Both the position numbers and the translations under genes were made by a program. A stretch of DNA of 48,749 nt from a virus: positions 1-48,749 of the IMG/VR virus record IMGVR_UViG_3300025133_009854. One strand, given 5' to 3'. Below the pieces are notes generated by a model, which saw only the letters and a program-made list of their open reading frames with translations, searched no databases and was not told the DNA's origin. Positions 1 through 48,749 of the stretch are shown piece by piece (the first letter of the stretch is position 1; each line of letters starts with the position of its first letter).

Positions 1-693
1 GCTCTTAAATCGACTCTTGTCATTTCCAGCAGCTTCAATCTTCTCTACAACATCAAGAGACTCAATGTATTCTGCAGAGGTTCGAATTCTCTTCACTGGT
101 TTTCTACCAGCAGGAAGCTCAGCGTTCTTCTTTATAGGGTCTGTCACAATCTCAGTTTCATTTTCATCTCCGGGTTCTGATTCCCCGACTGCTGCACTTG
201 AATCTGCAGCGTCAGCAGAGATTAATGCTGACTGAATATATTCCGCAGTGTTTGGTCCTACTCTGCCATCGTTGCGCAGCGCATCAGACTGCAGCTGGAA
301 ACCTTTAACTGTATCATATGTGTTTTTACCGTAGATCCCGTCGACTTTGAGAGGCCGGCCGAGCATGTTATCTGCGTACCCAAGCATATTCATTGCAGCC
401 TGCACTGCTTTCACAGGAGCATCGTCGTTAACTGCTTCATTCAGCAGGCTTATCTCTTCGTTGATGATACGTTTAAGCTCACCCACAGTGAGGCGAAAAG
501 TTGTGCTTTCATTTGACATATTGTTCTCCTGCTCGGCCATCACACCCAACCCCATCGCTGGAGCTCCGAAATCTTCGGGAGGTCGTTCGGTTCGAGCTGC
601 TTTTGCTTTTTCAGTATTCTTGTGAAATGTCTCTTCAGGAGTTCCCGATCGAAATCGGATGATCATCTTTTTTGGTTTGGAAGATACACTCAT
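1..693 (-). CDS. Peptidoglycan-binding-like protein with N-terminal-motif segment (3' end off window)
   Basis: Open for 231 codons from the ATG at 693 to the left edge, so the C-terminus is missing. AGGAG lies just upstream of the start. Residues about 66-80 (FRLTVGELKRIINEE) match the L-x-x-I-I-x-E-E motif that begins many neighbouring proteins, here after a 65-residue basic leader. Residues about 93-156 resemble a PG_binding_1 domain: a helical VQAAMNMLGY, then VDGIYGKNTYDTVKGFQ and DGRVGPNTAEY. The tail is acidic, then basic. A cell-wall-binding virion or internal protein is an inference; the protein at 21507-22391 has a similar domain. Confidence 0.75.
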   Translation of the reverse strand, partial: MSVSSKPKKMIIRFRSGTPEETFHKNTEKAKAARTERPPEDFGAPAMGLGVMAEQENNMSNESTTFRLTVGELKRIINEEISLLNEAVNDDAPVKAVQAAMNMLGYADNMLGRPLKVDGIYGKNTYDTVKGFQLQSDALRNDGRVGPNTAEYIQSALISADAADSSAAVGESEPGDENETEIVTDPIKKNAELPAGRKPVKRIRTSAEYIESLDVVEKIEAAGNDKSRFKS

Positions 694-773
694 GGATACT
701 CCTAGAAGATTCATAGACACAGTATAACTATTACGTTAAGGAGTAAAATGTATCAGCCCTATCTAGACAGAGT

Positions 774-1187
774 TCAACCTTTGAATTGCAGGCGAGAACC
801 TGGGCCAATACCCCGATCTTTACACCACCCGAGCGGCACCTCAAGGACGAACTTCGCGGGTCCAGAGGAGAGCATTTTCTCTTCGGAATGCGGGACGCCT
901 TCTTCCACATTTAGGATCTGGCCGGAAGAGTCAGCGAAGGCCACCTCTAGCGGGAGGGAAGTATTTCTCATCCAGAAAGATTGTTGAGCTTCTCGAGGAA
1001 AGATAAATAGCATTCCTTCTCCGTCGCCCAGACTCCTGCGTCCCATCAGGCCTTGCATGCGAGATCGGTCATCGGAAGCCAGTTCACAGTCCACAGAATG
1101 ACCGTCAACAGCGATCGATTGGCGAGGTTGAGTAGATACTCGACTCAGTTCTTCTTTAATGATCTCGACCAACCTGGACCTTCTCAT
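774..1187 (-). CDS. DUF192 family protein
   Basis: 137 residues. The DUF192 (COG1430) hallmark is clear: R-x-Q-GLMGRRSL, then GEGMLFIFP, then FWMRNTSLPLEVAF and a C-terminal VLEVPLGW. The family is a small beta-barrel of unsettled function, often exported in bacteria; here there is no signal peptide. The first residues, MRRSRLVEIIKEELSRV, are a variant of the N-terminal motif used by neighbours. The ATG at 1187 is preferred over the in-frame one at 1217 because it forms an ATGA overlap with the upstream stop. Confidence 0.85.
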   Translation of the reverse strand: MRRSRLVEIIKEELSRVSTQPRQSIAVDGHSVDCELASDDRSRMQGLMGRRSLGDGEGMLFIFPREAQQSFWMRNTSLPLEVAFADSSGQILNVEEGVPHSEEKMLSSGPAKFVLEVPLGWCKDRGIGPGSRLQFKG

Positions 1188-1540
1188 GTATCTTTCCCTA
1201 CGCTGTAGTCCATCCAAGCATATGCCTGGCGAGTCGGTATGTATAATTGATTATCATCGTTGTTGTAAGCTTCCATCTCAAATCGAATCGATTGATACGC
1301 TCCTTTGGGGCCTCGAGCCCTTAGGCCGGACAACCAGTCGAACAAGTATACCGCGTAGAATCCGATCACCAGAGTTTCCTTCTGTTGTTCAATGTGAATC
1401 CTCTCGTGATTGATCAGTCTGTCGGATTCGTGATCGGGATGCACGAAGATGAACGGGAACAAGGTGATGCCACCCACCGAGAAGAACCAGGATGCGAGCC
1501 ACGGAATTAGGCGGCCGCGAATGATCCAGCCTTGAAACAT
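1184..1540 (-). CDS. Putative membrane-associated HExxH metalloprotease-like protein
   Basis: 118 residues. HERIH at residues 45-49 is an HExxH zinc-protease signature, followed by RFEMEAY (E90 a candidate third ligand). The segment before it (about 10-33) and VIGFYAVYLFDWL (58-70) are hydrophobic and may sit in or on the membrane. This arrangement resembles small bacterial proteins of unknown function with HE-x-x-H followed by FE-x-EAY. The start overlaps the previous stop by one base (TGATG), and the stop overlaps the DUF192 start, so these genes are translationally coupled. Proteolytic activity is not shown. Confidence 0.6.
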   Translation of the reverse strand: MFQGWIIRGRLIPWLASWFFSVGGITLFPFIFVHPDHESDRLINHERIHIEQQKETLVIGFYAVYLFDWLSGLRARGPKGAYQSIRFEMEAYNNDDNQLYIPTRQAYAWMDYSVGKDT

Positions 1541-1851
1541 CAGGTATCTCCTTCTAGAAGGTTAGATGCCAGACGAAGTGCTAGCCCTGTGGGAAGCATG
1601 CCTAAGCGCTTGGATGTATCGATTACATCTAGATACCTATCTTTCATAGACTGCGGTAGATTACTACCATTGCTATTTAGAGACCAGATCAGAATATCAG
1701 AGTCTAAGTCGACTAGGTCGTCCAGTAGATTTTTTACTCTTAGGCATTCCAGGGATGGATCATCTTGGATCTGGTTGTAAATCTCATCGTAGATTCCGGT
1801 GAGGAAGCCTAGCGCAGGATGGGTAAGCATGGGTTTCACTTTGTTAGTCAT
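1540..1851 (-). CDS. Hypothetical protein, small paralog family (member 1)
   Basis: 103 residues, mainly helical and acidic. The segment RYLDVIDTSKRLGML (about 72-86) matches RYFDVIKTTKRLGIM at the end of the 2232-2603 product, and the preceding region aligns too, so the two are paralogs. The ATG at 1851 overlaps the upstream stop by 8 bases. No known family recognised. Confidence 0.65.
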   Translation of the reverse strand: MTNKVKPMLTHPALGFLTGIYDEIYNQIQDDPSLECLRVKNLLDDLVDLDSDILIWSLNSNGSNLPQSMKDRYLDVIDTSKRLGMLPTGLALRLASNLLEGDT

Positions 1852-2182
1852 CAGATTCTCCGCTTAGATCGACCAGGATTGATGCTCGGCGCGCTGATGT
1901 AATTATCTGCTCTAGCTCAAATGCCCATGGGGTGGTCCACACTCCGGCATGGGTCGCGATTTCTAATAGAAGATTACGAGCGTCTTCACGAATGTTGACA
2001 ATCCTTAAGACTAAATCCTCTTCGGGTAGACTTTGAATTTTTTTCAATATATTGAGCAGGCTAGAGATAGCAGAATGTCTTGCCATGCCTCTGGAGTCCC
2101 GGGGTGTATATATTACCCCTCTGAGTGGTGGTGGAATCAACTGTGAACCTCCGATCTTGAACCTGACGGTCTTTTTTGGCAT
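1844..2182 (-). CDS. Hypothetical protein, possible paralog family (member 2)
   Basis: 112 residues from the ATG at 2182, chosen because GAGG sits 5 bases before it; an alternative ATG at 2200 has poor spacing. The basic N-terminus (MPKKTVRFKIGG) is followed by helices. The C-terminal half (IVNIREDARNLLLEIA ... FELEQIITSARRASIL) shows weak, patterned similarity to its two neighbours. Function unknown. Confidence 0.6.
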   Translation of the reverse strand: MPKKTVRFKIGGSQLIPPPLRGVIYTPRDSRGMARHSAISSLLNILKKIQSLPEEDLVLRIVNIREDARNLLLEIATHAGVWTTPWAFELEQIITSARRASILVDLSGESDD

Positions 2183-2231
2183 GGCATCCTCGATGGTCAT
2201 GTCCTCAAAAAGAACGCAACAACATTATGAA

Positions 2232-2603
2232 CTACATTATCCCCAAGCGCTTAGTTGTTTTGATCACGTCAAAATATCTTTGAAAAAACTCGGCCGGCCA
2301 AGTTACATCCACATCATCATCAAGAAGCTCTCTGACGTCTTTTTGAAGAGATTCAATATCATCTCTTAGATTGTTTACGCGGGGATTATTAAATCCAGAA
2401 TCGCTATCTTGGAGTGCTTTAATCTTTTCAATAATTTCGGGCAGAGTCAATGTATCTTCATCAATAAGATCAAAGGTATTTTGTCGATCATCCGACAATA
2501 TGTCATCTGGGTATTTCATACAGACATAACTATCTCGGTACGAAAGTTGATGACTTACTCGATCAAGAATTTTACTTCTCTTACCACCCTTTGAAGAGTG
2601 CAT
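2232..2603 (-). CDS. Hypothetical protein, small paralog family (member 3)
   Basis: 123 residues from the ATG at 2603, which has AGGA at a good distance; an upstream in-frame ATG at 2621 lacks this. The N-terminus is basic (HSSKGGKRSKIL) and the middle acidic, ending in RYFDVIKTTKRLGIM, shared with the 1540-1851 product. It overlaps the end of the upstream lipoprotein gene by 49 bases, unusually long for this window, so the start could lie further in (ATG at 2519). Confidence 0.6.
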   Translation of the reverse strand: MHSSKGGKRSKILDRVSHQLSYRDSYVCMKYPDDILSDDRQNTFDLIDEDTLTLPEIIEKIKALQDSDSGFNNPRVNNLRDDIESLQKDVRELLDDDVDVTWPAEFFQRYFDVIKTTKRLGIM

Positions 2604-3028
2604 TTGTTGTTCCTGTCGCATAGATCGAATCGGGCTGTTATATAAATGCGGGCTGGGCCTTTTCTCAACGCAACAAGAAGAGAAGTAAAGACAAGCGTTC
2701 GATTGTCGGCGATGCTGTTTGCGTCGCGGCCGACGAAGGATTTCTTCTGGAGGATAACATGTCTAGATGTTGCTAGTCTTATAGAAATTGAATCTTTATC
2801 TATCTCTTTATCCCACATCTCTACGAGCGAGATTCTAAAAAATATTCTTTCTTTCCGCTTCATTTTTGTCGGAACAGAAACTTCTAGCATCGGTTGGTCT
2901 GTGATCTTTGTGGATGCGGCTGCCAGAGTTTCTGGGATTGCAGGCAGTACATTTTGTCTTTGCAGATGGGTATTCCCATGACAAGAACTAAAAAACACAA
3001 GAAACGCAAGGAGAGCAGTGTGTCTCAT
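2555..3028 (-). CDS. Small lipoprotein, unknown function
   Basis: 157 residues from the ATG at 3028. The N-terminus MRHTALLAFLVFFSSC is a type II signal peptide with lipobox FSSC, so the mature protein should be anchored through the Cys. The rest is beta-rich (ERIFFRISLVEM, RIYITARFDLC) and could be a small Ig-like or C2-like domain. It follows a thioredoxin-like lipoprotein by a few bases and is probably co-transcribed with it. No family recognised. Confidence 0.7.
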   Translation of the reverse strand: MRHTALLAFLVFFSSCHGNTHLQRQNVLPAIPETLAAASTKITDQPMLEVSVPTKMKRKERIFFRISLVEMWDKEIDKDSISIRLATSRHVILQKKSFVGRDANSIADNRTLVFTSLLVALRKGPARIYITARFDLCDRNNKCTLQRVVREVKFLIE

Positions 3029-3033
3029 GTGGG

Positions 3034-3672
3034 TCAATCCTCGCTAAGCTCACCGAGAAATGCATCTCTCCAATTAGATCTATCCCCGGAAGATCCTCCG
3101 CAGGATCTGCTATACTCATATGTAAAATCATCGCCATCTAGAATTGCCATAAATGGTAGGCTATATGAGCCATTTGCGGGGCATGCATTTATTATTCCGC
3201 TGAATGTCTTATTCCAGTTCGGATCAATAAGAACTCTTGCAGGATCTGCTTCGATCTCTGCAGCGTAGTCCATGCATTCCTCTAGCGATATGTCTGGGCT
3301 CCTGGCGTTATCTTGCCCCTCAATGATGTAATAGTCCCAATCGGCTTCTTCGCCCCCAGAAAGAATAAAATCATAAGTGAGACCTCTGAAATATCCCTTG
3401 CATGCTCCGCACCAAAATGCGCCGATTCCCAAGACTGTTAATTTCTTTTCTCCACAAGAAGACTGGATATTCACCCTGTCTCCATAGCAATTTATGAAAG
3501 TCTCGTCTGCGATCTGGTCGCCCACGTTGGTTCCCGTACCTAAAGGCTCACAAGAGTGCTCATTGGGTGGGGGCTGTGTTACAGGTGGATTGTTTCGTTC
3601 TTCGTTCGCTTTCTCTGTACCGCAAGCAGAAAGAACTGCAAAAGCTAAAAGTAATAGGTAGTTTTTAATCAT
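3034..3672 (-). CDS. Thioredoxin-fold lipoprotein (TlpA/peroxiredoxin-like)
   Basis: 212 residues from the ATG at 3672, which has GAGGAG 6 bases upstream; the ORF extends upstream without a site. A lipobox (LSAC, C17) follows a hydrophobic signal, then a Pro-rich linker. The core has VLGIGAFWCGACKGYF: a WCxxC redox motif (C88, C91) after a beta strand, as in TlpA/ResA-like proteins, and several further Cys residues. It probably acts on disulfides outside the cytoplasm, perhaps for the Cys-rich exported proteins elsewhere in the window; that link is inference. Confidence 0.8.
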   Translation of the reverse strand: MIKNYLLLLAFAVLSACGTEKANEERNNPPVTQPPPNEHSCEPLGTGTNVGDQIADETFINCYGDRVNIQSSCGEKKLTVLGIGAFWCGACKGYFRGLTYDFILSGGEEADWDYYIIEGQDNARSPDISLEECMDYAAEIEADPARVLIDPNWNKTFSGIINACPANGSYSLPFMAILDGDDFTYEYSRSCGGSSGDRSNWRDAFLGELSED

Positions 3673-3721
3673 GATGACTCCTCGCATAAATAAGTATGGA
3701 GAAGCCAAGCGTTAGAATGAT

Positions 3722-4306
3722 TTATTCATCATCCTCGTCGAGAAGGCCCATACTTTTAAGGTAGTTCCTCACCAGGACATTAACAGGAACCCCAGTGATG
3801 TTAGTGATCCAACTATCCGCTGTGAAGGGCTTATCGAGGTCGAGATTCTTCTCTGTCGCTGGCAGCCAACCAGACGGACGTCTTTTCGCTGCTTCGCGGA
3901 TTAACTCTTTTAGCTGTCCTAGTTTTATCTTCATCTTGCCTTCCTCGAACTTTGTAGGAGCATCCTGCATATCTTGACGCTTCCACTCCCTCTCGGTGGC
4001 GGTGACTTGTCGTTCAATATCACGTTCCCGTTCGGGGGTCTGATGAGACCGATCGTCCCCGGGGGCGTCGCCGAAAACTTGACTGTAGGCTTCATCACCC
4101 TCGGGATCAGGGATGTCCATCTTAAACATCACATCCAGTTTGGACTTTTCGTGCGGGTTGGTTATGATGATGGGGTCATCGTTCTGGAAGTTCCCGCCCT
4201 CTTCCTTGGGTGCACTGATCACCACATCCACAGTCCAAGGCTTGTTCGAGAACTGTGTCAAGCGTTCCCGTATCAGCTGTCTTAGCTGTGCTTCTGTGAG
4301 CTTCAT
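3722..4306 (-). CDS. N-terminal-motif protein with two copies of the motif
   Basis: 194 residues. It starts with the shared motif (MKLTEAQLRQLIRERL) and carries a second full copy near residue 124 (MKIKLGQLKELIREAA). The region between is acidic and looks disordered. The C-terminal 60 residues (PFTADSWITNITGVPVNVLV..YLKSMG) may fold. The second copy begins with Met, so the gene may be a fusion of two family members or have an internal start. ATGA overlap with the upstream gene. Function unknown. Confidence 0.75.
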   Translation of the reverse strand: MKLTEAQLRQLIRERLTQFSNKPWTVDVVISAPKEEGGNFQNDDPIIITNPHEKSKLDVMFKMDIPDPEGDEAYSQVFGDAPGDDRSHQTPERERDIERQVTATEREWKRQDMQDAPTKFEEGKMKIKLGQLKELIREAAKRRPSGWLPATEKNLDLDKPFTADSWITNITGVPVNVLVRNYLKSMGLLDEDDE

Positions 4307-4629
4307 CTTCTTTCACTTTTCTTATAGCTTAAGTAATCCATGTCGTCAATGAACTTCTTAATTTCGCCCACTGCCTCGTCTTTACTTTTCCAGACGCGCT
4401 CGCCGAGCCTGTCTCGGATAAAGTCTTTAGTAATCTCCTTGTAGCCATACTCCAGGCCCCGATGGTTTTGATCCAGGTATTCTTCTAACTCGAAGATTGT
4501 TGGGCCGGATCCGTAACCTGATCCTCTCACATTAGATGAAGCATGACCACCCATACTTCCCCCGCCGAAAGTATACTCATTGAGCTCCTCGCGGATGATC
4601 TGTTGTAATCTGGCGCTTGTGATTTTCAT
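4303..4629 (-). CDS. N-terminal-motif protein, Gly/Ser-rich linker
   Basis: 108 residues from the ATG at 4629, which directly starts the motif MKITSARLQQIIREEL. A Gly/Ser-rich linker follows (about 20-45), then a helical domain (FELEEYLDQNHRGLEYG ... KKFIDDMDYL). An upstream in-frame ATG at 4659 would overlap the preceding gene and displace the motif, so it was not used. No family recognised. Confidence 0.7.
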   Translation of the reverse strand: MKITSARLQQIIREELNEYTFGGGSMGGHASSNVRGSGYGSGPTIFELEEYLDQNHRGLEYGYKEITKDFIRDRLGERVWKSKDEAVGEIKKFIDDMDYLSYKKSERR

Positions 4630-4633
4630 GTTA

Positions 4634-5029
4634 TTATCTGTCACCCGCTGCTTGGGCATCTAACTCAACTTCTTCATCGCCCTCGCTGTGGAGTTTTTGT
4701 GCTTCCTCTATGGCGATCAATATCTCTTCTGCTTCAGTTGCACCACCCATCATTCTAAGTGGGCGAGCCAGTCTTTCCATTGCTAGATCAAGAGCATTTG
4801 GGTTTACTTCGTATGCTGCTTCTTTGAATCCATCACTGTCATCGCCATGATTATAATATGCTGAAACAATCTGATCAACTTGTTCCTGCACAGCTGTGCC
4901 AAGTGATGCGTAAGCCTTTGCAAAGTCTATAAGCTCTGAGCCTGTTTCAACTGCCATTCCCCACGATTCATTTATGTGGTTCAATTCTTCCTGAATGATC
5001 TGTTGTAGTTTTCTTTTTGTGATTTTCAT
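4634..5029 (-). CDS. N-terminal-motif protein, helical
   Basis: 131 residues starting MKITKRKLQQIIQEEL; AAGGG lies 7 bases upstream. The rest is predicted helical and acidic, rich in Ala, Glu and Asp. No catalytic motif. Member of the cluster between 1 and 6974 in which unrelated bodies share the same first 16 residues. Confidence 0.75.
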   Translation of the reverse strand: MKITKRKLQQIIQEELNHINESWGMAVETGSELIDFAKAYASLGTAVQEQVDQIVSAYYNHGDDSDGFKEAAYEVNPNALDLAMERLARPLRMMGGATEAEEILIAIEEAQKLHSEGDEEVELDAQAAGDR

Positions 5030-5039
5030 GTTTTTTCCC

Positions 5040-5615
5040 TTACATTGAGTCCATTATGAAGGCGCGCAGTTGGTCCTCGTCATCGAAGTGCCAGAGCAGC
5101 TCATCCCACTCATCTGCCTGAAAGTGGTGTTGAGCGGAATCCGCAAGGTCGAAAGCAACAACATCTATAGGATATTCTTGATCGCCTGCAGCGTGATCTG
5201 CTTCCCAACCTCTGGCGGCATCATCTGCCCACTTACGAAGGCGTTCTTTTAGGCTGTCGATGTCCAGTCTTTCTTGGTCGGTCTGATCTGCAGCGCGTTG
5301 CTTCTCACGCTCTGGTCTATCATAGACATCATCGATGTGACCCTCAAGCTTTTCGAAATCAGCGCTGCTAAGTTCGATGCTTCGTTCAGTTCCGTCTTTG
5401 TCATCGCCTCGAACGGACAGACTAAGCTTTTCGATAAACTCATCGGCTTTAGCGGCAGGTATGCCTCTTTTAGTTCCCGCGCCGATGTAAAGCACCTCGC
5501 CGGTTTCTACATCAACGATATCAATTGTGTCCAGGTCGTTGTCAGCTTGCTCGCCAAGAACTCGTGTGAGCTCCTCCTGGATGATTTGCTTAAGTTTGCC
5601 TGCTGCGATTTTCAT
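5040..5615 (-). CDS. N-terminal-motif protein, acidic
   Basis: 191 residues from the ATG at 5615 (AAGGAG 6 bases upstream), starting MKIAAGKLKQIIQEEL. Next comes a small beta segment (IDIVDVETGEVLYIGAG), then long acidic helices rich in Asp, Glu and Arg, and a Trp/His-rich acidic C-terminus (WDELLWHFDDEDQLRAF). An upstream in-frame start at 5663 would overlap the previous gene and lacks a site. Function unknown. Confidence 0.75.
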   Translation of the reverse strand: MKIAAGKLKQIIQEELTRVLGEQADNDLDTIDIVDVETGEVLYIGAGTKRGIPAAKADEFIEKLSLSVRGDDKDGTERSIELSSADFEKLEGHIDDVYDRPEREKQRAADQTDQERLDIDSLKERLRKWADDAARGWEADHAAGDQEYPIDVVAFDLADSAQHHFQADEWDELLWHFDDEDQLRAFIMDSM

Positions 5616-5625
5616 TTTAATCTCC

Positions 5626-6345
5626 TTATTCGTACCCGAAATCTTTAGCAGTGCCAACGGCACGTGTCATAATAAAATCTTCACTGTATTCTTCGACAGC
5701 GCGTTCAACCCAGCTAGGACGACCACGCTTTGTGTATTGCTCAGGGCCTACCTTAACCATGATGATATCTCTAGCGACTTCCTGTGCAGAGACTTGACCT
5801 TCTGCAGCACTGACTGGGAAATCTTCGAGTGCTTTCGTCATCAATTCGTCAAAATCATCAAGCGCTGATCCTGGGGCTGCTCCGCTGTCAGTTCCTTGTC
5901 GGGAACCTTCCAGTTCAATTTCTCGCACAATATCAGCTATGGATTTTGTCATTGGGACGTTGCGCTCAAGGATATCCTGGACATCTTGTCCGTATTCTTG
6001 CTCGTCTTCCTTGCTTAGCTTCCCAGAAGTATAAGCTTCCAGCCCAAGCATAATGACGTCTAACACTAGTCCCATATTCTCAGATTCAGATTCAGCTTCT
6101 GTTCTTCGATACGATGTTTCAGATAAAGAGCCGAGCTCCTCTTGAATCATTTGTCTAAGCTGTCCTGCTGTGATTTTCATGGTTGATTCTCCAATTTCTA
6201 TTGCGGCGATTTGCCCTTGCATTTTCTTTTTACTTGTATGACAAGCACGGTGCTTCTTGCCTTTTTTATCTGTGTAAGTGAGCACATATTTGCCCAGGTC
6301 GCCGTCTGACTGTTTGCATTTCTGTGTATGCTTCTTGTAGGGCAT
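5626..6345 (-). CDS. N-terminal-motif protein with extra basic N-terminal domain
   Basis: 239 residues. The first 55 form a basic, Cys-containing module (KYVLTYTDKKGKKHRACHTS) like small phage 'KGKYVLY..KGK..' domains. The shared motif MKITAGQLRQMIQEEL then starts at residue 56. Both the ATG at 6345 (GAGG, spacing 8) and the internal ATG at 6180 (GGAG, spacing 8) have ribosome-binding sites, so two products are possible. The remainder is acidic and helical. The internal start may be the ancestral one. Confidence 0.75.
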   Translation of the reverse strand: MPYKKHTQKCKQSDGDLGKYVLTYTDKKGKKHRACHTSKKKMQGQIAAIEIGESTMKITAGQLRQMIQEELGSLSETSYRRTEAESESENMGLVLDVIMLGLEAYTSGKLSKEDEQEYGQDVQDILERNVPMTKSIADIVREIELEGSRQGTDSGAAPGSALDDFDELMTKALEDFPVSAAEGQVSAQEVARDIIMVKVGPEQYTKRGRPSWVERAVEEYSEDFIMTRAVGTAKDFGYE

Positions 6346-6461
6346 TGTTAAACCTCGCTGTTCATAAGTATCATTTTACTGGGATAAATGTTATTGTTTT
6401 TCAAGCCCGTGGCACATGTGAGTGTTTTCTCTTCTTATCGTCAATCGGCACAGACATCTGC

Positions 6462-6974
6462 TTATCGTAATCTCGCACTCCGTCTCCGCCTGGAACCGGT
6501 GTTTGAGCAGCGCCTCTTCGTCCTGTTTGGTGTGGCTTTCAGTCGCTGCGGGTTTGGATCAGACTCCGCCTGCTCGTTTACATTCTCATTTCTTCTCTTG
6601 GAAGGTGTTACATGTCCAGGCAAGCTTTTTCGATGCTTTGGTTCTTTGGCCTTATGGCCTTTAACCTTCTGTCCAAGCTTTGCTAGATTTTTTAATTCTT
6701 TGTTGGTGATCTCGCCGCTATACAAAGCCCATGCTGCTCCACCATAACTCTTTATCTTTCTCTCAGCTGCTTTTCGAGCTTTTCCTCGCTTCATGCGAGC
6801 AGAGTATGCGATTCCAGCAGCCATTTGTTGAGCTTGAGATTCTGTGGATCCTTGCTCCCGGTACGGCGGTGGCCCGTCTGTCTTTGAAGCAGACCGAGTT
6901 GATGACTTTCTTTTCTCTTGAAGTATCAGCTCTTCTCGAATGATAGCTTTAAGCTCAGAGAGTTTAATTTTCAT
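6462..6974 (-). CDS. N-terminal-motif protein with DUF3008-like region
   Basis: 170 residues from the ATG at 6974, starting MKIKLSELKAIIREEL. Residues about 48-125 (QAQQMAAGIAYSARMKRGK, WALYSGEITNKELKNLA, LPGHV) follow the pattern of DUF3008-like phage proteins. The C-terminus turns into an Arg/Ser-rich run (RRCSNTGSRRRRSARLR) that looks out of frame; other minus frames over 6401-6560 are open and read more naturally, so a frameshift near the end is possible. Confidence 0.6.
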   Translation of the reverse strand: MKIKLSELKAIIREELILQEKRKSSTRSASKTDGPPPYREQGSTESQAQQMAAGIAYSARMKRGKARKAAERKIKSYGGAAWALYSGEITNKELKNLAKLGQKVKGHKAKEPKHRKSLPGHVTPSKRRNENVNEQAESDPNPQRLKATPNRTKRRCSNTGSRRRRSARLR

Positions 6975-7050
6975 GGCAGGCCCTTCCCCTTCAATACAAT
7001 CTAACAAACAATAAATATCACTTATCGCTCATAAAAGATCGTTTGGAGAT

Positions 7051-7227
7051 TTAATCTCTTGTGGCAGGGGCTACCAGCTCTCTGGGCAGCCAAATATTCT
7101 CTTCTTTGATTTGTAGATAATACTTTTCATTCAACGTGTCAAATCCGAGTATTCTAGCATCAGTAGGTTCAAAATTCTCATGAGCAAGGCACTGAACTTT
7201 GGTTCCAAAAGGTAGGGCAGTAGTCAT
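7051..7227 (-). CDS. GDLV-family small protein (58 aa)
   Basis: A short gene with AAGGAG 7 bases before the ATG. The product begins MTTALPFGTKVQCLAH, has a central ARILGFDTLNEKYYLQI and ends WLPRELVAPATRD. The plan is that of the GDLV family (opening strand, turn, 'G' strand, hairpin, closing L-V), although GTKV replaces GDLV. It fills most of the gap between 6974 and ftsH and may be cotranscribed with ftsH. Confidence 0.75.
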   Translation of the reverse strand: MTTALPFGTKVQCLAHENFEPTDARILGFDTLNEKYYLQIKEENIWLPRELVAPATRD

Positions 7228-7275
7228 ATATAAACTCCTTAAGAGAAATATACTCTGTTTACCTCAATTGTTAAC

Positions 7276-9177
7276 TTAATCTCCGCCGGATTCGATATCT
7301 ACTGCATGTTCAAAATCTGATTTTTCATCTATAACACCTACTGGGGGTATTTCTTTGTCGCCCTCAAAAACCCATCGGATCTCTTCGGCGTCAATAGTTT
7401 CCTTCTCCATCAAGCTCTCAGTCATGAAATCAATCTTGTCCTTGTGTGTAACTAAAATGTGTTTCGCATCTCTAATACAAAGATCGATGATCTTGCGAAT
7501 CTCATCGTCCAGCTGCTTAGCTGTCTCGTCACTGCACTCACTTCGCCTAGACATTGCCATCTCACGACCCAAGAACACATTCTCATTTCCTGATCCCATA
7601 TAGATGGGTCCAAGAGACGACATGCCGAAATCTCGGACCATGCGTGATGCTATTTGTTTAACTCGCTTTAAGTCATTGGAGACACCTGTGGTTGAGCCTT
7701 TTTCACCGTAATACATGCGCTCAGCCAGATATCCGCCAAGAAGAACTTTAATTCGATCTTCGTATTCCTGCCAAGTTGAAGAGTACTTATCTTCCTCGGG
7801 TAGCTGCATGGTTAATCCGAGCGCTCGGCCGTGAGGAATAATCGTCACTTTGTGAAGAGGATCAGATGACGATGTGTAGTAAGCAACAACCGCATGACCC
7901 GCTTCATGACGAGCAGTAGCAAGCTTTTGCTCTTCAGACATTGCCATAGATTTTCTTGGTGCGCCCATCGTAATCTTGTCTCTTGCTGTTTCAAAATCCT
8001 GCTGGCCGACTCTGTCGGCATCTCGTCGGCCGGCCATAAGTGAGGCCTCATTGATAAGATTTGCTAAGTCAGCTCCTGAAAATCCGGGGGTAGATTTAGC
8101 AACTATCTTTAGATCAACAGCAGGATCAAGAGGCACATCTTTTGCGTGCACATCGAGGATCATTTTGCGACCCTTGATATCGGGTAGAGGTACTACAACT
8201 TGACGATCGAATCGGCCAGGCCGAAGAAGCGCGGGGTCTAAAACATCTGGGCGGTTAGTTGCTGCAAGAACAATAATACCGCTATTATCTTCAAATCCAT
8301 CTAGCTCAACCAGTAACTGATTTAATGTCTGCTCTCGCTCATCATGTCCGCCACCCATGCCGGCGCCTCGTTGTCGACCGACAGCATCGATCTCGTCGAT
8401 GAAAATAATACAAGGTGCATTTGCTTTAGCTTGAGCGAATAAATCTCGAACTCGGCCGGCGCCGACTCCGACAAACATCTCGACAAAATCCGACCCGGAC
8501 ATACTGAAGAAGAATACATTAGCTTCGCCAGCCACAGCTTTTGCAAGAAGTGTCTTTCCTGTGCCTGGGGGGCCCGATAGCAACATGCCGGTGGGCATTT
8601 TACTGCCCAGCTTATAATACTTCTTTGGATTCCGGAGGAAATCGACGACTTCCTCTAAGTCTTCTTTTGCTTCATCGCACCCTGCAACATCTTTAAAAGC
8701 AGTAGTGTTAGATCCTGGAGGGATTATTTTGTGCTTGCTTTTGTTAAAGTCCATTGCTTTGCCCTGGTTCTTTCCCATGCTCTTAATGAACAAAAAGAAG
8801 ACGCCAAAGATGAGAATGAAAGGCAGGATATTGATAATAAGCGCCCAGAACATGTTCGGTCGAACTTGAGGTTTAATTATAAGTCTCAATCCCGGGTGAT
8901 GCTTTTGAGTCAGCTCCAGCAAATTCTCAGTAATGGGACCAACTGTTATCAACACTCTATCTATTTCAGGTTGATTCAATTCCCACTGGTCCCCTTCGAT
9001 CGTGAGAACAGCGGGAGGGTCAGAGTTCTCTGGCAGATCTTGAATAATCTTCACCATCTCTGTATAACTGATCTTTTCTTTTTGTACTTTCACCCCTTGG
9101 GGAAATGAGATCAGCGCAAAAATACACAAAAATGCTGCGAGCCAAATAAGCCAAGTTTTAGATCTAAAAATTTGCAA
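7276..9177 (-). CDS. ftsH: FtsH-type ATP-dependent membrane zinc protease
   Basis: 633 residues, full length for FtsH. TM1 about 9-25, an extracytoplasmic domain to about 105, TM2 about 110-132. The AAA module has Walker A GPPGTGKT (202-209), pore loop MFVGVG (234-239), Walker B IIFIDE (257-262) and [21 protein letters not shown] (308-325). The M41 protease has HEAGH (424-428) and a third ligand, D502 in SNDLKRV. All catalytic residues are intact. Start is TTG at 9177, with GGGAG 9 bases upstream and no in-frame ATG until codon 41. The family degrades membrane and regulatory proteins; a phage copy may remodel the host membrane. Confidence 0.97.
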
Positions 9178-9243
9178 ACTACATCACTCCCTTTTGAAGG
9201 TGAACTTACAAAATATAAGTATAATGCTTCTGTTCAAGTCGAA

Positions 9244-9672
9244 CTAATTTTGAAGTATTTCTCGAGTTTCAACGAGGCTAATAAGTGAAGCCTGGGAAGA
9301 AATTCTTCCTCCTGCGCGATAAGACCCAATACTGATTACAAAAAATTTATTTTCTGGGAGAGGGTCGCCGTTAGACTCACAACAAAATCTAACTTTTACT
9401 TCGTATTCTTGACGTGTTCCCGGCATGGAGGTTCTGTCTATAACAGTTATTTCTGGACGATCATTAGCAGCAGCCCTTAAATCTTGAGAGTAAAGATTCA
9501 GTGCCATAAAATGATTTAATCCGCTTTGAGCAGAAATTTTTGCTAACGTGTGACGACGGGCGTTTCCCGAAATAAGTGCATTGTCTCTTGCTGACGCCCA
9601 CAACACTGCAGAGAAAGAAGATATAATTACCAGCATCATCATGGTGATAATAAAAGCGAAACCTTTTCTCAT
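9244..9672 (-). CDS. Type IV pseudopilin-like protein (PilX/GspK-like)
   Basis: 142 residues. The N-terminus MRKGFAFIITMMMLVIISSF is a prepilin signal: a short basic leader, Gly before a likely cleavage site, then an unbroken hydrophobic helix. Glu at mature position 5 is absent, as in GspK-like minor pilins. The following NARRHTLAKISAQSGLNHFM resembles the PilX 'A..AAE.GL' helix. The C-terminal domain is beta-rich with a CC pair. Its start overlaps the upstream secreted protein (ATGA). A role in a pilus or surface tip is inferred from the signal only. Confidence 0.7.
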   Translation of the reverse strand: MRKGFAFIITMMMLVIISSFSAVLWASARDNALISGNARRHTLAKISAQSGLNHFMALNLYSQDLRAAANDRPEITVIDRTSMPGTRQEYEVKVRFCCESNGDPLPENKFFVISIGSYRAGGRISSQASLISLVETREILQN

Positions 9673-10040
9673 GGATTAATTTGCATGTTAAGGATAAAAT
9701 TTTGTCTTCTGACATTTCCTTGGTTTGGGCCGGCGCCGGACCTAGCATCAATTACAGGAAAATTTTTCTTGACCCACTTCTGAGTTTTGGCAGCGCATCG
9801 ATCTTCCCCATACCCACCACGTACACACATTGACTCAGTCGCTTTTACAACTTCGCAAAAACATCTCATTTGATTGTCTCGCCACTGCTCTGGGGAGTAT
9901 CGGTAGATTACTCCTCTCGGAACTCTTGTATTAGTTCCAGGTAGATACTTGGAGCATACAATTTCAGATTCTGGATGAAAGAATGGCAATCCTGTTGCCA
10001 AAAGAGTTGATGTTATCAATGTTATCAGTTTAAGTCCCAT
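9669..10040 (-). CDS. Small secreted Cys-containing protein coupled to the pseudopilin
   Basis: 123 residues. A Sec-type signal peptide (MGLKLITLITSTLLATGLPF) is followed by a region with five Cys, including CFC. No known domain recognised. Stop and start of the pseudopilin gene overlap (ATGA), so the two are made together. It could be a pilus-associated or periplasmic partner. Confidence 0.65.
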   Translation of the reverse strand: MGLKLITLITSTLLATGLPFFHPESEIVCSKYLPGTNTRVPRGVIYRYSPEQWRDNQMRCFCEVVKATESMCVRGGYGEDRCAAKTQKWVKKNFPVIDARSGAGPNQGNVRRQNFILNMQINP

Positions 10041-10076
10041 GTTAGAATTCTACAGTGCGCTATTAAAATTTACATA

Positions 10077-10247
10077 CTAATAAGGGCAAAGGACTGAACT
10101 GTGTATTACTCGTATCGTTCCTTCGAAGTCTACTTCATACTTGTCATCGCCGATTTGCTTTACAATTTTTCCATACGTGCAGAAAAGCGGAACAATCTCC
10201 CACACATCGCAGACGACAAGATGATTTGGATAGAACTTTTGTTTCAA
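10077..10247 (-). CDS. GDLV-family small protein (56 aa, TTG start)
   Basis: A gene overlooked by length cut-offs. TTG at 10247 overlaps the stop of the upstream gene as TTGA. The product reads KQKFYPNHLVVCDVW..., then YGKIVKQIGDDKYEVDFEG and IHSSVLCPY, the same strand order as GDLV proteins (NHLVV in place of GDLVV). No strong ribosome-binding site, so translation is probably coupled. Confidence 0.65.
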   Translation of the reverse strand: MKQKFYPNHLVVCDVWEIVPLFCTYGKIVKQIGDDKYEVDFEGTIRVIHSSVLCPY

Positions 10248-10444
10248 TTTTCTACTGACTTTAGTTCATCTTTAGAAAACTCTAAAACTTTACCATCTAT
10301 CAAGATCATATATACATCAGGTTCGTCACAAATCTCAGATAAAATGACCCCAGATTTTCCAACTAATTTTTTAGATTCTTTTAATAGAAATCCCGGGTAA
10401 TGATCAGGGAACGGTCGCACTACAACAAGATCACCCAGTTTCAT
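10244..10444 (-). CDS. GDLV-family small protein (66 aa)
   Basis: Starts MKLGDLVVVRPF. A middle strand GKSGVILSEI and a hairpin VYMILIDGKVLEFSKDELKSV close the domain. Typical family member, 1 base after the upstream stop. Function unknown; the domain is probably a small SH3-like barrel. Confidence 0.75.
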   Translation of the reverse strand: MKLGDLVVVRPFPDHYPGFLLKESKKLVGKSGVILSEICDEPDVYMILIDGKVLEFSKDELKSVEN

Positions 10445-10445
10445 C

Positions 10446-10742
10446 TTAGGATTCTTGCAAGCGCTTATGTGTGTGTTGTTTTCTCAGCGCTAGAATACCT
10501 TGAGTAAGATTTCCGATGAAGATGTGCCCGCAGATAATCCCGAAAGCTAACCAGTCAGCATGGACGGCTAGCATGTAAAGCGCGGCGATGGCACCGGTAC
10601 CAAAGTACCAGAAACAGGCTGGTACATTGATTGCATCAGCAGTTGGTGAATCTACAATTGCTTTGATTACCGGATAGTACCAAAAATAATTTAGCACTTG
10701 AGTCACAACATACAAGCCTATCAAGAACTCAATAGCAGTCAT
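10446..10742 (-). CDS. PQ-loop/SemiSWEET-like membrane protein
   Basis: 98 residues with three hydrophobic segments (about 3-22, 43-62, 67-86). Between TM1 and TM2 lies VIKAIVDSPTADAINVPA, matching the SemiSWEET/PQ-loop pattern (Q-V-x-K-x-x-K/S-x-x-A-x-x-I-S/N-x-P). The protein at 24870-25148 is a paralog with the same loop. SemiSWEETs are half-transporters that dimerise to move sugars; the substrate is unknown here. ATGA overlap with the upstream gene. Confidence 0.7.
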   Translation of the reverse strand: MTAIEFLIGLYVVTQVLNYFWYYPVIKAIVDSPTADAINVPACFWYFGTGAIAALYMLAVHADWLAFGIICGHIFIGNLTQGILALRKQHTHKRLQES

Positions 10743-10951
10743 TGAACCTTTTTTCTATTTCGAATATGGCCGATTTGATGAATCTGGACGTATTGTGCTC
10801 TTATCCTTCTTAGCTCACCTTCATGCAAGACAGTAACAATCTTCATGTAGGGCTTATACTCTTCAGTAATGATACCATACTTCCAATCCGTCAATTCTTG
10901 GGTTCGATGATTAATGATATCTCGAAACCGAACCATGTCACCTTCTCTCAT
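10739..10951 (-). CDS. GDLV-family small protein (70 aa)
   Basis: Begins MREGDMVRFRDI, then YGIITEEYKPYMKIVTVL and LRRIRAQYVQI, with a basic tail. GDMV replaces GDLV. Its stop overlaps the PQ-loop gene start. Confidence 0.75.
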   Translation of the reverse strand: MREGDMVRFRDIINHRTQELTDWKYGIITEEYKPYMKIVTVLHEGELRRIRAQYVQIHQIGHIRNRKKVQ

Positions 10952-10971
10952 TTAGATTATCCGCTCTTTTT

Positions 10972-11166
10972 CTAACTGGAAGAAATCATTCTAACAAGGT
11001 GTGCCGGAAAGTATTTCTTTTTTCCGTCAAATAGAATGTCATATGCTGGACATCTTTCAGAATGATATTCTTTTAAGATTACGCCGTATCTAGGCTTGTT
11101 ACATTTGAATTGCGCGAGAAGAAGAATCAAATCTCCTGGACAGGGACGATCAAGTTGATGATTCAT
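10972..11166 (-). CDS. GDLV-family small protein (64 aa)
   Basis: From the ATG at 11166: MNHQLDRPCPGDLILLLAQ, then RYGVILKEYH, YDILFDGKKKYFPAHLVRMI. Full family pattern. A longer in-frame start at 11211 would overlap the upstream gene by 62 bases and is less likely. No clear ribosome-binding site for either. Confidence 0.65.
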   Translation of the reverse strand: MNHQLDRPCPGDLILLLAQFKCNKPRYGVILKEYHSERCPAYDILFDGKKKYFPAHLVRMISSS

Positions 11167-11341
11167 CGCATAGTTCACAATCAAGTATGTGAATCCATTG
11201 AGGTTCTTCATTTATCAGCACCCAGCAAAATGATGCAGCAAAACCAGTATCTTCTAAAACTAGTCCGGCGCGACCTGAAAATACGCCGTCTAGGACTTTA
11301 ACTAGATCGCCTTTAACAAGACTAGGTGCTTTGCCGATCAA
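11150..11341 (-). CDS. GDLV-family small protein
   Basis: The region KGDLVKVLDGVFSGRAGLVL ... CWVLINEEPQWIHILDCEL is a clear family match. There is no ATG: candidate starts are TTG at 11341 (GAGG 5 bases upstream, used here) and TTG at 11371, which overlaps the upstream stop. Confidence 0.65.
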   Translation of the reverse strand: MIGKAPSLVKGDLVKVLDGVFSGRAGLVLEDTGFAASFCWVLINEEPQWIHILDCELCDESST

Positions 11342-11360
11342 TGCGTCCTCTCGTTCCTTC

Positions 11361-11693
11361 TCAGTTCTCAATCAGATCAAGTAGATCTTTTCTGATTCCT
11401 AAGACAACACCGTCTGAATCTCTGGTGTACCTAACATATTTGAAGCGCGATAAACTGTCGATCGTTTCTTTGGGCGCTTTGGGAAATAGTACCTTGGCTT
11501 CGATATCTGATTCTGTGATAACCCCAGTCCATGACTTGTGTTCTCGGCACGTAACTCTAGATCCGGGCACCCAGCCCTTGGGCGAAGGGGTGCTATCTTT
11601 TTGAGGTGTTTTAGCAGAAGTTTTGTCAGATGTTTTGACAGACACTTTCTTTTGTGCTGTCTTCTTTTTCGCTTTTTGTTTTTTCTTAGACAT
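11361..11693 (-). CDS. Lys-rich N-terminal arm plus GDLV-like domain
   Basis: 110 residues from the ATG at 11693. The first 40 residues are very rich in Lys, Ser and Thr (MSKKKQKAKKKTAQKK...), like a nucleic-acid-binding tail. The rest (PGSRVTCREHKSWTGVI ... YTRDSDGVVLGIRKDLLDLI) has the GDLV-family strand order. This suggests the family can be joined to a nucleic-acid-binding arm. Confidence 0.65.
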   Translation of the reverse strand: MSKKKQKAKKKTAQKKVSVKTSDKTSAKTPQKDSTPSPKGWVPGSRVTCREHKSWTGVITESDIEAKVLFPKAPKETIDSLSRFKYVRYTRDSDGVVLGIRKDLLDLIEN

Positions 11694-11874
11694 GCAAATC
11701 GTCACTCAAAACAAGATTGACTTCTTGCGATTCAAACCACATTTGTTGGCCTGCAACGAGGACTTGATACGCTTCTAAGTAATCGTCAAACTCTCTTCGA
11801 TCAATGATCATCGCCACTTGACCGTCAAATCCAGAATGACGTGAGTTAACAACAACTAGGTTTCCGGGTGACAT
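11686..11874 (-). CDS. GDLV-family small protein (62 aa)
   Basis: Starts MSPGNLVVVNSRHSGFDGQV, then AYQVLVAGQQMWFESQEVNLV. AGGA lies 6 bases before the ATG, inside the end of the upstream gene. Confidence 0.75.
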   Translation of the reverse strand: MSPGNLVVVNSRHSGFDGQVAMIIDRREFDDYLEAYQVLVAGQQMWFESQEVNLVLSDDLHV

Positions 11875-12146
11875 ATCTTTTCCTGGTCAAGGTGGTCCCA
11901 ATATTCCTCGAACGATGAATCATACCACCCCCGAACAATCTTGTTCATAACGAGAACATCGATGACAGGATTCCCTTCTTCATCTTCATAAACAGCAGTA
12001 ACCACGGCGGGCGTAAGCTCAGGAATGTTCAAGATATCCCCGTTGGCGTCTGCGCCGGTCCATTGTATTGGGCCTGTGGACGTATCGACCCACTCGGCGA
12101 ATCGTACGAGATCACCTGGTTTGAAAATCACCGACTTACCGGACAT
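11856..12146 (-). CDS. GDLV-family protein (96 aa)
   Basis: Longer member: MSGKSVIFKPGDLVRFAEW, then a 30-residue insertion with ILNIPELTPAVVTAVYEDEE and IDVLVMNKIVRGW. GGAGCG precedes the ATG. A TATAAT hexamer lies at 12169-12174 just upstream, but no matching -35 is visible. First gene after the T3SS-like cassette. Confidence 0.7.
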   Translation of the reverse strand: MSGKSVIFKPGDLVRFAEWVDTSTGPIQWTGADANGDILNIPELTPAVVTAVYEDEEGNPVIDVLVMNKIVRGWYDSSFEEYWDHLDQEKICHPET

Positions 12147-12168
12147 AGATAGCGCTCCGAACGCTCTA

Positions 12169-12570
12169 TTATACCTGGGTTTGTAGAGTTTGTTTTATGC
12201 CATCAGTTGCTTTTTCGACCACTTTGGAGGTCAGTTCTAGCTCTTGGCTGAACTTATATACGCCGGCCTGAATTGCTAGCAGTTCAGTAGGATTAAACTG
12301 TTTTCCAGAAGTTGCAAGCTTGATAATCTTGTCTAGCTTTCCTTGTCCGGACATGACGCTAGATAAAACTCTTGTTAGATTTGCATCTTTTGTCTTGTCT
12401 ACCCGGAGCTCCTGCTTGATCTCTGCGGTCTTTTGGGTGGAAGGTATATTATCCATCGATGCCGAAGAGGAAGTTTGTTTCAGAACATCTTGGAAGCTCT
12501 TGGGTGTACTCTGGGCTTTAACTGGTTGATTTGCTGTAGGCAGTTGTATGTTTAACCCTGAAATTTCCAT
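12169..12570 (-). CDS. sctI: Type III secretion inner-rod-like protein (YscI/HrpB/SctI family)
   Basis: 133 residues. The C-terminal 55 residues match the YscI/HrpB C-terminal domain: GKLDKIIKLATSGKQFNP, then ELLAIQAGVYKFSQELEL and TSKVVEKATDGIKQTL, with the family's NP-x-x-L-L-x-x-Q ... E-L-x-x-K pattern. The N-terminal half is Ser/Gln-rich and looks disordered, as is usual for SctI. In T3SS this protein joins the needle to the secretion machine. The two upstream genes end in needle-like helices, matching the needle-then-rod gene order of T3SS operons. TAATG overlap with the upstream stop. Homology is inferred from pattern recognition, not a search. Confidence 0.7.
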   Translation of the reverse strand: MEISGLNIQLPTANQPVKAQSTPKSFQDVLKQTSSSASMDNIPSTQKTAEIKQELRVDKTKDANLTRVLSSVMSGQGKLDKIIKLATSGKQFNPTELLAIQAGVYKFSQELELTSKVVEKATDGIKQTLQTQV

Positions 12571-13052
12571 TATCGAACGTTGTTAATTGCGTTCTTCGCA
12601 GTGTCGTGCTTGGTTTTCATCACGTTTGAGATCGTGCTAAATTGCCTGTTCTCACCCTGCATCTTGTTCTGGAGGGTTAGATACTGGAGGTTGAAGCTCA
12701 TCTGCATCTCTTGCATAGCTTTGGTTTGATCCATCAAGGTCTGCGTTGATGATCCGCCGGTTTGACCTGCAGGTGTATTTAAGCTGGGTGATTGACCTGG
12801 AACGTTCATTGTACCATTACCTGCGTAGTTGCCGATTGCTTCAGCTGCTTGACTTACAGTAGCATTGACAACTGATCCCCCTGGAACATAAGGTGCTGCA
12901 ACTCCGACCGCACCTGCTACTACTCCTGCTGCGTTTGATGCGCCCCGGCCGACCATTGCGCCGAAATCGTTTCTTGCAGTTTGGCGAGTGTGCATAGCTT
13001 CTGAGGTTATGCGAATTGAACCGCCGTTATTTAGTCTATTAATACCTGGCAT
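12570..13052 (-). CDS. T3SS needle-like (SctF-like C-terminus) extended protein
   Basis: 160 residues. The N-terminal two thirds contain a Gly/Ala-rich hydrophobic stretch (AAGVVAGAVGVAAPYVPGG) and a Pro/Gly/Ser/Thr linker. The final 33 residues align without gaps to the C-terminal helix of needle proteins PrgI/MxiH as I recall them, sharing Q-x-K, N, S-N-x-x-K, D, and the ending I-x-N-x-R (here ISNVMKTKHDTAKNAINNVR). Needle proteins are usually about 80 residues, so this is an extended form. AAGGA precedes the ATG. Could also be a translocator-like protein. Paralog at 13063-13881. Confidence 0.6.
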   Translation of the reverse strand: MPGINRLNNGGSIRITSEAMHTRQTARNDFGAMVGRGASNAAGVVAGAVGVAAPYVPGGSVVNATVSQAAEAIGNYAGNGTMNVPGQSPSLNTPAGQTGGSSTQTLMDQTKAMQEMQMSFNLQYLTLQNKMQGENRQFSTISNVMKTKHDTAKNAINNVR

Positions 13053-13062
13053 TTTATTTTCC

Positions 13063-13881
13063 TTACCGGATGTTTCTAATTGACGTCATGCTCATGTCGT
13101 GCATTGTCTTGAGAACATTAGAGATCAAATCATGCATCTCTTTGCGCTTATTCATAGCTTGCTGAATCTTGAAGTTGATAACTGATCTGCTGTGATCGAC
13201 ATCTCCTGCGGGTTTTCTGCCGAACATCGAACTACCTATGCCGCCGCCGAATGCCGAACCTAACTTTGATCCGATTGGGCCGCCAACTAATCCGCCCAGA
13301 ACTCCGCCGCCGAGCGTGACAGCCTTTGAAGCGAGAGATTTAAAGGCGCTCTTGATGCCGCCGAAGATCCCGCCTTTCTTCTTACTCTTCTTCATGGACT
13401 CATACTTCTTAATCAGCGATTTAAGCTCTTTCTCAGAATCGCGCATTTGTTTGAAGAGGAAAGCTGCCAGCATATCCTCGAAGGATGCTCCTGGGCCGAC
13501 TAGAGAATCCATGTCGCCGCCTTGCTTTTGAATCTGGCCCCTGAGAATGTTTCCGGCTGATGCGCCGCCGGATCTAATCAAGTTCATGATCTCACTGTCC
13601 ATTGCCCGAAGCGCAGATCCTAAGGTTGTACGTGCAGTATTTTGCGAGTAAGTGTGACCGCATTGCCGGCGGGATCTTGCAATTGCTCGGGAAGGCCTGC
13701 TTAAAAACTGCTGTGTGGTTTGACCGGAGAATAAGTCCTTCCAGTTTTGAACTGCCCCTGAGATGTTTAGGGTTGCTAGATCTACTTGGGCTCCTGCAAT
13801 ATCTCCGACTGCATCCGGATAACCGAGTTTGTCTAGTGTTTTGTTGAGCCGAGTTCCGAGCGAATTAATTCCAACTACCAT
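13063..13881 (-). CDS. T3SS needle/translocator-like protein with Gly-zipper segment
   Basis: 272 residues. The C-terminus (MHDLISNVLKTMHDMSMTSI then RNIR) shares the same S-N-x-x-K ... I-x-N-x-R ending as the next gene. Before it is a Gly-rich hydrophobic region (LGGGVLGGLVGGPIGSKLGS), preceded by Lys-rich helices (FKQMRDSEKELKSLIKKYES) that resemble a coiled coil. Coiled coil plus hydrophobic hairpin is the plan of T3SS translocators and of membrane-inserting phage proteins. GGAGG lies 9 bases before the ATG. It begins the three-gene cassette. Confidence 0.6.
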   Translation of the reverse strand: MVVGINSLGTRLNKTLDKLGYPDAVGDIAGAQVDLATLNISGAVQNWKDLFSGQTTQQFLSRPSRAIARSRRQCGHTYSQNTARTTLGSALRAMDSEIMNLIRSGGASAGNILRGQIQKQGGDMDSLVGPGASFEDMLAAFLFKQMRDSEKELKSLIKKYESMKKSKKKGGIFGGIKSAFKSLASKAVTLGGGVLGGLVGGPIGSKLGSAFGGGIGSSMFGRKPAGDVDHSRSVINFKIQQAMNKRKEMHDLISNVLKTMHDMSMTSIRNIR

Positions 13882-13953
13882 GTTTGAGGACCTCCCGTTT
13901 GTGTATGTCCTATATCTATTACCGGTAGTTTTACGGAAAAGTTTCCTCTTTTT

Positions 13954-14175
13954 TTAGTTTTTTTTTGTTTTTGTTGGAAAATCAACGGGCTGGAAGCCTT
14001 CTTTGAGTAGCTCTAGTTCGTCTTTTTCAGCATATGCTCTGCGACCATCGTCGTACAAAACTTCAAATTCCCAGTAATAAGTTACTGAATCTGTGTCTGT
14101 CCAGTATATATCTTTCTTGATGATCATCCCGGGTCGAAATATCGAGTAATCGTAAACCAAGTCACCGACTTTCAC
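13954..14175 (-). CDS. GDLV-family small protein (73 aa, GTG start)
   Basis: MKVGDLVYDYSIFRPGMIIK, then YYWEFEVLYDDGRRAYAEKDELEL and a Lys-rich tail. The GTG start overlaps the upstream stop as GTGA. Confidence 0.75.
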   Translation of the reverse strand: MKVGDLVYDYSIFRPGMIIKKDIYWTDTDSVTYYWEFEVLYDDGRRAYAEKDELELLKEGFQPVDFPTKTKKN

Positions 14176-14477
14176 GAGACCACCAGAACCTTTGCAAGAA
14201 TGTGTGTCCTGTTTTCGTCTACTGCTCTTTGCAATCTGTGATGCCCATCAAGAATGCTCTGGATCTCTCCTTCTTGCTCTATCGCGATGATCGGAAAAGA
14301 TAAGTCTGCGGTTTCCTTCCGATGCTGTTCAATAATCACGTTAGATATCAGGGTTAATGGTTCGACTTCTAGCAAAACAATCGGCTCATCTTGCAGTGCT
14401 GCCAGAACATCTTGGATTGTTACTCTGTTTCCTTTTTCATCTTCCCAGAATGTTTTCTCCCAATCACTTAATTTCAC
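14172..14477 (-). CDS. ParB/sulfiredoxin-fold-like protein
   Basis: 101 residues from the GTG at 14477, which overlaps the upstream stop (GTGA) and has GGAGGT 5 bases upstream. The C-terminal half (FPIIAIEQEGEIQSILDGHH then RLQRAVDENRTHILAKVL) has the ParB/Srx core D-G-x-H-R, which in ParB contributes to nucleotide binding. There is no HTH domain, so it is not a full partition protein; single-domain ParB-like nucleases or regulators are common in phages. Lies among GDLV genes. Confidence 0.7.
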   Translation of the reverse strand: MKLSDWEKTFWEDEKGNRVTIQDVLAALQDEPIVLLEVEPLTLISNVIIEQHRKETADLSFPIIAIEQEGEIQSILDGHHRLQRAVDENRTHILAKVLVVS

Positions 14478-14662
14478 GGGATCACCTCCAAGGTCCACCA
14501 AGGCGGGTCAAAATGACCGAAGGTCCATCTTCCGCCCTCGCTGTAAAAAATTAACGGACACGATTTCGATAGGATCGGGTAGTCCTCATCGCATATATAC
14601 ACGCCGCGGGCGATACAATCGTCATCTCTAGAAATTATTCTAACGAGGTCACCTGGCTTCAT
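14474..14662 (-). CDS. GDLV-family small protein (62 aa)
   Basis: MKPGDLVRIISRDDDCIARG, then LIFYSEGGRWTFGHFDPPWW. Family member with a Trp-rich end. Overlaps the previous gene by 14 bases; its own end holds the ribosome-binding site of the ParB-like gene. Confidence 0.75.
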   Translation of the reverse strand: MKPGDLVRIISRDDDCIARGVYICDEDYPILSKSCPLIFYSEGGRWTFGHFDPPWWTLEVIP

Positions 14663-14831
14663 TGACTACTTCAATTGTCCATTGGTTGTCAAAATGGTGT
14701 ATTTCCCCCTTGAAGAAAACAGTCGTTGATCGCCCAGAAAAAGGATCAGTCCACGCATCGTAAAGATAGATTCCGATCCCGAGGTTGTTGTCATCGAATC
14801 CAACAATGCTGACAAGATCACCAGCGTTCAT
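14649..14831 (-). CDS. GDLV-family small protein (60 aa)
   Basis: Start at the ATG at 14831 (ATGA overlap with the upstream stop): MNAGDLVSIVGFDDNNLGIG, then TTVFFKGEIHHFDNQWTIEV. Very similar in layout to the next gene product. Confidence 0.75.
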   Translation of the reverse strand: MNAGDLVSIVGFDDNNLGIGIYLYDAWTDPFSGRSTTVFFKGEIHHFDNQWTIEVVNEAR

Positions 14832-15157
14832 ACAGCTTCCTTTAGCTCGTCGTATATCTGTTGAACTACATCTGCTGGGACCCATCCAGCGACATTATCA
14901 TACTCATCCCAGAACTTAGACCAGGGCTTCTTCTTCATGTCTGTCTCCATAGACGGGTTCAACCAAGCAGAGTCATTTGAAAGAAGTGCAATCTCAAAGG
15001 TTTCATAATCGTAAGGTAGTAAATTATCAGCTCTTGGTGAACAATAATTTTGAGAGCTGGCGACAACTGAAAGCTTCATTCCGCCTCGGAGATGCAGCTG
15101 GGCGTGGCACTTTCGCATTCCTGGGCGCAACATATAGTTTCTAAAATCATCTTTCAT
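14828..15157 (-). CDS. Conserved phage-type hypothetical protein
   Basis: 109 residues from the ATG at 15157, overlapping the upstream gene by 11 bases. The core MRKCHAQLHLRGGMKLSVVA, then SPRADNLLPYDYETFEIALL and VAGWVPADVVQQIYDEL, resembles a common phage protein of unknown function with an L-x-L-R-x-G-M-x-L-S-V-V strand. Longer in-frame starts reach 15226 but would overlap more. Confidence 0.65.
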   Translation of the reverse strand: MKDDFRNYMLRPGMRKCHAQLHLRGGMKLSVVASSQNYCSPRADNLLPYDYETFEIALLSNDSAWLNPSMETDMKKKPWSKFWDEYDNVAGWVPADVVQQIYDELKEAV

Positions 15158-15344
15158 CGATTGCTTCAAGCTGGCTTTTGAATATCCACCATCGCCCAGT
15201 AGTAAAGAGTACAAGTGCATGCTCATAGCCGACTTCGTCTTCTATGATATCAATCACAATTCCAGGGGACTCAGGTACAGAATTATCCGCCAGCCCAAAT
15301 ACTTTGCTGCTGTCCCTAAGCGCGACCAAGTCCCCGGGCTTCAT
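15147..15344 (-). CDS. GDLV-family small protein (65 aa)
   Basis: MKPGDLVALRDSSKVFGLAD, then PGIVIDIIED and HALVLFTTGRWWIFKSQLEAI. ATGA overlap with the upstream stop. Confidence 0.78.
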   Translation of the reverse strand: MKPGDLVALRDSSKVFGLADNSVPESPGIVIDIIEDEVGYEHALVLFTTGRWWIFKSQLEAIDER

Positions 15345-15529
15345 TTGTCTGGCTCTTCTTTCACAGGAATAAGACTATCTATTCTCTCTTTTTGGCATAG
15401 AAGTCCCCCAGTAGTTAAAACCCACATCACGGACACAAAATTTTTGTCATCGTGTTCGCGAACAACTTCGCCCCAGGCAAATAGAATATCTGCTCCGGTT
15501 TTTGGCTTTACTTTTGTCCCTACATTCAT
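15341..15529 (-). CDS. GDLV-family-like small protein (62 aa)
   Basis: MNVGTKVKPKTGADILFAWG, then VSVMWVLTTGGLLCQKERID. GTKV takes the place of GDLV. The ATG at 15529 has GGAGG 10 bases upstream; a TTG at 15538 overlapping the upstream stop is the alternative. Confidence 0.68.
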   Translation of the reverse strand: MNVGTKVKPKTGADILFAWGEVVREHDDKNFVSVMWVLTTGGLLCQKERIDSLIPVKEEPDK

Positions 15530-15534
15530 ATTTT

Positions 15535-15822
15535 TCAACCCTCCGAAAGTGAGCAGTCTACGCTGGTTCTAGGTTGCTCAATATAGATCTCCTTTTGACG
15601 CCTCGTCAAGCTTTTAAATCTATATTCAGCTTTAGAGGCGGTGGATCTGTCATAATAATTATCTGAGAAGATTAGGTTTACTGGACGTCTTGACCTGGTG
15701 TATTTTGCCCCTCTTTTAGACTCATTATGCTCTTTTACTCTTCTGGCTAAGTCTGTGGTGATCCCTGTATAGTAAGTGCCGTCGGCACATTCTACTACGT
15801 ACATGTACCAGTCATCGCTCAC
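15535..15822 (-). CDS. GIY-YIG nuclease domain protein (UPF0213-like)
   Basis: 95 residues, GTG start. The single GIY-YIG domain is clear: WYMYVVECADGTYYTGITTD then LARRVKEHN, GAKYTRSRRPVNLIFSD and ASKAEYRFKSLTRRQKE (candidate Arg and Glu of the active site). Size and form match stand-alone UPF0213/YhbQ-like proteins. Such proteins may cut DNA or process repair intermediates. It interrupts a run of GDLV genes. Confidence 0.9.
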   Translation of the reverse strand: MSDDWYMYVVECADGTYYTGITTDLARRVKEHNESKRGAKYTRSRRPVNLIFSDNYYDRSTASKAEYRFKSLTRRQKEIYIEQPRTSVDCSLSEG

Positions 15823-16165
15823 TGACTACCTCTAAGTCTTCTCTGTGTATGTAGAACTTCTGGCCTGTTCGTGGGCAAGCAAGATAAGCGCACTTGGGAA
15901 TTCCGTTGCCCCAACCAACTCGAGCATGTGCTCGAGCTCTGAGCACTAGGAATGATTCGCCCACTTTGAGATCAATCCACCGCGTTTGAGGAGCTAGCTT
16001 GGGTTCGCCGGAACTGTCGTGCCACGTAGTGAGCCCAGCATGGATATCACGAGTTAGTTCTTTTCGCCACTCTTCTTGTTCTTGCTGTGTCGTAGATCGG
16101 AAACCCGTAACATCTCCATACTTGTGGACTACAGCTTTCACCCTTACAAGATCACCTTTTTTCAC
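15812..16165 (-). CDS. GDLV-family protein, extended (117 aa)
   Basis: Starts MKKGDLVRVKAVVHKYGDVT (GTG start, GTGA overlap). It has a helical insertion (QEQEEWRKELTRDI) and an R-H-A-R segment before the closing CPRTGQKFYIHREDLEVV. Longest member with a simple GDLV start. Confidence 0.7.
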   Translation of the reverse strand: MKKGDLVRVKAVVHKYGDVTGFRSTTQQEQEEWRKELTRDIHAGLTTWHDSSGEPKLAPQTRWIDLKVGESFLVLRARAHARVGWGNGIPKCAYLACPRTGQKFYIHREDLEVVSER

Positions 16166-16353
16166 TTTGTCTTATCTTCTTTTTTGTATCCCGGGGTTTG
16201 AGATGCAGTTAGTTTTACAAGCTTTCTTAAAATACCTGACGCTAAATCATCATTTTGAGTAATGGTTGTATCTGGTAAGCGGTGGTTCGCATATTGAGCT
16301 ACGGCATGCCAGCGCAATATTTCATTACATTCTTCTTTGTTAAGCTCTATCAA
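16162..16353 (-). CDS. Small hypothetical protein (63 aa)
   Basis: Helical: ELNKEECNEILRWHAVAQYA, then LASGILRKLVKLTAS. TTG at 16353 is used because AAGGAG lies 9 bases upstream; TTG at 16359 is possible. Its stop overlaps the next start (GTGA). Function unknown. Confidence 0.6.
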   Translation of the reverse strand: MIELNKEECNEILRWHAVAQYANHRLPDTTITQNDDLASGILRKLVKLTASQTPGYKKEDKTK

Positions 16354-16374
16354 CTGCAATAACTCCTTTTCTCT

Positions 16375-16659
16375 CTAGACACGATCTTCTTTTTCATTGT
16401 AGTGTGACAGTGTACCCCTAATGCTTTCTCCGTAAAGCTCAATGCAGGGCTTGCCCTTAAACGGATCTTTTTGATTTATAGAAAATGTTGGTTTTCTAAC
16501 CCATAAAAATCGGTGTTTTTTCCACGAGTCACCTTCTTCGTATACATGCTGGAAGGATCCCACGTATTGCACAAGCCCCTCGATGCCCTTAAACCAGTGA
16601 TTAAACCTATAGATCTTTCCAGGCTGGAGATCGCTAACGTATACTTTTCTGTTTTTCAT
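16375..16659 (-). CDS. Small hypothetical protein (94 aa)
   Basis: Opens MKNRKVYVSDLQPGKIYRFN, then EGLVQYVGSFQHV, FLWVRKPTFSI. P-G-K-I-Y at the start is reminiscent of a distant GDLV-type barrel, but the match is weak. No clear ribosome-binding site. The 84-base gap upstream (16660-16743) holds nothing I can name. Confidence 0.6.
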   Translation of the reverse strand: MKNRKVYVSDLQPGKIYRFNHWFKGIEGLVQYVGSFQHVYEEGDSWKKHRFLWVRKPTFSINQKDPFKGKPCIELYGESIRGTLSHYNEKEDRV

Positions 16660-16743
16660 TTCGCAATCGCCATATTTTCTACAAAGATTAATAAACTGAT
16701 TTCTTTCGCTTTGAATTCATCGCTGATTCTAGTGAATCTGTTC

Positions 16744-16947
16744 TTAGGTGTTTGAGCTACCTTCACTTACTAGCGTCAAGTTTGATCCCAAAGCATGCAT
16801 CTTCTTTCCTGACGACATGAAGAGATCATACTCAGCACGATAGTAGCACTTTATAATTATACCAGACTCTCCACCAGCTTTACAGTACTCTTTTATCTGG
16901 ACAAGATCGCCGTTCTTAAACTGGTCTTTATAAGAATCGCAAGGCAC
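16744..16947 (-). CDS. GDLV-family small protein (67 aa, GTG start)
   Basis: MPCDSYKDQFKNGDLVQIKE, then SGIIIKCYYRAEYDLFMSSG and MHALGSNLTLV. The GTG follows the upstream TAA directly. Confidence 0.72.
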   Translation of the reverse strand: MPCDSYKDQFKNGDLVQIKEYCKAGGESGIIIKCYYRAEYDLFMSSGKKMHALGSNLTLVSEGSSNT

Positions 16948-17178
16948 TTATTGTTTGTCCACTGAGATTCTGCCTTCAGTGACATCTCGATGTGCTTTTA
17001 TCAATTTAGCAACTATCATAGCAGTGTCTTCAGGCGAAAGGCCCTGCAGTTGTTTCTCTTCATTTAAGTTGACAAACTCAAGATGCCCGGTTGCGGTTGG
17101 TTGGACCCCGCTGAATGTGTACTGCTTTCCATCTATCTCGGCTTTGATTATTGTTACTACTTTTTTTTCTTTGCTCAT
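16948..17178 (-). CDS. Small hypothetical protein (76 aa)
   Basis: Beta-strand start (VVTIIKAEIDGKQYTFSGVQ) followed by a helix (SPEDTAMIVAKLIKAHRDV). AAGGAG precedes the ATG at good distance. No family recognised. Confidence 0.65.
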   Translation of the reverse strand: MSKEKKVVTIIKAEIDGKQYTFSGVQPTATGHLEFVNLNEEKQLQGLSPEDTAMIVAKLIKAHRDVTEGRISVDKQ

Positions 17179-17206
17179 CTTAGTCTCCTTGTTTTATGAG
17201 TCTAAA

Positions 17207-17377
17207 CTAATTATTCTCAAGCTCATCTTCGAACACTTTATAAGCAGCATCAAAACAAGTTCCACACTCATCTGCGATTCCCAGAAGCTCCATCAGGTCA
17301 ACAAAGTCATCGTAGCCGCTGGTAACAGCTTTTCGAATTTCTTTATCTGATACTGCTCTACGGGCACAGATTATCAT
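17207..17377 (-). CDS. BFD-like [2Fe-2S]-type small protein, one Cys missing
   Basis: 56 residues, below usual length cut-offs. MIICARRAVSDKEIRKAVTS then FVDLMELLGIADECGTCFDA closely follows bacterioferritin-associated ferredoxin: Cys, helix SDKEIRKAV, then C-x-x-C (C38, C41). The family's first pair is C-x-C; here only C4 remains and Arg stands at position 6, so cluster binding is uncertain. AAGG lies 6 bases before the ATG. In hosts Bfd releases iron from bacterioferritin; a phage role is unknown. Confidence 0.6.
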   Translation of the reverse strand: MIICARRAVSDKEIRKAVTSGYDDFVDLMELLGIADECGTCFDAAYKVFEDELENN

Positions 17378-17412
17378 TCAAAGCCTTCTCCGGATTTATT
17401 ATAACGAGCAAA

Positions 17413-17661
17413 CTATTTTTTTTGCACTAAAATATTATTAGGATCAATTTCATAATCCTGGGGTGCTTTTTCTAGCCATCTCTCGTCGATCTCACGAGGT
17501 TCTTCGTTCTGGAATTTTACCCAGTACACATTCGATCTCCACGGAGATCTGTCTTGAGAAATCTTAAATATAAACCCTAGTTTGCCGGAATCTTTGTTCG
17601 GGTTTTTCAAAAAAACATATCGAACAAGATCACCTGGAATGAAGTGTCTAGAGTCACACAT
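17413..17661 (-). CDS. GDLV-family small protein (82 aa)
   Basis: MCDSRHFIPGDLVRYVFLKN, then KLGFIFKISQDRS, NVYWVKFQNEEPREIDERWL. Full family pattern with a C-terminal extension. Confidence 0.75.
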   Translation of the reverse strand: MCDSRHFIPGDLVRYVFLKNPNKDSGKLGFIFKISQDRSPWRSNVYWVKFQNEEPREIDERWLEKAPQDYEIDPNNILVQKK

Positions 17662-17836
17662 GCTGCTTTAATAATTCGTGCGGGGCGAAAGCACGAAGTT
17701 CGCTATTTACAAGAACAGTAAACCTTCGACTATAATGAGCAGTATCATTAACTTGCACGATAACGCCTTTTGAACCGTGCAAAGAGTCGGGCGGCGGGAT
17801 CATCCTGATTTCGACTAGATCACCCTTTGTCAGCAC
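17654..17836 (-). CDS. GDLV-family small protein (60 aa, GTG start)
   Basis: MLTKGDLVEIRMIPPPDSLH, then KGVIVQVND and FTVLVNSELRAFAPHELLKQ. Overlaps both neighbours. Confidence 0.75.
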   Translation of the reverse strand: MLTKGDLVEIRMIPPPDSLHGSKGVIVQVNDTAHYSRRFTVLVNSELRAFAPHELLKQHV

Positions 17837-18041
17837 GTTCCACCAGTACTAACTTATTGTCATAGACAAATTCTTTTAATCCGTTGCTAAACAAAATTTC
17901 GTAAACATCTCGAACGTTATGCCCGTATCGGTGTGCCATTACGATTGGCCACGTATTAGAAAACTTAAGAACAACACCGGTCATTTCTGAATTGTTGTGG
18001 AAAACAAGGTCTCCAGGGTAGAACTTTTTTCTCTTTCCCAA
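17820..18041 (-). CDS. GDLV-family small protein (73 aa, TTG start)
   Basis: MGKRKKFYPGDLVFHNNSEM, then TGVVLKFSN and VYEILFSNGLKEFVYDNKLV. Basic first residues. The TTG is 2 bases after the upstream stop. Confidence 0.72.
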   Translation of the reverse strand: MGKRKKFYPGDLVFHNNSEMTGVVLKFSNTWPIVMAHRYGHNVRDVYEILFSNGLKEFVYDNKLVLVERADKG

Positions 18042-18043
18042 TA

Positions 18044-18373
18044 TTAGACTCGGCCGTAATTGTCATCCAGACGGACGACGTCGTCTAGTTCGGGAGTAGA
18101 CACCTCTACAATTCGACAATCACTAACTGCAGTCATTCGGTGAACAGTATCTGGCGGGATATGCGCTGCTTCCCCAGGATGCAAAATCTTTTCATCTCCA
18201 TCCTGCTCAAATAGAAGCTCTCCATCTAAGATCAATATCGTCTCATCCTTCTCAATATGAAACTGCCTAGAAAGAGCGTGTCCTTCTTTGATAACAAGGA
18301 TTTTTCCAACGTACTTATCTGTGTGCGCCCATAAGACTTCATGTCCCCAAGGCTTTTCAATTACATTACTCAT
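18044..18373 (-). CDS. Cupin protein like mannose-6-phosphate isomerase (type II) domain
   Basis: 109 residues from the ATG at 18373 (8-base overlap with the methyltransferase gene). VIEKPWGHEVLW, then KILVIKEGHALSRQFHIEKD, ILDGELLFE and LHPGEAAHIPPDTVHRM follow the C-terminal cupin of PMI/GMP proteins. The usual HxH metal pair reads Q-F-H-I-E, so binding may differ. It may act on sugar phosphates together with the phosphomannomutase at 39805. The long ORF upstream of 18373 is overlap with the methyltransferase. Confidence 0.8.
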   Translation of the reverse strand: MSNVIEKPWGHEVLWAHTDKYVGKILVIKEGHALSRQFHIEKDETILILDGELLFEQDGDEKILHPGEAAHIPPDTVHRMTAVSDCRIVEVSTPELDDVVRLDDNYGRV

Positions 18374-18998
18374 GCTCTTCATCTTTTTCATCTTTTGATT
18401 TAGAAGTCCACGTTCCAGTCTCATTACCTTCAGCCGCCCATCCTGGTCGGTCAGTGCGAGAGTAAAGTTCGAGATAGGGCCCGGCTGATCTTTTTTCCAC
18501 GAAGTCGTAAAACTCTTCCGGTTTTCGTGAATGTTCACGGCGTGGTGCGAAAATATAGTCCCTCGAGGTGCATAAACCTCTGCCGTTTACTACATTTTCA
18601 GGATCATCAGTACCGCTGTAACGTGTATTCTTTCCCATTCCCTTGTCATACCTGACTGCAAAGATACACATTTCAGTATATCTCATTCCGTATGGAGTGG
18701 GGCTGCCTACATTGCTCTTCACCCACGGGATGAGTGTAATCGGAGTGAAACCCAGGCGCTCAATAACTTCTATTGCCGGGATGATACCTTGATCTTTTCC
18801 TGCAGTAAATGAATTAACTGCCCACATATACATGTGTGCCTCAGGGGCAACGCCGTATTCATTAAACCAGCTGTTCAAAGTAGTAACGATCGACTCTTTG
18901 GATTGCACATTATAGTGAGTAGAGGGTTGCAAAGATTTATGCCCTACGCCCCCAGTGCTTTTCTTCCAGGGAGGATCGATCATTACCGTTTTGAACAT
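18366..18998 (-). CDS. MT-A70 family adenine methyltransferase
   Basis: 210 residues. MIDPPW contains the catalytic DPPW (8-11). SAM-dependent N6-adenine methyltransferase features follow: MYMWAVNSF, GFTPITLIPWVKS, TEMCIFAVRY and the C-terminal REHSRKPEEFYDFVE ... LELYSRTDRPGW. The family methylates adenine in DNA or RNA; phage copies often protect DNA from host nucleases. No restriction enzyme is nearby, so it is probably an orphan. AGGA precedes the ATG. A charged tail (KSKDEKDEEHE) ends it. Confidence 0.93.
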   Translation of the reverse strand: MFKTVMIDPPWKKSTGGVGHKSLQPSTHYNVQSKESIVTTLNSWFNEYGVAPEAHMYMWAVNSFTAGKDQGIIPAIEVIERLGFTPITLIPWVKSNVGSPTPYGMRYTEMCIFAVRYDKGMGKNTRYSGTDDPENVVNGRGLCTSRDYIFAPRREHSRKPEEFYDFVEKRSAGPYLELYSRTDRPGWAAEGNETGTWTSKSKDEKDEEHE

Positions 18999-19005
18999 TT
19001 GATTC

Positions 19006-19437
19006 CTACTGCTGAATTTCTACAAGTTCAATCTCAAAATTAAGGTCCTTACCTGCCATCGGGTGATTGAAGTCAACATTAACTGCTTCTTCCTTCACTT
19101 CGTTGATGGTTCCTATGACTGGCCCGTTTGGACCGAAGCCCTGGATCATGGCACCTTCGACATACTCAAAGTCATCTGGAAAATTATCCTTTGAGATATC
19201 AACAACTGCTTCGGTGTTAATAGGGCCGTAAGCCTCTTCTGGAGTCAAAGTAATATTCTTTGTCTCTCCCGTAGTCATACCCACAACTGCAGTATCAAAT
19301 CCTGGAATCATTTGCCCAGATCCAACTTCGAAAGTTAGGGTTTCATTACGACTATGCGAGCTATCAAACTCGGTTCCGTCGTTAAGGGTGCCACGATAGT
19401 GGACACTGATTGTATTGCCATTCTCTACTGTGCTCAT
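19006..19437 (-). CDS. FKBP-type peptidyl-prolyl isomerase, SlyD-like
   Basis: 143 residues from the ATG at 19437, chosen for AAGGAG 6 bases upstream (an ORF start at 19479 has none). NTISVHYRGTLNDGTEFDSS, FEVGSGQMIPGFDTAVVGM and TLTPEEAYG are the FKBP/SlyD signature, followed by the insert-in-flap region and VDFNHPMAGKDLNFEIELV. The His-rich metal-binding tail of E. coli SlyD is absent. It is cytoplasmic and speeds prolyl isomerisation with chaperone activity. One of several folding factors in the window. Confidence 0.93.
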   Translation of the reverse strand: MSTVENGNTISVHYRGTLNDGTEFDSSHSRNETLTFEVGSGQMIPGFDTAVVGMTTGETKNITLTPEEAYGPINTEAVVDISKDNFPDDFEYVEGAMIQGFGPNGPVIGTINEVKEEAVNVDFNHPMAGKDLNFEIELVEIQQ

Positions 19438-19447
19438 TTTATTCTCC

Positions 19448-19630
19448 TTATAAGTCCATGTGCAGTGTAGTTGTTTCATCAGGACTTTCGGAATCTCGAT
19501 ATCCTGTTTGCGATTTTGTGAATCGATCAGCTGTCATATGACGAAGTTGATCTTTTAGTTCTTTGTTCTCTTTTTGCAGCTTATTAATGATATCTTGAAG
19601 ATGTTTTTCTCTGTTTGTGGCTTTTGTCAT
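19448..19630 (-). CDS. Small coiled-coil protein (60 aa)
   Basis: Residues 9-32 (KHLQDIINKLQKENKELKDQ) form heptads of a short coiled coil. The rest is polar and Thr-rich. The TAAATG junction with the ligase stop implies coupling. Function unknown. Confidence 0.65.
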   Translation of the reverse strand: MTKATNREKHLQDIINKLQKENKELKDQLRHMTADRFTKSQTGYRDSESPDETTTLHMDL

Positions 19631-20914
19631 TTAACAAGTTCGCTCATCGCCATGAATCACTTTTACCACTGGAAACCTTAGACTAAAGGTTCCTTCCTGG
19701 TTTTGGCTCTCTTCAAAGTACTGCACGGTAATAACTTTGTTCAAGATATCTTGTGGGTTTTTAAAGAAATGTTTTCGTTCCTCGATCGTAAATCCAGATC
19801 CGACACCTACATCATTCTTCTTATGTACGATCACAACGTTAGAAAGCATCTCTTCTTCCACTTCGCGCCCTTCGACTACGTAGCGGAACGGCCCAAAGGA
19901 CACATCCTTCACGCGATACTCTGCATCGTGCATGGTTTTAACCTTCAGGATGTCCTTTGACCGCTTGCCCTTATATGTGGTATCAAGCCGGAGCATCAAA
20001 CCTTCCCAGCCAGCATTCTGGGCTTCCTGGCGCCACTTCTCAAAGTCCTCGATACCTGCAACCCTCTGCTGGTGGAGAACGCTGAGGTGCTTTGCTTTAA
20101 ACGGGACAGTGTCTCGAAGGCGACTAAGACGCGTGAGGAACCCATCTTCAGACGTACCAGACTGGAAGTCGGAGAGATCGATCATATCAAAGATCTGGAA
20201 CAGGCCATTCTCGACGGTGTGATCCTTGCGACGGATTTCCTTCATCATGCTCTGGAAATCCTCATCTCCGTTCTCGTCGACTAGGCACATCTCGCCGTCA
20301 AAGACAACGTTGGTCACACCGAGTGCTTCGATCTCTTCTTCTACTTTCCTCAAAGTTTGGAACTGTTTTCCAGATCGCGCCCATGACGAGGCGTGGCCGT
20401 TCTCATCTACCATCACCAGACATCTAACGCCGTCTAGTTTCCGAGATACCACCCAAACCTGATTTTCGAAATCAACTTTCTTAGCAGTCTTCTCATCATA
20501 CGAGTTTGCCAATGCTACGTCGAACGTGGGAATGAGATTATCACACGCTCGATTAATAAGCTTCTCTGACGCTCTGATTTTTAAGCTTCTGTCTAGGATT
20601 AAAGTTAGTACTTCTTTCCACTCTCCGTTTTCACGCAGGAAGGAATTTGTTTGGGACAGGGCTTTGTGGCCTGTAATCTCTCGCGCGTTTAGGGCGTCGA
20701 GCAAGTCAAAAACTGTGTCATAATCACATGTATCATCACAGAGATCAGACCTCTTTTGAAGGTTCTTGACTCCGACGTGATACTGCAAGTAAGGATTGTA
20801 CGTATAGTAGAGTGTCTTTCGGATTAGATCGTCGGCATTCTCGAGCAGTTGAACCTTATCTAAGACTGAGGACGTTGCTTGCATCTCATCAAGAAAAGTG
20901 TGTAGGTTTTTCAT
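19631..20914 (-). CDS. ATP-dependent DNA ligase
   Basis: 427 residues from the ATG at 20914, which overlaps the upstream stop (TGATG). Nucleotidyltransferase motifs are ordered: I SRKLDGVRC (adenylated Lys about K159), III VVFDGEM (about 205), IV EGLMLR (about 304), V ILKVKTM (about 322). A C-terminal OB-fold follows. An N-terminal 140-residue helical domain is typical of phage and viral ligases. It seals nicks in replication and could finish base-excision repair with the glycosylases and flap nuclease in this window. Confidence 0.92.
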   Translation of the reverse strand: MKNLHTFLDEMQATSSVLDKVQLLENADDLIRKTLYYTYNPYLQYHVGVKNLQKRSDLCDDTCDYDTVFDLLDALNAREITGHKALSQTNSFLRENGEWKEVLTLILDRSLKIRASEKLINRACDNLIPTFDVALANSYDEKTAKKVDFENQVWVVSRKLDGVRCLVMVDENGHASSWARSGKQFQTLRKVEEEIEALGVTNVVFDGEMCLVDENGDEDFQSMMKEIRRKDHTVENGLFQIFDMIDLSDFQSGTSEDGFLTRLSRLRDTVPFKAKHLSVLHQQRVAGIEDFEKWRQEAQNAGWEGLMLRLDTTYKGKRSKDILKVKTMHDAEYRVKDVSFGPFRYVVEGREVEEEMLSNVVIVHKKNDVGVGSGFTIEERKHFFKNPQDILNKVITVQYFEESQNQEGTFSLRFPVVKVIHGDERTC

Positions 20915-21444
20915 CAGTGGGTGTGACCTTTCCACAGATTCGTACGATATTTACATACAAACTGGACTGGATCTAGGTGGTCATCTTTAAGGTTTCCCTT
21001 ATTCCGATATACTTCTAAGTGAAGATGGGACCCTAAGGCTTTTCCAGTGGATCCGACTTCCCCGAGGAGTGTTCCTGCCTTTACTGTCTGCCCCTTCTTT
21101 ACAAGAATCTTGGACATATGCGAGTACTTAAACTTCAAGCCACTGGGTGATCGAACCATTACCTGCAGGCCGCCTCCGGCGGAGGATTGGCGGGCGTAGT
21201 AGACGTAACCCTCGGTGATACTTCGAATAGAAACACCTTCATCAGATTCAATATCAATTCCGTAGTGAAACTTCTTGCCGGGCCCGAAAGGATTATCCCT
21301 CATTCCGTAATGTGAGGTAATTCGGCCAAACCGGTAATCGATGGGAAGCTTGCAATCTGGGCCTCTATCAGAGACAACGTCTACAGATTCCATAGCAACA
21401 ACATTTGATGGTGCTGACAGTACTAGCAAAGCAATGAGAACCAT
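20914..21444 (-). CDS. Secreted M23 (LytM-type) metallopeptidase
   Basis: 176 residues. Signal peptide (MVLIALLVLSAPSNVVA), then a lysostaphin-type domain: H60 and D64 in HYGIDIE, H109 and H140-L-H142 (GSHLHLEV). All zinc and catalytic residues are present. The family cleaves peptide cross-links in peptidoglycan. GGAGGAAC precedes the ATG; a promoter-like site lies further up. The signal peptide suggests release into the periplasm, for host wall remodelling or lysis. Confidence 0.92.
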   Translation of the reverse strand: MVLIALLVLSAPSNVVAMESVDVVSDRGPDCKLPIDYRFGRITSHYGMRDNPFGPGKKFHYGIDIESDEGVSIRSITEGYVYYARQSSAGGGLQVMVRSPSGLKFKYSHMSKILVKKGQTVKAGTLLGEVGSTGKALGSHLHLEVYRNKGNLKDDHLDPVQFVCKYRTNLWKGHTH

Positions 21445-21462
21445 ATGTTCCTCCTCGCTTTT

Positions 21463-21491
21463 ATTATACTGTATGGGTGTATAATTTACAC
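21463..21491 (-). promoter_or_regulatory. Promoter-like TATAAT with inverted repeat
   Basis: TATAAT (21468-21463 on the minus strand) lies about 19 bases upstream of the M23 gene. The upstream bases contain the inverted repeat GTGTA-5-TACAC (21477-21491), a possible operator. No good -35 at 17 bases (TTGTGT at 19), so the call is weak. Confidence 0.3.
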
Positions 21492-21506
21492 AAAAATAAT
21501 GTGAGC

Positions 21507-22391
21507 TTACTTACCTAAATCAGGCTCATCAAAGACTTCAACGTCACCTGGAAGAGTTGGGGCGCCTGCCGCTTCCCAGTCTTCTTTTGAAATAGTTGTA
21601 ATCTTTTCACCGGTGCGCTTATCTGTAACTTCAACACCTCGGGACCAGGCTGCAGCGCCGAATCCAGAAATTCCTGGCAGAAGCGCAGAATCAGTGAGAT
21701 CAACATCTTCTTCTGGTTCATCACCTGGGTGCGCTGCTGAGCCTATGCCTAGTTTTACAAGAGCTGTTGCTGCTGCTCGGTCATTCGCGGGGCTGATATC
21801 GGCGCCGATTTGTGCAAGCATGTCTTCAATTGCAGCATCAAGATCTTCATCTGACGTCTCTTCTGACTTTACAAGAGATTTTCTTTGTTTTTCAGGTTCG
21901 ACTGCTTCGGGCTCATCAAATACAACATCTTCTGCTTTGAAATCCCCAATAAATCCTTTTCGCCCGGCGATTATGCCGGCGTCGACCATGTCAGCCATTG
22001 CGCTCACTAGGGCGGAGTCTGCATCATCTCTATCTAAGGCTATAGCCAGAGACTTAAGAGTTCCGGGGCCAACTACTCCATCAACATCAAGCTCTTCAAA
22101 GCTTTGAAATGTTGCCAGGGCAGTTGCTGTCTTTGGTCCCCAGGCTCCGTCATCCTCACCGGGTGCCAAAGCCCCTACTGCGATCAGTGCACGTTGTATG
22201 TCTTCGATTTCATCGCGGGATGCTCTGCGTGCTTCTACAAGCATATCTTTTGCAATCTCTGCGATCATACCTCGAAGGCCGGCCTCGTTCATTGTAAATG
22301 CCTGGTCTTGCGTAGACTCAGCGATTTGTTCTGTCTCTACAGACTCGTTAAGAAGACCTGCGATCTTGTTCCAGCGATTAAATGTCGTCAT
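21507..22391 (-). CDS. Peptidoglycan-binding-domain protein, acidic
   Basis: 294 residues. After an N-terminal helical region with EARRASRDEIEDIQRALIAV comes a PG_binding_1-type domain (IQRALIAVGALAPGEDDGAW, then ATFQSFEELDVDGVVGPGTL). The remainder is strongly acidic and Ala-rich, probably disordered, with a compact C-terminal piece. No catalytic domain, so it probably binds the wall as part of a virion or of a lytic complex. It contains LVE-A and similar sites fitting a prohead-protease pattern. GGAG precedes the ATG. Confidence 0.75.
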   Translation of the reverse strand: MTTFNRWNKIAGLLNESVETEQIAESTQDQAFTMNEAGLRGMIAEIAKDMLVEARRASRDEIEDIQRALIAVGALAPGEDDGAWGPKTATALATFQSFEELDVDGVVGPGTLKSLAIALDRDDADSALVSAMADMVDAGIIAGRKGFIGDFKAEDVVFDEPEAVEPEKQRKSLVKSEETSDEDLDAAIEDMLAQIGADISPANDRAAATALVKLGIGSAAHPGDEPEEDVDLTDSALLPGISGFGAAAWSRGVEVTDKRTGEKITTISKEDWEAAGAPTLPGDVEVFDEPDLGK

Positions 22392-22433
22392 AATTACACT
22401 CCATGGGATAATATTAATTATCTGTTATCTTTA

Positions 22434-24683
22434 TTAATTGTCTAAAGTAAATACTTCCACCTCTTGAGTCCATGCGCGGCGATGGTGAGAAGATATCTCT
22501 TCAAGATCCCACTGCCCGAAATCAAAACCTGGAAGCAAAGCTGTTGTCATACGATATAAGAATGCCCCTGAACCGGGGTGATCAATCTCGGATTCGAGAT
22601 CATTCTGTGGGAAGTAGGGTAGTTTGAATTTAGTCAAGTGTCCTGGGACAAACACATGCCACTGGTTACCGGTGCTTGCTTCTGCAAGTGTAAACATATA
22701 CAGCGACGGCTGCGGGCTGATTGGTTGTGTTCTCCACTGCATCATGCGATTTCTTAAGAAGCTTCCTCGTGTTGGCTGATTCATGCTGGGAAACTGCATC
22801 ATCTGCCCTAGCATAACTCCTCCGCTTATATCGTCTGGTCCGGATCTAATAATTGCACTATACGGCTCATTATAACTGTAGCTTCCATGACAAGATAAAC
22901 CCCTGCTGCCCTCCCGACAAGTTTGACCTCGTTGACAGTCGGTATGCATACGACAAGAAACTACATTGTCATAGTCTGGATCCCAGGCTCTTGTATACGT
23001 TCCTGCATAAAACGTGAGCATTTGCCCCGGTACTGACGGTATGCTTTCAACTACGACATGCGTGCGGGCTGCTGTCTTGGTGCTCAAGTGATACACTCCC
23101 TCACCTCCAAAATCTAAGAAAGTAGAAACTTTGGAATGCGTTGGCCCTTCTCGGGTGCCGGCATAGAAAGGAGCTTCGGGCAATGTGATAACTGTAGAGT
23201 TTTCCAAGTCGTATTCTAAATTAATTACAATGTCGCTTACAGTCTCACCAAACACAGCATTAATTCCTCGTCGGATTCCCATTTGACGCACAGAGGTTAT
23301 CTCTTGAGTTCTAACATTTATTACTCCGGTAAAAGCAACCAGGGCGAACCTTCCTGGAATAGTGATGAAATCGAATGGCGCATTATCTTCAAAGATAGTA
23401 TCGTTGCCAAAGATGACAATGCAGTTTCCGCTTGAGAACCAAGTGCAGGGTCTTCCGCCTTGCGGAACAGGTTGCTCCCACGCAGTTGCCTTGGGTGTTT
23501 TTCTGCTAAAGATATTCTTCTGGGTGAGGTCGATGAATCCAAATGCACGCTCGTAAGGTCCGAGAGTGTTTGGATCGAATAGTGCCTTCGAGAATCCAGT
23601 GACCACACCTCTTATTCTAGGGAATACAACAGGAGGCTGGGAGGGTGGTGCGCCGGAAGAGGGGGGTGAAGGAAAAGAGCAGTTTAGGTAAACTGTAAGG
23701 TCTTCGGAAGGCACCTCAACATAAGTCTCTGTGTCACAATATCTTGCTGCAATAGTCACTGTTTGGGCGCCGTAGACGCTAGGGCCACTCAGCGTTGCTA
23801 GCCCAAGCTGGTTTGTCTTTTTAGCGTATCGGGGTTCTTGTTCTACGCCCAACCAAACCAAGGAGTCTGCCAGCGGTATTCTTTCCCCCTGAATTATTGT
23901 CAGGACTTTTACATTAAACGATCCCGACACATTGTTGCCATGCACACCGCCAGTAATGAAGGCTGGGTCATAATACTCAAACCCTCCTCGAATATCTGTA
24001 GTACTACCATTAGAATCTATAGAAACGTCTACATATCCTGTCAATCCTTGCGGAGTATAGACGTTCAAAGTGTTTTCATCTGGTGCATCCTCGACAATGC
24101 CGGGCATTCCACCAAACATAACTGAAGCTGTCTCGCTGCCAATACCCACAGAAACTAAAGTAACATATGTACCACCCGCAATTGATCCTCGGTTTGGGTG
24201 TACTTGCGGTGCATTCTCATCCACGTATTCAAAATCAGACGACGTTGATACTCCTAGGCTGTTCTGCACTCTAATCTCAGCAGGCCCTGGTGTACCCGGA
24301 GGTAATCGGAAAGTAATTACGCGCTGGTTTACGCTGAACACATCCTCAGCAGCTTGTCCTGACACTGTTACTGTGGTATCTGGCATGAACCCATAGCCCC
24401 GGAGTCGGACACGCGGGCCTCCCAAAACAGGACCGGTTGGTGGTGTGATCTCCTGGATATGCACTGCAGGACCAGAATCATAAGCTTGAGGTTGGCGGGA
24501 TGGACCTGCATCTCGAGGAGGTGGAGCAGAAGTTCTTCCTGCATCATACTTGAGATTAATTATGGGTCCCACGTCATGAGGCGGTGATTCTATTTGCTCA
24601 ATACACGCAGCTAAAAACCCTAGCAGAGCGATATTAAAAATCTGTAAAGTTAGCTTCTTCAAACTCGATCGCATTCTTCTCAT
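22434..24683 (-). CDS. Large IPT/TIG-domain surface lipoprotein
   Basis: 749 residues from the ATG at 24683 (AAGGA 8 bases upstream). Lipobox LAAC follows a signal, then an Asp/Ala/Gly/Pro linker (YDAGRTSAPPPRDAGP) typical of Myxococcota-type lipoproteins. Two IPT/TIG domains follow: about 75-155 (ITPPTGPVLGGPRVRLRGYG) and 160-240 (VHPNRGSIAGGTYVTLVS). Then a carboxypeptidase-regulatory-like segment and a long beta-rich C-terminal half with a Cys-rich piece (CRMHTDCQRGQTC). Probable adhesion or surface role; it reads like a host-derived gene. Could block or alter phage receptors. Confidence 0.82.
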   Translation of the reverse strand: MRRMRSSLKKLTLQIFNIALLGFLAACIEQIESPPHDVGPIINLKYDAGRTSAPPPRDAGPSRQPQAYDSGPAVHIQEITPPTGPVLGGPRVRLRGYGFMPDTTVTVSGQAAEDVFSVNQRVITFRLPPGTPGPAEIRVQNSLGVSTSSDFEYVDENAPQVHPNRGSIAGGTYVTLVSVGIGSETASVMFGGMPGIVEDAPDENTLNVYTPQGLTGYVDVSIDSNGSTTDIRGGFEYYDPAFITGGVHGNNVSGSFNVKVLTIIQGERIPLADSLVWLGVEQEPRYAKKTNQLGLATLSGPSVYGAQTVTIAARYCDTETYVEVPSEDLTVYLNCSFPSPPSSGAPPSQPPVVFPRIRGVVTGFSKALFDPNTLGPYERAFGFIDLTQKNIFSRKTPKATAWEQPVPQGGRPCTWFSSGNCIVIFGNDTIFEDNAPFDFITIPGRFALVAFTGVINVRTQEITSVRQMGIRRGINAVFGETVSDIVINLEYDLENSTVITLPEAPFYAGTREGPTHSKVSTFLDFGGEGVYHLSTKTAARTHVVVESIPSVPGQMLTFYAGTYTRAWDPDYDNVVSCRMHTDCQRGQTCREGSRGLSCHGSYSYNEPYSAIIRSGPDDISGGVMLGQMMQFPSMNQPTRGSFLRNRMMQWRTQPISPQPSLYMFTLAEASTGNQWHVFVPGHLTKFKLPYFPQNDLESEIDHPGSGAFLYRMTTALLPGFDFGQWDLEEISSHHRRAWTQEVEVFTLDN

Positions 24684-24795
24684 CGAGAACATCCTTAACC
24701 AAGCTCCTGATTATTTTAGGTAATCGATGCTTGAGTTCTAATTCTACTGCTTCTCGAATCATGTGTTCAATCTTAGGTGATAGAATAATTTTCAT
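24634..24795 (-). CDS. Small helical protein (53 aa)
   Basis: Below usual cut-offs. The ATG at 24795 has an AGGGGA site. The product is one long amphipathic stretch (HMIREAVELELKHRLPKIIR then SLVKDVLDEKN). Its last 50 bases overlap the start of the IPT lipoprotein gene and contain that gene's ribosome-binding site. No family recognised; could be a regulatory leader. Confidence 0.55.
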   Translation of the reverse strand: MKIILSPKIEHMIREAVELELKHRLPKIIRSLVKDVLDEKNAIEFEEANFTDF

Positions 24796-24869
24796 GTCAT
24801 TCCCCTGCTCTTTTCACACATAAGCCTGTTATTAGTTTATGCTACACTGGGATTTATCAAAAGCAAAGA

Positions 24870-25148
24870 TTACTTCTTTAGTTTTTTCTGCTTGCCGTGT
24901 GCGAGATATAAAATAACAGCATTGCCTACAAAATAAGACGTAACAACTGCGCCCAAGACGGCATCCTCAACGACTAACAGCGTGTAAAGAACTGATGCAA
25001 ATGCGCTCATCGTAAAGACGCAGTATGCCGGCACAGAAATTGCGTCAGCAGTTTCTGACTTGGCTACGGCTTTAACTTGATGAATAAACAGGAGTATTGC
25101 CAAAGCCTGTGTTGCAATATAAAAACAAGTAAGAAGCGTATCTATCAA
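24870..25148 (-). CDS. PQ-loop/SemiSWEET-like membrane protein, paralog
   Basis: 92 residues with three hydrophobic helices. Loop QVKAVAKSETADAISVPAY matches the one in the 10446-10742 product (TADAI-x-VPA identical). The TTG start overlaps the upstream stop (TTGA). Possible half-transporter; the substrate is unknown. Confidence 0.7.
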   Translation of the reverse strand: MIDTLLTCFYIATQALAILLFIHQVKAVAKSETADAISVPAYCVFTMSAFASVLYTLLVVEDAVLGAVVTSYFVGNAVILYLAHGKQKKLKK

Positions 25149-25609
25149 TTTACTAACTCCGCTCGAACTTTATATTTGATATCTGGGACCTTAGTAGTGA
25201 GATATCCTACAGACTTAAAGACATCGCCTTTGACCAAATGCGGTACTTCGACCGGAATACCTGAGCCTGTAATGGCGCGCCCGTAAACGAGAAGATCTCC
25301 GTCAGTAACCACGTATCGATCAGGCTGGAAGTCAACTCGATCGGTCTTATATCCAGTCTTGAATAGCTCGTCGTAAAGCTCTTGCCCGGACCAGTTAGAA
25401 GTAATCATGATCTTAACAGGTACTTCAGGATACCTTGCCACAGATCCCACGCGGACTTGTGGGATATTTGTGTTAGCATTCTTATAATCTACCCCAAGCT
25501 TGAACATTCGACCGAATCCGCCCAGTGTGGAAGCGAAGCGTCGAGTGCCGTATATAGAGAGTTGCTCACGAATTAGTTTTCGGAGTTTTTTCTCTTGGTC
25601 AGTGTTCAT
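25145..25609 (-). CDS. Hypothetical protein with variant N-terminal motif
   Basis: 154 residues. Residues 1-18 (MNTDQEKKLRKLIREQLSIY) resemble the L-x-x-I-I-x-E-E-L motif. The rest is beta-rich (VPVKIMITSNW, DRYVVTDGDLLVYGRAITGS, VPHLVKGDVF) with a GDLL and a KGD turn. It sits between the muramidase and a PQ-loop gene, overlapping both. Function unknown. Confidence 0.65.
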   Translation of the reverse strand: MNTDQEKKLRKLIREQLSIYGTRRFASTLGGFGRMFKLGVDYKNANTNIPQVRVGSVARYPEVPVKIMITSNWSGQELYDELFKTGYKTDRVDFQPDRYVVTDGDLLVYGRAITGSGIPVEVPHLVKGDVFKSVGYLTTKVPDIKYKVRAELVN

Positions 25610-27027
25610 ACTGTTGCAGTGTTAGAATAAGCGCTGTTATAAGCATTGATGTTTTTTGTAACGTGGGCAATATAGTCTGGATTTTTTTTACCGTAATATT
25701 TGCCGACCCACCCTGCTGTATTACCCGACTTCATTAATTTAGCAGCATCTGGATTTCTTGCAATCCAAGCCTTGAACGCTGTTTTAGAATGTTCTTCTGG
25801 ATTGACCCGCCACGCAGACATGAATTTCTTTGGGTCTCTGCCATAATCTTGAAGAGAAGATTCGCCTAAGACTTGATATAACCCCCAGGCTCCCCCAGAG
25901 ATTGCTGCTACTGGATCAACTTTGTAAGCCTTATTAAATTGCTTCTTCGCGTTGTCGCCGTAATAAGATTTTCCTGCCGGAAGTTTGCCGGGTATTTCAG
26001 AATGCTTTCTTGCGATGTGTGCATTCCATGCGAAGGCTTTGGGATTGCCTGCTGATTCCCTTTTCTCAATTGCATAGATCACTGCAGCTGGAACGCCTGT
26101 TGAGGCGGCAAGTTCTTGTGCTCGACCTGCAGATGTGTGACTTACATCGACTGCGGAAACCAGATCTCCGGTGGCGGCATCAATATCGCTGACTTTAATG
26201 AGTGTTTTTTCAATATTCTTTGGAATGTCAGCTGTCACAGCAGCTTTTATCTCTGCATCCTTCTCCAGAAATTTATCCCATGTTTCTGACGTTGTGGTTC
26301 CCGTAACTTTTATCTTATTATCTTTTTGAAACTTTTTAATAGCATCCTCAGTCTTTTGATCGAACATGCCGTCAACATCGACTTTATACCCAAGTGAATC
26401 TAGACCTTGCTCAAGAACTTTGATAACCTTTAAATAGATCGATGTTTGCCCAGAAGGGGTTTTAGCATACACGTCTCTTTTGGATGCAATCTCAGATTTT
26501 GCACCTGGCGATATCGCTTCCTGGATTGATTGCCGGGTTACTTCTTTTATTTTTGCTAAAGTTATTGGACCCTCAAGATCTTCAAGGCGATAGTAGACGT
26601 CTTCCAAGACCAGATTCTGGAATTGCTTTCTGACCTCGTATACGTCATCATTTTCTCTGTTCATCGCGAACCCCTTGATTAGAGATCCGGCGCGGGCATT
26701 AGCGTCATCTTCCAAGTATCCTCCGACATGTTGCATGGGATGCTCATCAAACTCACCCTTGTCATCTTGCTTGGCATGTACTAATTCATGTGCAATAGAT
26801 CGCAGAACATCAGGAACCGCACGATCCTTGCCGTAGATCTTAATGATCTTGTTGATCGGATCATAAAAAGCTGTAGTTTGTATTTCATGCGCGGCACGGT
26901 CATCAACAATGTAGATATCGTAGTCAGACTCAATGCCCAAACTCTTGCAGCAATGATCGACGAAAACCTGGACCAGAGCCTGCTTTGATTCTATTCGGGG
27001 AAGCTCCCCCTCGAGATACAAGGCCAT
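25606..27027 (-). CDS. Three-module wall hydrolase: HExxH domain, PG-binding, N-acetylmuramidase
   Basis: 473 residues. Module 1 (1-150) has HELVH at 80-84 in a zinc-protease-like context (LRSIAHELVHAKQDD, then DDANARAGSL). Module 2 (about 195-255) is PG_binding_1 (LEQGLDSLGYKVDVDGMFDQ). Module 3 (about 300-473) resembles N-acetylmuramidase/DUF3380: catalytic Glu near IEKRESAG, then GAWGLYQVLGESSLQDYG and a final YNSAYS. Combining a putative peptidase with a muramidase would cut two bond types. No signal peptide, so virion-borne or holin-dependent release. AGGAG precedes the ATG. Confidence 0.82.
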   Translation of the reverse strand: MALYLEGELPRIESKQALVQVFVDHCCKSLGIESDYDIYIVDDRAAHEIQTTAFYDPINKIIKIYGKDRAVPDVLRSIAHELVHAKQDDKGEFDEHPMQHVGGYLEDDANARAGSLIKGFAMNRENDDVYEVRKQFQNLVLEDVYYRLEDLEGPITLAKIKEVTRQSIQEAISPGAKSEIASKRDVYAKTPSGQTSIYLKVIKVLEQGLDSLGYKVDVDGMFDQKTEDAIKKFQKDNKIKVTGTTTSETWDKFLEKDAEIKAAVTADIPKNIEKTLIKVSDIDAATGDLVSAVDVSHTSAGRAQELAASTGVPAAVIYAIEKRESAGNPKAFAWNAHIARKHSEIPGKLPAGKSYYGDNAKKQFNKAYKVDPVAAISGGAWGLYQVLGESSLQDYGRDPKKFMSAWRVNPEEHSKTAFKAWIARNPDAAKLMKSGNTAGWVGKYYGKKNPDYIAHVTKNINAYNSAYSNTATV

Positions 27028-27078
27028 TTAAAATACTCCTAGGCGTACGTTATATATTTATGCACTCGGAAGAAGTTA

Positions 27079-27393
27079 TTACTCTTCAACCTGAACTAGG
27101 ACTATGCCTTTTTCAAATCCGCCCCGAGAGGTGCGCTTATTACATTTAACTTCGATGACATCCTCGATCTTGAGATCCAGCTTCTTTCGAAGGGAGTCAA
27201 CGACCTCCATCAGATCAGCCATTTCCTCTGGACAAGGATTCTCGAAAAGCTCTTCCATCTCTTCTAAGATCTTGAGTCTATAATACTCTTCGATCTCCTC
27301 AGATTTCATTTTCCGAGTCTTGCATGTTTTTCCCGCTTCCTTGATAATCATCGGGATCTTGTCGCGGACTAGCTTGTTATATTTTTTTATCAT
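27079..27393 (-). CDS. MazG-like / phosphoribosyl-ATP pyrophosphohydrolase-like protein
   Basis: 104 residues. YNKLVRDKIPMIIKEAG is the family opening, followed by KILEEMEELFENPCPEEMAD and LMEVVDSL with the E-E-x-x-E and D acidic residues that bind Mg in MazG-type folds. The family hydrolyses nucleotides or prunes alarmones; phage copies are common. Overlaps the next gene by 17 bases. Confidence 0.85.
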   Translation of the reverse strand: MIKKYNKLVRDKIPMIIKEAGKTCKTRKMKSEEIEEYYRLKILEEMEELFENPCPEEMADLMEVVDSLRKKLDLKIEDVIEVKCNKRTSRGGFEKGIVLVQVEE

Positions 27394-27574
27394 CTATTGG
27401 ATGCACTAACTCTGGTTCAATAAAATAGATTTCTCCATCTGACAGAATCTTGCAGCGTGTGTCTTCAAACGAATTGGGTGCTGCTGCAGGTTTACCTAGA
27501 AAGACTCCGAGAAATCGATAGTCAACGGGAAGATCGTCATCTTCAATCCAGACCATATCCCCTGGGATTATCAT
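27377..27574 (-). CDS. GDLV-family small protein (65 aa)
   Basis: MIIPGDMVWIEDDDLPVDYR, then FLGVFLGKP and CKILSDGEIYFIEPELVHPI. Family pattern with GDMV. TAATG overlap with the upstream stop. Confidence 0.75.
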   Translation of the reverse strand: MIIPGDMVWIEDDDLPVDYRFLGVFLGKPAAAPNSFEDTRCKILSDGEIYFIEPELVHPIDDKKI

Positions 27575-27801
27575 TACGCTTCTAATATATCAAGCATCTG
27601 TTCGATCGTGTTCGTGGAATCGACATTCTTAAGCCGAATCTTATAGATACTGAGCGCTGCTTTGAAAGCTTTAGTATCTAGGCGTGCCTTGAACTCTTCC
27701 ATCAATACCTTGCGATCTTCTCGGAGCGTATCAATCTCAGATTCAATAGTTGTCAAGCGACCCATGAACTCGCTTACTGCTTCTTTTAATTCATTCGACA
27801 T
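27574..27801 (-). CDS. DUF2312/GapR-like coiled-coil protein
   Basis: 75 residues. LKEAVSEFMGRLTTIESEID, then LREDRKVLMEEFKARLDTKA and FKAALSIYKIRLK match the helix-plus-K-A-x-K layout of DUF2312/GapR-like proteins, which bind AT-rich or overtwisted DNA. Phages often carry a shorter version like this one. DNA binding here is inferred. Confidence 0.65.
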   Translation of the reverse strand: MSNELKEAVSEFMGRLTTIESEIDTLREDRKVLMEEFKARLDTKAFKAALSIYKIRLKNVDSTNTIEQMLDILEA

Positions 27802-27803
27802 TT

Positions 27804-28028
27804 TTATTCCTTTCTAGAAATAATTTCAATTTTATTAGGTGTAGTGATAATCTTTTCACCACCGACTAGAACTTCGACCCAAAGCAAGTTCTCAAAGTCA
27901 ATATTTTGTGAAACCTCTAGGAGCATCCCAGATTTCCAGCAATGATCAAGCTCTCCTGTTGTTGTGTCTCTTTCAGATATCAAAACTTCAACAAGGTCGC
28001 CGGACGACGGAGATCGATGATTCTTCAC
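27804..28028 (-). CDS. GDLV-family small protein (74 aa, GTG start)
   Basis: MKNHRSPSSGDLVEVLISER, then CWKSGMLLEVSQN, LWVEVLVGGEKIITTPNKIE. GTGA overlap. Confidence 0.75.
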   Translation of the reverse strand: MKNHRSPSSGDLVEVLISERDTTTGELDHCWKSGMLLEVSQNIDFENLLWVEVLVGGEKIITTPNKIEIISRKE

Positions 28029-28396
28029 TTATTCTTACTCTCTCTGTCCTTGATCTTCTTCTCTTCTTTTTCTTTCATTTTCGTCAGCCTCTCGATATCT
28101 ACATGCGTATTAAATTTCTCTGTTGAGCCAACATCTTCCATAGCAAAAAGATCTCCTAGCTCAGCAGCAAGAAAACTATCTTTGTTCTTTTGTGAAATAT
28201 AAAGCATGGCTCGATGTGCAGAATGCATCCAAAAGGCATCGTCTAAGTCTTCCTTTTTAGCTGCCTCCCTGAACTTTTCTACTTCTTCTGCGATAACAGA
28301 AGTGATCTTGTCACACGACTTAAGAAGCTGGCGCTTGAGGCGGTTTGTCCGCACCTTATCTTCTTTTCCTGACTTTGCTATTACCTTAAAACCCAT
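28025..28396 (-). CDS. Hypothetical helical, Lys-rich protein (123 aa)
   Basis: Mostly helical: TNRLKRQLLKSCDKITSVIA, then EEVEKFREAAKKEDLDDAFW and a C-terminal Lys/Glu run (LTKMKEKEEKKIKDRESKNK). GGAG precedes the ATG. No family recognised. Confidence 0.65.
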   Translation of the reverse strand: MGFKVIAKSGKEDKVRTNRLKRQLLKSCDKITSVIAEEVEKFREAAKKEDLDDAFWMHSAHRAMLYISQKNKDSFLAAELGDLFAMEDVGSTEKFNTHVDIERLTKMKEKEEKKIKDRESKNK

Positions 28397-28414
28397 TTCT
28401 TTCTCCAGAGCTAT

Positions 28415-28717
28415 CTACAAAGATGTTCTTTCTTTGTCGGGCGGACTGTGCGGGTTCGCGCCTTCAGTATCTACTTCCTTGAAGTTTCCACCTTTTCTTT
28501 TAGGGATTCCGCCCTTAACTCGGGCAGTAGCAGTATTGTTTGCCTCTTCTAGACGCCGATTATTCACTGAACACCCTTGGCAGCGCTCTTTTTTATTGGG
28601 CTCTTTAGTCGTGGTCATTCCACACCCATTTAAACATTTGTATCTTGTGATTGAAATTAGCTGTCCGTCGATTTCAATCTTGTCTTTAAACTTTTTCCAT
28701 TTGCTTGCGTTTCTCAT
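28415..28717 (-). CDS. Small zinc-ribbon protein (100 aa)
   Basis: Residues 28-49 hold two Cys pairs (KCLNGCGMTTTKEPNKKERC then QGC): C-x3-C and C-x2-C, a likely zinc ribbon. The basic C-terminus (ARVKGGIPKRKGGNFKEV) suggests nucleic-acid binding. GGAG precedes the ATG. Could be a transcription or recombination accessory protein. Confidence 0.6.
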   Translation of the reverse strand: MRNASKWKKFKDKIEIDGQLISITRYKCLNGCGMTTTKEPNKKERCQGCSVNNRRLEEANNTATARVKGGIPKRKGGNFKEVDTEGANPHSPPDKERTSL

Positions 28718-28772
28718 TTTTCTCCGAGAATTAAGTTGTGTGAAATCTATATACCAAGATTTTAGAATTTGT

Positions 28773-28940
28773 TTATTTTAAACGTCCATTTTGAGACACA
28801 AGTCGGGCGCCCCAATCAACAAATAGGCCGATCATAGCTATGTTCGCAAGAACATCTATCTCTCTTCCCGGAAGAACTAAAGATGCTAGAATAATTCCAA
28901 TTCCCGCCAACCTTAAGTTATTTTTAGTGATCTCAGACAT
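28773..28940 (-). CDS. Small two-helix membrane protein (55 aa)
   Basis: From the ATG at 28940 (AGGGGA upstream): NNLRLAGIGIILASLVLPG, then VLANIAMIGLFVDWGARLV. Two hydrophobic segments, a holin-like size, but with no other holin feature. Located downstream of a transglycosylase lipoprotein. Confidence 0.6.
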   Translation of the reverse strand: MSEITKNNLRLAGIGIILASLVLPGREIDVLANIAMIGLFVDWGARLVSQNGRLK

Positions 28941-28941
28941 T

Positions 28942-29142
28942 TTATCCCCTTTTTGTCTCAACTAATCGATTAAGATACCAGAGCGCTTTCTCTAGATCTT
29001 GAACCTCGTTTCCTTTGTATGGAGACCGAAGAAGATACTTCAAAACATTTCCTTCGTGAAACCCTAGGCTCCACTCTTCGATTACGTCAAGAACTTCTAT
29101 CTTGCCTACATTGTAATGATTTGGGTGGTCGACTTTGTTCAT
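28942..29142 (-). CDS. DUF3310 phage protein
   Basis: 66 residues. VDHPNHYNVGKIEVLDVIEE, then EGNVLKYLLRSPYKG and DLEKALWYLNRLVE are the full DUF3310 signature, a family found mainly in phages and suspected to relate to nucleotide metabolism. Good support for a phage origin of this window. Confidence 0.93.
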   Translation of the reverse strand: MNKVDHPNHYNVGKIEVLDVIEEWSLGFHEGNVLKYLLRSPYKGNEVQDLEKALWYLNRLVETKRG

Positions 29143-29174
29143 CTACGCTTTATAACGCATAGGACGAAATTGTA

Positions 29175-29441
29175 TCAGATACAATCTGCAAGAAAGATCT
29201 CATCTTCATAAACCCAAATTATCTTTCCGCTAATCAATATCTTGTAGTCAAAAGATTTTCCGCCGTCGATCGGGGCGACATGAGACTGCGCTAATAAATG
29301 AGATCTCATTCCGATAATAACAGCAGGGCTGCTGCCGTGGTCGAGGCCAAACAAATCTAAAGAGTTGTCTCGAAGAGATTTTTTCAGCTTGATCAGATCA
29401 CCCACCTTAAACAGAGGGCTAGCGTTCAAATATCCACTCAT
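29175..29441 (-). CDS. GDLV-family protein (88 aa)
   Basis: LFKVGDLIKLKKSLRDNSLD, then SPAVIIGMRSHLL and DYKILISGKIIWVYEDEIFL. GDLI form. Overlaps the end of the upstream transglycosylase gene. Confidence 0.72.
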   Translation of the reverse strand: MSGYLNASPLFKVGDLIKLKKSLRDNSLDLFGLDHGSSPAVIIGMRSHLLAQSHVAPIDGGKSFDYKILISGKIIWVYEDEIFLADCI

Positions 29442-30030
29442 CGTAACGAGCTCGGATGAGGCGCATAATTCTGATTGAAGATTTCTGGTACTGCTCTATT
29501 ACATTTCTTGCTTTTGAAATCTTCCATCCTGGCCCCCCGTTGTAGCAAGCAAAAATATTATTTTTTTGGCAAGCCTTAAATCTATAGAAGTCACGCAATA
29601 TAAATACAGCATGTCGAGCATTTGTTCGGGGGTTCATGTTACTTTTTACGAATTCTTTTTTAGTTTTATATCCCAGCTTCTTATACCACCAGTGCGCATT
29701 AATCTGGAATAAGCCATAATCACCTGTGTGAGAAACAATGTTAGAATAAAACGAAGATTCTTTGAATGCTATAGTAAGCATCAGAACCTTGTCAAAATTC
29801 TCTTCTTTTGCAACGTCTAATATAACACTAACATTAGTAAGCTGCGTAGAATTCAGACGACCTAGAACTGACTTGGCATGAAAATATGTTATTTCTAGTT
29901 CGTCATTTTTCGGTGTCGTATATTGAATTACCGGGAATGTCTCACCTGCGTAGATTTCATGATCTCGTGCTGTTTCATCACTAGTGGTGCATGACGCAAG
30001 GAAAACTAGAATAGGAAGATACTTTTTCAA
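29419..30030 (-). CDS. SLT-type lytic transglycosylase lipoprotein
   Basis: 203 residues from the TTG at 30030, which has GAGGG 8 bases upstream and starts a signal peptide (KKYLPILVFLASC); an upstream TTG at 30045 is possible. Lipobox LASC. The catalytic domain has the Glu of AFKESSFYS, then GDYGLFQINAHWW and CYNGGPGW, as in Slt/MltE-type enzymes. It cleaves glycan strands from the membrane-anchored position. A lipoprotein form in a phage is unusual; it may be host-derived. Confidence 0.88.
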   Translation of the reverse strand: MKKYLPILVFLASCTTSDETARDHEIYAGETFPVIQYTTPKNDELEITYFHAKSVLGRLNSTQLTNVSVILDVAKEENFDKVLMLTIAFKESSFYSNIVSHTGDYGLFQINAHWWYKKLGYKTKKEFVKSNMNPRTNARHAVFILRDFYRFKACQKNNIFACYNGGPGWKISKARNVIEQYQKSSIRIMRLIRARYDEWIFER

Positions 30031-30091
30031 TGTTGTTGCCCTCAAGCTTTTTACTTTACTGTATTGTCTTTAAACTTAAAATGGTATTATC

Positions 30092-30889
30092 TTATCGCCT
30101 GTAGAAAATAAAGCACTTGCCTAAGATGCAGAACTCATATACATCCCGATCTTCTTTAAGCACGTCCTCAACTATCATTAAAATAGAGTCGTGAGGAGAT
30201 GCAATAGATAGATTTTCTAACTTCTCTACGCCGGCGTAAACTAATCCGACAATCTGCATAGAAGAATTTAAGATGGGTGAGCCAGAAGAACCTGGTCGTG
30301 TCGGTAGGGAATAAACTGATTCGTGTAAGCTTGGTCGCCCTGCGAAGAATCCCTCAAATAGGAGCACTGTCTCTCTGCCAAAATATCCGTATGGTGCTGC
30401 CATATTATAGATTCTTTCTCCTCTTGACGGCGGGAAATTGGCGATGTCTAGATATTCAATTTTGTCATTGTTAGCGGTAAGAACCTTCAATACACACAGG
30501 TCATTGTCTTTGTCAACTCTGATTACGTCTGCGGGCATGCGATTTAAATTTTCATCAACGATGGCGATGCTTGTACCAATAAGCTCTATTGTTGGCCCTG
30601 TTTTAAATTTTGGAATCGTAGGTTTCGCGCATGAATGTCCCGCTGTTAAGAAAAAACTGTAATCAGAATCTTTTCTACTTCTTGCAAAAAAAGAACCCGA
30701 AGACGTCGATGTCGACGTCTTGATCTTGCACTCCTTGCCCTGGCATATTTTTAGCAACATCGAGTGCCGGACCATGCCGAATGACTCAGTGGGCATGATA
30801 ATTCTATGCGGTGAAGCATAACAGCTGCTCAATAGAAGCAGAGGAAATAAAATAGCAACAGAAAGTACATTTTTTATGATTTTTTCCAT
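30092..30889 (-). CDS. Trypsin-like serine protease lipoprotein
   Basis: 265 residues from the ATG at 30889; a longer ORF to 30925 lacks a signal at its start. Signal and lipobox (FPLLLLSSC), then a trypsin-like domain: LTAGHSC (H85), DNDLCVLKV (D130) and RPGSSGSP (S202), with ordered spacing. No PDZ domain, so it is not a full DegP. Likely periplasmic and anchored. The gene is divergent from the plus-strand island across 67 bases. A second, distinct protease lipoprotein lies at 32984-33760. Confidence 0.9.
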   Translation of the reverse strand: MEKIIKNVLSVAILFPLLLLSSCYASPHRIIMPTESFGMVRHSMLLKICQGKECKIKTSTSTSSGSFFARSRKDSDYSFFLTAGHSCAKPTIPKFKTGPTIELIGTSIAIVDENLNRMPADVIRVDKDNDLCVLKVLTANNDKIEYLDIANFPPSRGERIYNMAAPYGYFGRETVLLFEGFFAGRPSLHESVYSLPTRPGSSGSPILNSSMQIVGLVYAGVEKLENLSIASPHDSILMIVEDVLKEDRDVYEFCILGKCFIFYRR

Positions 30890-30956
30890 ATTGATAAATA
30901 TGTAGGAACGCGCATACACACACAAAATATTGCGCTAAGTAGCCTCGGAGCATTTC

Positions 30957-31235
30957 ATGAAAATCCTAAAGAACTCTGCTGTTGGCATCATTGCCGTCAT
31001 CGCAATACTGGTGCTTTTACAAAAAGACAACACAGTAAAACAAGGACAAGTCTGGACTAAAAAAGGATCAGAGTGGTCTTACGTTGGAAGCAAATCCAAT
31101 GAAAAAAAACAAATACACATCATAAGTCAATCCAGTATTAATAGCAAAGAAATATTTAATACTGTGATAAAGATGCCTTTTGTCACGCTAGAAGGTAAAA
31201 ATAGAACTCATGGTAAAAATTGGAGAAAAAACTAG
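30957..31235 (+). CDS. Single-pass membrane protein (92 aa), plus strand
   Basis: Short N-terminal helix (NSAVGIIAVIAILVLLQ), then a basic extracytoplasmic part with QVWTKKGSEWSYVGS. CGGAG lies 7 bases before the ATG. First gene of the only plus-strand operon in the window; overlaps the next gene by 26 bases. No family recognised. Confidence 0.65.
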   Translation: MKILKNSAVGIIAVIAILVLLQKDNTVKQGQVWTKKGSEWSYVGSKSNEKKQIHIISQSSINSKEIFNTVIKMPFVTLEGKNRTHGKNWRKN

Positions 31236-31668
31236 GTTTATCATTCTGGGGGCGCTTTTAGTCGCCACAGGATTAACTTATTACCTCGTCAATATCACTC
31301 CTGATCTGGTCTTTAAAAAAGACACAATTTATTACATGCCCGGCAAAAATAACGATTGCACTTGGCACGTATATTTTGAAAATAATGTCTATCTCAAAAG
31401 AGGCTCTTTTTCTAATATATTCATTGGCCTGCCTAACCGAGAACAAAACGGAGCTATCAAAGGTATTGTAGAATCAACAGCTACTGACCTTCTTTTAGCT
31501 TTTTCTTTTCCAGGAAACATCAGGCAGGCGCCGATTGTTCTGACAGCAAGGCACAATCAGATCACTGCACCGATTGATCACGTTAGATTTAGATTGTTTA
31601 ATAGCACCCTTTTAACCATCTTAATTTTCAAAGATCATAAATCCTGTATTTCGAGGAGTTCGAAATGA
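31210..31668 (+). CDS. Membrane-anchored hypothetical protein (152 aa), plus strand
   Basis: One N-terminal hydrophobic helix (FIILGALLVATGLTYYLV), then a beta-rich domain (CTWHVYFENNVYLKRGSF, LLLAFSFPGN, VRFRLFNSTLLTILIF). The stop overlaps the MopE/vWA gene start (ATGA). Likely a partner of that lipoprotein. Function unknown. Confidence 0.65.
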   Translation: MVKIGEKTRFIILGALLVATGLTYYLVNITPDLVFKKDTIYYMPGKNNDCTWHVYFENNVYLKRGSFSNIFIGLPNREQNGAIKGIVESTATDLLLAFSFPGNIRQAPIVLTARHNQITAPIDHVRFRLFNSTLLTILIFKDHKSCISRSSK

Positions 31669-32906
31669 GGAATGCTGCTATTTTAGTTTTTATTTTTTCA
31701 TTATCTGGTTGCCCCGATGACGATCTTTTAGTTCAGTTAGAGTGTGCTCCGGGTGACTCTAGAGTATGCGATTATTCTGGGAACATAATCGATCTTTCAA
31801 CTTCCAACCTTGACCTTCCGGGCGTTTGCAGCTACGGTCAACAGTTTTGCACTTTTGACGGATGGGGTGAGTGCGTAGGAGCAGCAGGTCCAGAAAATGA
31901 GATTTGCGACGGTATTGACAATGACTGTAACGGCAGGATCGATGATTCTTACCCAGAAAAACATGAACTTTGCGGCTTTGAAGAGGACATTAACTATAGC
32001 GAAGGTATCTGCAAACCCGGAGTCTATGAGTGTGTAGAAGGTAGTATTTTATGCAGAGGGCATGTTGGACCAGAACGCGAGGTTTGTGACGGTGTTGATA
32101 ATAATTGCGACGGCCAAATAGATGAGCATATCTCCAATCAAACAGCTGTTGTTTGTTATGACGGCCCGCCAGGAACAATGAGAGTTGGTATCTGCCGGGC
32201 AGGAATATCATACTGCACAGACGCAGAAATGTCCCACTGTGAAGGTCAAGTTTTACCTCAAATTGAACAATGCAATCAAGTAGATGATAACTGTAATGGC
32301 GTGATCGATGAGGGCTTTGAAAATCGGCCGGCAGAAATTGTGTTTGTAATAGATGTCTCTGGCTCTTTTGATCAGGAAATATCTTCTATGATCGGGGGGA
32401 TTCGACCGTTGCTATCTGAGCCCATCACTGAAAACTTTAAGTTTGGGCTGGTGCTTATTGGAATGCGGGTGCCGCACGCAGATGAAAACTATCCTCACAC
32501 GCTAAAGACAACTGACTTAGTTTCAAGAGACGAGTTTATTGCGTTCTTAGAAGAAATACAAGTAACATACATGCCGCTTTCTGGTGGTAGTGAACCTTCA
32601 TACGATGCAATTTACGGCATCTCTACAGGAGAGATCCCCTTTAACTTCTCTGAAACATCGCAGAAAGTTATCGTTCTTATGACAGACGAAAATGGGCAAT
32701 CATATAAAATGCCTAGAATAACAGAGACACTTGCCGGAGAAGCTGCTAGAAACAATAACGTATCTATTTATATCTTCTCTAGTCCGCATGATGTGCCAAG
32801 CTTTGATCAGATAGTAGACGACCCTATGCATATTTTCTCAGCTACGTCAGATCAGCTTACAGTTTTTAATCAGCTTCAAAATCTGTTTAATGATATTTGC
32901 AGATAG
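31665..32906 (+). CDS. Lipoprotein with three MopE-type repeats and a vWA domain
   Basis: 413 residues. Lipobox LSGC (C16). Three Cys/Asp repeats near 79-94, 139-154 and 201-216 (EICDGIDNDCNGRIDD, EVCDGVDNNCDGQIDE, EQCNQVDDNCNGVIDE) are the putative metal-binding MopE motif common in Myxococcota-type proteins. A vWA domain follows with MIDAS D-x-S-x-S (D230-V-S-G-S234 in FVIDVSGSF) and a later MTDEN. GAGGAG lies 7 bases before the ATG. Suggests metal-dependent adhesion at the cell surface. The gene looks host-derived. Confidence 0.9.
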   Translation: MRNAAILVFIFSLSGCPDDDLLVQLECAPGDSRVCDYSGNIIDLSTSNLDLPGVCSYGQQFCTFDGWGECVGAAGPENEICDGIDNDCNGRIDDSYPEKHELCGFEEDINYSEGICKPGVYECVEGSILCRGHVGPEREVCDGVDNNCDGQIDEHISNQTAVVCYDGPPGTMRVGICRAGISYCTDAEMSHCEGQVLPQIEQCNQVDDNCNGVIDEGFENRPAEIVFVIDVSGSFDQEISSMIGGIRPLLSEPITENFKFGLVLIGMRVPHADENYPHTLKTTDLVSRDEFIAFLEEIQVTYMPLSGGSEPSYDAIYGISTGEIPFNFSETSQKVIVLMTDENGQSYKMPRITETLAGEAARNNNVSIYIFSSPHDVPSFDQIVDDPMHIFSATSDQLTVFNQLQNLFNDICR

Positions 32907-32983
32907 CTTCTTATCTATTATAGTTCGTCAGAGAAACCAGGATGATCTGCAGGCAACATAAAATGTCCAACTAATAGTTTAGG

Positions 32984-33760
32984 TTACTTGTCAGTAGGAC
33001 ACCACGCTGGGTGTATCCAGTTCTGCTCAGCACAGAGATTAGCCTCTAGACGATCTATGCTCAATACTGATATTGGCGTTGCATATACCATGCTTTCTAA
33101 GAGCTGCGGCACATATCCCCTTCCAACTGGAATGGCTACTAAGACGCCCACAAAATTTCCTTTTTTATCAAAAAATCCTGAACCTGAAGCTCCTGGCCAT
33201 CCGTACGTATGGACTGTAATCTTAGTTCTTCCACCTGATATCTTTTCTATTCCGGCGACGTCGCCGCGCAGCGTAAGCAAATCATGATGGCCTGGATAAC
33301 CGGAATAGGTAAGCGTTTCTCCAATTTCGGGCAAGGGAGAAGTATTTGTTCTAAACGGAACAGCAAGAATAGATTCCATCTTCTTAACCGCGAGGATGCA
33401 TACATCTTCCTCATTGTCAAAATAAACGATCCACCCTTTAGTTCTTTCTTTTTCAGGGGTTACTACCCACACATATGAATGATGTGATGCATCCACAACA
33501 TGTGCAGCTGTTACAACCAAGTATTGATCTTTGTAAGAGACGTATGTGCCGGTGCCTCGGCCGCTGCCCGGGGTAAATACTTTTACTGTAGCGTATCTAG
33601 ATCGAAGCTCATGCGGATTTAAAGTTTCGACTGGAGTAGCTTTTCCCCAGAACAACTCTTCTAAAACCTGCTTATCATTGTCACAAACTTGTGCTGGGCT
33701 GACTGCATTGCAGCTAGCTGCTAGAACAAAGAGCAAAGAATAAGATAGAAATCTATTCAT
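32984..33760 (-). CDS. Trypsin-like serine protease lipoprotein, second copy
   Basis: 258 residues. Lipobox AASC (C17). Triad: H87 in VVTAAHVVD, D119 in NEEDVCILAV, S192 in WPGASGSGF. Of HtrA-like fold without a PDZ domain. Convergent with the plus-strand operon; shares little sequence outside the motifs with the protease at 30092, so not a recent duplication. The 77-base gap to 32906 shows no clear terminator hairpin. Confidence 0.9.
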   Translation of the reverse strand: MNRFLSYSLLFVLAASCNAVSPAQVCDNDKQVLEELFWGKATPVETLNPHELRSRYATVKVFTPGSGRGTGTYVSYKDQYLVVTAAHVVDASHHSYVWVVTPEKERTKGWIVYFDNEEDVCILAVKKMESILAVPFRTNTSPLPEIGETLTYSGYPGHHDLLTLRGDVAGIEKISGGRTKITVHTYGWPGASGSGFFDKKGNFVGVLVAIPVGRGYVPQLLESMVYATPISVLSIDRLEANLCAEQNWIHPAWCPTDK

Positions 33761-33790
33761 GGCGTTCTTTCCTTAAAAAAAGATCAAAGT

Positions 33791-33878
33791 TGGAGGAGAG
33801 TGAGGGATTCGAACCCTCGGTAGATTGCTCTACAGCCGCGTTCCAGGCGACCACCTTCGACCGCTCGGTCAACTCTCC
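33791..33878 (-). tRNA. tRNA-Ser (anticodon GGA)
   Basis: Folds fully on the minus strand: acceptor GGAGAGT/ACTCTCC, D stem ACC/GGT, anticodon stem GTCGC/GCGGC with loop CTGGAAC (anticodon GGA, reads UCC/UCU), long variable arm GTAGA/TCTAC as in class II tRNAs, T stem GAGGG/CCCTC with TTCGAAT. CCA is encoded. The discriminator base before CCA is T rather than the usual G of tRNA-Ser. Confidence 0.92.
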
Positions 33879-33895
33879 ATATCCAAGAATAAATA

Positions 33896-34198
33896 TTAGT
33901 CTAAAACAATCTTTTTACCAGTTACCCAATTTCTAATATAAGTTCTGCTCCCTACGCTTTGATAAACTTTATTTAGGCTGCGCGCTTTAACAAATGCGCT
34001 ATTTTGATCGATGAATGAGAAGAGCACATGGTAAGAATTTTTCTTTTCTAGTTTTTCGCTAGCTAAACAAACGTGCCACGGGTGAGAATGTGACTGGCAG
34101 AATCCAGATTTTCTTTCCCAGGGCCACGCTTCTGAATCACCGGTTTTCTTGGCTGTGCCTATTGGTTTTCTAAATTTGTTATTTTTGCCTCTGCTCAC
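33896..34198 (-). CDS. Hypothetical basic protein (100 aa, GTG start)
   Basis: Basic N-terminus (MSRGKNNKFRKPIGTAKKTG), a Cys/His/Trp-rich segment (WERKSGFCQSHSHPWHVC) that might bind metal, then beta-rich. It has its own good promoter at 34220-34248 and lies directly upstream of the tRNA. No family recognised. Confidence 0.6.
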   Translation of the reverse strand: MSRGKNNKFRKPIGTAKKTGDSEAWPWERKSGFCQSHSHPWHVCLASEKLEKKNSYHVLFSFIDQNSAFVKARSLNKVYQSVGSRTYIRNWVTGKKIVLD

Positions 34199-34219
34199 GT
34201 TTTCTCCGATCTACTTATG

Positions 34220-34248
34220 ATTATACGCCCATGTATCTGTAAGTACAA
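34220..34248 (-). promoter_or_regulatory. Sigma70-type promoter
   Basis: On the minus strand, TTGTAC (34248-34243), a 17-base spacer and TATAAT (34225-34220) precede the gene starting at 34198 and could also serve the tRNA-Ser beyond it. The best promoter match seen in the window. Confidence 0.5.
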
Positions 34249-34275
34249 CAGGAATTAATCTGGAATCTCTGGCGC

Positions 34276-34785
34276 CTATCCTCTAAGTAGTTCTTGCCCT
34301 ATTATTTCTTTGTCTTGGTCTAGTTTCTGCTGCAAAGCAATATTTAAAACCATTTCATGCAGGCGCCCGGGTGATATTTTCTCATATGTCACAGGAAATA
34401 TTCCAGCAGTAATCAATGCGTGTGCAATCCACTGTGAGCAATACCATTTTCGATCATGCTTAATCATGTAGGGAACGAACTGTGATATTATCATGCCCAA
34501 CCAATCATATTTTTGGCCGGCTGTTTGTTCATAAAACCTCATGATGTTAGATAGCTGTGCATCTGTTATTTTAAGTTCTATTCTTTTCCAGTCTTCGCTT
34601 TCAGCACAGCAATCTTCTTGCACCATGCGTACTACCCCTTCTTCTTCTGGGCAAATTCCTGCCGTTATCCCCCCTGGGAGGATAAGCTCGGCGTGAAGAT
34701 ATGGGCTCTTAGTCCACCATGCAACAATCTTTTGGCGCCAATCTTGCGCGGGAGCACAATAAAATGCGACCCAGATTGAATTCAC
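34276..34785 (-). CDS. NlpC/P60-superfamily papain-like (permuted, YiiX-like) protein
   Basis: 169 residues, GTG start with AGGA 5 bases upstream. SPYLHAELILPGG gives the candidate His, and KWYCSQWIAHALITAG the Cys of the permuted papain-like fold (LRAT/YiiX group); KYDWLGMIISQ fits the segment before it. Such enzymes are amidases, transferases or wall hydrolases. No signal peptide. Substrate unknown. Confidence 0.75.
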   Translation of the reverse strand: MNSIWVAFYCAPAQDWRQKIVAWWTKSPYLHAELILPGGITAGICPEEEGVVRMVQEDCCAESEDWKRIELKITDAQLSNIMRFYEQTAGQKYDWLGMIISQFVPYMIKHDRKWYCSQWIAHALITAGIFPVTYEKISPGRLHEMVLNIALQQKLDQDKEIIGQELLRG

Positions 34786-34797
34786 AAGGTTCCTAGA

Positions 34798-35142
34798 TTA
34801 GTTTTTTATTTTCTTAGAAGCTGCAGATCGCGTCTTTGACGAAGTCTTTTTCTTAGAAACTGTAGTGCTTGTAGCTTTAGTTGCCTTCTTAGAACGACGC
34901 TTTCTTGTCTTTGTCGCTTTTTCCAAGTCAGGATTAACAGACAGCGAATTGATAATAGCTTGAGCTGGCTCAGTTGCTTCGTTTACTTTTGAAGTTTCAA
35001 TCGATTCAACTTCCAAAACATCTTCTGCTTCTACTTCTTCTTCGACGTCTAAATTTTCAACTCCCGGGTTACGCTTTCGCTGCGGACCGGTGAGCGCCGG
35101 CGGATTTAGATCACTCAGGCTTATTCTTGAGGATGATGCCAT
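34798..35142 (-). CDS. Protein with histone-H1-like Lys/Arg/Ser/Thr tail
   Basis: 114 residues from the ATG at 35142 (AAGGAG upstream). An acidic middle (VEEEVEAEDVLEVESIE) is followed by a highly basic tail (TRKRRSKKATKATSTTVSKK, then KTSSKTRSAASKKIKN), like H1 or phage DNA-binding tails. Low complexity, no folded domain evident. It may bind phage DNA; alternatively a disordered virion protein. Confidence 0.65.
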   Translation of the reverse strand: MASSSRISLSDLNPPALTGPQRKRNPGVENLDVEEEVEAEDVLEVESIETSKVNEATEPAQAIINSLSVNPDLEKATKTRKRRSKKATKATSTTVSKKKTSSKTRSAASKKIKN

Positions 35143-35152
35143 TTTTTTCTCC

Positions 35153-35383
35153 TTATTGTACTTCATAGTAAAGTTCCCTTTGTTTTCTTCTGGGATTTTC
35201 TAAAGTGTTTATAAAATCTACTAATTCTTTCTTTGTTTCTTCTACTAAGACTGACCATGCTTTTGCTTGATAAAGGTCACCTTGCCCATAACATTCATCA
35301 GCCTTCCATGCAAATTCTTCGATCATATCTGCAAACATGTGAAGCACCTCATAGGGAGGTGTTATATTCACAGATTTTGTCAT
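35153..35383 (-). CDS. Small hypothetical helical protein (76 aa)
   Basis: PPYEVLHMFADMIEEFAWKA, then GDLYQAKAWSVLVEETKKEL: helical, Trp-containing. ATGA overlap with the upstream gene. No family recognised. Confidence 0.65.
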   Translation of the reverse strand: MTKSVNITPPYEVLHMFADMIEEFAWKADECYGQGDLYQAKAWSVLVEETKKELVDFINTLENPRRKQRELYYEVQ

Positions 35384-35571
35384 TCAAAATTTACATAACT
35401 TGATAGAAGGTTATCTACTTTCCCTATTAGAGATTCTAGCTCTGCAGCTACATCACTTTGTTTCACAACGCCAATGTCTGCGCCGGGTGATCTCTTCATA
35501 TTGAGAGTATTGTAAAACTCAATTAAATGAGATCTAACTGCAACAACCTTTTGAATATCTTCTTGATTCAT
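35380..35571 (-). CDS. Small hypothetical protein (63 aa)
   Basis: Helical: NQEDIQKVVAVRSHLIEFYN, then VAAELESLIGKVDNLLSSYV. AAGGG upstream. Coupled to the next gene by ATGA. Function unknown. Confidence 0.62.
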   Translation of the reverse strand: MNQEDIQKVVAVRSHLIEFYNTLNMKRSPGADIGVVKQSDVAAELESLIGKVDNLLSSYVNFE

Positions 35572-35607
35572 TTCATTTCCCTTGAGATTATACTACCTCG
35601 TTACTAA

Positions 35608-36036
35608 TTATGCGTAATTGTTAATTAGCCATTCGTGATACCAACTTAATGCGTGATCCTTGGGCTGTACATCTTTCCAATTAGTAGTGCAAAAGATCTT
35701 CCACGAATCATTTCCGTACTTTCCAATGCCGTATAACTCAATAGGTTCAACCCAATCCTTTTCAAGGTACTCTCTGGACATCCTGGTTAACGTGTGCGCT
35801 CTTTTAGTGCTCAGGCCTATAGGTTTTAGCATCTTTTTGAGAGAAGTTAAATCTGCGTTCATTGCATCATTTGGTGTGGGATAAATCTCAAAAAACTTTC
35901 TCATAATGGGCTCAGCTGTGAATCGTCTTGTAAGATTGCAGAAAATACATGCAACTAAAATCTTCCACGGATCGTCATAGAGCTCTTCTTGAATAAGCCC
36001 ATGAGGGGATCTGGGAGGCGTCCAATTATTGGTCAT
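35608..36036 (-). CDS. MBD4-like HhH-GPD DNA glycosylase (T:G/U:G mismatch)
   Basis: 142 residues from the ATG at 36036, overlapping the dnaJ stop by 11 bases. The whole length tracks the glycosylase domain of MBD4: SPHGLIQEELYDDPWKILVA, then KPIGLSTKRAHTL, EPIELYGIGKYGNDSWKIFC (HhH at about 101-108) and VQPKDHALSWYHEWL with the catalytic Asp (D127). MBD4 removes T or U opposite G. No Fe-S Cys loop. A stand-alone MBD4-type domain in a phage suggests protection from cytosine deamination. Confidence 0.85.
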   Translation of the reverse strand: MTNNWTPPRSPHGLIQEELYDDPWKILVACIFCNLTRRFTAEPIMRKFFEIYPTPNDAMNADLTSLKKMLKPIGLSTKRAHTLTRMSREYLEKDWVEPIELYGIGKYGNDSWKIFCTTNWKDVQPKDHALSWYHEWLINNYA

Positions 36037-37057
36037 TTCTAATCCGCTGGAATTGTTCAATTAGATCTTTTTCTTTTTCTTCGAGATGCTCAGGGATCTT
36101 AACTTTGACAGTGACTATATGGTGTCCTGCCTTTACACCCATGCGCTTCAGCTTAAATTTCGAATCGTGTTGAGTACCCGGCGGGATATTAAGATTTTTC
36201 TTTCCACTTGAAAGTGTGTCTATCTTGACAATGTCACCGAGCATGGCTTGACTTACGCTGATTTGTAGGTCAGTGTGAATATCATTACCAGCTCTCTCAA
36301 ACTTATCATGTTTTCTGACATGCACCACTAAAAGTAAATTTCCGGGGAGGCCGTCTTTAGACTCATTCCCTAGCCCTCTTAATCGAATGACAGAACCATC
36401 AGTAATTGCCCCGGGAATCTTTACATTAATAGATTTATGTTTTTGCTTTACCCCTTTTCCCTTGCAGGAAACGCACGGGTCGATTAGGATGTTCCCTAGA
36501 CCTCGGCACTTAGAACAGGTTGACATAAATGCGAAAAATCCTTGCTGGTGCGTTATATTTCCAGACCCATGACAATCTTCGCAGAGTTTTCGTCCGAGCT
36601 TAGTGGGTGCTCCTTTTCCTTCGCATGGTTCGCATCGCTTAGTGTAGTCGTAATCTAATCCAACATCTCCGCCGGATTCAGCCTGCTCAAGAGAAACGAC
36701 GATTTGCGCCCTGATGTCTGATCCTTTTTGGGGCTGTGGTTGCTGTTTTTGACCCGAGAACATGTCATCAAAGTTGCGGCCAAAATTTTTAAAAAAATCA
36801 CTTGCATTTGAGGACTGGGTAGAACCGTGAAATCCTCGAGGTTGACCGGCTGGATTACCAAACTGGTCAAAATTCTTTCTCTTTTCAGGGTCGCTTAAAA
36901 TAGAGTAAGCAGAGCTAATCTCTTTGAAACGATCGTCAGACTCAGATTTATCTGCGGTGTCTGGATGGTGTTTCTTTGCTAGATCTCGATACGCTTTTTT
37001 TATCTCTTTTTGAGAAGCGTTTTTTTCCACGCCCAATATTTTATAAGGATTTTTCAT
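36026..37057 (-). CDS. dnaJ: DnaJ co-chaperone, full-length type I
   Basis: 343 residues. J domain with HPD at 31-33 (KKHHPDTADK), a Gly/Phe region about 65-100, four C-x-x-C-x-G-x-G zinc repeats (CEPCEGKG, CEDCHGSG, CSKCRGLG, CVSCKGKG; 142-202) and the C-terminal substrate domains (GLPGNLLLVVHVRKHDKFER). All features of a working DnaJ. No DnaK or GrpE in the window, so it may redirect host DnaK or recruit it for the phage ClpB. Confidence 0.96.
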   Translation of the reverse strand: MKNPYKILGVEKNASQKEIKKAYRDLAKKHHPDTADKSESDDRFKEISSAYSILSDPEKRKNFDQFGNPAGQPRGFHGSTQSSNASDFFKNFGRNFDDMFSGQKQQPQPQKGSDIRAQIVVSLEQAESGGDVGLDYDYTKRCEPCEGKGAPTKLGRKLCEDCHGSGNITHQQGFFAFMSTCSKCRGLGNILIDPCVSCKGKGVKQKHKSINVKIPGAITDGSVIRLRGLGNESKDGLPGNLLLVVHVRKHDKFERAGNDIHTDLQISVSQAMLGDIVKIDTLSSGKKNLNIPPGTQHDSKFKLKRMGVKAGHHIVTVKVKIPEHLEEKEKDLIEQFQRIRNDQ

Positions 37058-37102
37058 GGGGCGTTCTCAGATATTATATCTTACTGCGACATGATTTTTT
37101 GT

Positions 37103-37516
37103 TCACATAGGAGCTTCATTATAAACGAGTACGTATGCATGCTCTACTGCAGGTCGAAGATACTCAAGCAGGCGGGTGTCGTCGACTAGTTCTCTAAGCG
37201 GTATCATCTTTACAGATTTGTGTTCAAATATTCCAGAATGAGGATTTCTCTTCATCTCTGGCACTTGATTAGTTTGAGCGACATACATTGTAGTTGCCTC
37301 AGACTCTAGGGGTTCTGGCCCATATTTAAAATCTAGCTCTGTAATTGAAGCCTCTTCTTTTGCTTCCCGAAGTGCTGCCTCTAAAGGATTTTCCCCGGGA
37401 TCGATAATCCCTTTAGTGAGATCGATCTTTCCTGTGTGTGTCATTAAGCACACAACATGTGGTTCTCCATCTTGCTCTTTTAGAACTACGATTCCTGCTG
37501 CTGGTTTATATCTCAT
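37103..37516 (-). CDS. Nudix hydrolase
   Basis: 137 residues. The Nudix box is complete: GIIDPGENPLEAALREAKEE then ASI (G-x5-E-x7-R-E-x-x-E-E), after KIDLTKG. The general layout resembles diadenosine-polyphosphate or nucleoside-diphosphate hydrolases. GGAG precedes the ATG. Substrate cannot be told from sequence. Confidence 0.92.
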   Translation of the reverse strand: MRYKPAAGIVVLKEQDGEPHVVCLMTHTGKIDLTKGIIDPGENPLEAALREAKEEASITELDFKYGPEPLESEATTMYVAQTNQVPEMKRNPHSGIFEHKSVKMIPLRELVDDTRLLEYLRPAVEHAYVLVYNEAPM

Positions 37517-37536
37517 TATGATCTCCGTATTATTAA

Positions 37537-38520
37537 TTATACGTCAATCCTTTCAAATCCAACAAACTTTATATTATCTAATGATTTTTTCAAAGGTTTG
37601 CAAAGATCTGTGGACAGATATTTCATTGACGAATCACTCAAAACTGTTACAACGTCTCTTTTCAAGTGTTGCGCTACGCCTATTGCAGCGTAAACATTGG
37701 CGCCTGAAGAGATTCCTACAGATAATCCGCCACGATTTATCATTTGAGCGACACAAAGTGCGTCCTCATCATCAACTCTAATCTCTGGGTGGAGAGCATT
37801 CAGTTTTAAGATCGCGGGAACAAAAGAATCTCCAATCCCTTCAATCCTATGAGTTCCGCCGTTTTCTTCGTGACTGATTGGAAAGACTGGGTATACTCTT
37901 AAGTTTATGTTCTTACACTTGAGATGAGAACCTACACCCATAACAGTTCCTCCCGTGCCGGCGCCGGCAACGAACGCACTAGGAATTCGTCCCATTTTGA
38001 CAAAGGCTTCTTGTATCTCTGGGCCAGTTGTATTTCTGTGCGCCCATACATTTTCCCAGTTAGAAAACTGCGATGGACAAAAAATGCCGTCATTTTCAGC
38101 ATCTGCAGCAGCCATCTCTAGAGCACCAGTAAACCCGCCTTGCTCTTCGGTGACTTCTACTACTTCAGCACCGTACAATCGCATTAGTGCTTTTCGTTCT
38201 TCGCTCATCCATTCAGGCATGTAAATTCTAACTTTGTGCCCTAGTATTGCTCCCATGGCTGAAAAAGCAATTCCTGTATTTCCTGAGGTTGCTTCTACGA
38301 TTAAGTCACCCTCGCTTAAGGTATTCACCGCGTATGCATGACGCAAGACCCGAAGAGCCATACGATCTTTAATGCTGCCTGAAATATTACCTGCTTCGTA
38401 TTTAGCAAAAATATCTACTGGTTCATTGTCAGCAACAAATGACATCTTGAACATTGGCGTTTTTCCGACGACCAACTCAATCTGGTTTAGCTTTTCTTCT
38501 ATTACGGGCTTGATATCCAC
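37537..38520 (-). CDS. cysK: Cysteine synthase-like PLP enzyme
   Basis: 327 residues, GTG start. PLP Lys K51 in NISGSIKDRMA, TSGNTG loop (78-83), phosphate-binding GAGTGGT (186-192) and GISSGAN near the C-terminus, as in CysK/CysM (O-acetylserine sulfhydrylase) and CBS-like enzymes. The fold is complete. Rare in phages, so it may be an auxiliary metabolic gene feeding Cys for the many Cys-rich exported proteins or for redox buffering. Specificity among CysK, CysM and CBS is not settled. Confidence 0.88.
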   Translation of the reverse strand: MDIKPVIEEKLNQIELVVGKTPMFKMSFVADNEPVDIFAKYEAGNISGSIKDRMALRVLRHAYAVNTLSEGDLIVEATSGNTGIAFSAMGAILGHKVRIYMPEWMSEERKALMRLYGAEVVEVTEEQGGFTGALEMAAADAENDGIFCPSQFSNWENVWAHRNTTGPEIQEAFVKMGRIPSAFVAGAGTGGTVMGVGSHLKCKNINLRVYPVFPISHEENGGTHRIEGIGDSFVPAILKLNALHPEIRVDDEDALCVAQMINRGGLSVGISSGANVYAAIGVAQHLKRDVVTVLSDSSMKYLSTDLCKPLKKSLDNIKFVGFERIDV

Positions 38521-38589
38521 AGGATTACTTCCATATTTTATTTTTTAATTTTGCCCAGGCACTCACGGAGGAAGAGGTGTCTCCCTCCT

Positions 38590-39135
38590 TTACACTAAAG
38601 GGTCAGACACTTTTTTCTTCTTTGGCCGGCCTCTTTTTGGCTTTGCTTCGGAAGGTATTTCCATGCTGCTAAGTTTCGTCTCTAGGGCCTGCACTTTCTT
38701 TTCAAGATCAGATTTTTGGGCACTCAAAGTATCAATTATCCTTCTAAGCTCTGCGACTTCGATAGATCGATTTGAAAGAGTCTCGCTAGAGGCTTTTACT
38801 TTATCAGTTGCTGATATCAGTGCATTGCCAATAGAATCTAGAGCCTTGTTTGAAATATCGTCAAACTGGTTTAGCATTTCTTGACTTTGATTTAAAATCG
38901 GGGTAAGATGTTCACAGGCTTCTGCGTAGCCCGTCTTTCTTCCTTTTTCAAACGTGTCTTCTCTAACTATTGTAACCCAGTCATTGCACGTATCAAGAAG
39001 TGTTTTCTGACTTACAGCTGCTCTGTGCGTCTCTAGAGCAGTTTGAACATTCTTGCTTGACGATTCAAACTTTTCATCTATGATTTTTTTAGCAGAGCTC
39101 AGGGTTTCTCTTAGCGACTTTACTTGATCTTCCAT
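38590..39135 (-). CDS. Coiled-coil protein with C-terminal AT-hook
   Basis: 181 residues from the ATG at 39135 (GAGG upstream). Mostly coiled coil (LRETLSSAKKIIDEKFESSS; AELRRIIDTLSAQKSDLEKK), ending in a classic AT-hook, KPKRGRPKKKK. It probably dimerises and binds the minor groove of AT-rich DNA. Could organise or anchor phage DNA. The 69-base gap downstream has a small GC-rich inverted repeat (GGAGG/CCTCC) but no U-run. Confidence 0.72.
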   Translation of the reverse strand: MEDQVKSLRETLSSAKKIIDEKFESSSKNVQTALETHRAAVSQKTLLDTCNDWVTIVREDTFEKGRKTGYAEACEHLTPILNQSQEMLNQFDDISNKALDSIGNALISATDKVKASSETLSNRSIEVAELRRIIDTLSAQKSDLEKKVQALETKLSSMEIPSEAKPKRGRPKKKKVSDPLV

Positions 39136-39140
39136 TTTTA

Positions 39141-39599
39141 TTACCTCGTGTACATATCGGCAATTGCTGACGCGAACGCATCGGGTTTTGTAATGCATTC
39201 AAACCCACAGCCTTTTACCATGCCGACTAATTCGTCGTAAAATTTATTTGATTCAAACCTTTGGTCTGGATTGATATCTACGTGGACAGTTAAATCTCTG
39301 CCGCACATTTCTTGAAGCTCAGATGCAATCTGTATAGAATCTATTACCTCTAACTGCAATCTTTTGTGCAGGGTCGATGGTGCTTCTGGTTTTTTTGCGC
39401 GCCAAAACACAATCACACCGTGACCAGGCTCTCTAAAGCATATAGTGCTAATCAGTCTAAATTTCTCACCGCTTAAACATGAATCACTGCCGACATGAAT
39501 ATTATACTTGTCTGTATTATACTTTCTAACTTTTTCCTCGATATCTATCGGGGTGCCTGCTAGCGTTTTCCAGCGGCCTTCAATCATTGCGATCTTCAT
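39141..39599 (-). CDS. DUF458/YkuK-like RNase H-fold protein
   Basis: 153 residues from the ATG at 39599. YNIHVGSDSCLSGEKFRLIS (Asp in GSDS), LHKRLQLEVIDSIQIASEL, TVHVDINPDQRFESNKFYDE and GFECITKPDAFASAIADMYT match COG1978/YkuK. The fold is RNase H-like with likely metal-binding Asp residues, but activity is unproven. The ATG at 39587 is an alternative start. Confidence 0.82.
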   Translation of the reverse strand: MKIAMIEGRWKTLAGTPIDIEEKVRKYNTDKYNIHVGSDSCLSGEKFRLISTICFREPGHGVIVFWRAKKPEAPSTLHKRLQLEVIDSIQIASELQEMCGRDLTVHVDINPDQRFESNKFYDELVGMVKGCGFECITKPDAFASAIADMYTR

Positions 39600-39771
39600 C
39601 AGACATAGACCTGTAATGTAGTTTAGCATTCTGGTACTGCATGTAATAGTATGCGAAACAGATCGGCCATGCATACGTAGCAGGAGAAGTTCCGATCAAA
39701 GTGACATCTAAAGTAAACATAACGACAAAAAACGTCATCATGATCTGGTAAAATAATAGAAACTTATTCAT
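39580..39771 (-). CDS. Small membrane protein (63 aa)
   Basis: Two hydrophobic segments (LLFYQIMMTFFVVMFTLDVT; YAWPICFAYYYMQY) and a polar acidic tail. Overlaps the YkuK-like gene by 20 bases. Function unknown. Confidence 0.62.
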   Translation of the reverse strand: MNKFLLFYQIMMTFFVVMFTLDVTLIGTSPATYAWPICFAYYYMQYQNAKLHYRSMSDEDRND

Positions 39772-39804
39772 TATCGATCCCCAGTCTAATTTATCTAATA
39801 ATAA

Positions 39805-42334
<2,530 letters not shown>

Positions 42335-42338
<4 letters not shown>

Positions 42339-42556
42339 CTTTTAAACCTTTCCGGTTCTCTTCTTTCTGGAATGATCCAAATTTTATCGTATGGTACATT
42401 ATATCTTAGAGATAGCAGCTTTGAATAAAAATCATGAATATCATCTGTCATATTATTTTCTGATTCGATTGTATCTACTCTGAACAGATCTCGCTGGCCC
42501 TCTATGAAAACCCGATACATAGCAAAACTACCTGTAAAAACTTCTTGGATATTCAT
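42335..42556 (-). CDS. Small hypothetical protein (73 aa)
   Basis: GSFAMYRVFIEGQRDLFRVD, then LLSLRYNVPYDKIWIIPERR. Beta strand and helix mix. Coupled to the next gene by ATGA. No family recognised. Confidence 0.62.
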
Positions 42557-42606
42557 AGCTCATCTTCTAAATCATTTTAAGCAAAAATAATTAAAAAGTA
42601 AAAGAG

Positions 42607-43410
42607 TTAACATTGAATTCCGGGCACCCAGTGCGTTGTTCGTCCATCAGCAGTTTTTTCCCTTACGACAGGATTTCCAGAAGGGTCAAACTTCTTATTA
42701 TAGACTACAAATCTGTCAGAGGCTGTACCCGACTCACCATAAAAATCTGAATATGATTTTATAGTTGCGCCGCCGGATTCAAAAGAATTAACTAAAACTG
42801 ACCTTGTGGCTTGATTCAAAAGCACAAACTCATCATGCGACAAGGATTCGACGATCCTATTGGGTGAAAGCTTTGCCAAATAGAGAGATTCAGCTTTAAC
42901 ATAGTTTCCAACGCCGGATAATACTGACTGATCCATTATTGCTTGTGCTAAAGTCTTCGTTTTCTTTTTCATCAATCGCTCGATGAATAAATCGTTGGTG
43001 CATTCCTCGGCTAAAAGATCGGGACCAAGAGAATTTAATTTTTTGACTAGTGGGCCTTTTCCTTGCGCAAGCTTTAAAGTTCCAAAGTTTCTCTGATCAT
43101 TATAGTATAGATCTCCGTCATTTAAAACAAATTTGATCCGACTATGCTTTGTAGGCTTTTCTGCCCAAGATCCAGTCATTCCAAGTGTACTCCATAGACT
43201 CCACTGCTGATCTAGTAGCATGAAAATAAACTTACCGTGTACGCCGGCACCGTGGAACTTTATCGGAAAATCATCTTTAAATTCTTCAATATTTTCAATC
43301 GGTTTTTTCGTATACCGACCGCTTAAGATCTCAATAGACTCAATCGTTCTATTTGAGACCCTTTCTGACAGCTGGAGCGCCATTCTTCTACATTCAGGTC
43401 CTTCAGGCAA
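42607..43410 (-). CDS. Fpg/Nei-type DNA glycosylase, zincless
   Basis: 267 residues, TTG start with GGAGGAG upstream; its first codons overlap the FEN stop. N-terminal PEGPE (P2 catalytic, E3), conserved Lys K60 in HGKFIFM and the H2TH helix with SGVGNYVKAE. The C-terminal finger (RFVVYNKKFDPSGNPVVREK, then GRTTHWVPGIQC) keeps the beta-hairpin but lacks the four Cys, as in zincless viral Nei enzymes. Removes oxidised bases and cuts the backbone. Confidence 0.92.
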   Translation of the reverse strand: MPEGPECRRMALQLSERVSNRTIESIEILSGRYTKKPIENIEEFKDDFPIKFHGAGVHGKFIFMLLDQQWSLWSTLGMTGSWAEKPTKHSRIKFVLNDGDLYYNDQRNFGTLKLAQGKGPLVKKLNSLGPDLLAEECTNDLFIERLMKKKTKTLAQAIMDQSVLSGVGNYVKAESLYLAKLSPNRIVESLSHDEFVLLNQATRSVLVNSFESGGATIKSYSDFYGESGTASDRFVVYNKKFDPSGNPVVREKTADGRTTHWVPGIQC

Positions 43411-44242
43411 TTGTACTCTCCTCCCGAATTAATTCAAATGTCTCAATAAACTTCTTCCAAGGTTTTTCTTTTAGAACTGAATTAAACTCCCACCCGAAGA
43501 AGCTTTCTTTGATTGTCTCTGGCTGGAGATCAGGTTCAACGATCTGGATTTCCGATATTTCTAGATTCGTCAGAGGATCGATTCTAATTAAGCTTAAATT
43601 CCTCAAGAAGTGTGCTTCCCACTCTGGATCTTCAATCTTCTTGGTAAAAAGCTCCGGATCTCTCATGATCTTTTCTGCAGTCTTGTCTCCATGACGAGGG
43701 ATTCCTGGAATATTATCAGTGGCATCTCCTCTGATTGCTTTCCATTCTAAATAATCATAGTCTGGCGGCTGAACAAAATCCTTCTTGATCGGATGGTACA
43801 AGCGAATCTGGGGGTTCTTATCTGTTAGCAGCTGAATGAAATCAGAATCACCTGAGACAATGATCACGTCATCTTCCTTGTGAAACCTTGCGTAATGAGC
43901 AATGATGTCATCTGCTTCAAAATCAGGATGACGGACAATGCTGAACGGGAACGCTTTGTAAAGGAGATCCACGCATTCATCTTTTTGTCTAAAGAAATCC
44001 TGCATTGCACCCCATTTGGGATCTGACTCATCAATCTGTCGATTGGCTTTATAGTCAACGTCCATTTCGATGCGTTTCTTTGGGATTCCCTCAAGGACAA
44101 AATAAACCTTGTCAGGATCGAACTTCTCGATAATAGGTCGCAGAGACCTAAAGAACATGTAGGTTATGGAATGATCACCGTTGTGATATCCTGCCCGGGC
44201 TCTATGAATAAGATTGTGCCCGTCTAAGATAAGTACTTTCAT
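43403..44242 (-). CDS. 5'-3' exonuclease/flap endonuclease (FEN, T4 RNase H-like)
   Basis: 279 residues. Metal-binding acids in order: D7 (LILDGHN), FEADD (E109, D111, D112), GDSD (D132, D134), RGDATDNIPG (D173, D176) with the H3TH. The family removes primers and flaps. Phage T4 uses such an enzyme in lagging-strand processing; here it sits beside Fpg/Nei. Confidence 0.93.
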   Translation of the reverse strand: MKVLILDGHNLIHRARAGYHNGDHSITYMFFRSLRPIIEKFDPDKVYFVLEGIPKKRIEMDVDYKANRQIDESDPKWGAMQDFFRQKDECVDLLYKAFPFSIVRHPDFEADDIIAHYARFHKEDDVIIVSGDSDFIQLLTDKNPQIRLYHPIKKDFVQPPDYDYLEWKAIRGDATDNIPGIPRHGDKTAEKIMRDPELFTKKIEDPEWEAHFLRNLSLIRIDPLTNLEISEIQIVEPDLQPETIKESFFGWEFNSVLKEKPWKKFIETFELIREESTIA

Positions 44243-44252
44243 TGATTATCTC

Positions 44253-45032
44253 CTAAAATCTAAGTAAGGTTCCGGGCCCAGCATCATATCCCACTCTTTT
44301 ATCAATCCTGTTTCTATCTAGTAGAATGTGAGACTCTTTTAAAACTGGCCAGTCACTTGTTGGGACATTAATTCCCTTGTTTGAAAAAATGGTCCTGACG
44401 TTTTTGTTTGCGTAGCTTGGAACTTTGGCTATTTCATTTTCAGGCTCTTCGTATATGTCAAGCCCTGATTGTAAAATGTCACTTACAATCTCTCTTGTAA
44501 GAAATACTCCATTTTGACTGCAAAAATTTCTATTATTTTCGTAAATTACGTGTCTGCCAACATAAGAAAAATTGTCTAGGCATATCTCTGGTTCTGACGT
44601 TTTGCTTTTTGTCTTGCCGTCTACACCAAACGAAAGCCTATGGATTACATCTTTTTTCAGTATTTCATCGCGCAAGTGGTCAAGGTGCAAGGGATTAGAT
44701 ACTTCTGAATCGTCTTCTATGACTACAGACAGATCGCAATCAGATTCTAAAAATTTTGCAAACAGGAACGACATTGACCGAGGCAGTCCAGCTCTTGTAC
44801 TAGGGTGGTGCAATTCAAATCTTACGTTAAGATATCTTTTCTTGATTTCTTGCAATATATGACTAAAGTCTTCTATCGTTCCTATGTCTCCCTTTCTTTT
44901 ACAGGCATCTAAGTGAAGAATGTAATTGAAAGAAAGTTGCTGGTTAACACTAAAAATATTTGCTAGGCTCTTGCAATGGAGTACAAAAGAATCTAAATCA
45001 ATTATTGCTGGTACAAGAATGCAAATCTTCAT
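44253..45032 (-). CDS. Glycosyltransferase-like (GT-A fold) protein
   Basis: 259 residues. An N-terminal strand MKICILVPAI, a nucleotide-binding-like region and LSVVIEDDSEVSNPLHLDHL (D-x-D-like acid pair) suggest GT-A, similar to GNT-I-like families. GGAGGTTGG precedes the ATG. Donor and target unknown; candidates are phage proteins, DNA or host surface sugars. Confidence 0.65.
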   Translation of the reverse strand: MKICILVPAIIDLDSFVLHCKSLANIFSVNQQLSFNYILHLDACKRKGDIGTIEDFSHILQEIKKRYLNVRFELHHPSTRAGLPRSMSFLFAKFLESDCDLSVVIEDDSEVSNPLHLDHLRDEILKKDVIHRLSFGVDGKTKSKTSEPEICLDNFSYVGRHVIYENNRNFCSQNGVFLTREIVSDILQSGLDIYEEPENEIAKVPSYANKNVRTIFSNKGINVPTSDWPVLKESHILLDRNRIDKRVGYDAGPGTLLRF

Positions 45033-45087
45033 CCAACCTCCTGTGATACTATTATACTCACAAAAGGCGCAAATTACATTTTAGTTT

Positions 45088-45429
45088 TTAGGATAAAGCT
45101 ACAGACTTCTCCAGCCTGATTATTCCTTTGGTCGCTTTAACTTTGCCTAAAAGGTCGGATAAGTAAACTTCGTCTCCGCCTGAGCCTTCTGGGGCCATAT
45201 AAGATATCTCAACTGGAACCTTGGAGCGGCTGCCGATTTTCTTAATCGCGTCTCGCTGATAAACTGTAGCAACACCTTCCATCACGCGAATCTTAGTGAG
45301 AAGGTTGTTGAGAAGGTAGGAGTTGTCGTAGATCATTACATATGTTTTAGACACAGTATCAATAATCTTTCGCTTAGCGCTTTGTTCACTGACTACTTGA
45401 CTCACGATATTTCTAATTAGATCTGACAT
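45088..45429 (-). CDS. Hypothetical protein (113 aa)
   Basis: Helical N-terminus (LIRNIVSQVVSEQSAKRKII), mixed middle, beta-rich end (VPVEISYMAPEGSGGDEVYL). GGAG precedes the ATG. Sits between clpB and the glycosyltransferase. No family recognised. Confidence 0.65.
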   Translation of the reverse strand: MSDLIRNIVSQVVSEQSAKRKIIDTVSKTYVMIYDNSYLLNNLLTKIRVMEGVATVYQRDAIKKIGSRSKVPVEISYMAPEGSGGDEVYLSDLLGKVKATKGIIRLEKSVALS

Positions 45430-45456
45430 TTTGATACTCCGATATTAATTATCGCC

Positions 45457-48054
45457 TTACGGGATATTTTTTATCTCGACGCCGTTTTCGCCAAGAGAAA
45501 TTTTAAACTTTAAAGCATCTTCGTCAGCAGAAATAATAGATGACGCTAGCTCACCCTCGACATGCTTTTGTGTCCATCTTCTAATAGCGCGGGCACCAAC
45601 TGTAGGATCGTAGGTCTCTTTTGCAACCTTTTCGTACATGACAGGATCAAACTCGACGGTGATCCCTTTTTTCTCTAGTCTGCGCGCAATATCATCCAGT
45701 ACACTTTTTGCAATGCCAGTCAAATTATTCTCTGCTAGCGGGTTAAAGACAGCGATATCATCAATTCGATTAAGAAGCTCGGGTCGATACTTAGACCGCA
45801 GCATCTCTAGAACCCTCTCTCGAGTTTCTTCTGTGACATCCCCGTCTCTCTGTAGAGCCTCGAGAAGCATATGAGAACCGATGTTAGAAGTCATAATCAC
45901 AACTGTATTCTTAAAATCAACTAGTCGGCCTTGGCCGTCTGTGAGACGCCCATCATCTAGCAGCTGCAGGAGGACATCAAAGACCTCTGGATGGGCTTTC
46001 TCAATCTCATCCAATAATACAATCGAATAAGGGCGTCTTCGTACTGCCTCAGTTAACTGGCCGCCCTGTTCATACCCAACGTAACCTGGGGGTGCGCCGA
46101 CCATACGAGAAATTGAGTGCTTATCGCCGTACTCAGACATATCCACTCTAACTACATGATCGTAATCGTCGAACATGATCTTTGCCAAAGATTTTGCTAG
46201 CCAAGTCTTGCCCACTCCTGAAGGCCCTAAAAAGAGGAAGGAGCCGATTGGCTTTGATTCATCTGAAAGACCTGCGCGAGACCTCACAATAGATTGTGCC
46301 ACTGCTTTCACAGCCCGCTCTTGACCGAGTACTGTTCCATTAAGAAGATCTTCGAGGCCAGATAACTTCTCTTTCTCTGTTTTGCTTAAATCTGCCGCGG
46401 GAATACCTGTCCAAGCTGCGACAACTTCAGCAATCTCCAGAGGAGTAATCTCATCTTTCATCATCTGGGAATTTTGACGTGTCATCTTCATAGCAAATTC
46501 TGCCGTAGTAAGCGCTGAATTTGCAAGAACTTTATCAACTGTAGTCAATCGCTGTAATGAAACAGCGTCAGACATTGCTTGAGCATCCTGAATCTTTGCC
46601 TCGATCTTAAGAATCTTAGATTTAGCCTCCTTGATCTTTTCCATCGCGGCTTTCTCAGCGTCAAATTGGGTTTGAAGAGCATTTCTTTTCTCTCGAGAAC
46701 CTGCTAATTCTTTTTTCATCTCTGTGAGCTGCTGATCAACATTTGTCTCTTTAGATAAACTGTCAATCTCAACTTCGAGAATCATTACCTTTTGGTTGAG
46801 TGATTCAAGCTCTGGTGGTGCTGAGGTGTTATCCGCACGTACTTTGGCTGTAGACTCATCGACGAGGTCAATTGCCTTGTCGGGTAGATTTCTAGACGGA
46901 ACGTATCTTTCGCTTAGTTCGACCGCAGCAATCAAAGCAGCGTCCCGAATTTGCAAACCATGATAAGCTTCGTAAGAATCCCGGAGGCCCCTTAAGATAG
47001 CCATTGTTTGACGAGGAGTCGGAGGTTCAACGTAAACTGTTTGGAATCTTCGCTCCAGCGCAGTGTCAGCTTCAATAGAAGCTCTAAAATCATCTTCTGT
47101 AGTTGCACCTACTAATCGAACAGATCCGCGGTCAAGGAAGGGCTTGAGAACAGAAGCGATTGAGCCGTTGTTGTCAGACCCACCGCAGATCATGTGAACC
47201 TCATCAATAAATAAAATGATTGGTATGCTGCTATCCTCGACTTCTGTTAAGATACCCGTCATCCTCTCTTCGAGATCACCTCGGTGCTTGGCTCCTGCTG
47301 TAAGCGAGGATACATCGAGCTGGAGAAGTTTGGCACCCTGCAAGTGAGACGGGATATCACCCCTGTGAATTCGATGAGCAAGTAAGTGTGCTATTGCAGT
47401 CTTTCCTACTCCGGGTTTGCCGACAATAATCGGGTTGTTCTTGCTTCGGCGACACAGAATTCGAATTACGCTTCGAATTTCATTATCTCGCCCGATCACC
47501 GGGGGGATCTTTCCCATTGCGCACTCGGCGACGAGCTCTCGCCCCTTGTTTAAAAGAAGCTTAATAGAGTTGCGCTCTTGACGATTCTCAACTTTTTTTC
47601 CTTTTCGGAGGAGATTAACTTCTTCTTCAACTGCGTCCTTCGTAAGGCCGACTTCAAGCATAAATCTCTTTGCAGGTTGCTCATTAACAGGATCAACAAA
47701 TAATTCTAAAAACAAAGTAGATGAATTAGCAAATGCGTCGCCGCGGGCTTTGGCAGTAAGCTGGGCACGTTCGAGTAGCCGAAGAAGTCGGGGTGACACT
47801 GTAATAGTATCATCAGCTGCGCTCTTTATTGGCAGCTTCTGCATGCTAGTTAAATGTGTATTAAGTTTTGTCAGCAGTTCATTGCGATCAACTGAAAGCT
47901 TTGCCAAGATAGCCCTTACAGGATTATCTTCCTGGTTTAGCATGCATGCCAGAAGATGCTCTGGGTAGGGCTGTGGGTGGTCTAGATGTTTAGCTAGCTT
48001 GGAGGCAGCTTGAATAGCATCGGCGGCGAGATCAGTAAAGTCTTCAATGAGCAT
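45457..48054 (-). CDS. clpB: ClpB-type AAA+ disaggregase
   Basis: 865 residues. N domain (1-150), NBD1 with Walker A GKPGVGKT (212-219) and Walker B ILFIDE (280-285), a coiled-coil middle domain (about 410-530), NBD2 with Walker A GPSGVGKT (610-617), PPGYVGYEQGGQLTEAVRRR (NBD2 pore, Tyr present) and LLDEIEKAHPE (681-691), then TSNIGS. No IGF/L ClpP-binding loop is evident, which supports a disaggregase. The middle domain looks full length, as needed for DnaK coupling. GGAG precedes the ATG. Confidence 0.95.
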   Translation of the reverse strand: MLIEDFTDLAADAIQAASKLAKHLDHPQPYPEHLLACMLNQEDNPVRAILAKLSVDRNELLTKLNTHLTSMQKLPIKSAADDTITVSPRLLRLLERAQLTAKARGDAFANSSTLFLELFVDPVNEQPAKRFMLEVGLTKDAVEEEVNLLRKGKKVENRQERNSIKLLLNKGRELVAECAMGKIPPVIGRDNEIRSVIRILCRRSKNNPIIVGKPGVGKTAIAHLLAHRIHRGDIPSHLQGAKLLQLDVSSLTAGAKHRGDLEERMTGILTEVEDSSIPIILFIDEVHMICGGSDNNGSIASVLKPFLDRGSVRLVGATTEDDFRASIEADTALERRFQTVYVEPPTPRQTMAILRGLRDSYEAYHGLQIRDAALIAAVELSERYVPSRNLPDKAIDLVDESTAKVRADNTSAPPELESLNQKVMILEVEIDSLSKETNVDQQLTEMKKELAGSREKRNALQTQFDAEKAAMEKIKEAKSKILKIEAKIQDAQAMSDAVSLQRLTTVDKVLANSALTTAEFAMKMTRQNSQMMKDEITPLEIAEVVAAWTGIPAADLSKTEKEKLSGLEDLLNGTVLGQERAVKAVAQSIVRSRAGLSDESKPIGSFLFLGPSGVGKTWLAKSLAKIMFDDYDHVVRVDMSEYGDKHSISRMVGAPPGYVGYEQGGQLTEAVRRRPYSIVLLDEIEKAHPEVFDVLLQLLDDGRLTDGQGRLVDFKNTVVIMTSNIGSHMLLEALQRDGDVTEETRERVLEMLRSKYRPELLNRIDDIAVFNPLAENNLTGIAKSVLDDIARRLEKKGITVEFDPVMYEKVAKETYDPTVGARAIRRWTQKHVEGELASSIISADEDALKFKISLGENGVEIKNIP

Positions 48055-48095
48055 GTAAATCTCCGGCTACAATAGTATGTATGGAGTTGCTGAGA

Positions 48096-48518
48096 TTAGA
48101 AATGAACTCTTGCTTTGGTGCCATCTTCGAGAATGAAAACGTTCTCTTCGGGAGCCTCATCGAGAAGGACAGTCTGCACTTCTGGCGCTTCAGATAGAGA
48201 CGAATCATCAGGTCCAAATAAATTTCGTGACAGGGTCTGCGAGCGTTCTTTTACCTTCACGCACATACCGTCGATATTTCGAGTGACATTATCGATTAAC
48301 AAAGCTCGAACTTGATCGAGATCTTCGTAAACAGCACCCTTTAGACGTGAAAGATCGATCGGGTCATCGTTCTCCTTGTGGGAGACAAGGTAGGTTACTT
48401 CCTCGCCCCTAAAAGTTTTACGAACAACCTGTTCGGCCACGACAACTGGCACGATTTTCATCTTTTCGACCATTACCACAAATAGGGTTTGGCCTACTTC
48501 GTATCTATTAGTGGCCAC
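48096..48518 (-). CDS. Hypothetical protein (140 aa, GTG start)
   Basis: Beta-rich N-terminus (QTLFVVMVEKMKIVPVVVAE), then RGEEVTYLVSHKEN, a helical part (LDQVRALLIDNVTRNIDGMC) and an acidic linker ending ENVFILEDGTKARVHF. The opening E-V-G-Q-T-L-F is barrel-like. Overlaps the upstream gene by 11 bases. Function unknown. Confidence 0.65.
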   Translation of the reverse strand: MATNRYEVGQTLFVVMVEKMKIVPVVVAEQVVRKTFRGEEVTYLVSHKENDDPIDLSRLKGAVYEDLDQVRALLIDNVTRNIDGMCVKVKERSQTLSRNLFGPDDSSLSEAPEVQTVLLDEAPEENVFILEDGTKARVHF

Positions 48519-48696
48519 GCAGAGCTTCGTTCAGCTCATCGGTCATAACAAGAACATCATTGTCTGTAGTCTGCTGATGGTACACAGAAAGATCTAGGCG
48601 AGTGAGCTCCTTCAAGAGCTTAGACTCCTCGCGGTGACCGCCGTAGGTTTCATAGAGTTTAACTAGACGCTTAACAGTTGTTGGGTGTAGACGCAT
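48508..48696 (-). CDS. Small hypothetical helical protein (62 aa)
   Basis: LHPTTVKRLVKLYETYGGHR, then EESKLLKELTRLDLSVYHQQ: basic helices, possible small DNA-binding protein. AAGGAG precedes the ATG. A TATACT hexamer lies at 48717-48722 upstream. Confidence 0.62.
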   Translation of the reverse strand: MRLHPTTVKRLVKLYETYGGHREESKLLKELTRLDLSVYHQQTTDNDVLVMTDELNEALRGH

Positions 48697-48749
48697 TTGA
48701 CATCTCCTTACCCATTAGTATACTAGGCCTGGAGAGAGATGTTTATTAT

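Follow-up and report, generated by a model that had tools for sequence, protein, structure and literature searches.

A jumbo-phage cassette with relatives of Myxococcota type III secretion rod and needle-type proteins

In the classical type III secretion system (T3SS), the genes for the needle, the inner rod and SctJ follow one another, as in prgI-prgJ-prgK, and the canonical needle protein is about 80 aa long. Phages carry T3SS effectors and regulators, and phage superinfection-exclusion proteins act on pili. We know of no case of phage-carried structural injectisome subunits, and a search of the openly accessible literature found no report of a phage with structural filament subunits of an injectisome. 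Abby and Rocha (2012) described the Myxo systems as lacking SctF and the secretin, and counted sctI among the genes of the most basal systems (PMC3459982). T3SS* is called needleless in a 2024 review (PMC10849154) and again in a 2025 paper, which proposes pilus tips as a needle substitute (PMC12075869). Prey lysis by Myxococcus xanthus requires T3SS*, which acts together with the Tad-like Kil pilus; deleting T3SS* is reported to abolish lysis while killing persists (PMC12075869).

The window analyzed here is an entire IMG/VR record of 48,749 bases and is a fragment of a jumbo phage. Homologues of 50 of its 88 ORFs (at least 60 aa, overlaps removed) occur in the 235,681-bp viral contig G001, and the shared ORFs are largely collinear with 196-229 kb of that contig. 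In G001, genes for the large terminase subunit, the portal, the major head protein and the tail sheath are found between about 114 and 132 kb. Its copy of the cassette lies at 219-221 kb, amid small accessory genes.

The window encodes an FtsH-like protease (7276-9177), DnaJ (36026-37057), GroEL (40553-42151) and ClpB (45457-48054). A PilX-like minor-pilin protein (9244-9672; PF14341 E 1.3e-4, under the cut-off) and its neighbor (9669-10040) are both kept in the 235-kb phage; the former is of interest given that T3SS* and the Kil pilus cooperate in M. xanthus. The cassette is surrounded by a field of at least 13 small proteins that look like paralogues and carry a GDLV-type motif at the N-terminus (10739-18041 and 27377-29441). 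Otherwise differing proteins at 4303-7007 of the window and at 221038-221508 and 226335-228584 of G001 open with a motif of the type K-[IL]-x-x-x-x-L-[RK]-x-I-I-[RQ]-E-E-L, perhaps a common N-terminal tag. A Cys-rich lipoprotein-like protein with MopE-type motifs (31665-32906) and a trypsin-like protease (32984-33760) also occur in the 235-kb phage.

The cassette (12169-13881, minus strand) is a tight operon of three ORFs in the order P0003 (272 aa), P0002 (160 aa) and P0001 (133 aa), at the place originally given for them. P0003 and P0002 are spaced by 10 nt, and P0001 begins with an overlap onto the stop codon of P0002. Shine-Dalgarno-like sequences precede P0003 (GGGAGGT, within the operon leader at 13882-13903, minus strand) and P0002 (AAGGAAA). 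A consensus scan for promoters and terminators found sites no more numerous than in shuffled DNA.

Five viral contigs out of different metagenomes share the cassette, and each viral contig found with any member has the complete trio (the window/L002, L007 of G001, L003=L004, and L005). A search for the same trio in related phages thus found it jointly in four distinct lineages. Further viral scans with combined phage and host alignments added no cassette-bearing phages, and INPHARED contained no relatives, whether at the DNA level or of P0001, P0002 or P0003. Each gene of the cassette is under strong purifying selection (dN/dS 0.05-0.12 where computable, with synonymous sites close to saturation). 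In the L003/L004 lineage, P0003 and P0002 are separated by an additional 320-aa ORF (L008 8841-9803); it appears homing endonuclease-like by eye, and the cassette genes are intact.

P0001 (12169-12570, minus strand) resembles the inner rod protein SctI. Its best Pfam match is PF17001 (YscI/HrpB/PscI, E 0.0048), which aligns residues 59-132 to profile positions 19-94 of 94, and its single NCBIfam match is SctI NF038054 (E 0.0059). Both scores are under the curated cut-offs, as are those of individual phage relatives, and family relatives and context are therefore required to read them. PF17001 is matched by 22 of 33 phage and host rod-like proteins (best E 1.4e-5), while no other family recurs, and across six whole viral records the P0001-type gene is the sole PF17001 match in each. 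These results agree with the original assignment of the third gene as YscI/HrpB inner-rod-like.

The C-terminal helical region of P0001 (residues 75-133; 12172-12348, minus strand) is nearly invariant among the phages. A low-confidence AlphaFold model (pLDDT 53) superposes 58-59 residues at 2.3-2.4 Å on two T3SS needle-complex chains; among the chains aligned, only these, from the Shigella and Salmonella needle complexes, reach Z of at least 2 (Z 3.6 and 2.9). The model agrees with a rod fold, and we do not claim it as proof. P0001 resembles canonical SctI (PrgJ, MxiI, YscI) in its C-terminal helical region and in weak but specific matches to PF17001 and NF038054; it differs in scoring under the curated cut-offs and in its long, disordered-looking N-terminus.

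Cellular counterparts of the cassette occur in Myxococcota. A scan with P0001 over genomes of 84,980 species, each represented once, returned three Myxococcota contigs with 68-77% identity over the C-terminal part. The host homologues of the trio are about 55-64% identical overall and belong to T3SS-type operons. In L038 and L039 the needle-like gene comes first, and genes for a TPR protein, a small protein and a FliA-like sigma factor stand, in this order, between it and the rod-like gene. Among 195 Myxococcota genomes, the rod-like family occurs in 154 and the P0002 needle-like family in 158, often with two copies of each.

The Myxococcota loci take a short and a long form. The short locus of G082 encodes the needle-like protein, SctI and SctJ, then a SctQ-like protein, SctR, SctS and SctT, and it shares the needle-rod-SctJ order of the classical T3SS. 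The long locus of G144 (9.3 Mb, one contig) begins with the needle-like protein, a TPR chaperone, a small protein, a sigma factor, SctI and SctJ. It continues with a FliG-like protein, SctL, SctN, a SctQ-like protein, SctR, SctS, SctT and SctU, with SctV further on. NCBIfam models were used to check the assignments of SctJ, SctN, SctR, SctU and SctV. SctJ lies directly 3' of the host rod-like genes in the short (L074/L083) and long (L075/L153) loci, and a phmmer search with host SctJ found no such gene among the phage ORFs. In Myxococcus-sized genomes, a P0002-type gene heads the long locus (L153 2708-3277, i.e., G144:C1:2808707-2809276; L075 12080-12643) and directly precedes sctI in the short one (L074 10353-11093). 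The needle-then-rod order that was read from the phage DNA is thus that of host T3SS operons.

P0002 (12570-13052, minus strand) is the SctF-like needle candidate. It is 63-64% identical to a protein from the T3SS-type operon L038 of the Antarctic Myxococcota MAG ANT-56. Its C-terminal 40 residues (12573-12692, minus strand) form a needle-like helix (SNVMK...AINNVR), in which S142, N143, K146, K153, I156, N158 and R160 are invariant across 21 phage and host proteins. Four of the 21 family members match the needle family PF09392, and P0002 itself does not. In profile-profile comparison, the P0002 and host C-termini align with PF09392-positive proteins at 97-98% probability, versus 0.2% for the rod family as control.

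Run over whole genomes, PF09392 (E <= 0.1) picks out the P0002-type gene of the T3SS long locus as its sole match in G082 and in G094 and as one of three in G151, and Myxococcota proteins ending in the same C-terminal motif pass the curated PF09392 cut-off in G111 and G165. Phage matches reach at most 15 bits against a curated 29.4, and the phage proteins are therefore filed as needle-like rather than as family members. They share with canonical SctF (PrgI, MxiH, YscF) the S-N-x-x-K and I-x-N-x-R motifs at the very end of the protein and, for P0002, a gene position just upstream of the rod gene. P0002-type proteins are about 150-200 aa long; the two phage proteins that end in the motif are 160 and 272 aa, versus about 80 for SctF.

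An Arg_decarb_HB match of P0002 and its relatives is under the cut-off and was taken as a generic helical match. A poor AlphaFold model of the needle candidate (pLDDT 53) gave no useful fold match. When the PDB was searched by sequence with profiles, both small and large, for the rod family, the needle family and P0003, chance matches alone came back.

A needle-like C-terminal helix also ends many other proteins in 144 of 195 Myxococcota genomes. Their sizes run from 72 aa, in tandem ORFs close to TPR genes, up to 500-600 aa (e.g., L132 9247-9465, 10617-10835 and 11075-11293 in G104; L133 9741-11285 in G082; L096-L123). This helix may mark a whole set of T3SS-exported proteins.

P0003 (13063-13881, minus strand) is the phage form of a larger, needle-tailed protein of Myxococcota T3SS loci. 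Its last ~31 residues match PF09392 (T3SS_needle_F, profile positions 38-68 of 71, E 0.27), and PF09392 finds a cassette gene as its sole match in three of six whole viral records, including the 235-kb phage. In profile-profile comparison, the P0003 C-terminus aligns with PF09392-positive proteins at 98.0% probability. The C-terminal 40 residues (13066-13185, minus strand; SNVLK...SIRNIR) are identical to those of the G006 host protein at 38 positions. The first two genes had both been taken as needle-like; the C-terminal motif does end both, but P0003 is no plain needle: it is larger, and its C-terminus is a needle-like helix.

Full-length P0003 homologues occur in G006 (ANT-56, the genome of L038; E 2e-78) and G177 (E 1.6e-82, over two contigs). 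Both adjoin a TPR gene, a small protein and SctU, and the TPR proteins match the LcrH/SycD chaperone model TIGR02552 (E 6.6e-11 and 6.5e-7, under the cut-off). Remoter relatives in G007 and G008 retain the layout with a TPR gene and SctU. An internal block of ~90 residues that includes a DGRxDG motif is present in all five aligned host homologues and absent from all four phage lineages.

These results already contradict a chance likeness of short helices or a chimeric host/phage assembly, which we regard as extremely improbable. The single-sequence matches all fall under curated cut-offs and P0002 lacks a PF09392 match, as such a reading would have it, but the host homologues lie within T3SS-type operons at substantial overall identity. 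We reject a chimeric assembly because the cassette is present in five contigs and the window is for the most part collinear with the 235-kb phage. The observation is more than chance, and we judge it almost certain that the three phage proteins are related to the rod and needle-type proteins of Myxococcota T3SS.

The cassette could instead supply parts of the virion or its ejection apparatus, with needle-like and rod-like helical proteins in the particle or a channel at DNA entry. Gly-rich hydrophobic segments of P0003 and P0002 recall ejection proteins, and P0003 has weak tape-measure matches (E 0.003). These matches and one to PdsO fall in the low-complexity, Gly-rich part of P0003 and were set aside. 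In G001, roughly 90 kb separate the cassette from the genes for head and tail. Furthermore, the C-termini are near-identical to those of cellular T3SS proteins, which implies contacts with the host machine. A virion role is therefore improbable.

Another possibility is that the products leave through the host T3SS as cargo and act on neighboring or prey cells instead of on the host machine. The host P0003 gene adjoins an LcrH/SycD-like chaperone gene, as do the genes of secreted translocators. Among translocator models, P0003 matches only SseD (E 0.51), and it possesses a Gly-rich segment. The structural rod protein is always carried along, however, and we consider a cargo role quite improbable.

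Phylogenies point to a source within Myxococcota. The phage rod proteins form one clade (support 99/98) with ANT-56 as sister (95/82), and the phage needle-like proteins cluster with that of ANT-56, though less strongly supported (82/83). ANT-56 is the closest host, and since both trees place the phage proteins with it, the cassette was most likely acquired from a nearby Myxococcota lineage, judging by these sequence relationships. That lineage is likely also the phage host. The PrgI/MxiH-type (enteric) affinity originally suggested did not hold, as the host homologues place the source in Myxococcota T3SS (T3SS* and relatives).

Compared with the Myxococcota non-flagellar T3SS ('Myxo' loci, PMC3459982; T3SS*, PMC12075869), the phage has three homologous proteins and the same needle-before-rod order. 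It differs in lacking the base, ATPase, export gate, chaperone and sigma factor, in the missing block of P0003 and in an N-terminally shorter rod. phmmer searches of the 235-kb phage, the window and the other phage loci found no convincing relatives of host SctJ, SctK-like, SctL, SctN, SctQ-like, SctR, SctS, SctT, SctU or SctV proteins, TPR chaperones or sigma factors. The same searches upheld the earlier observation that no T3SS machinery accompanies the cassette. A SctN match at 149 kb of the 235-kb phage (E 0.008) is weak and likely reflects generic ATP binding. The phage thus carries solely parts that are exported in T3SS: a rod, a needle candidate and a needle-tailed protein.

We propose that, during infection, the three phage proteins would be exported through the T3SS base of the host itself and join the host rod and filament via their near-identical C-terminal helices. 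The resulting mixed filament would be altered because phage P0003 lacks the ~90-residue block, and the host machine would be disabled, capped or re-tuned. The contact helices are preserved (38 of 40 residues in P0003 and a near-invariant rod C-terminus) while the host-conserved block of P0003 is missing, although loss of the block need not mean inactivation. The phage could benefit if a surface structure were thereby hidden from rival phages, or if a costly predation programme were switched off. A predation role for the ANT-56-like host is carried over by analogy from Myxococcus. We assign a probability of roughly 0.5 to co-assembly with this net effect. The cassette would then share with phage T3SS effectors and pilus-acting superinfection-exclusion proteins the property of phage genes acting through or on a host surface machine. 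Among the functions first suggested for the cassette, action on a host secretion system fits best, whereas a new injection device is unsupported by the position of the genes.

The strongest rival is that the trio serves as auxiliary genes that maintain or improve the host machine, such that an infected predator keeps lysing prey and feeds a large burst. The strong purifying selection on all three genes would suit such a role, as would rod and needle proteins that are not obviously crippled. Jumbo phages also bear many host-support genes, here GroEL, ClpB, DnaJ and FtsH. Against it, phage P0003 lacks the block present in all aligned host proteins, and the machinery, chaperones and sigma factor that would raise T3SS output are not carried. 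We regard support of predation as unlikely.

Co-assembly with the host T3SS thus remains our preferred reading. The occurrence of a P0002-type protein at the head of the T3SS* operon suggests, from sequence and gene order, that it is a needle candidate and that T3SS*, although described as needleless, does possess a needle. The combined proposal, that jumbo phages of myxobacteria remodel the injectisome of an infected host with their own rod, needle and block-deleted secreted subunit and that the T3SS* needle is the P0002-type protein, is tentative and stands at somewhat less than even odds. Structural filament subunits of an injectisome, carried by a phage, would give viruses a novel means of interfering with a host weapon. 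Following up the phage genes also led to a needle candidate in 158 of 195 sampled Myxococcota genomes, at the head of the T3SS* operon, making the working of T3SS* directly testable.
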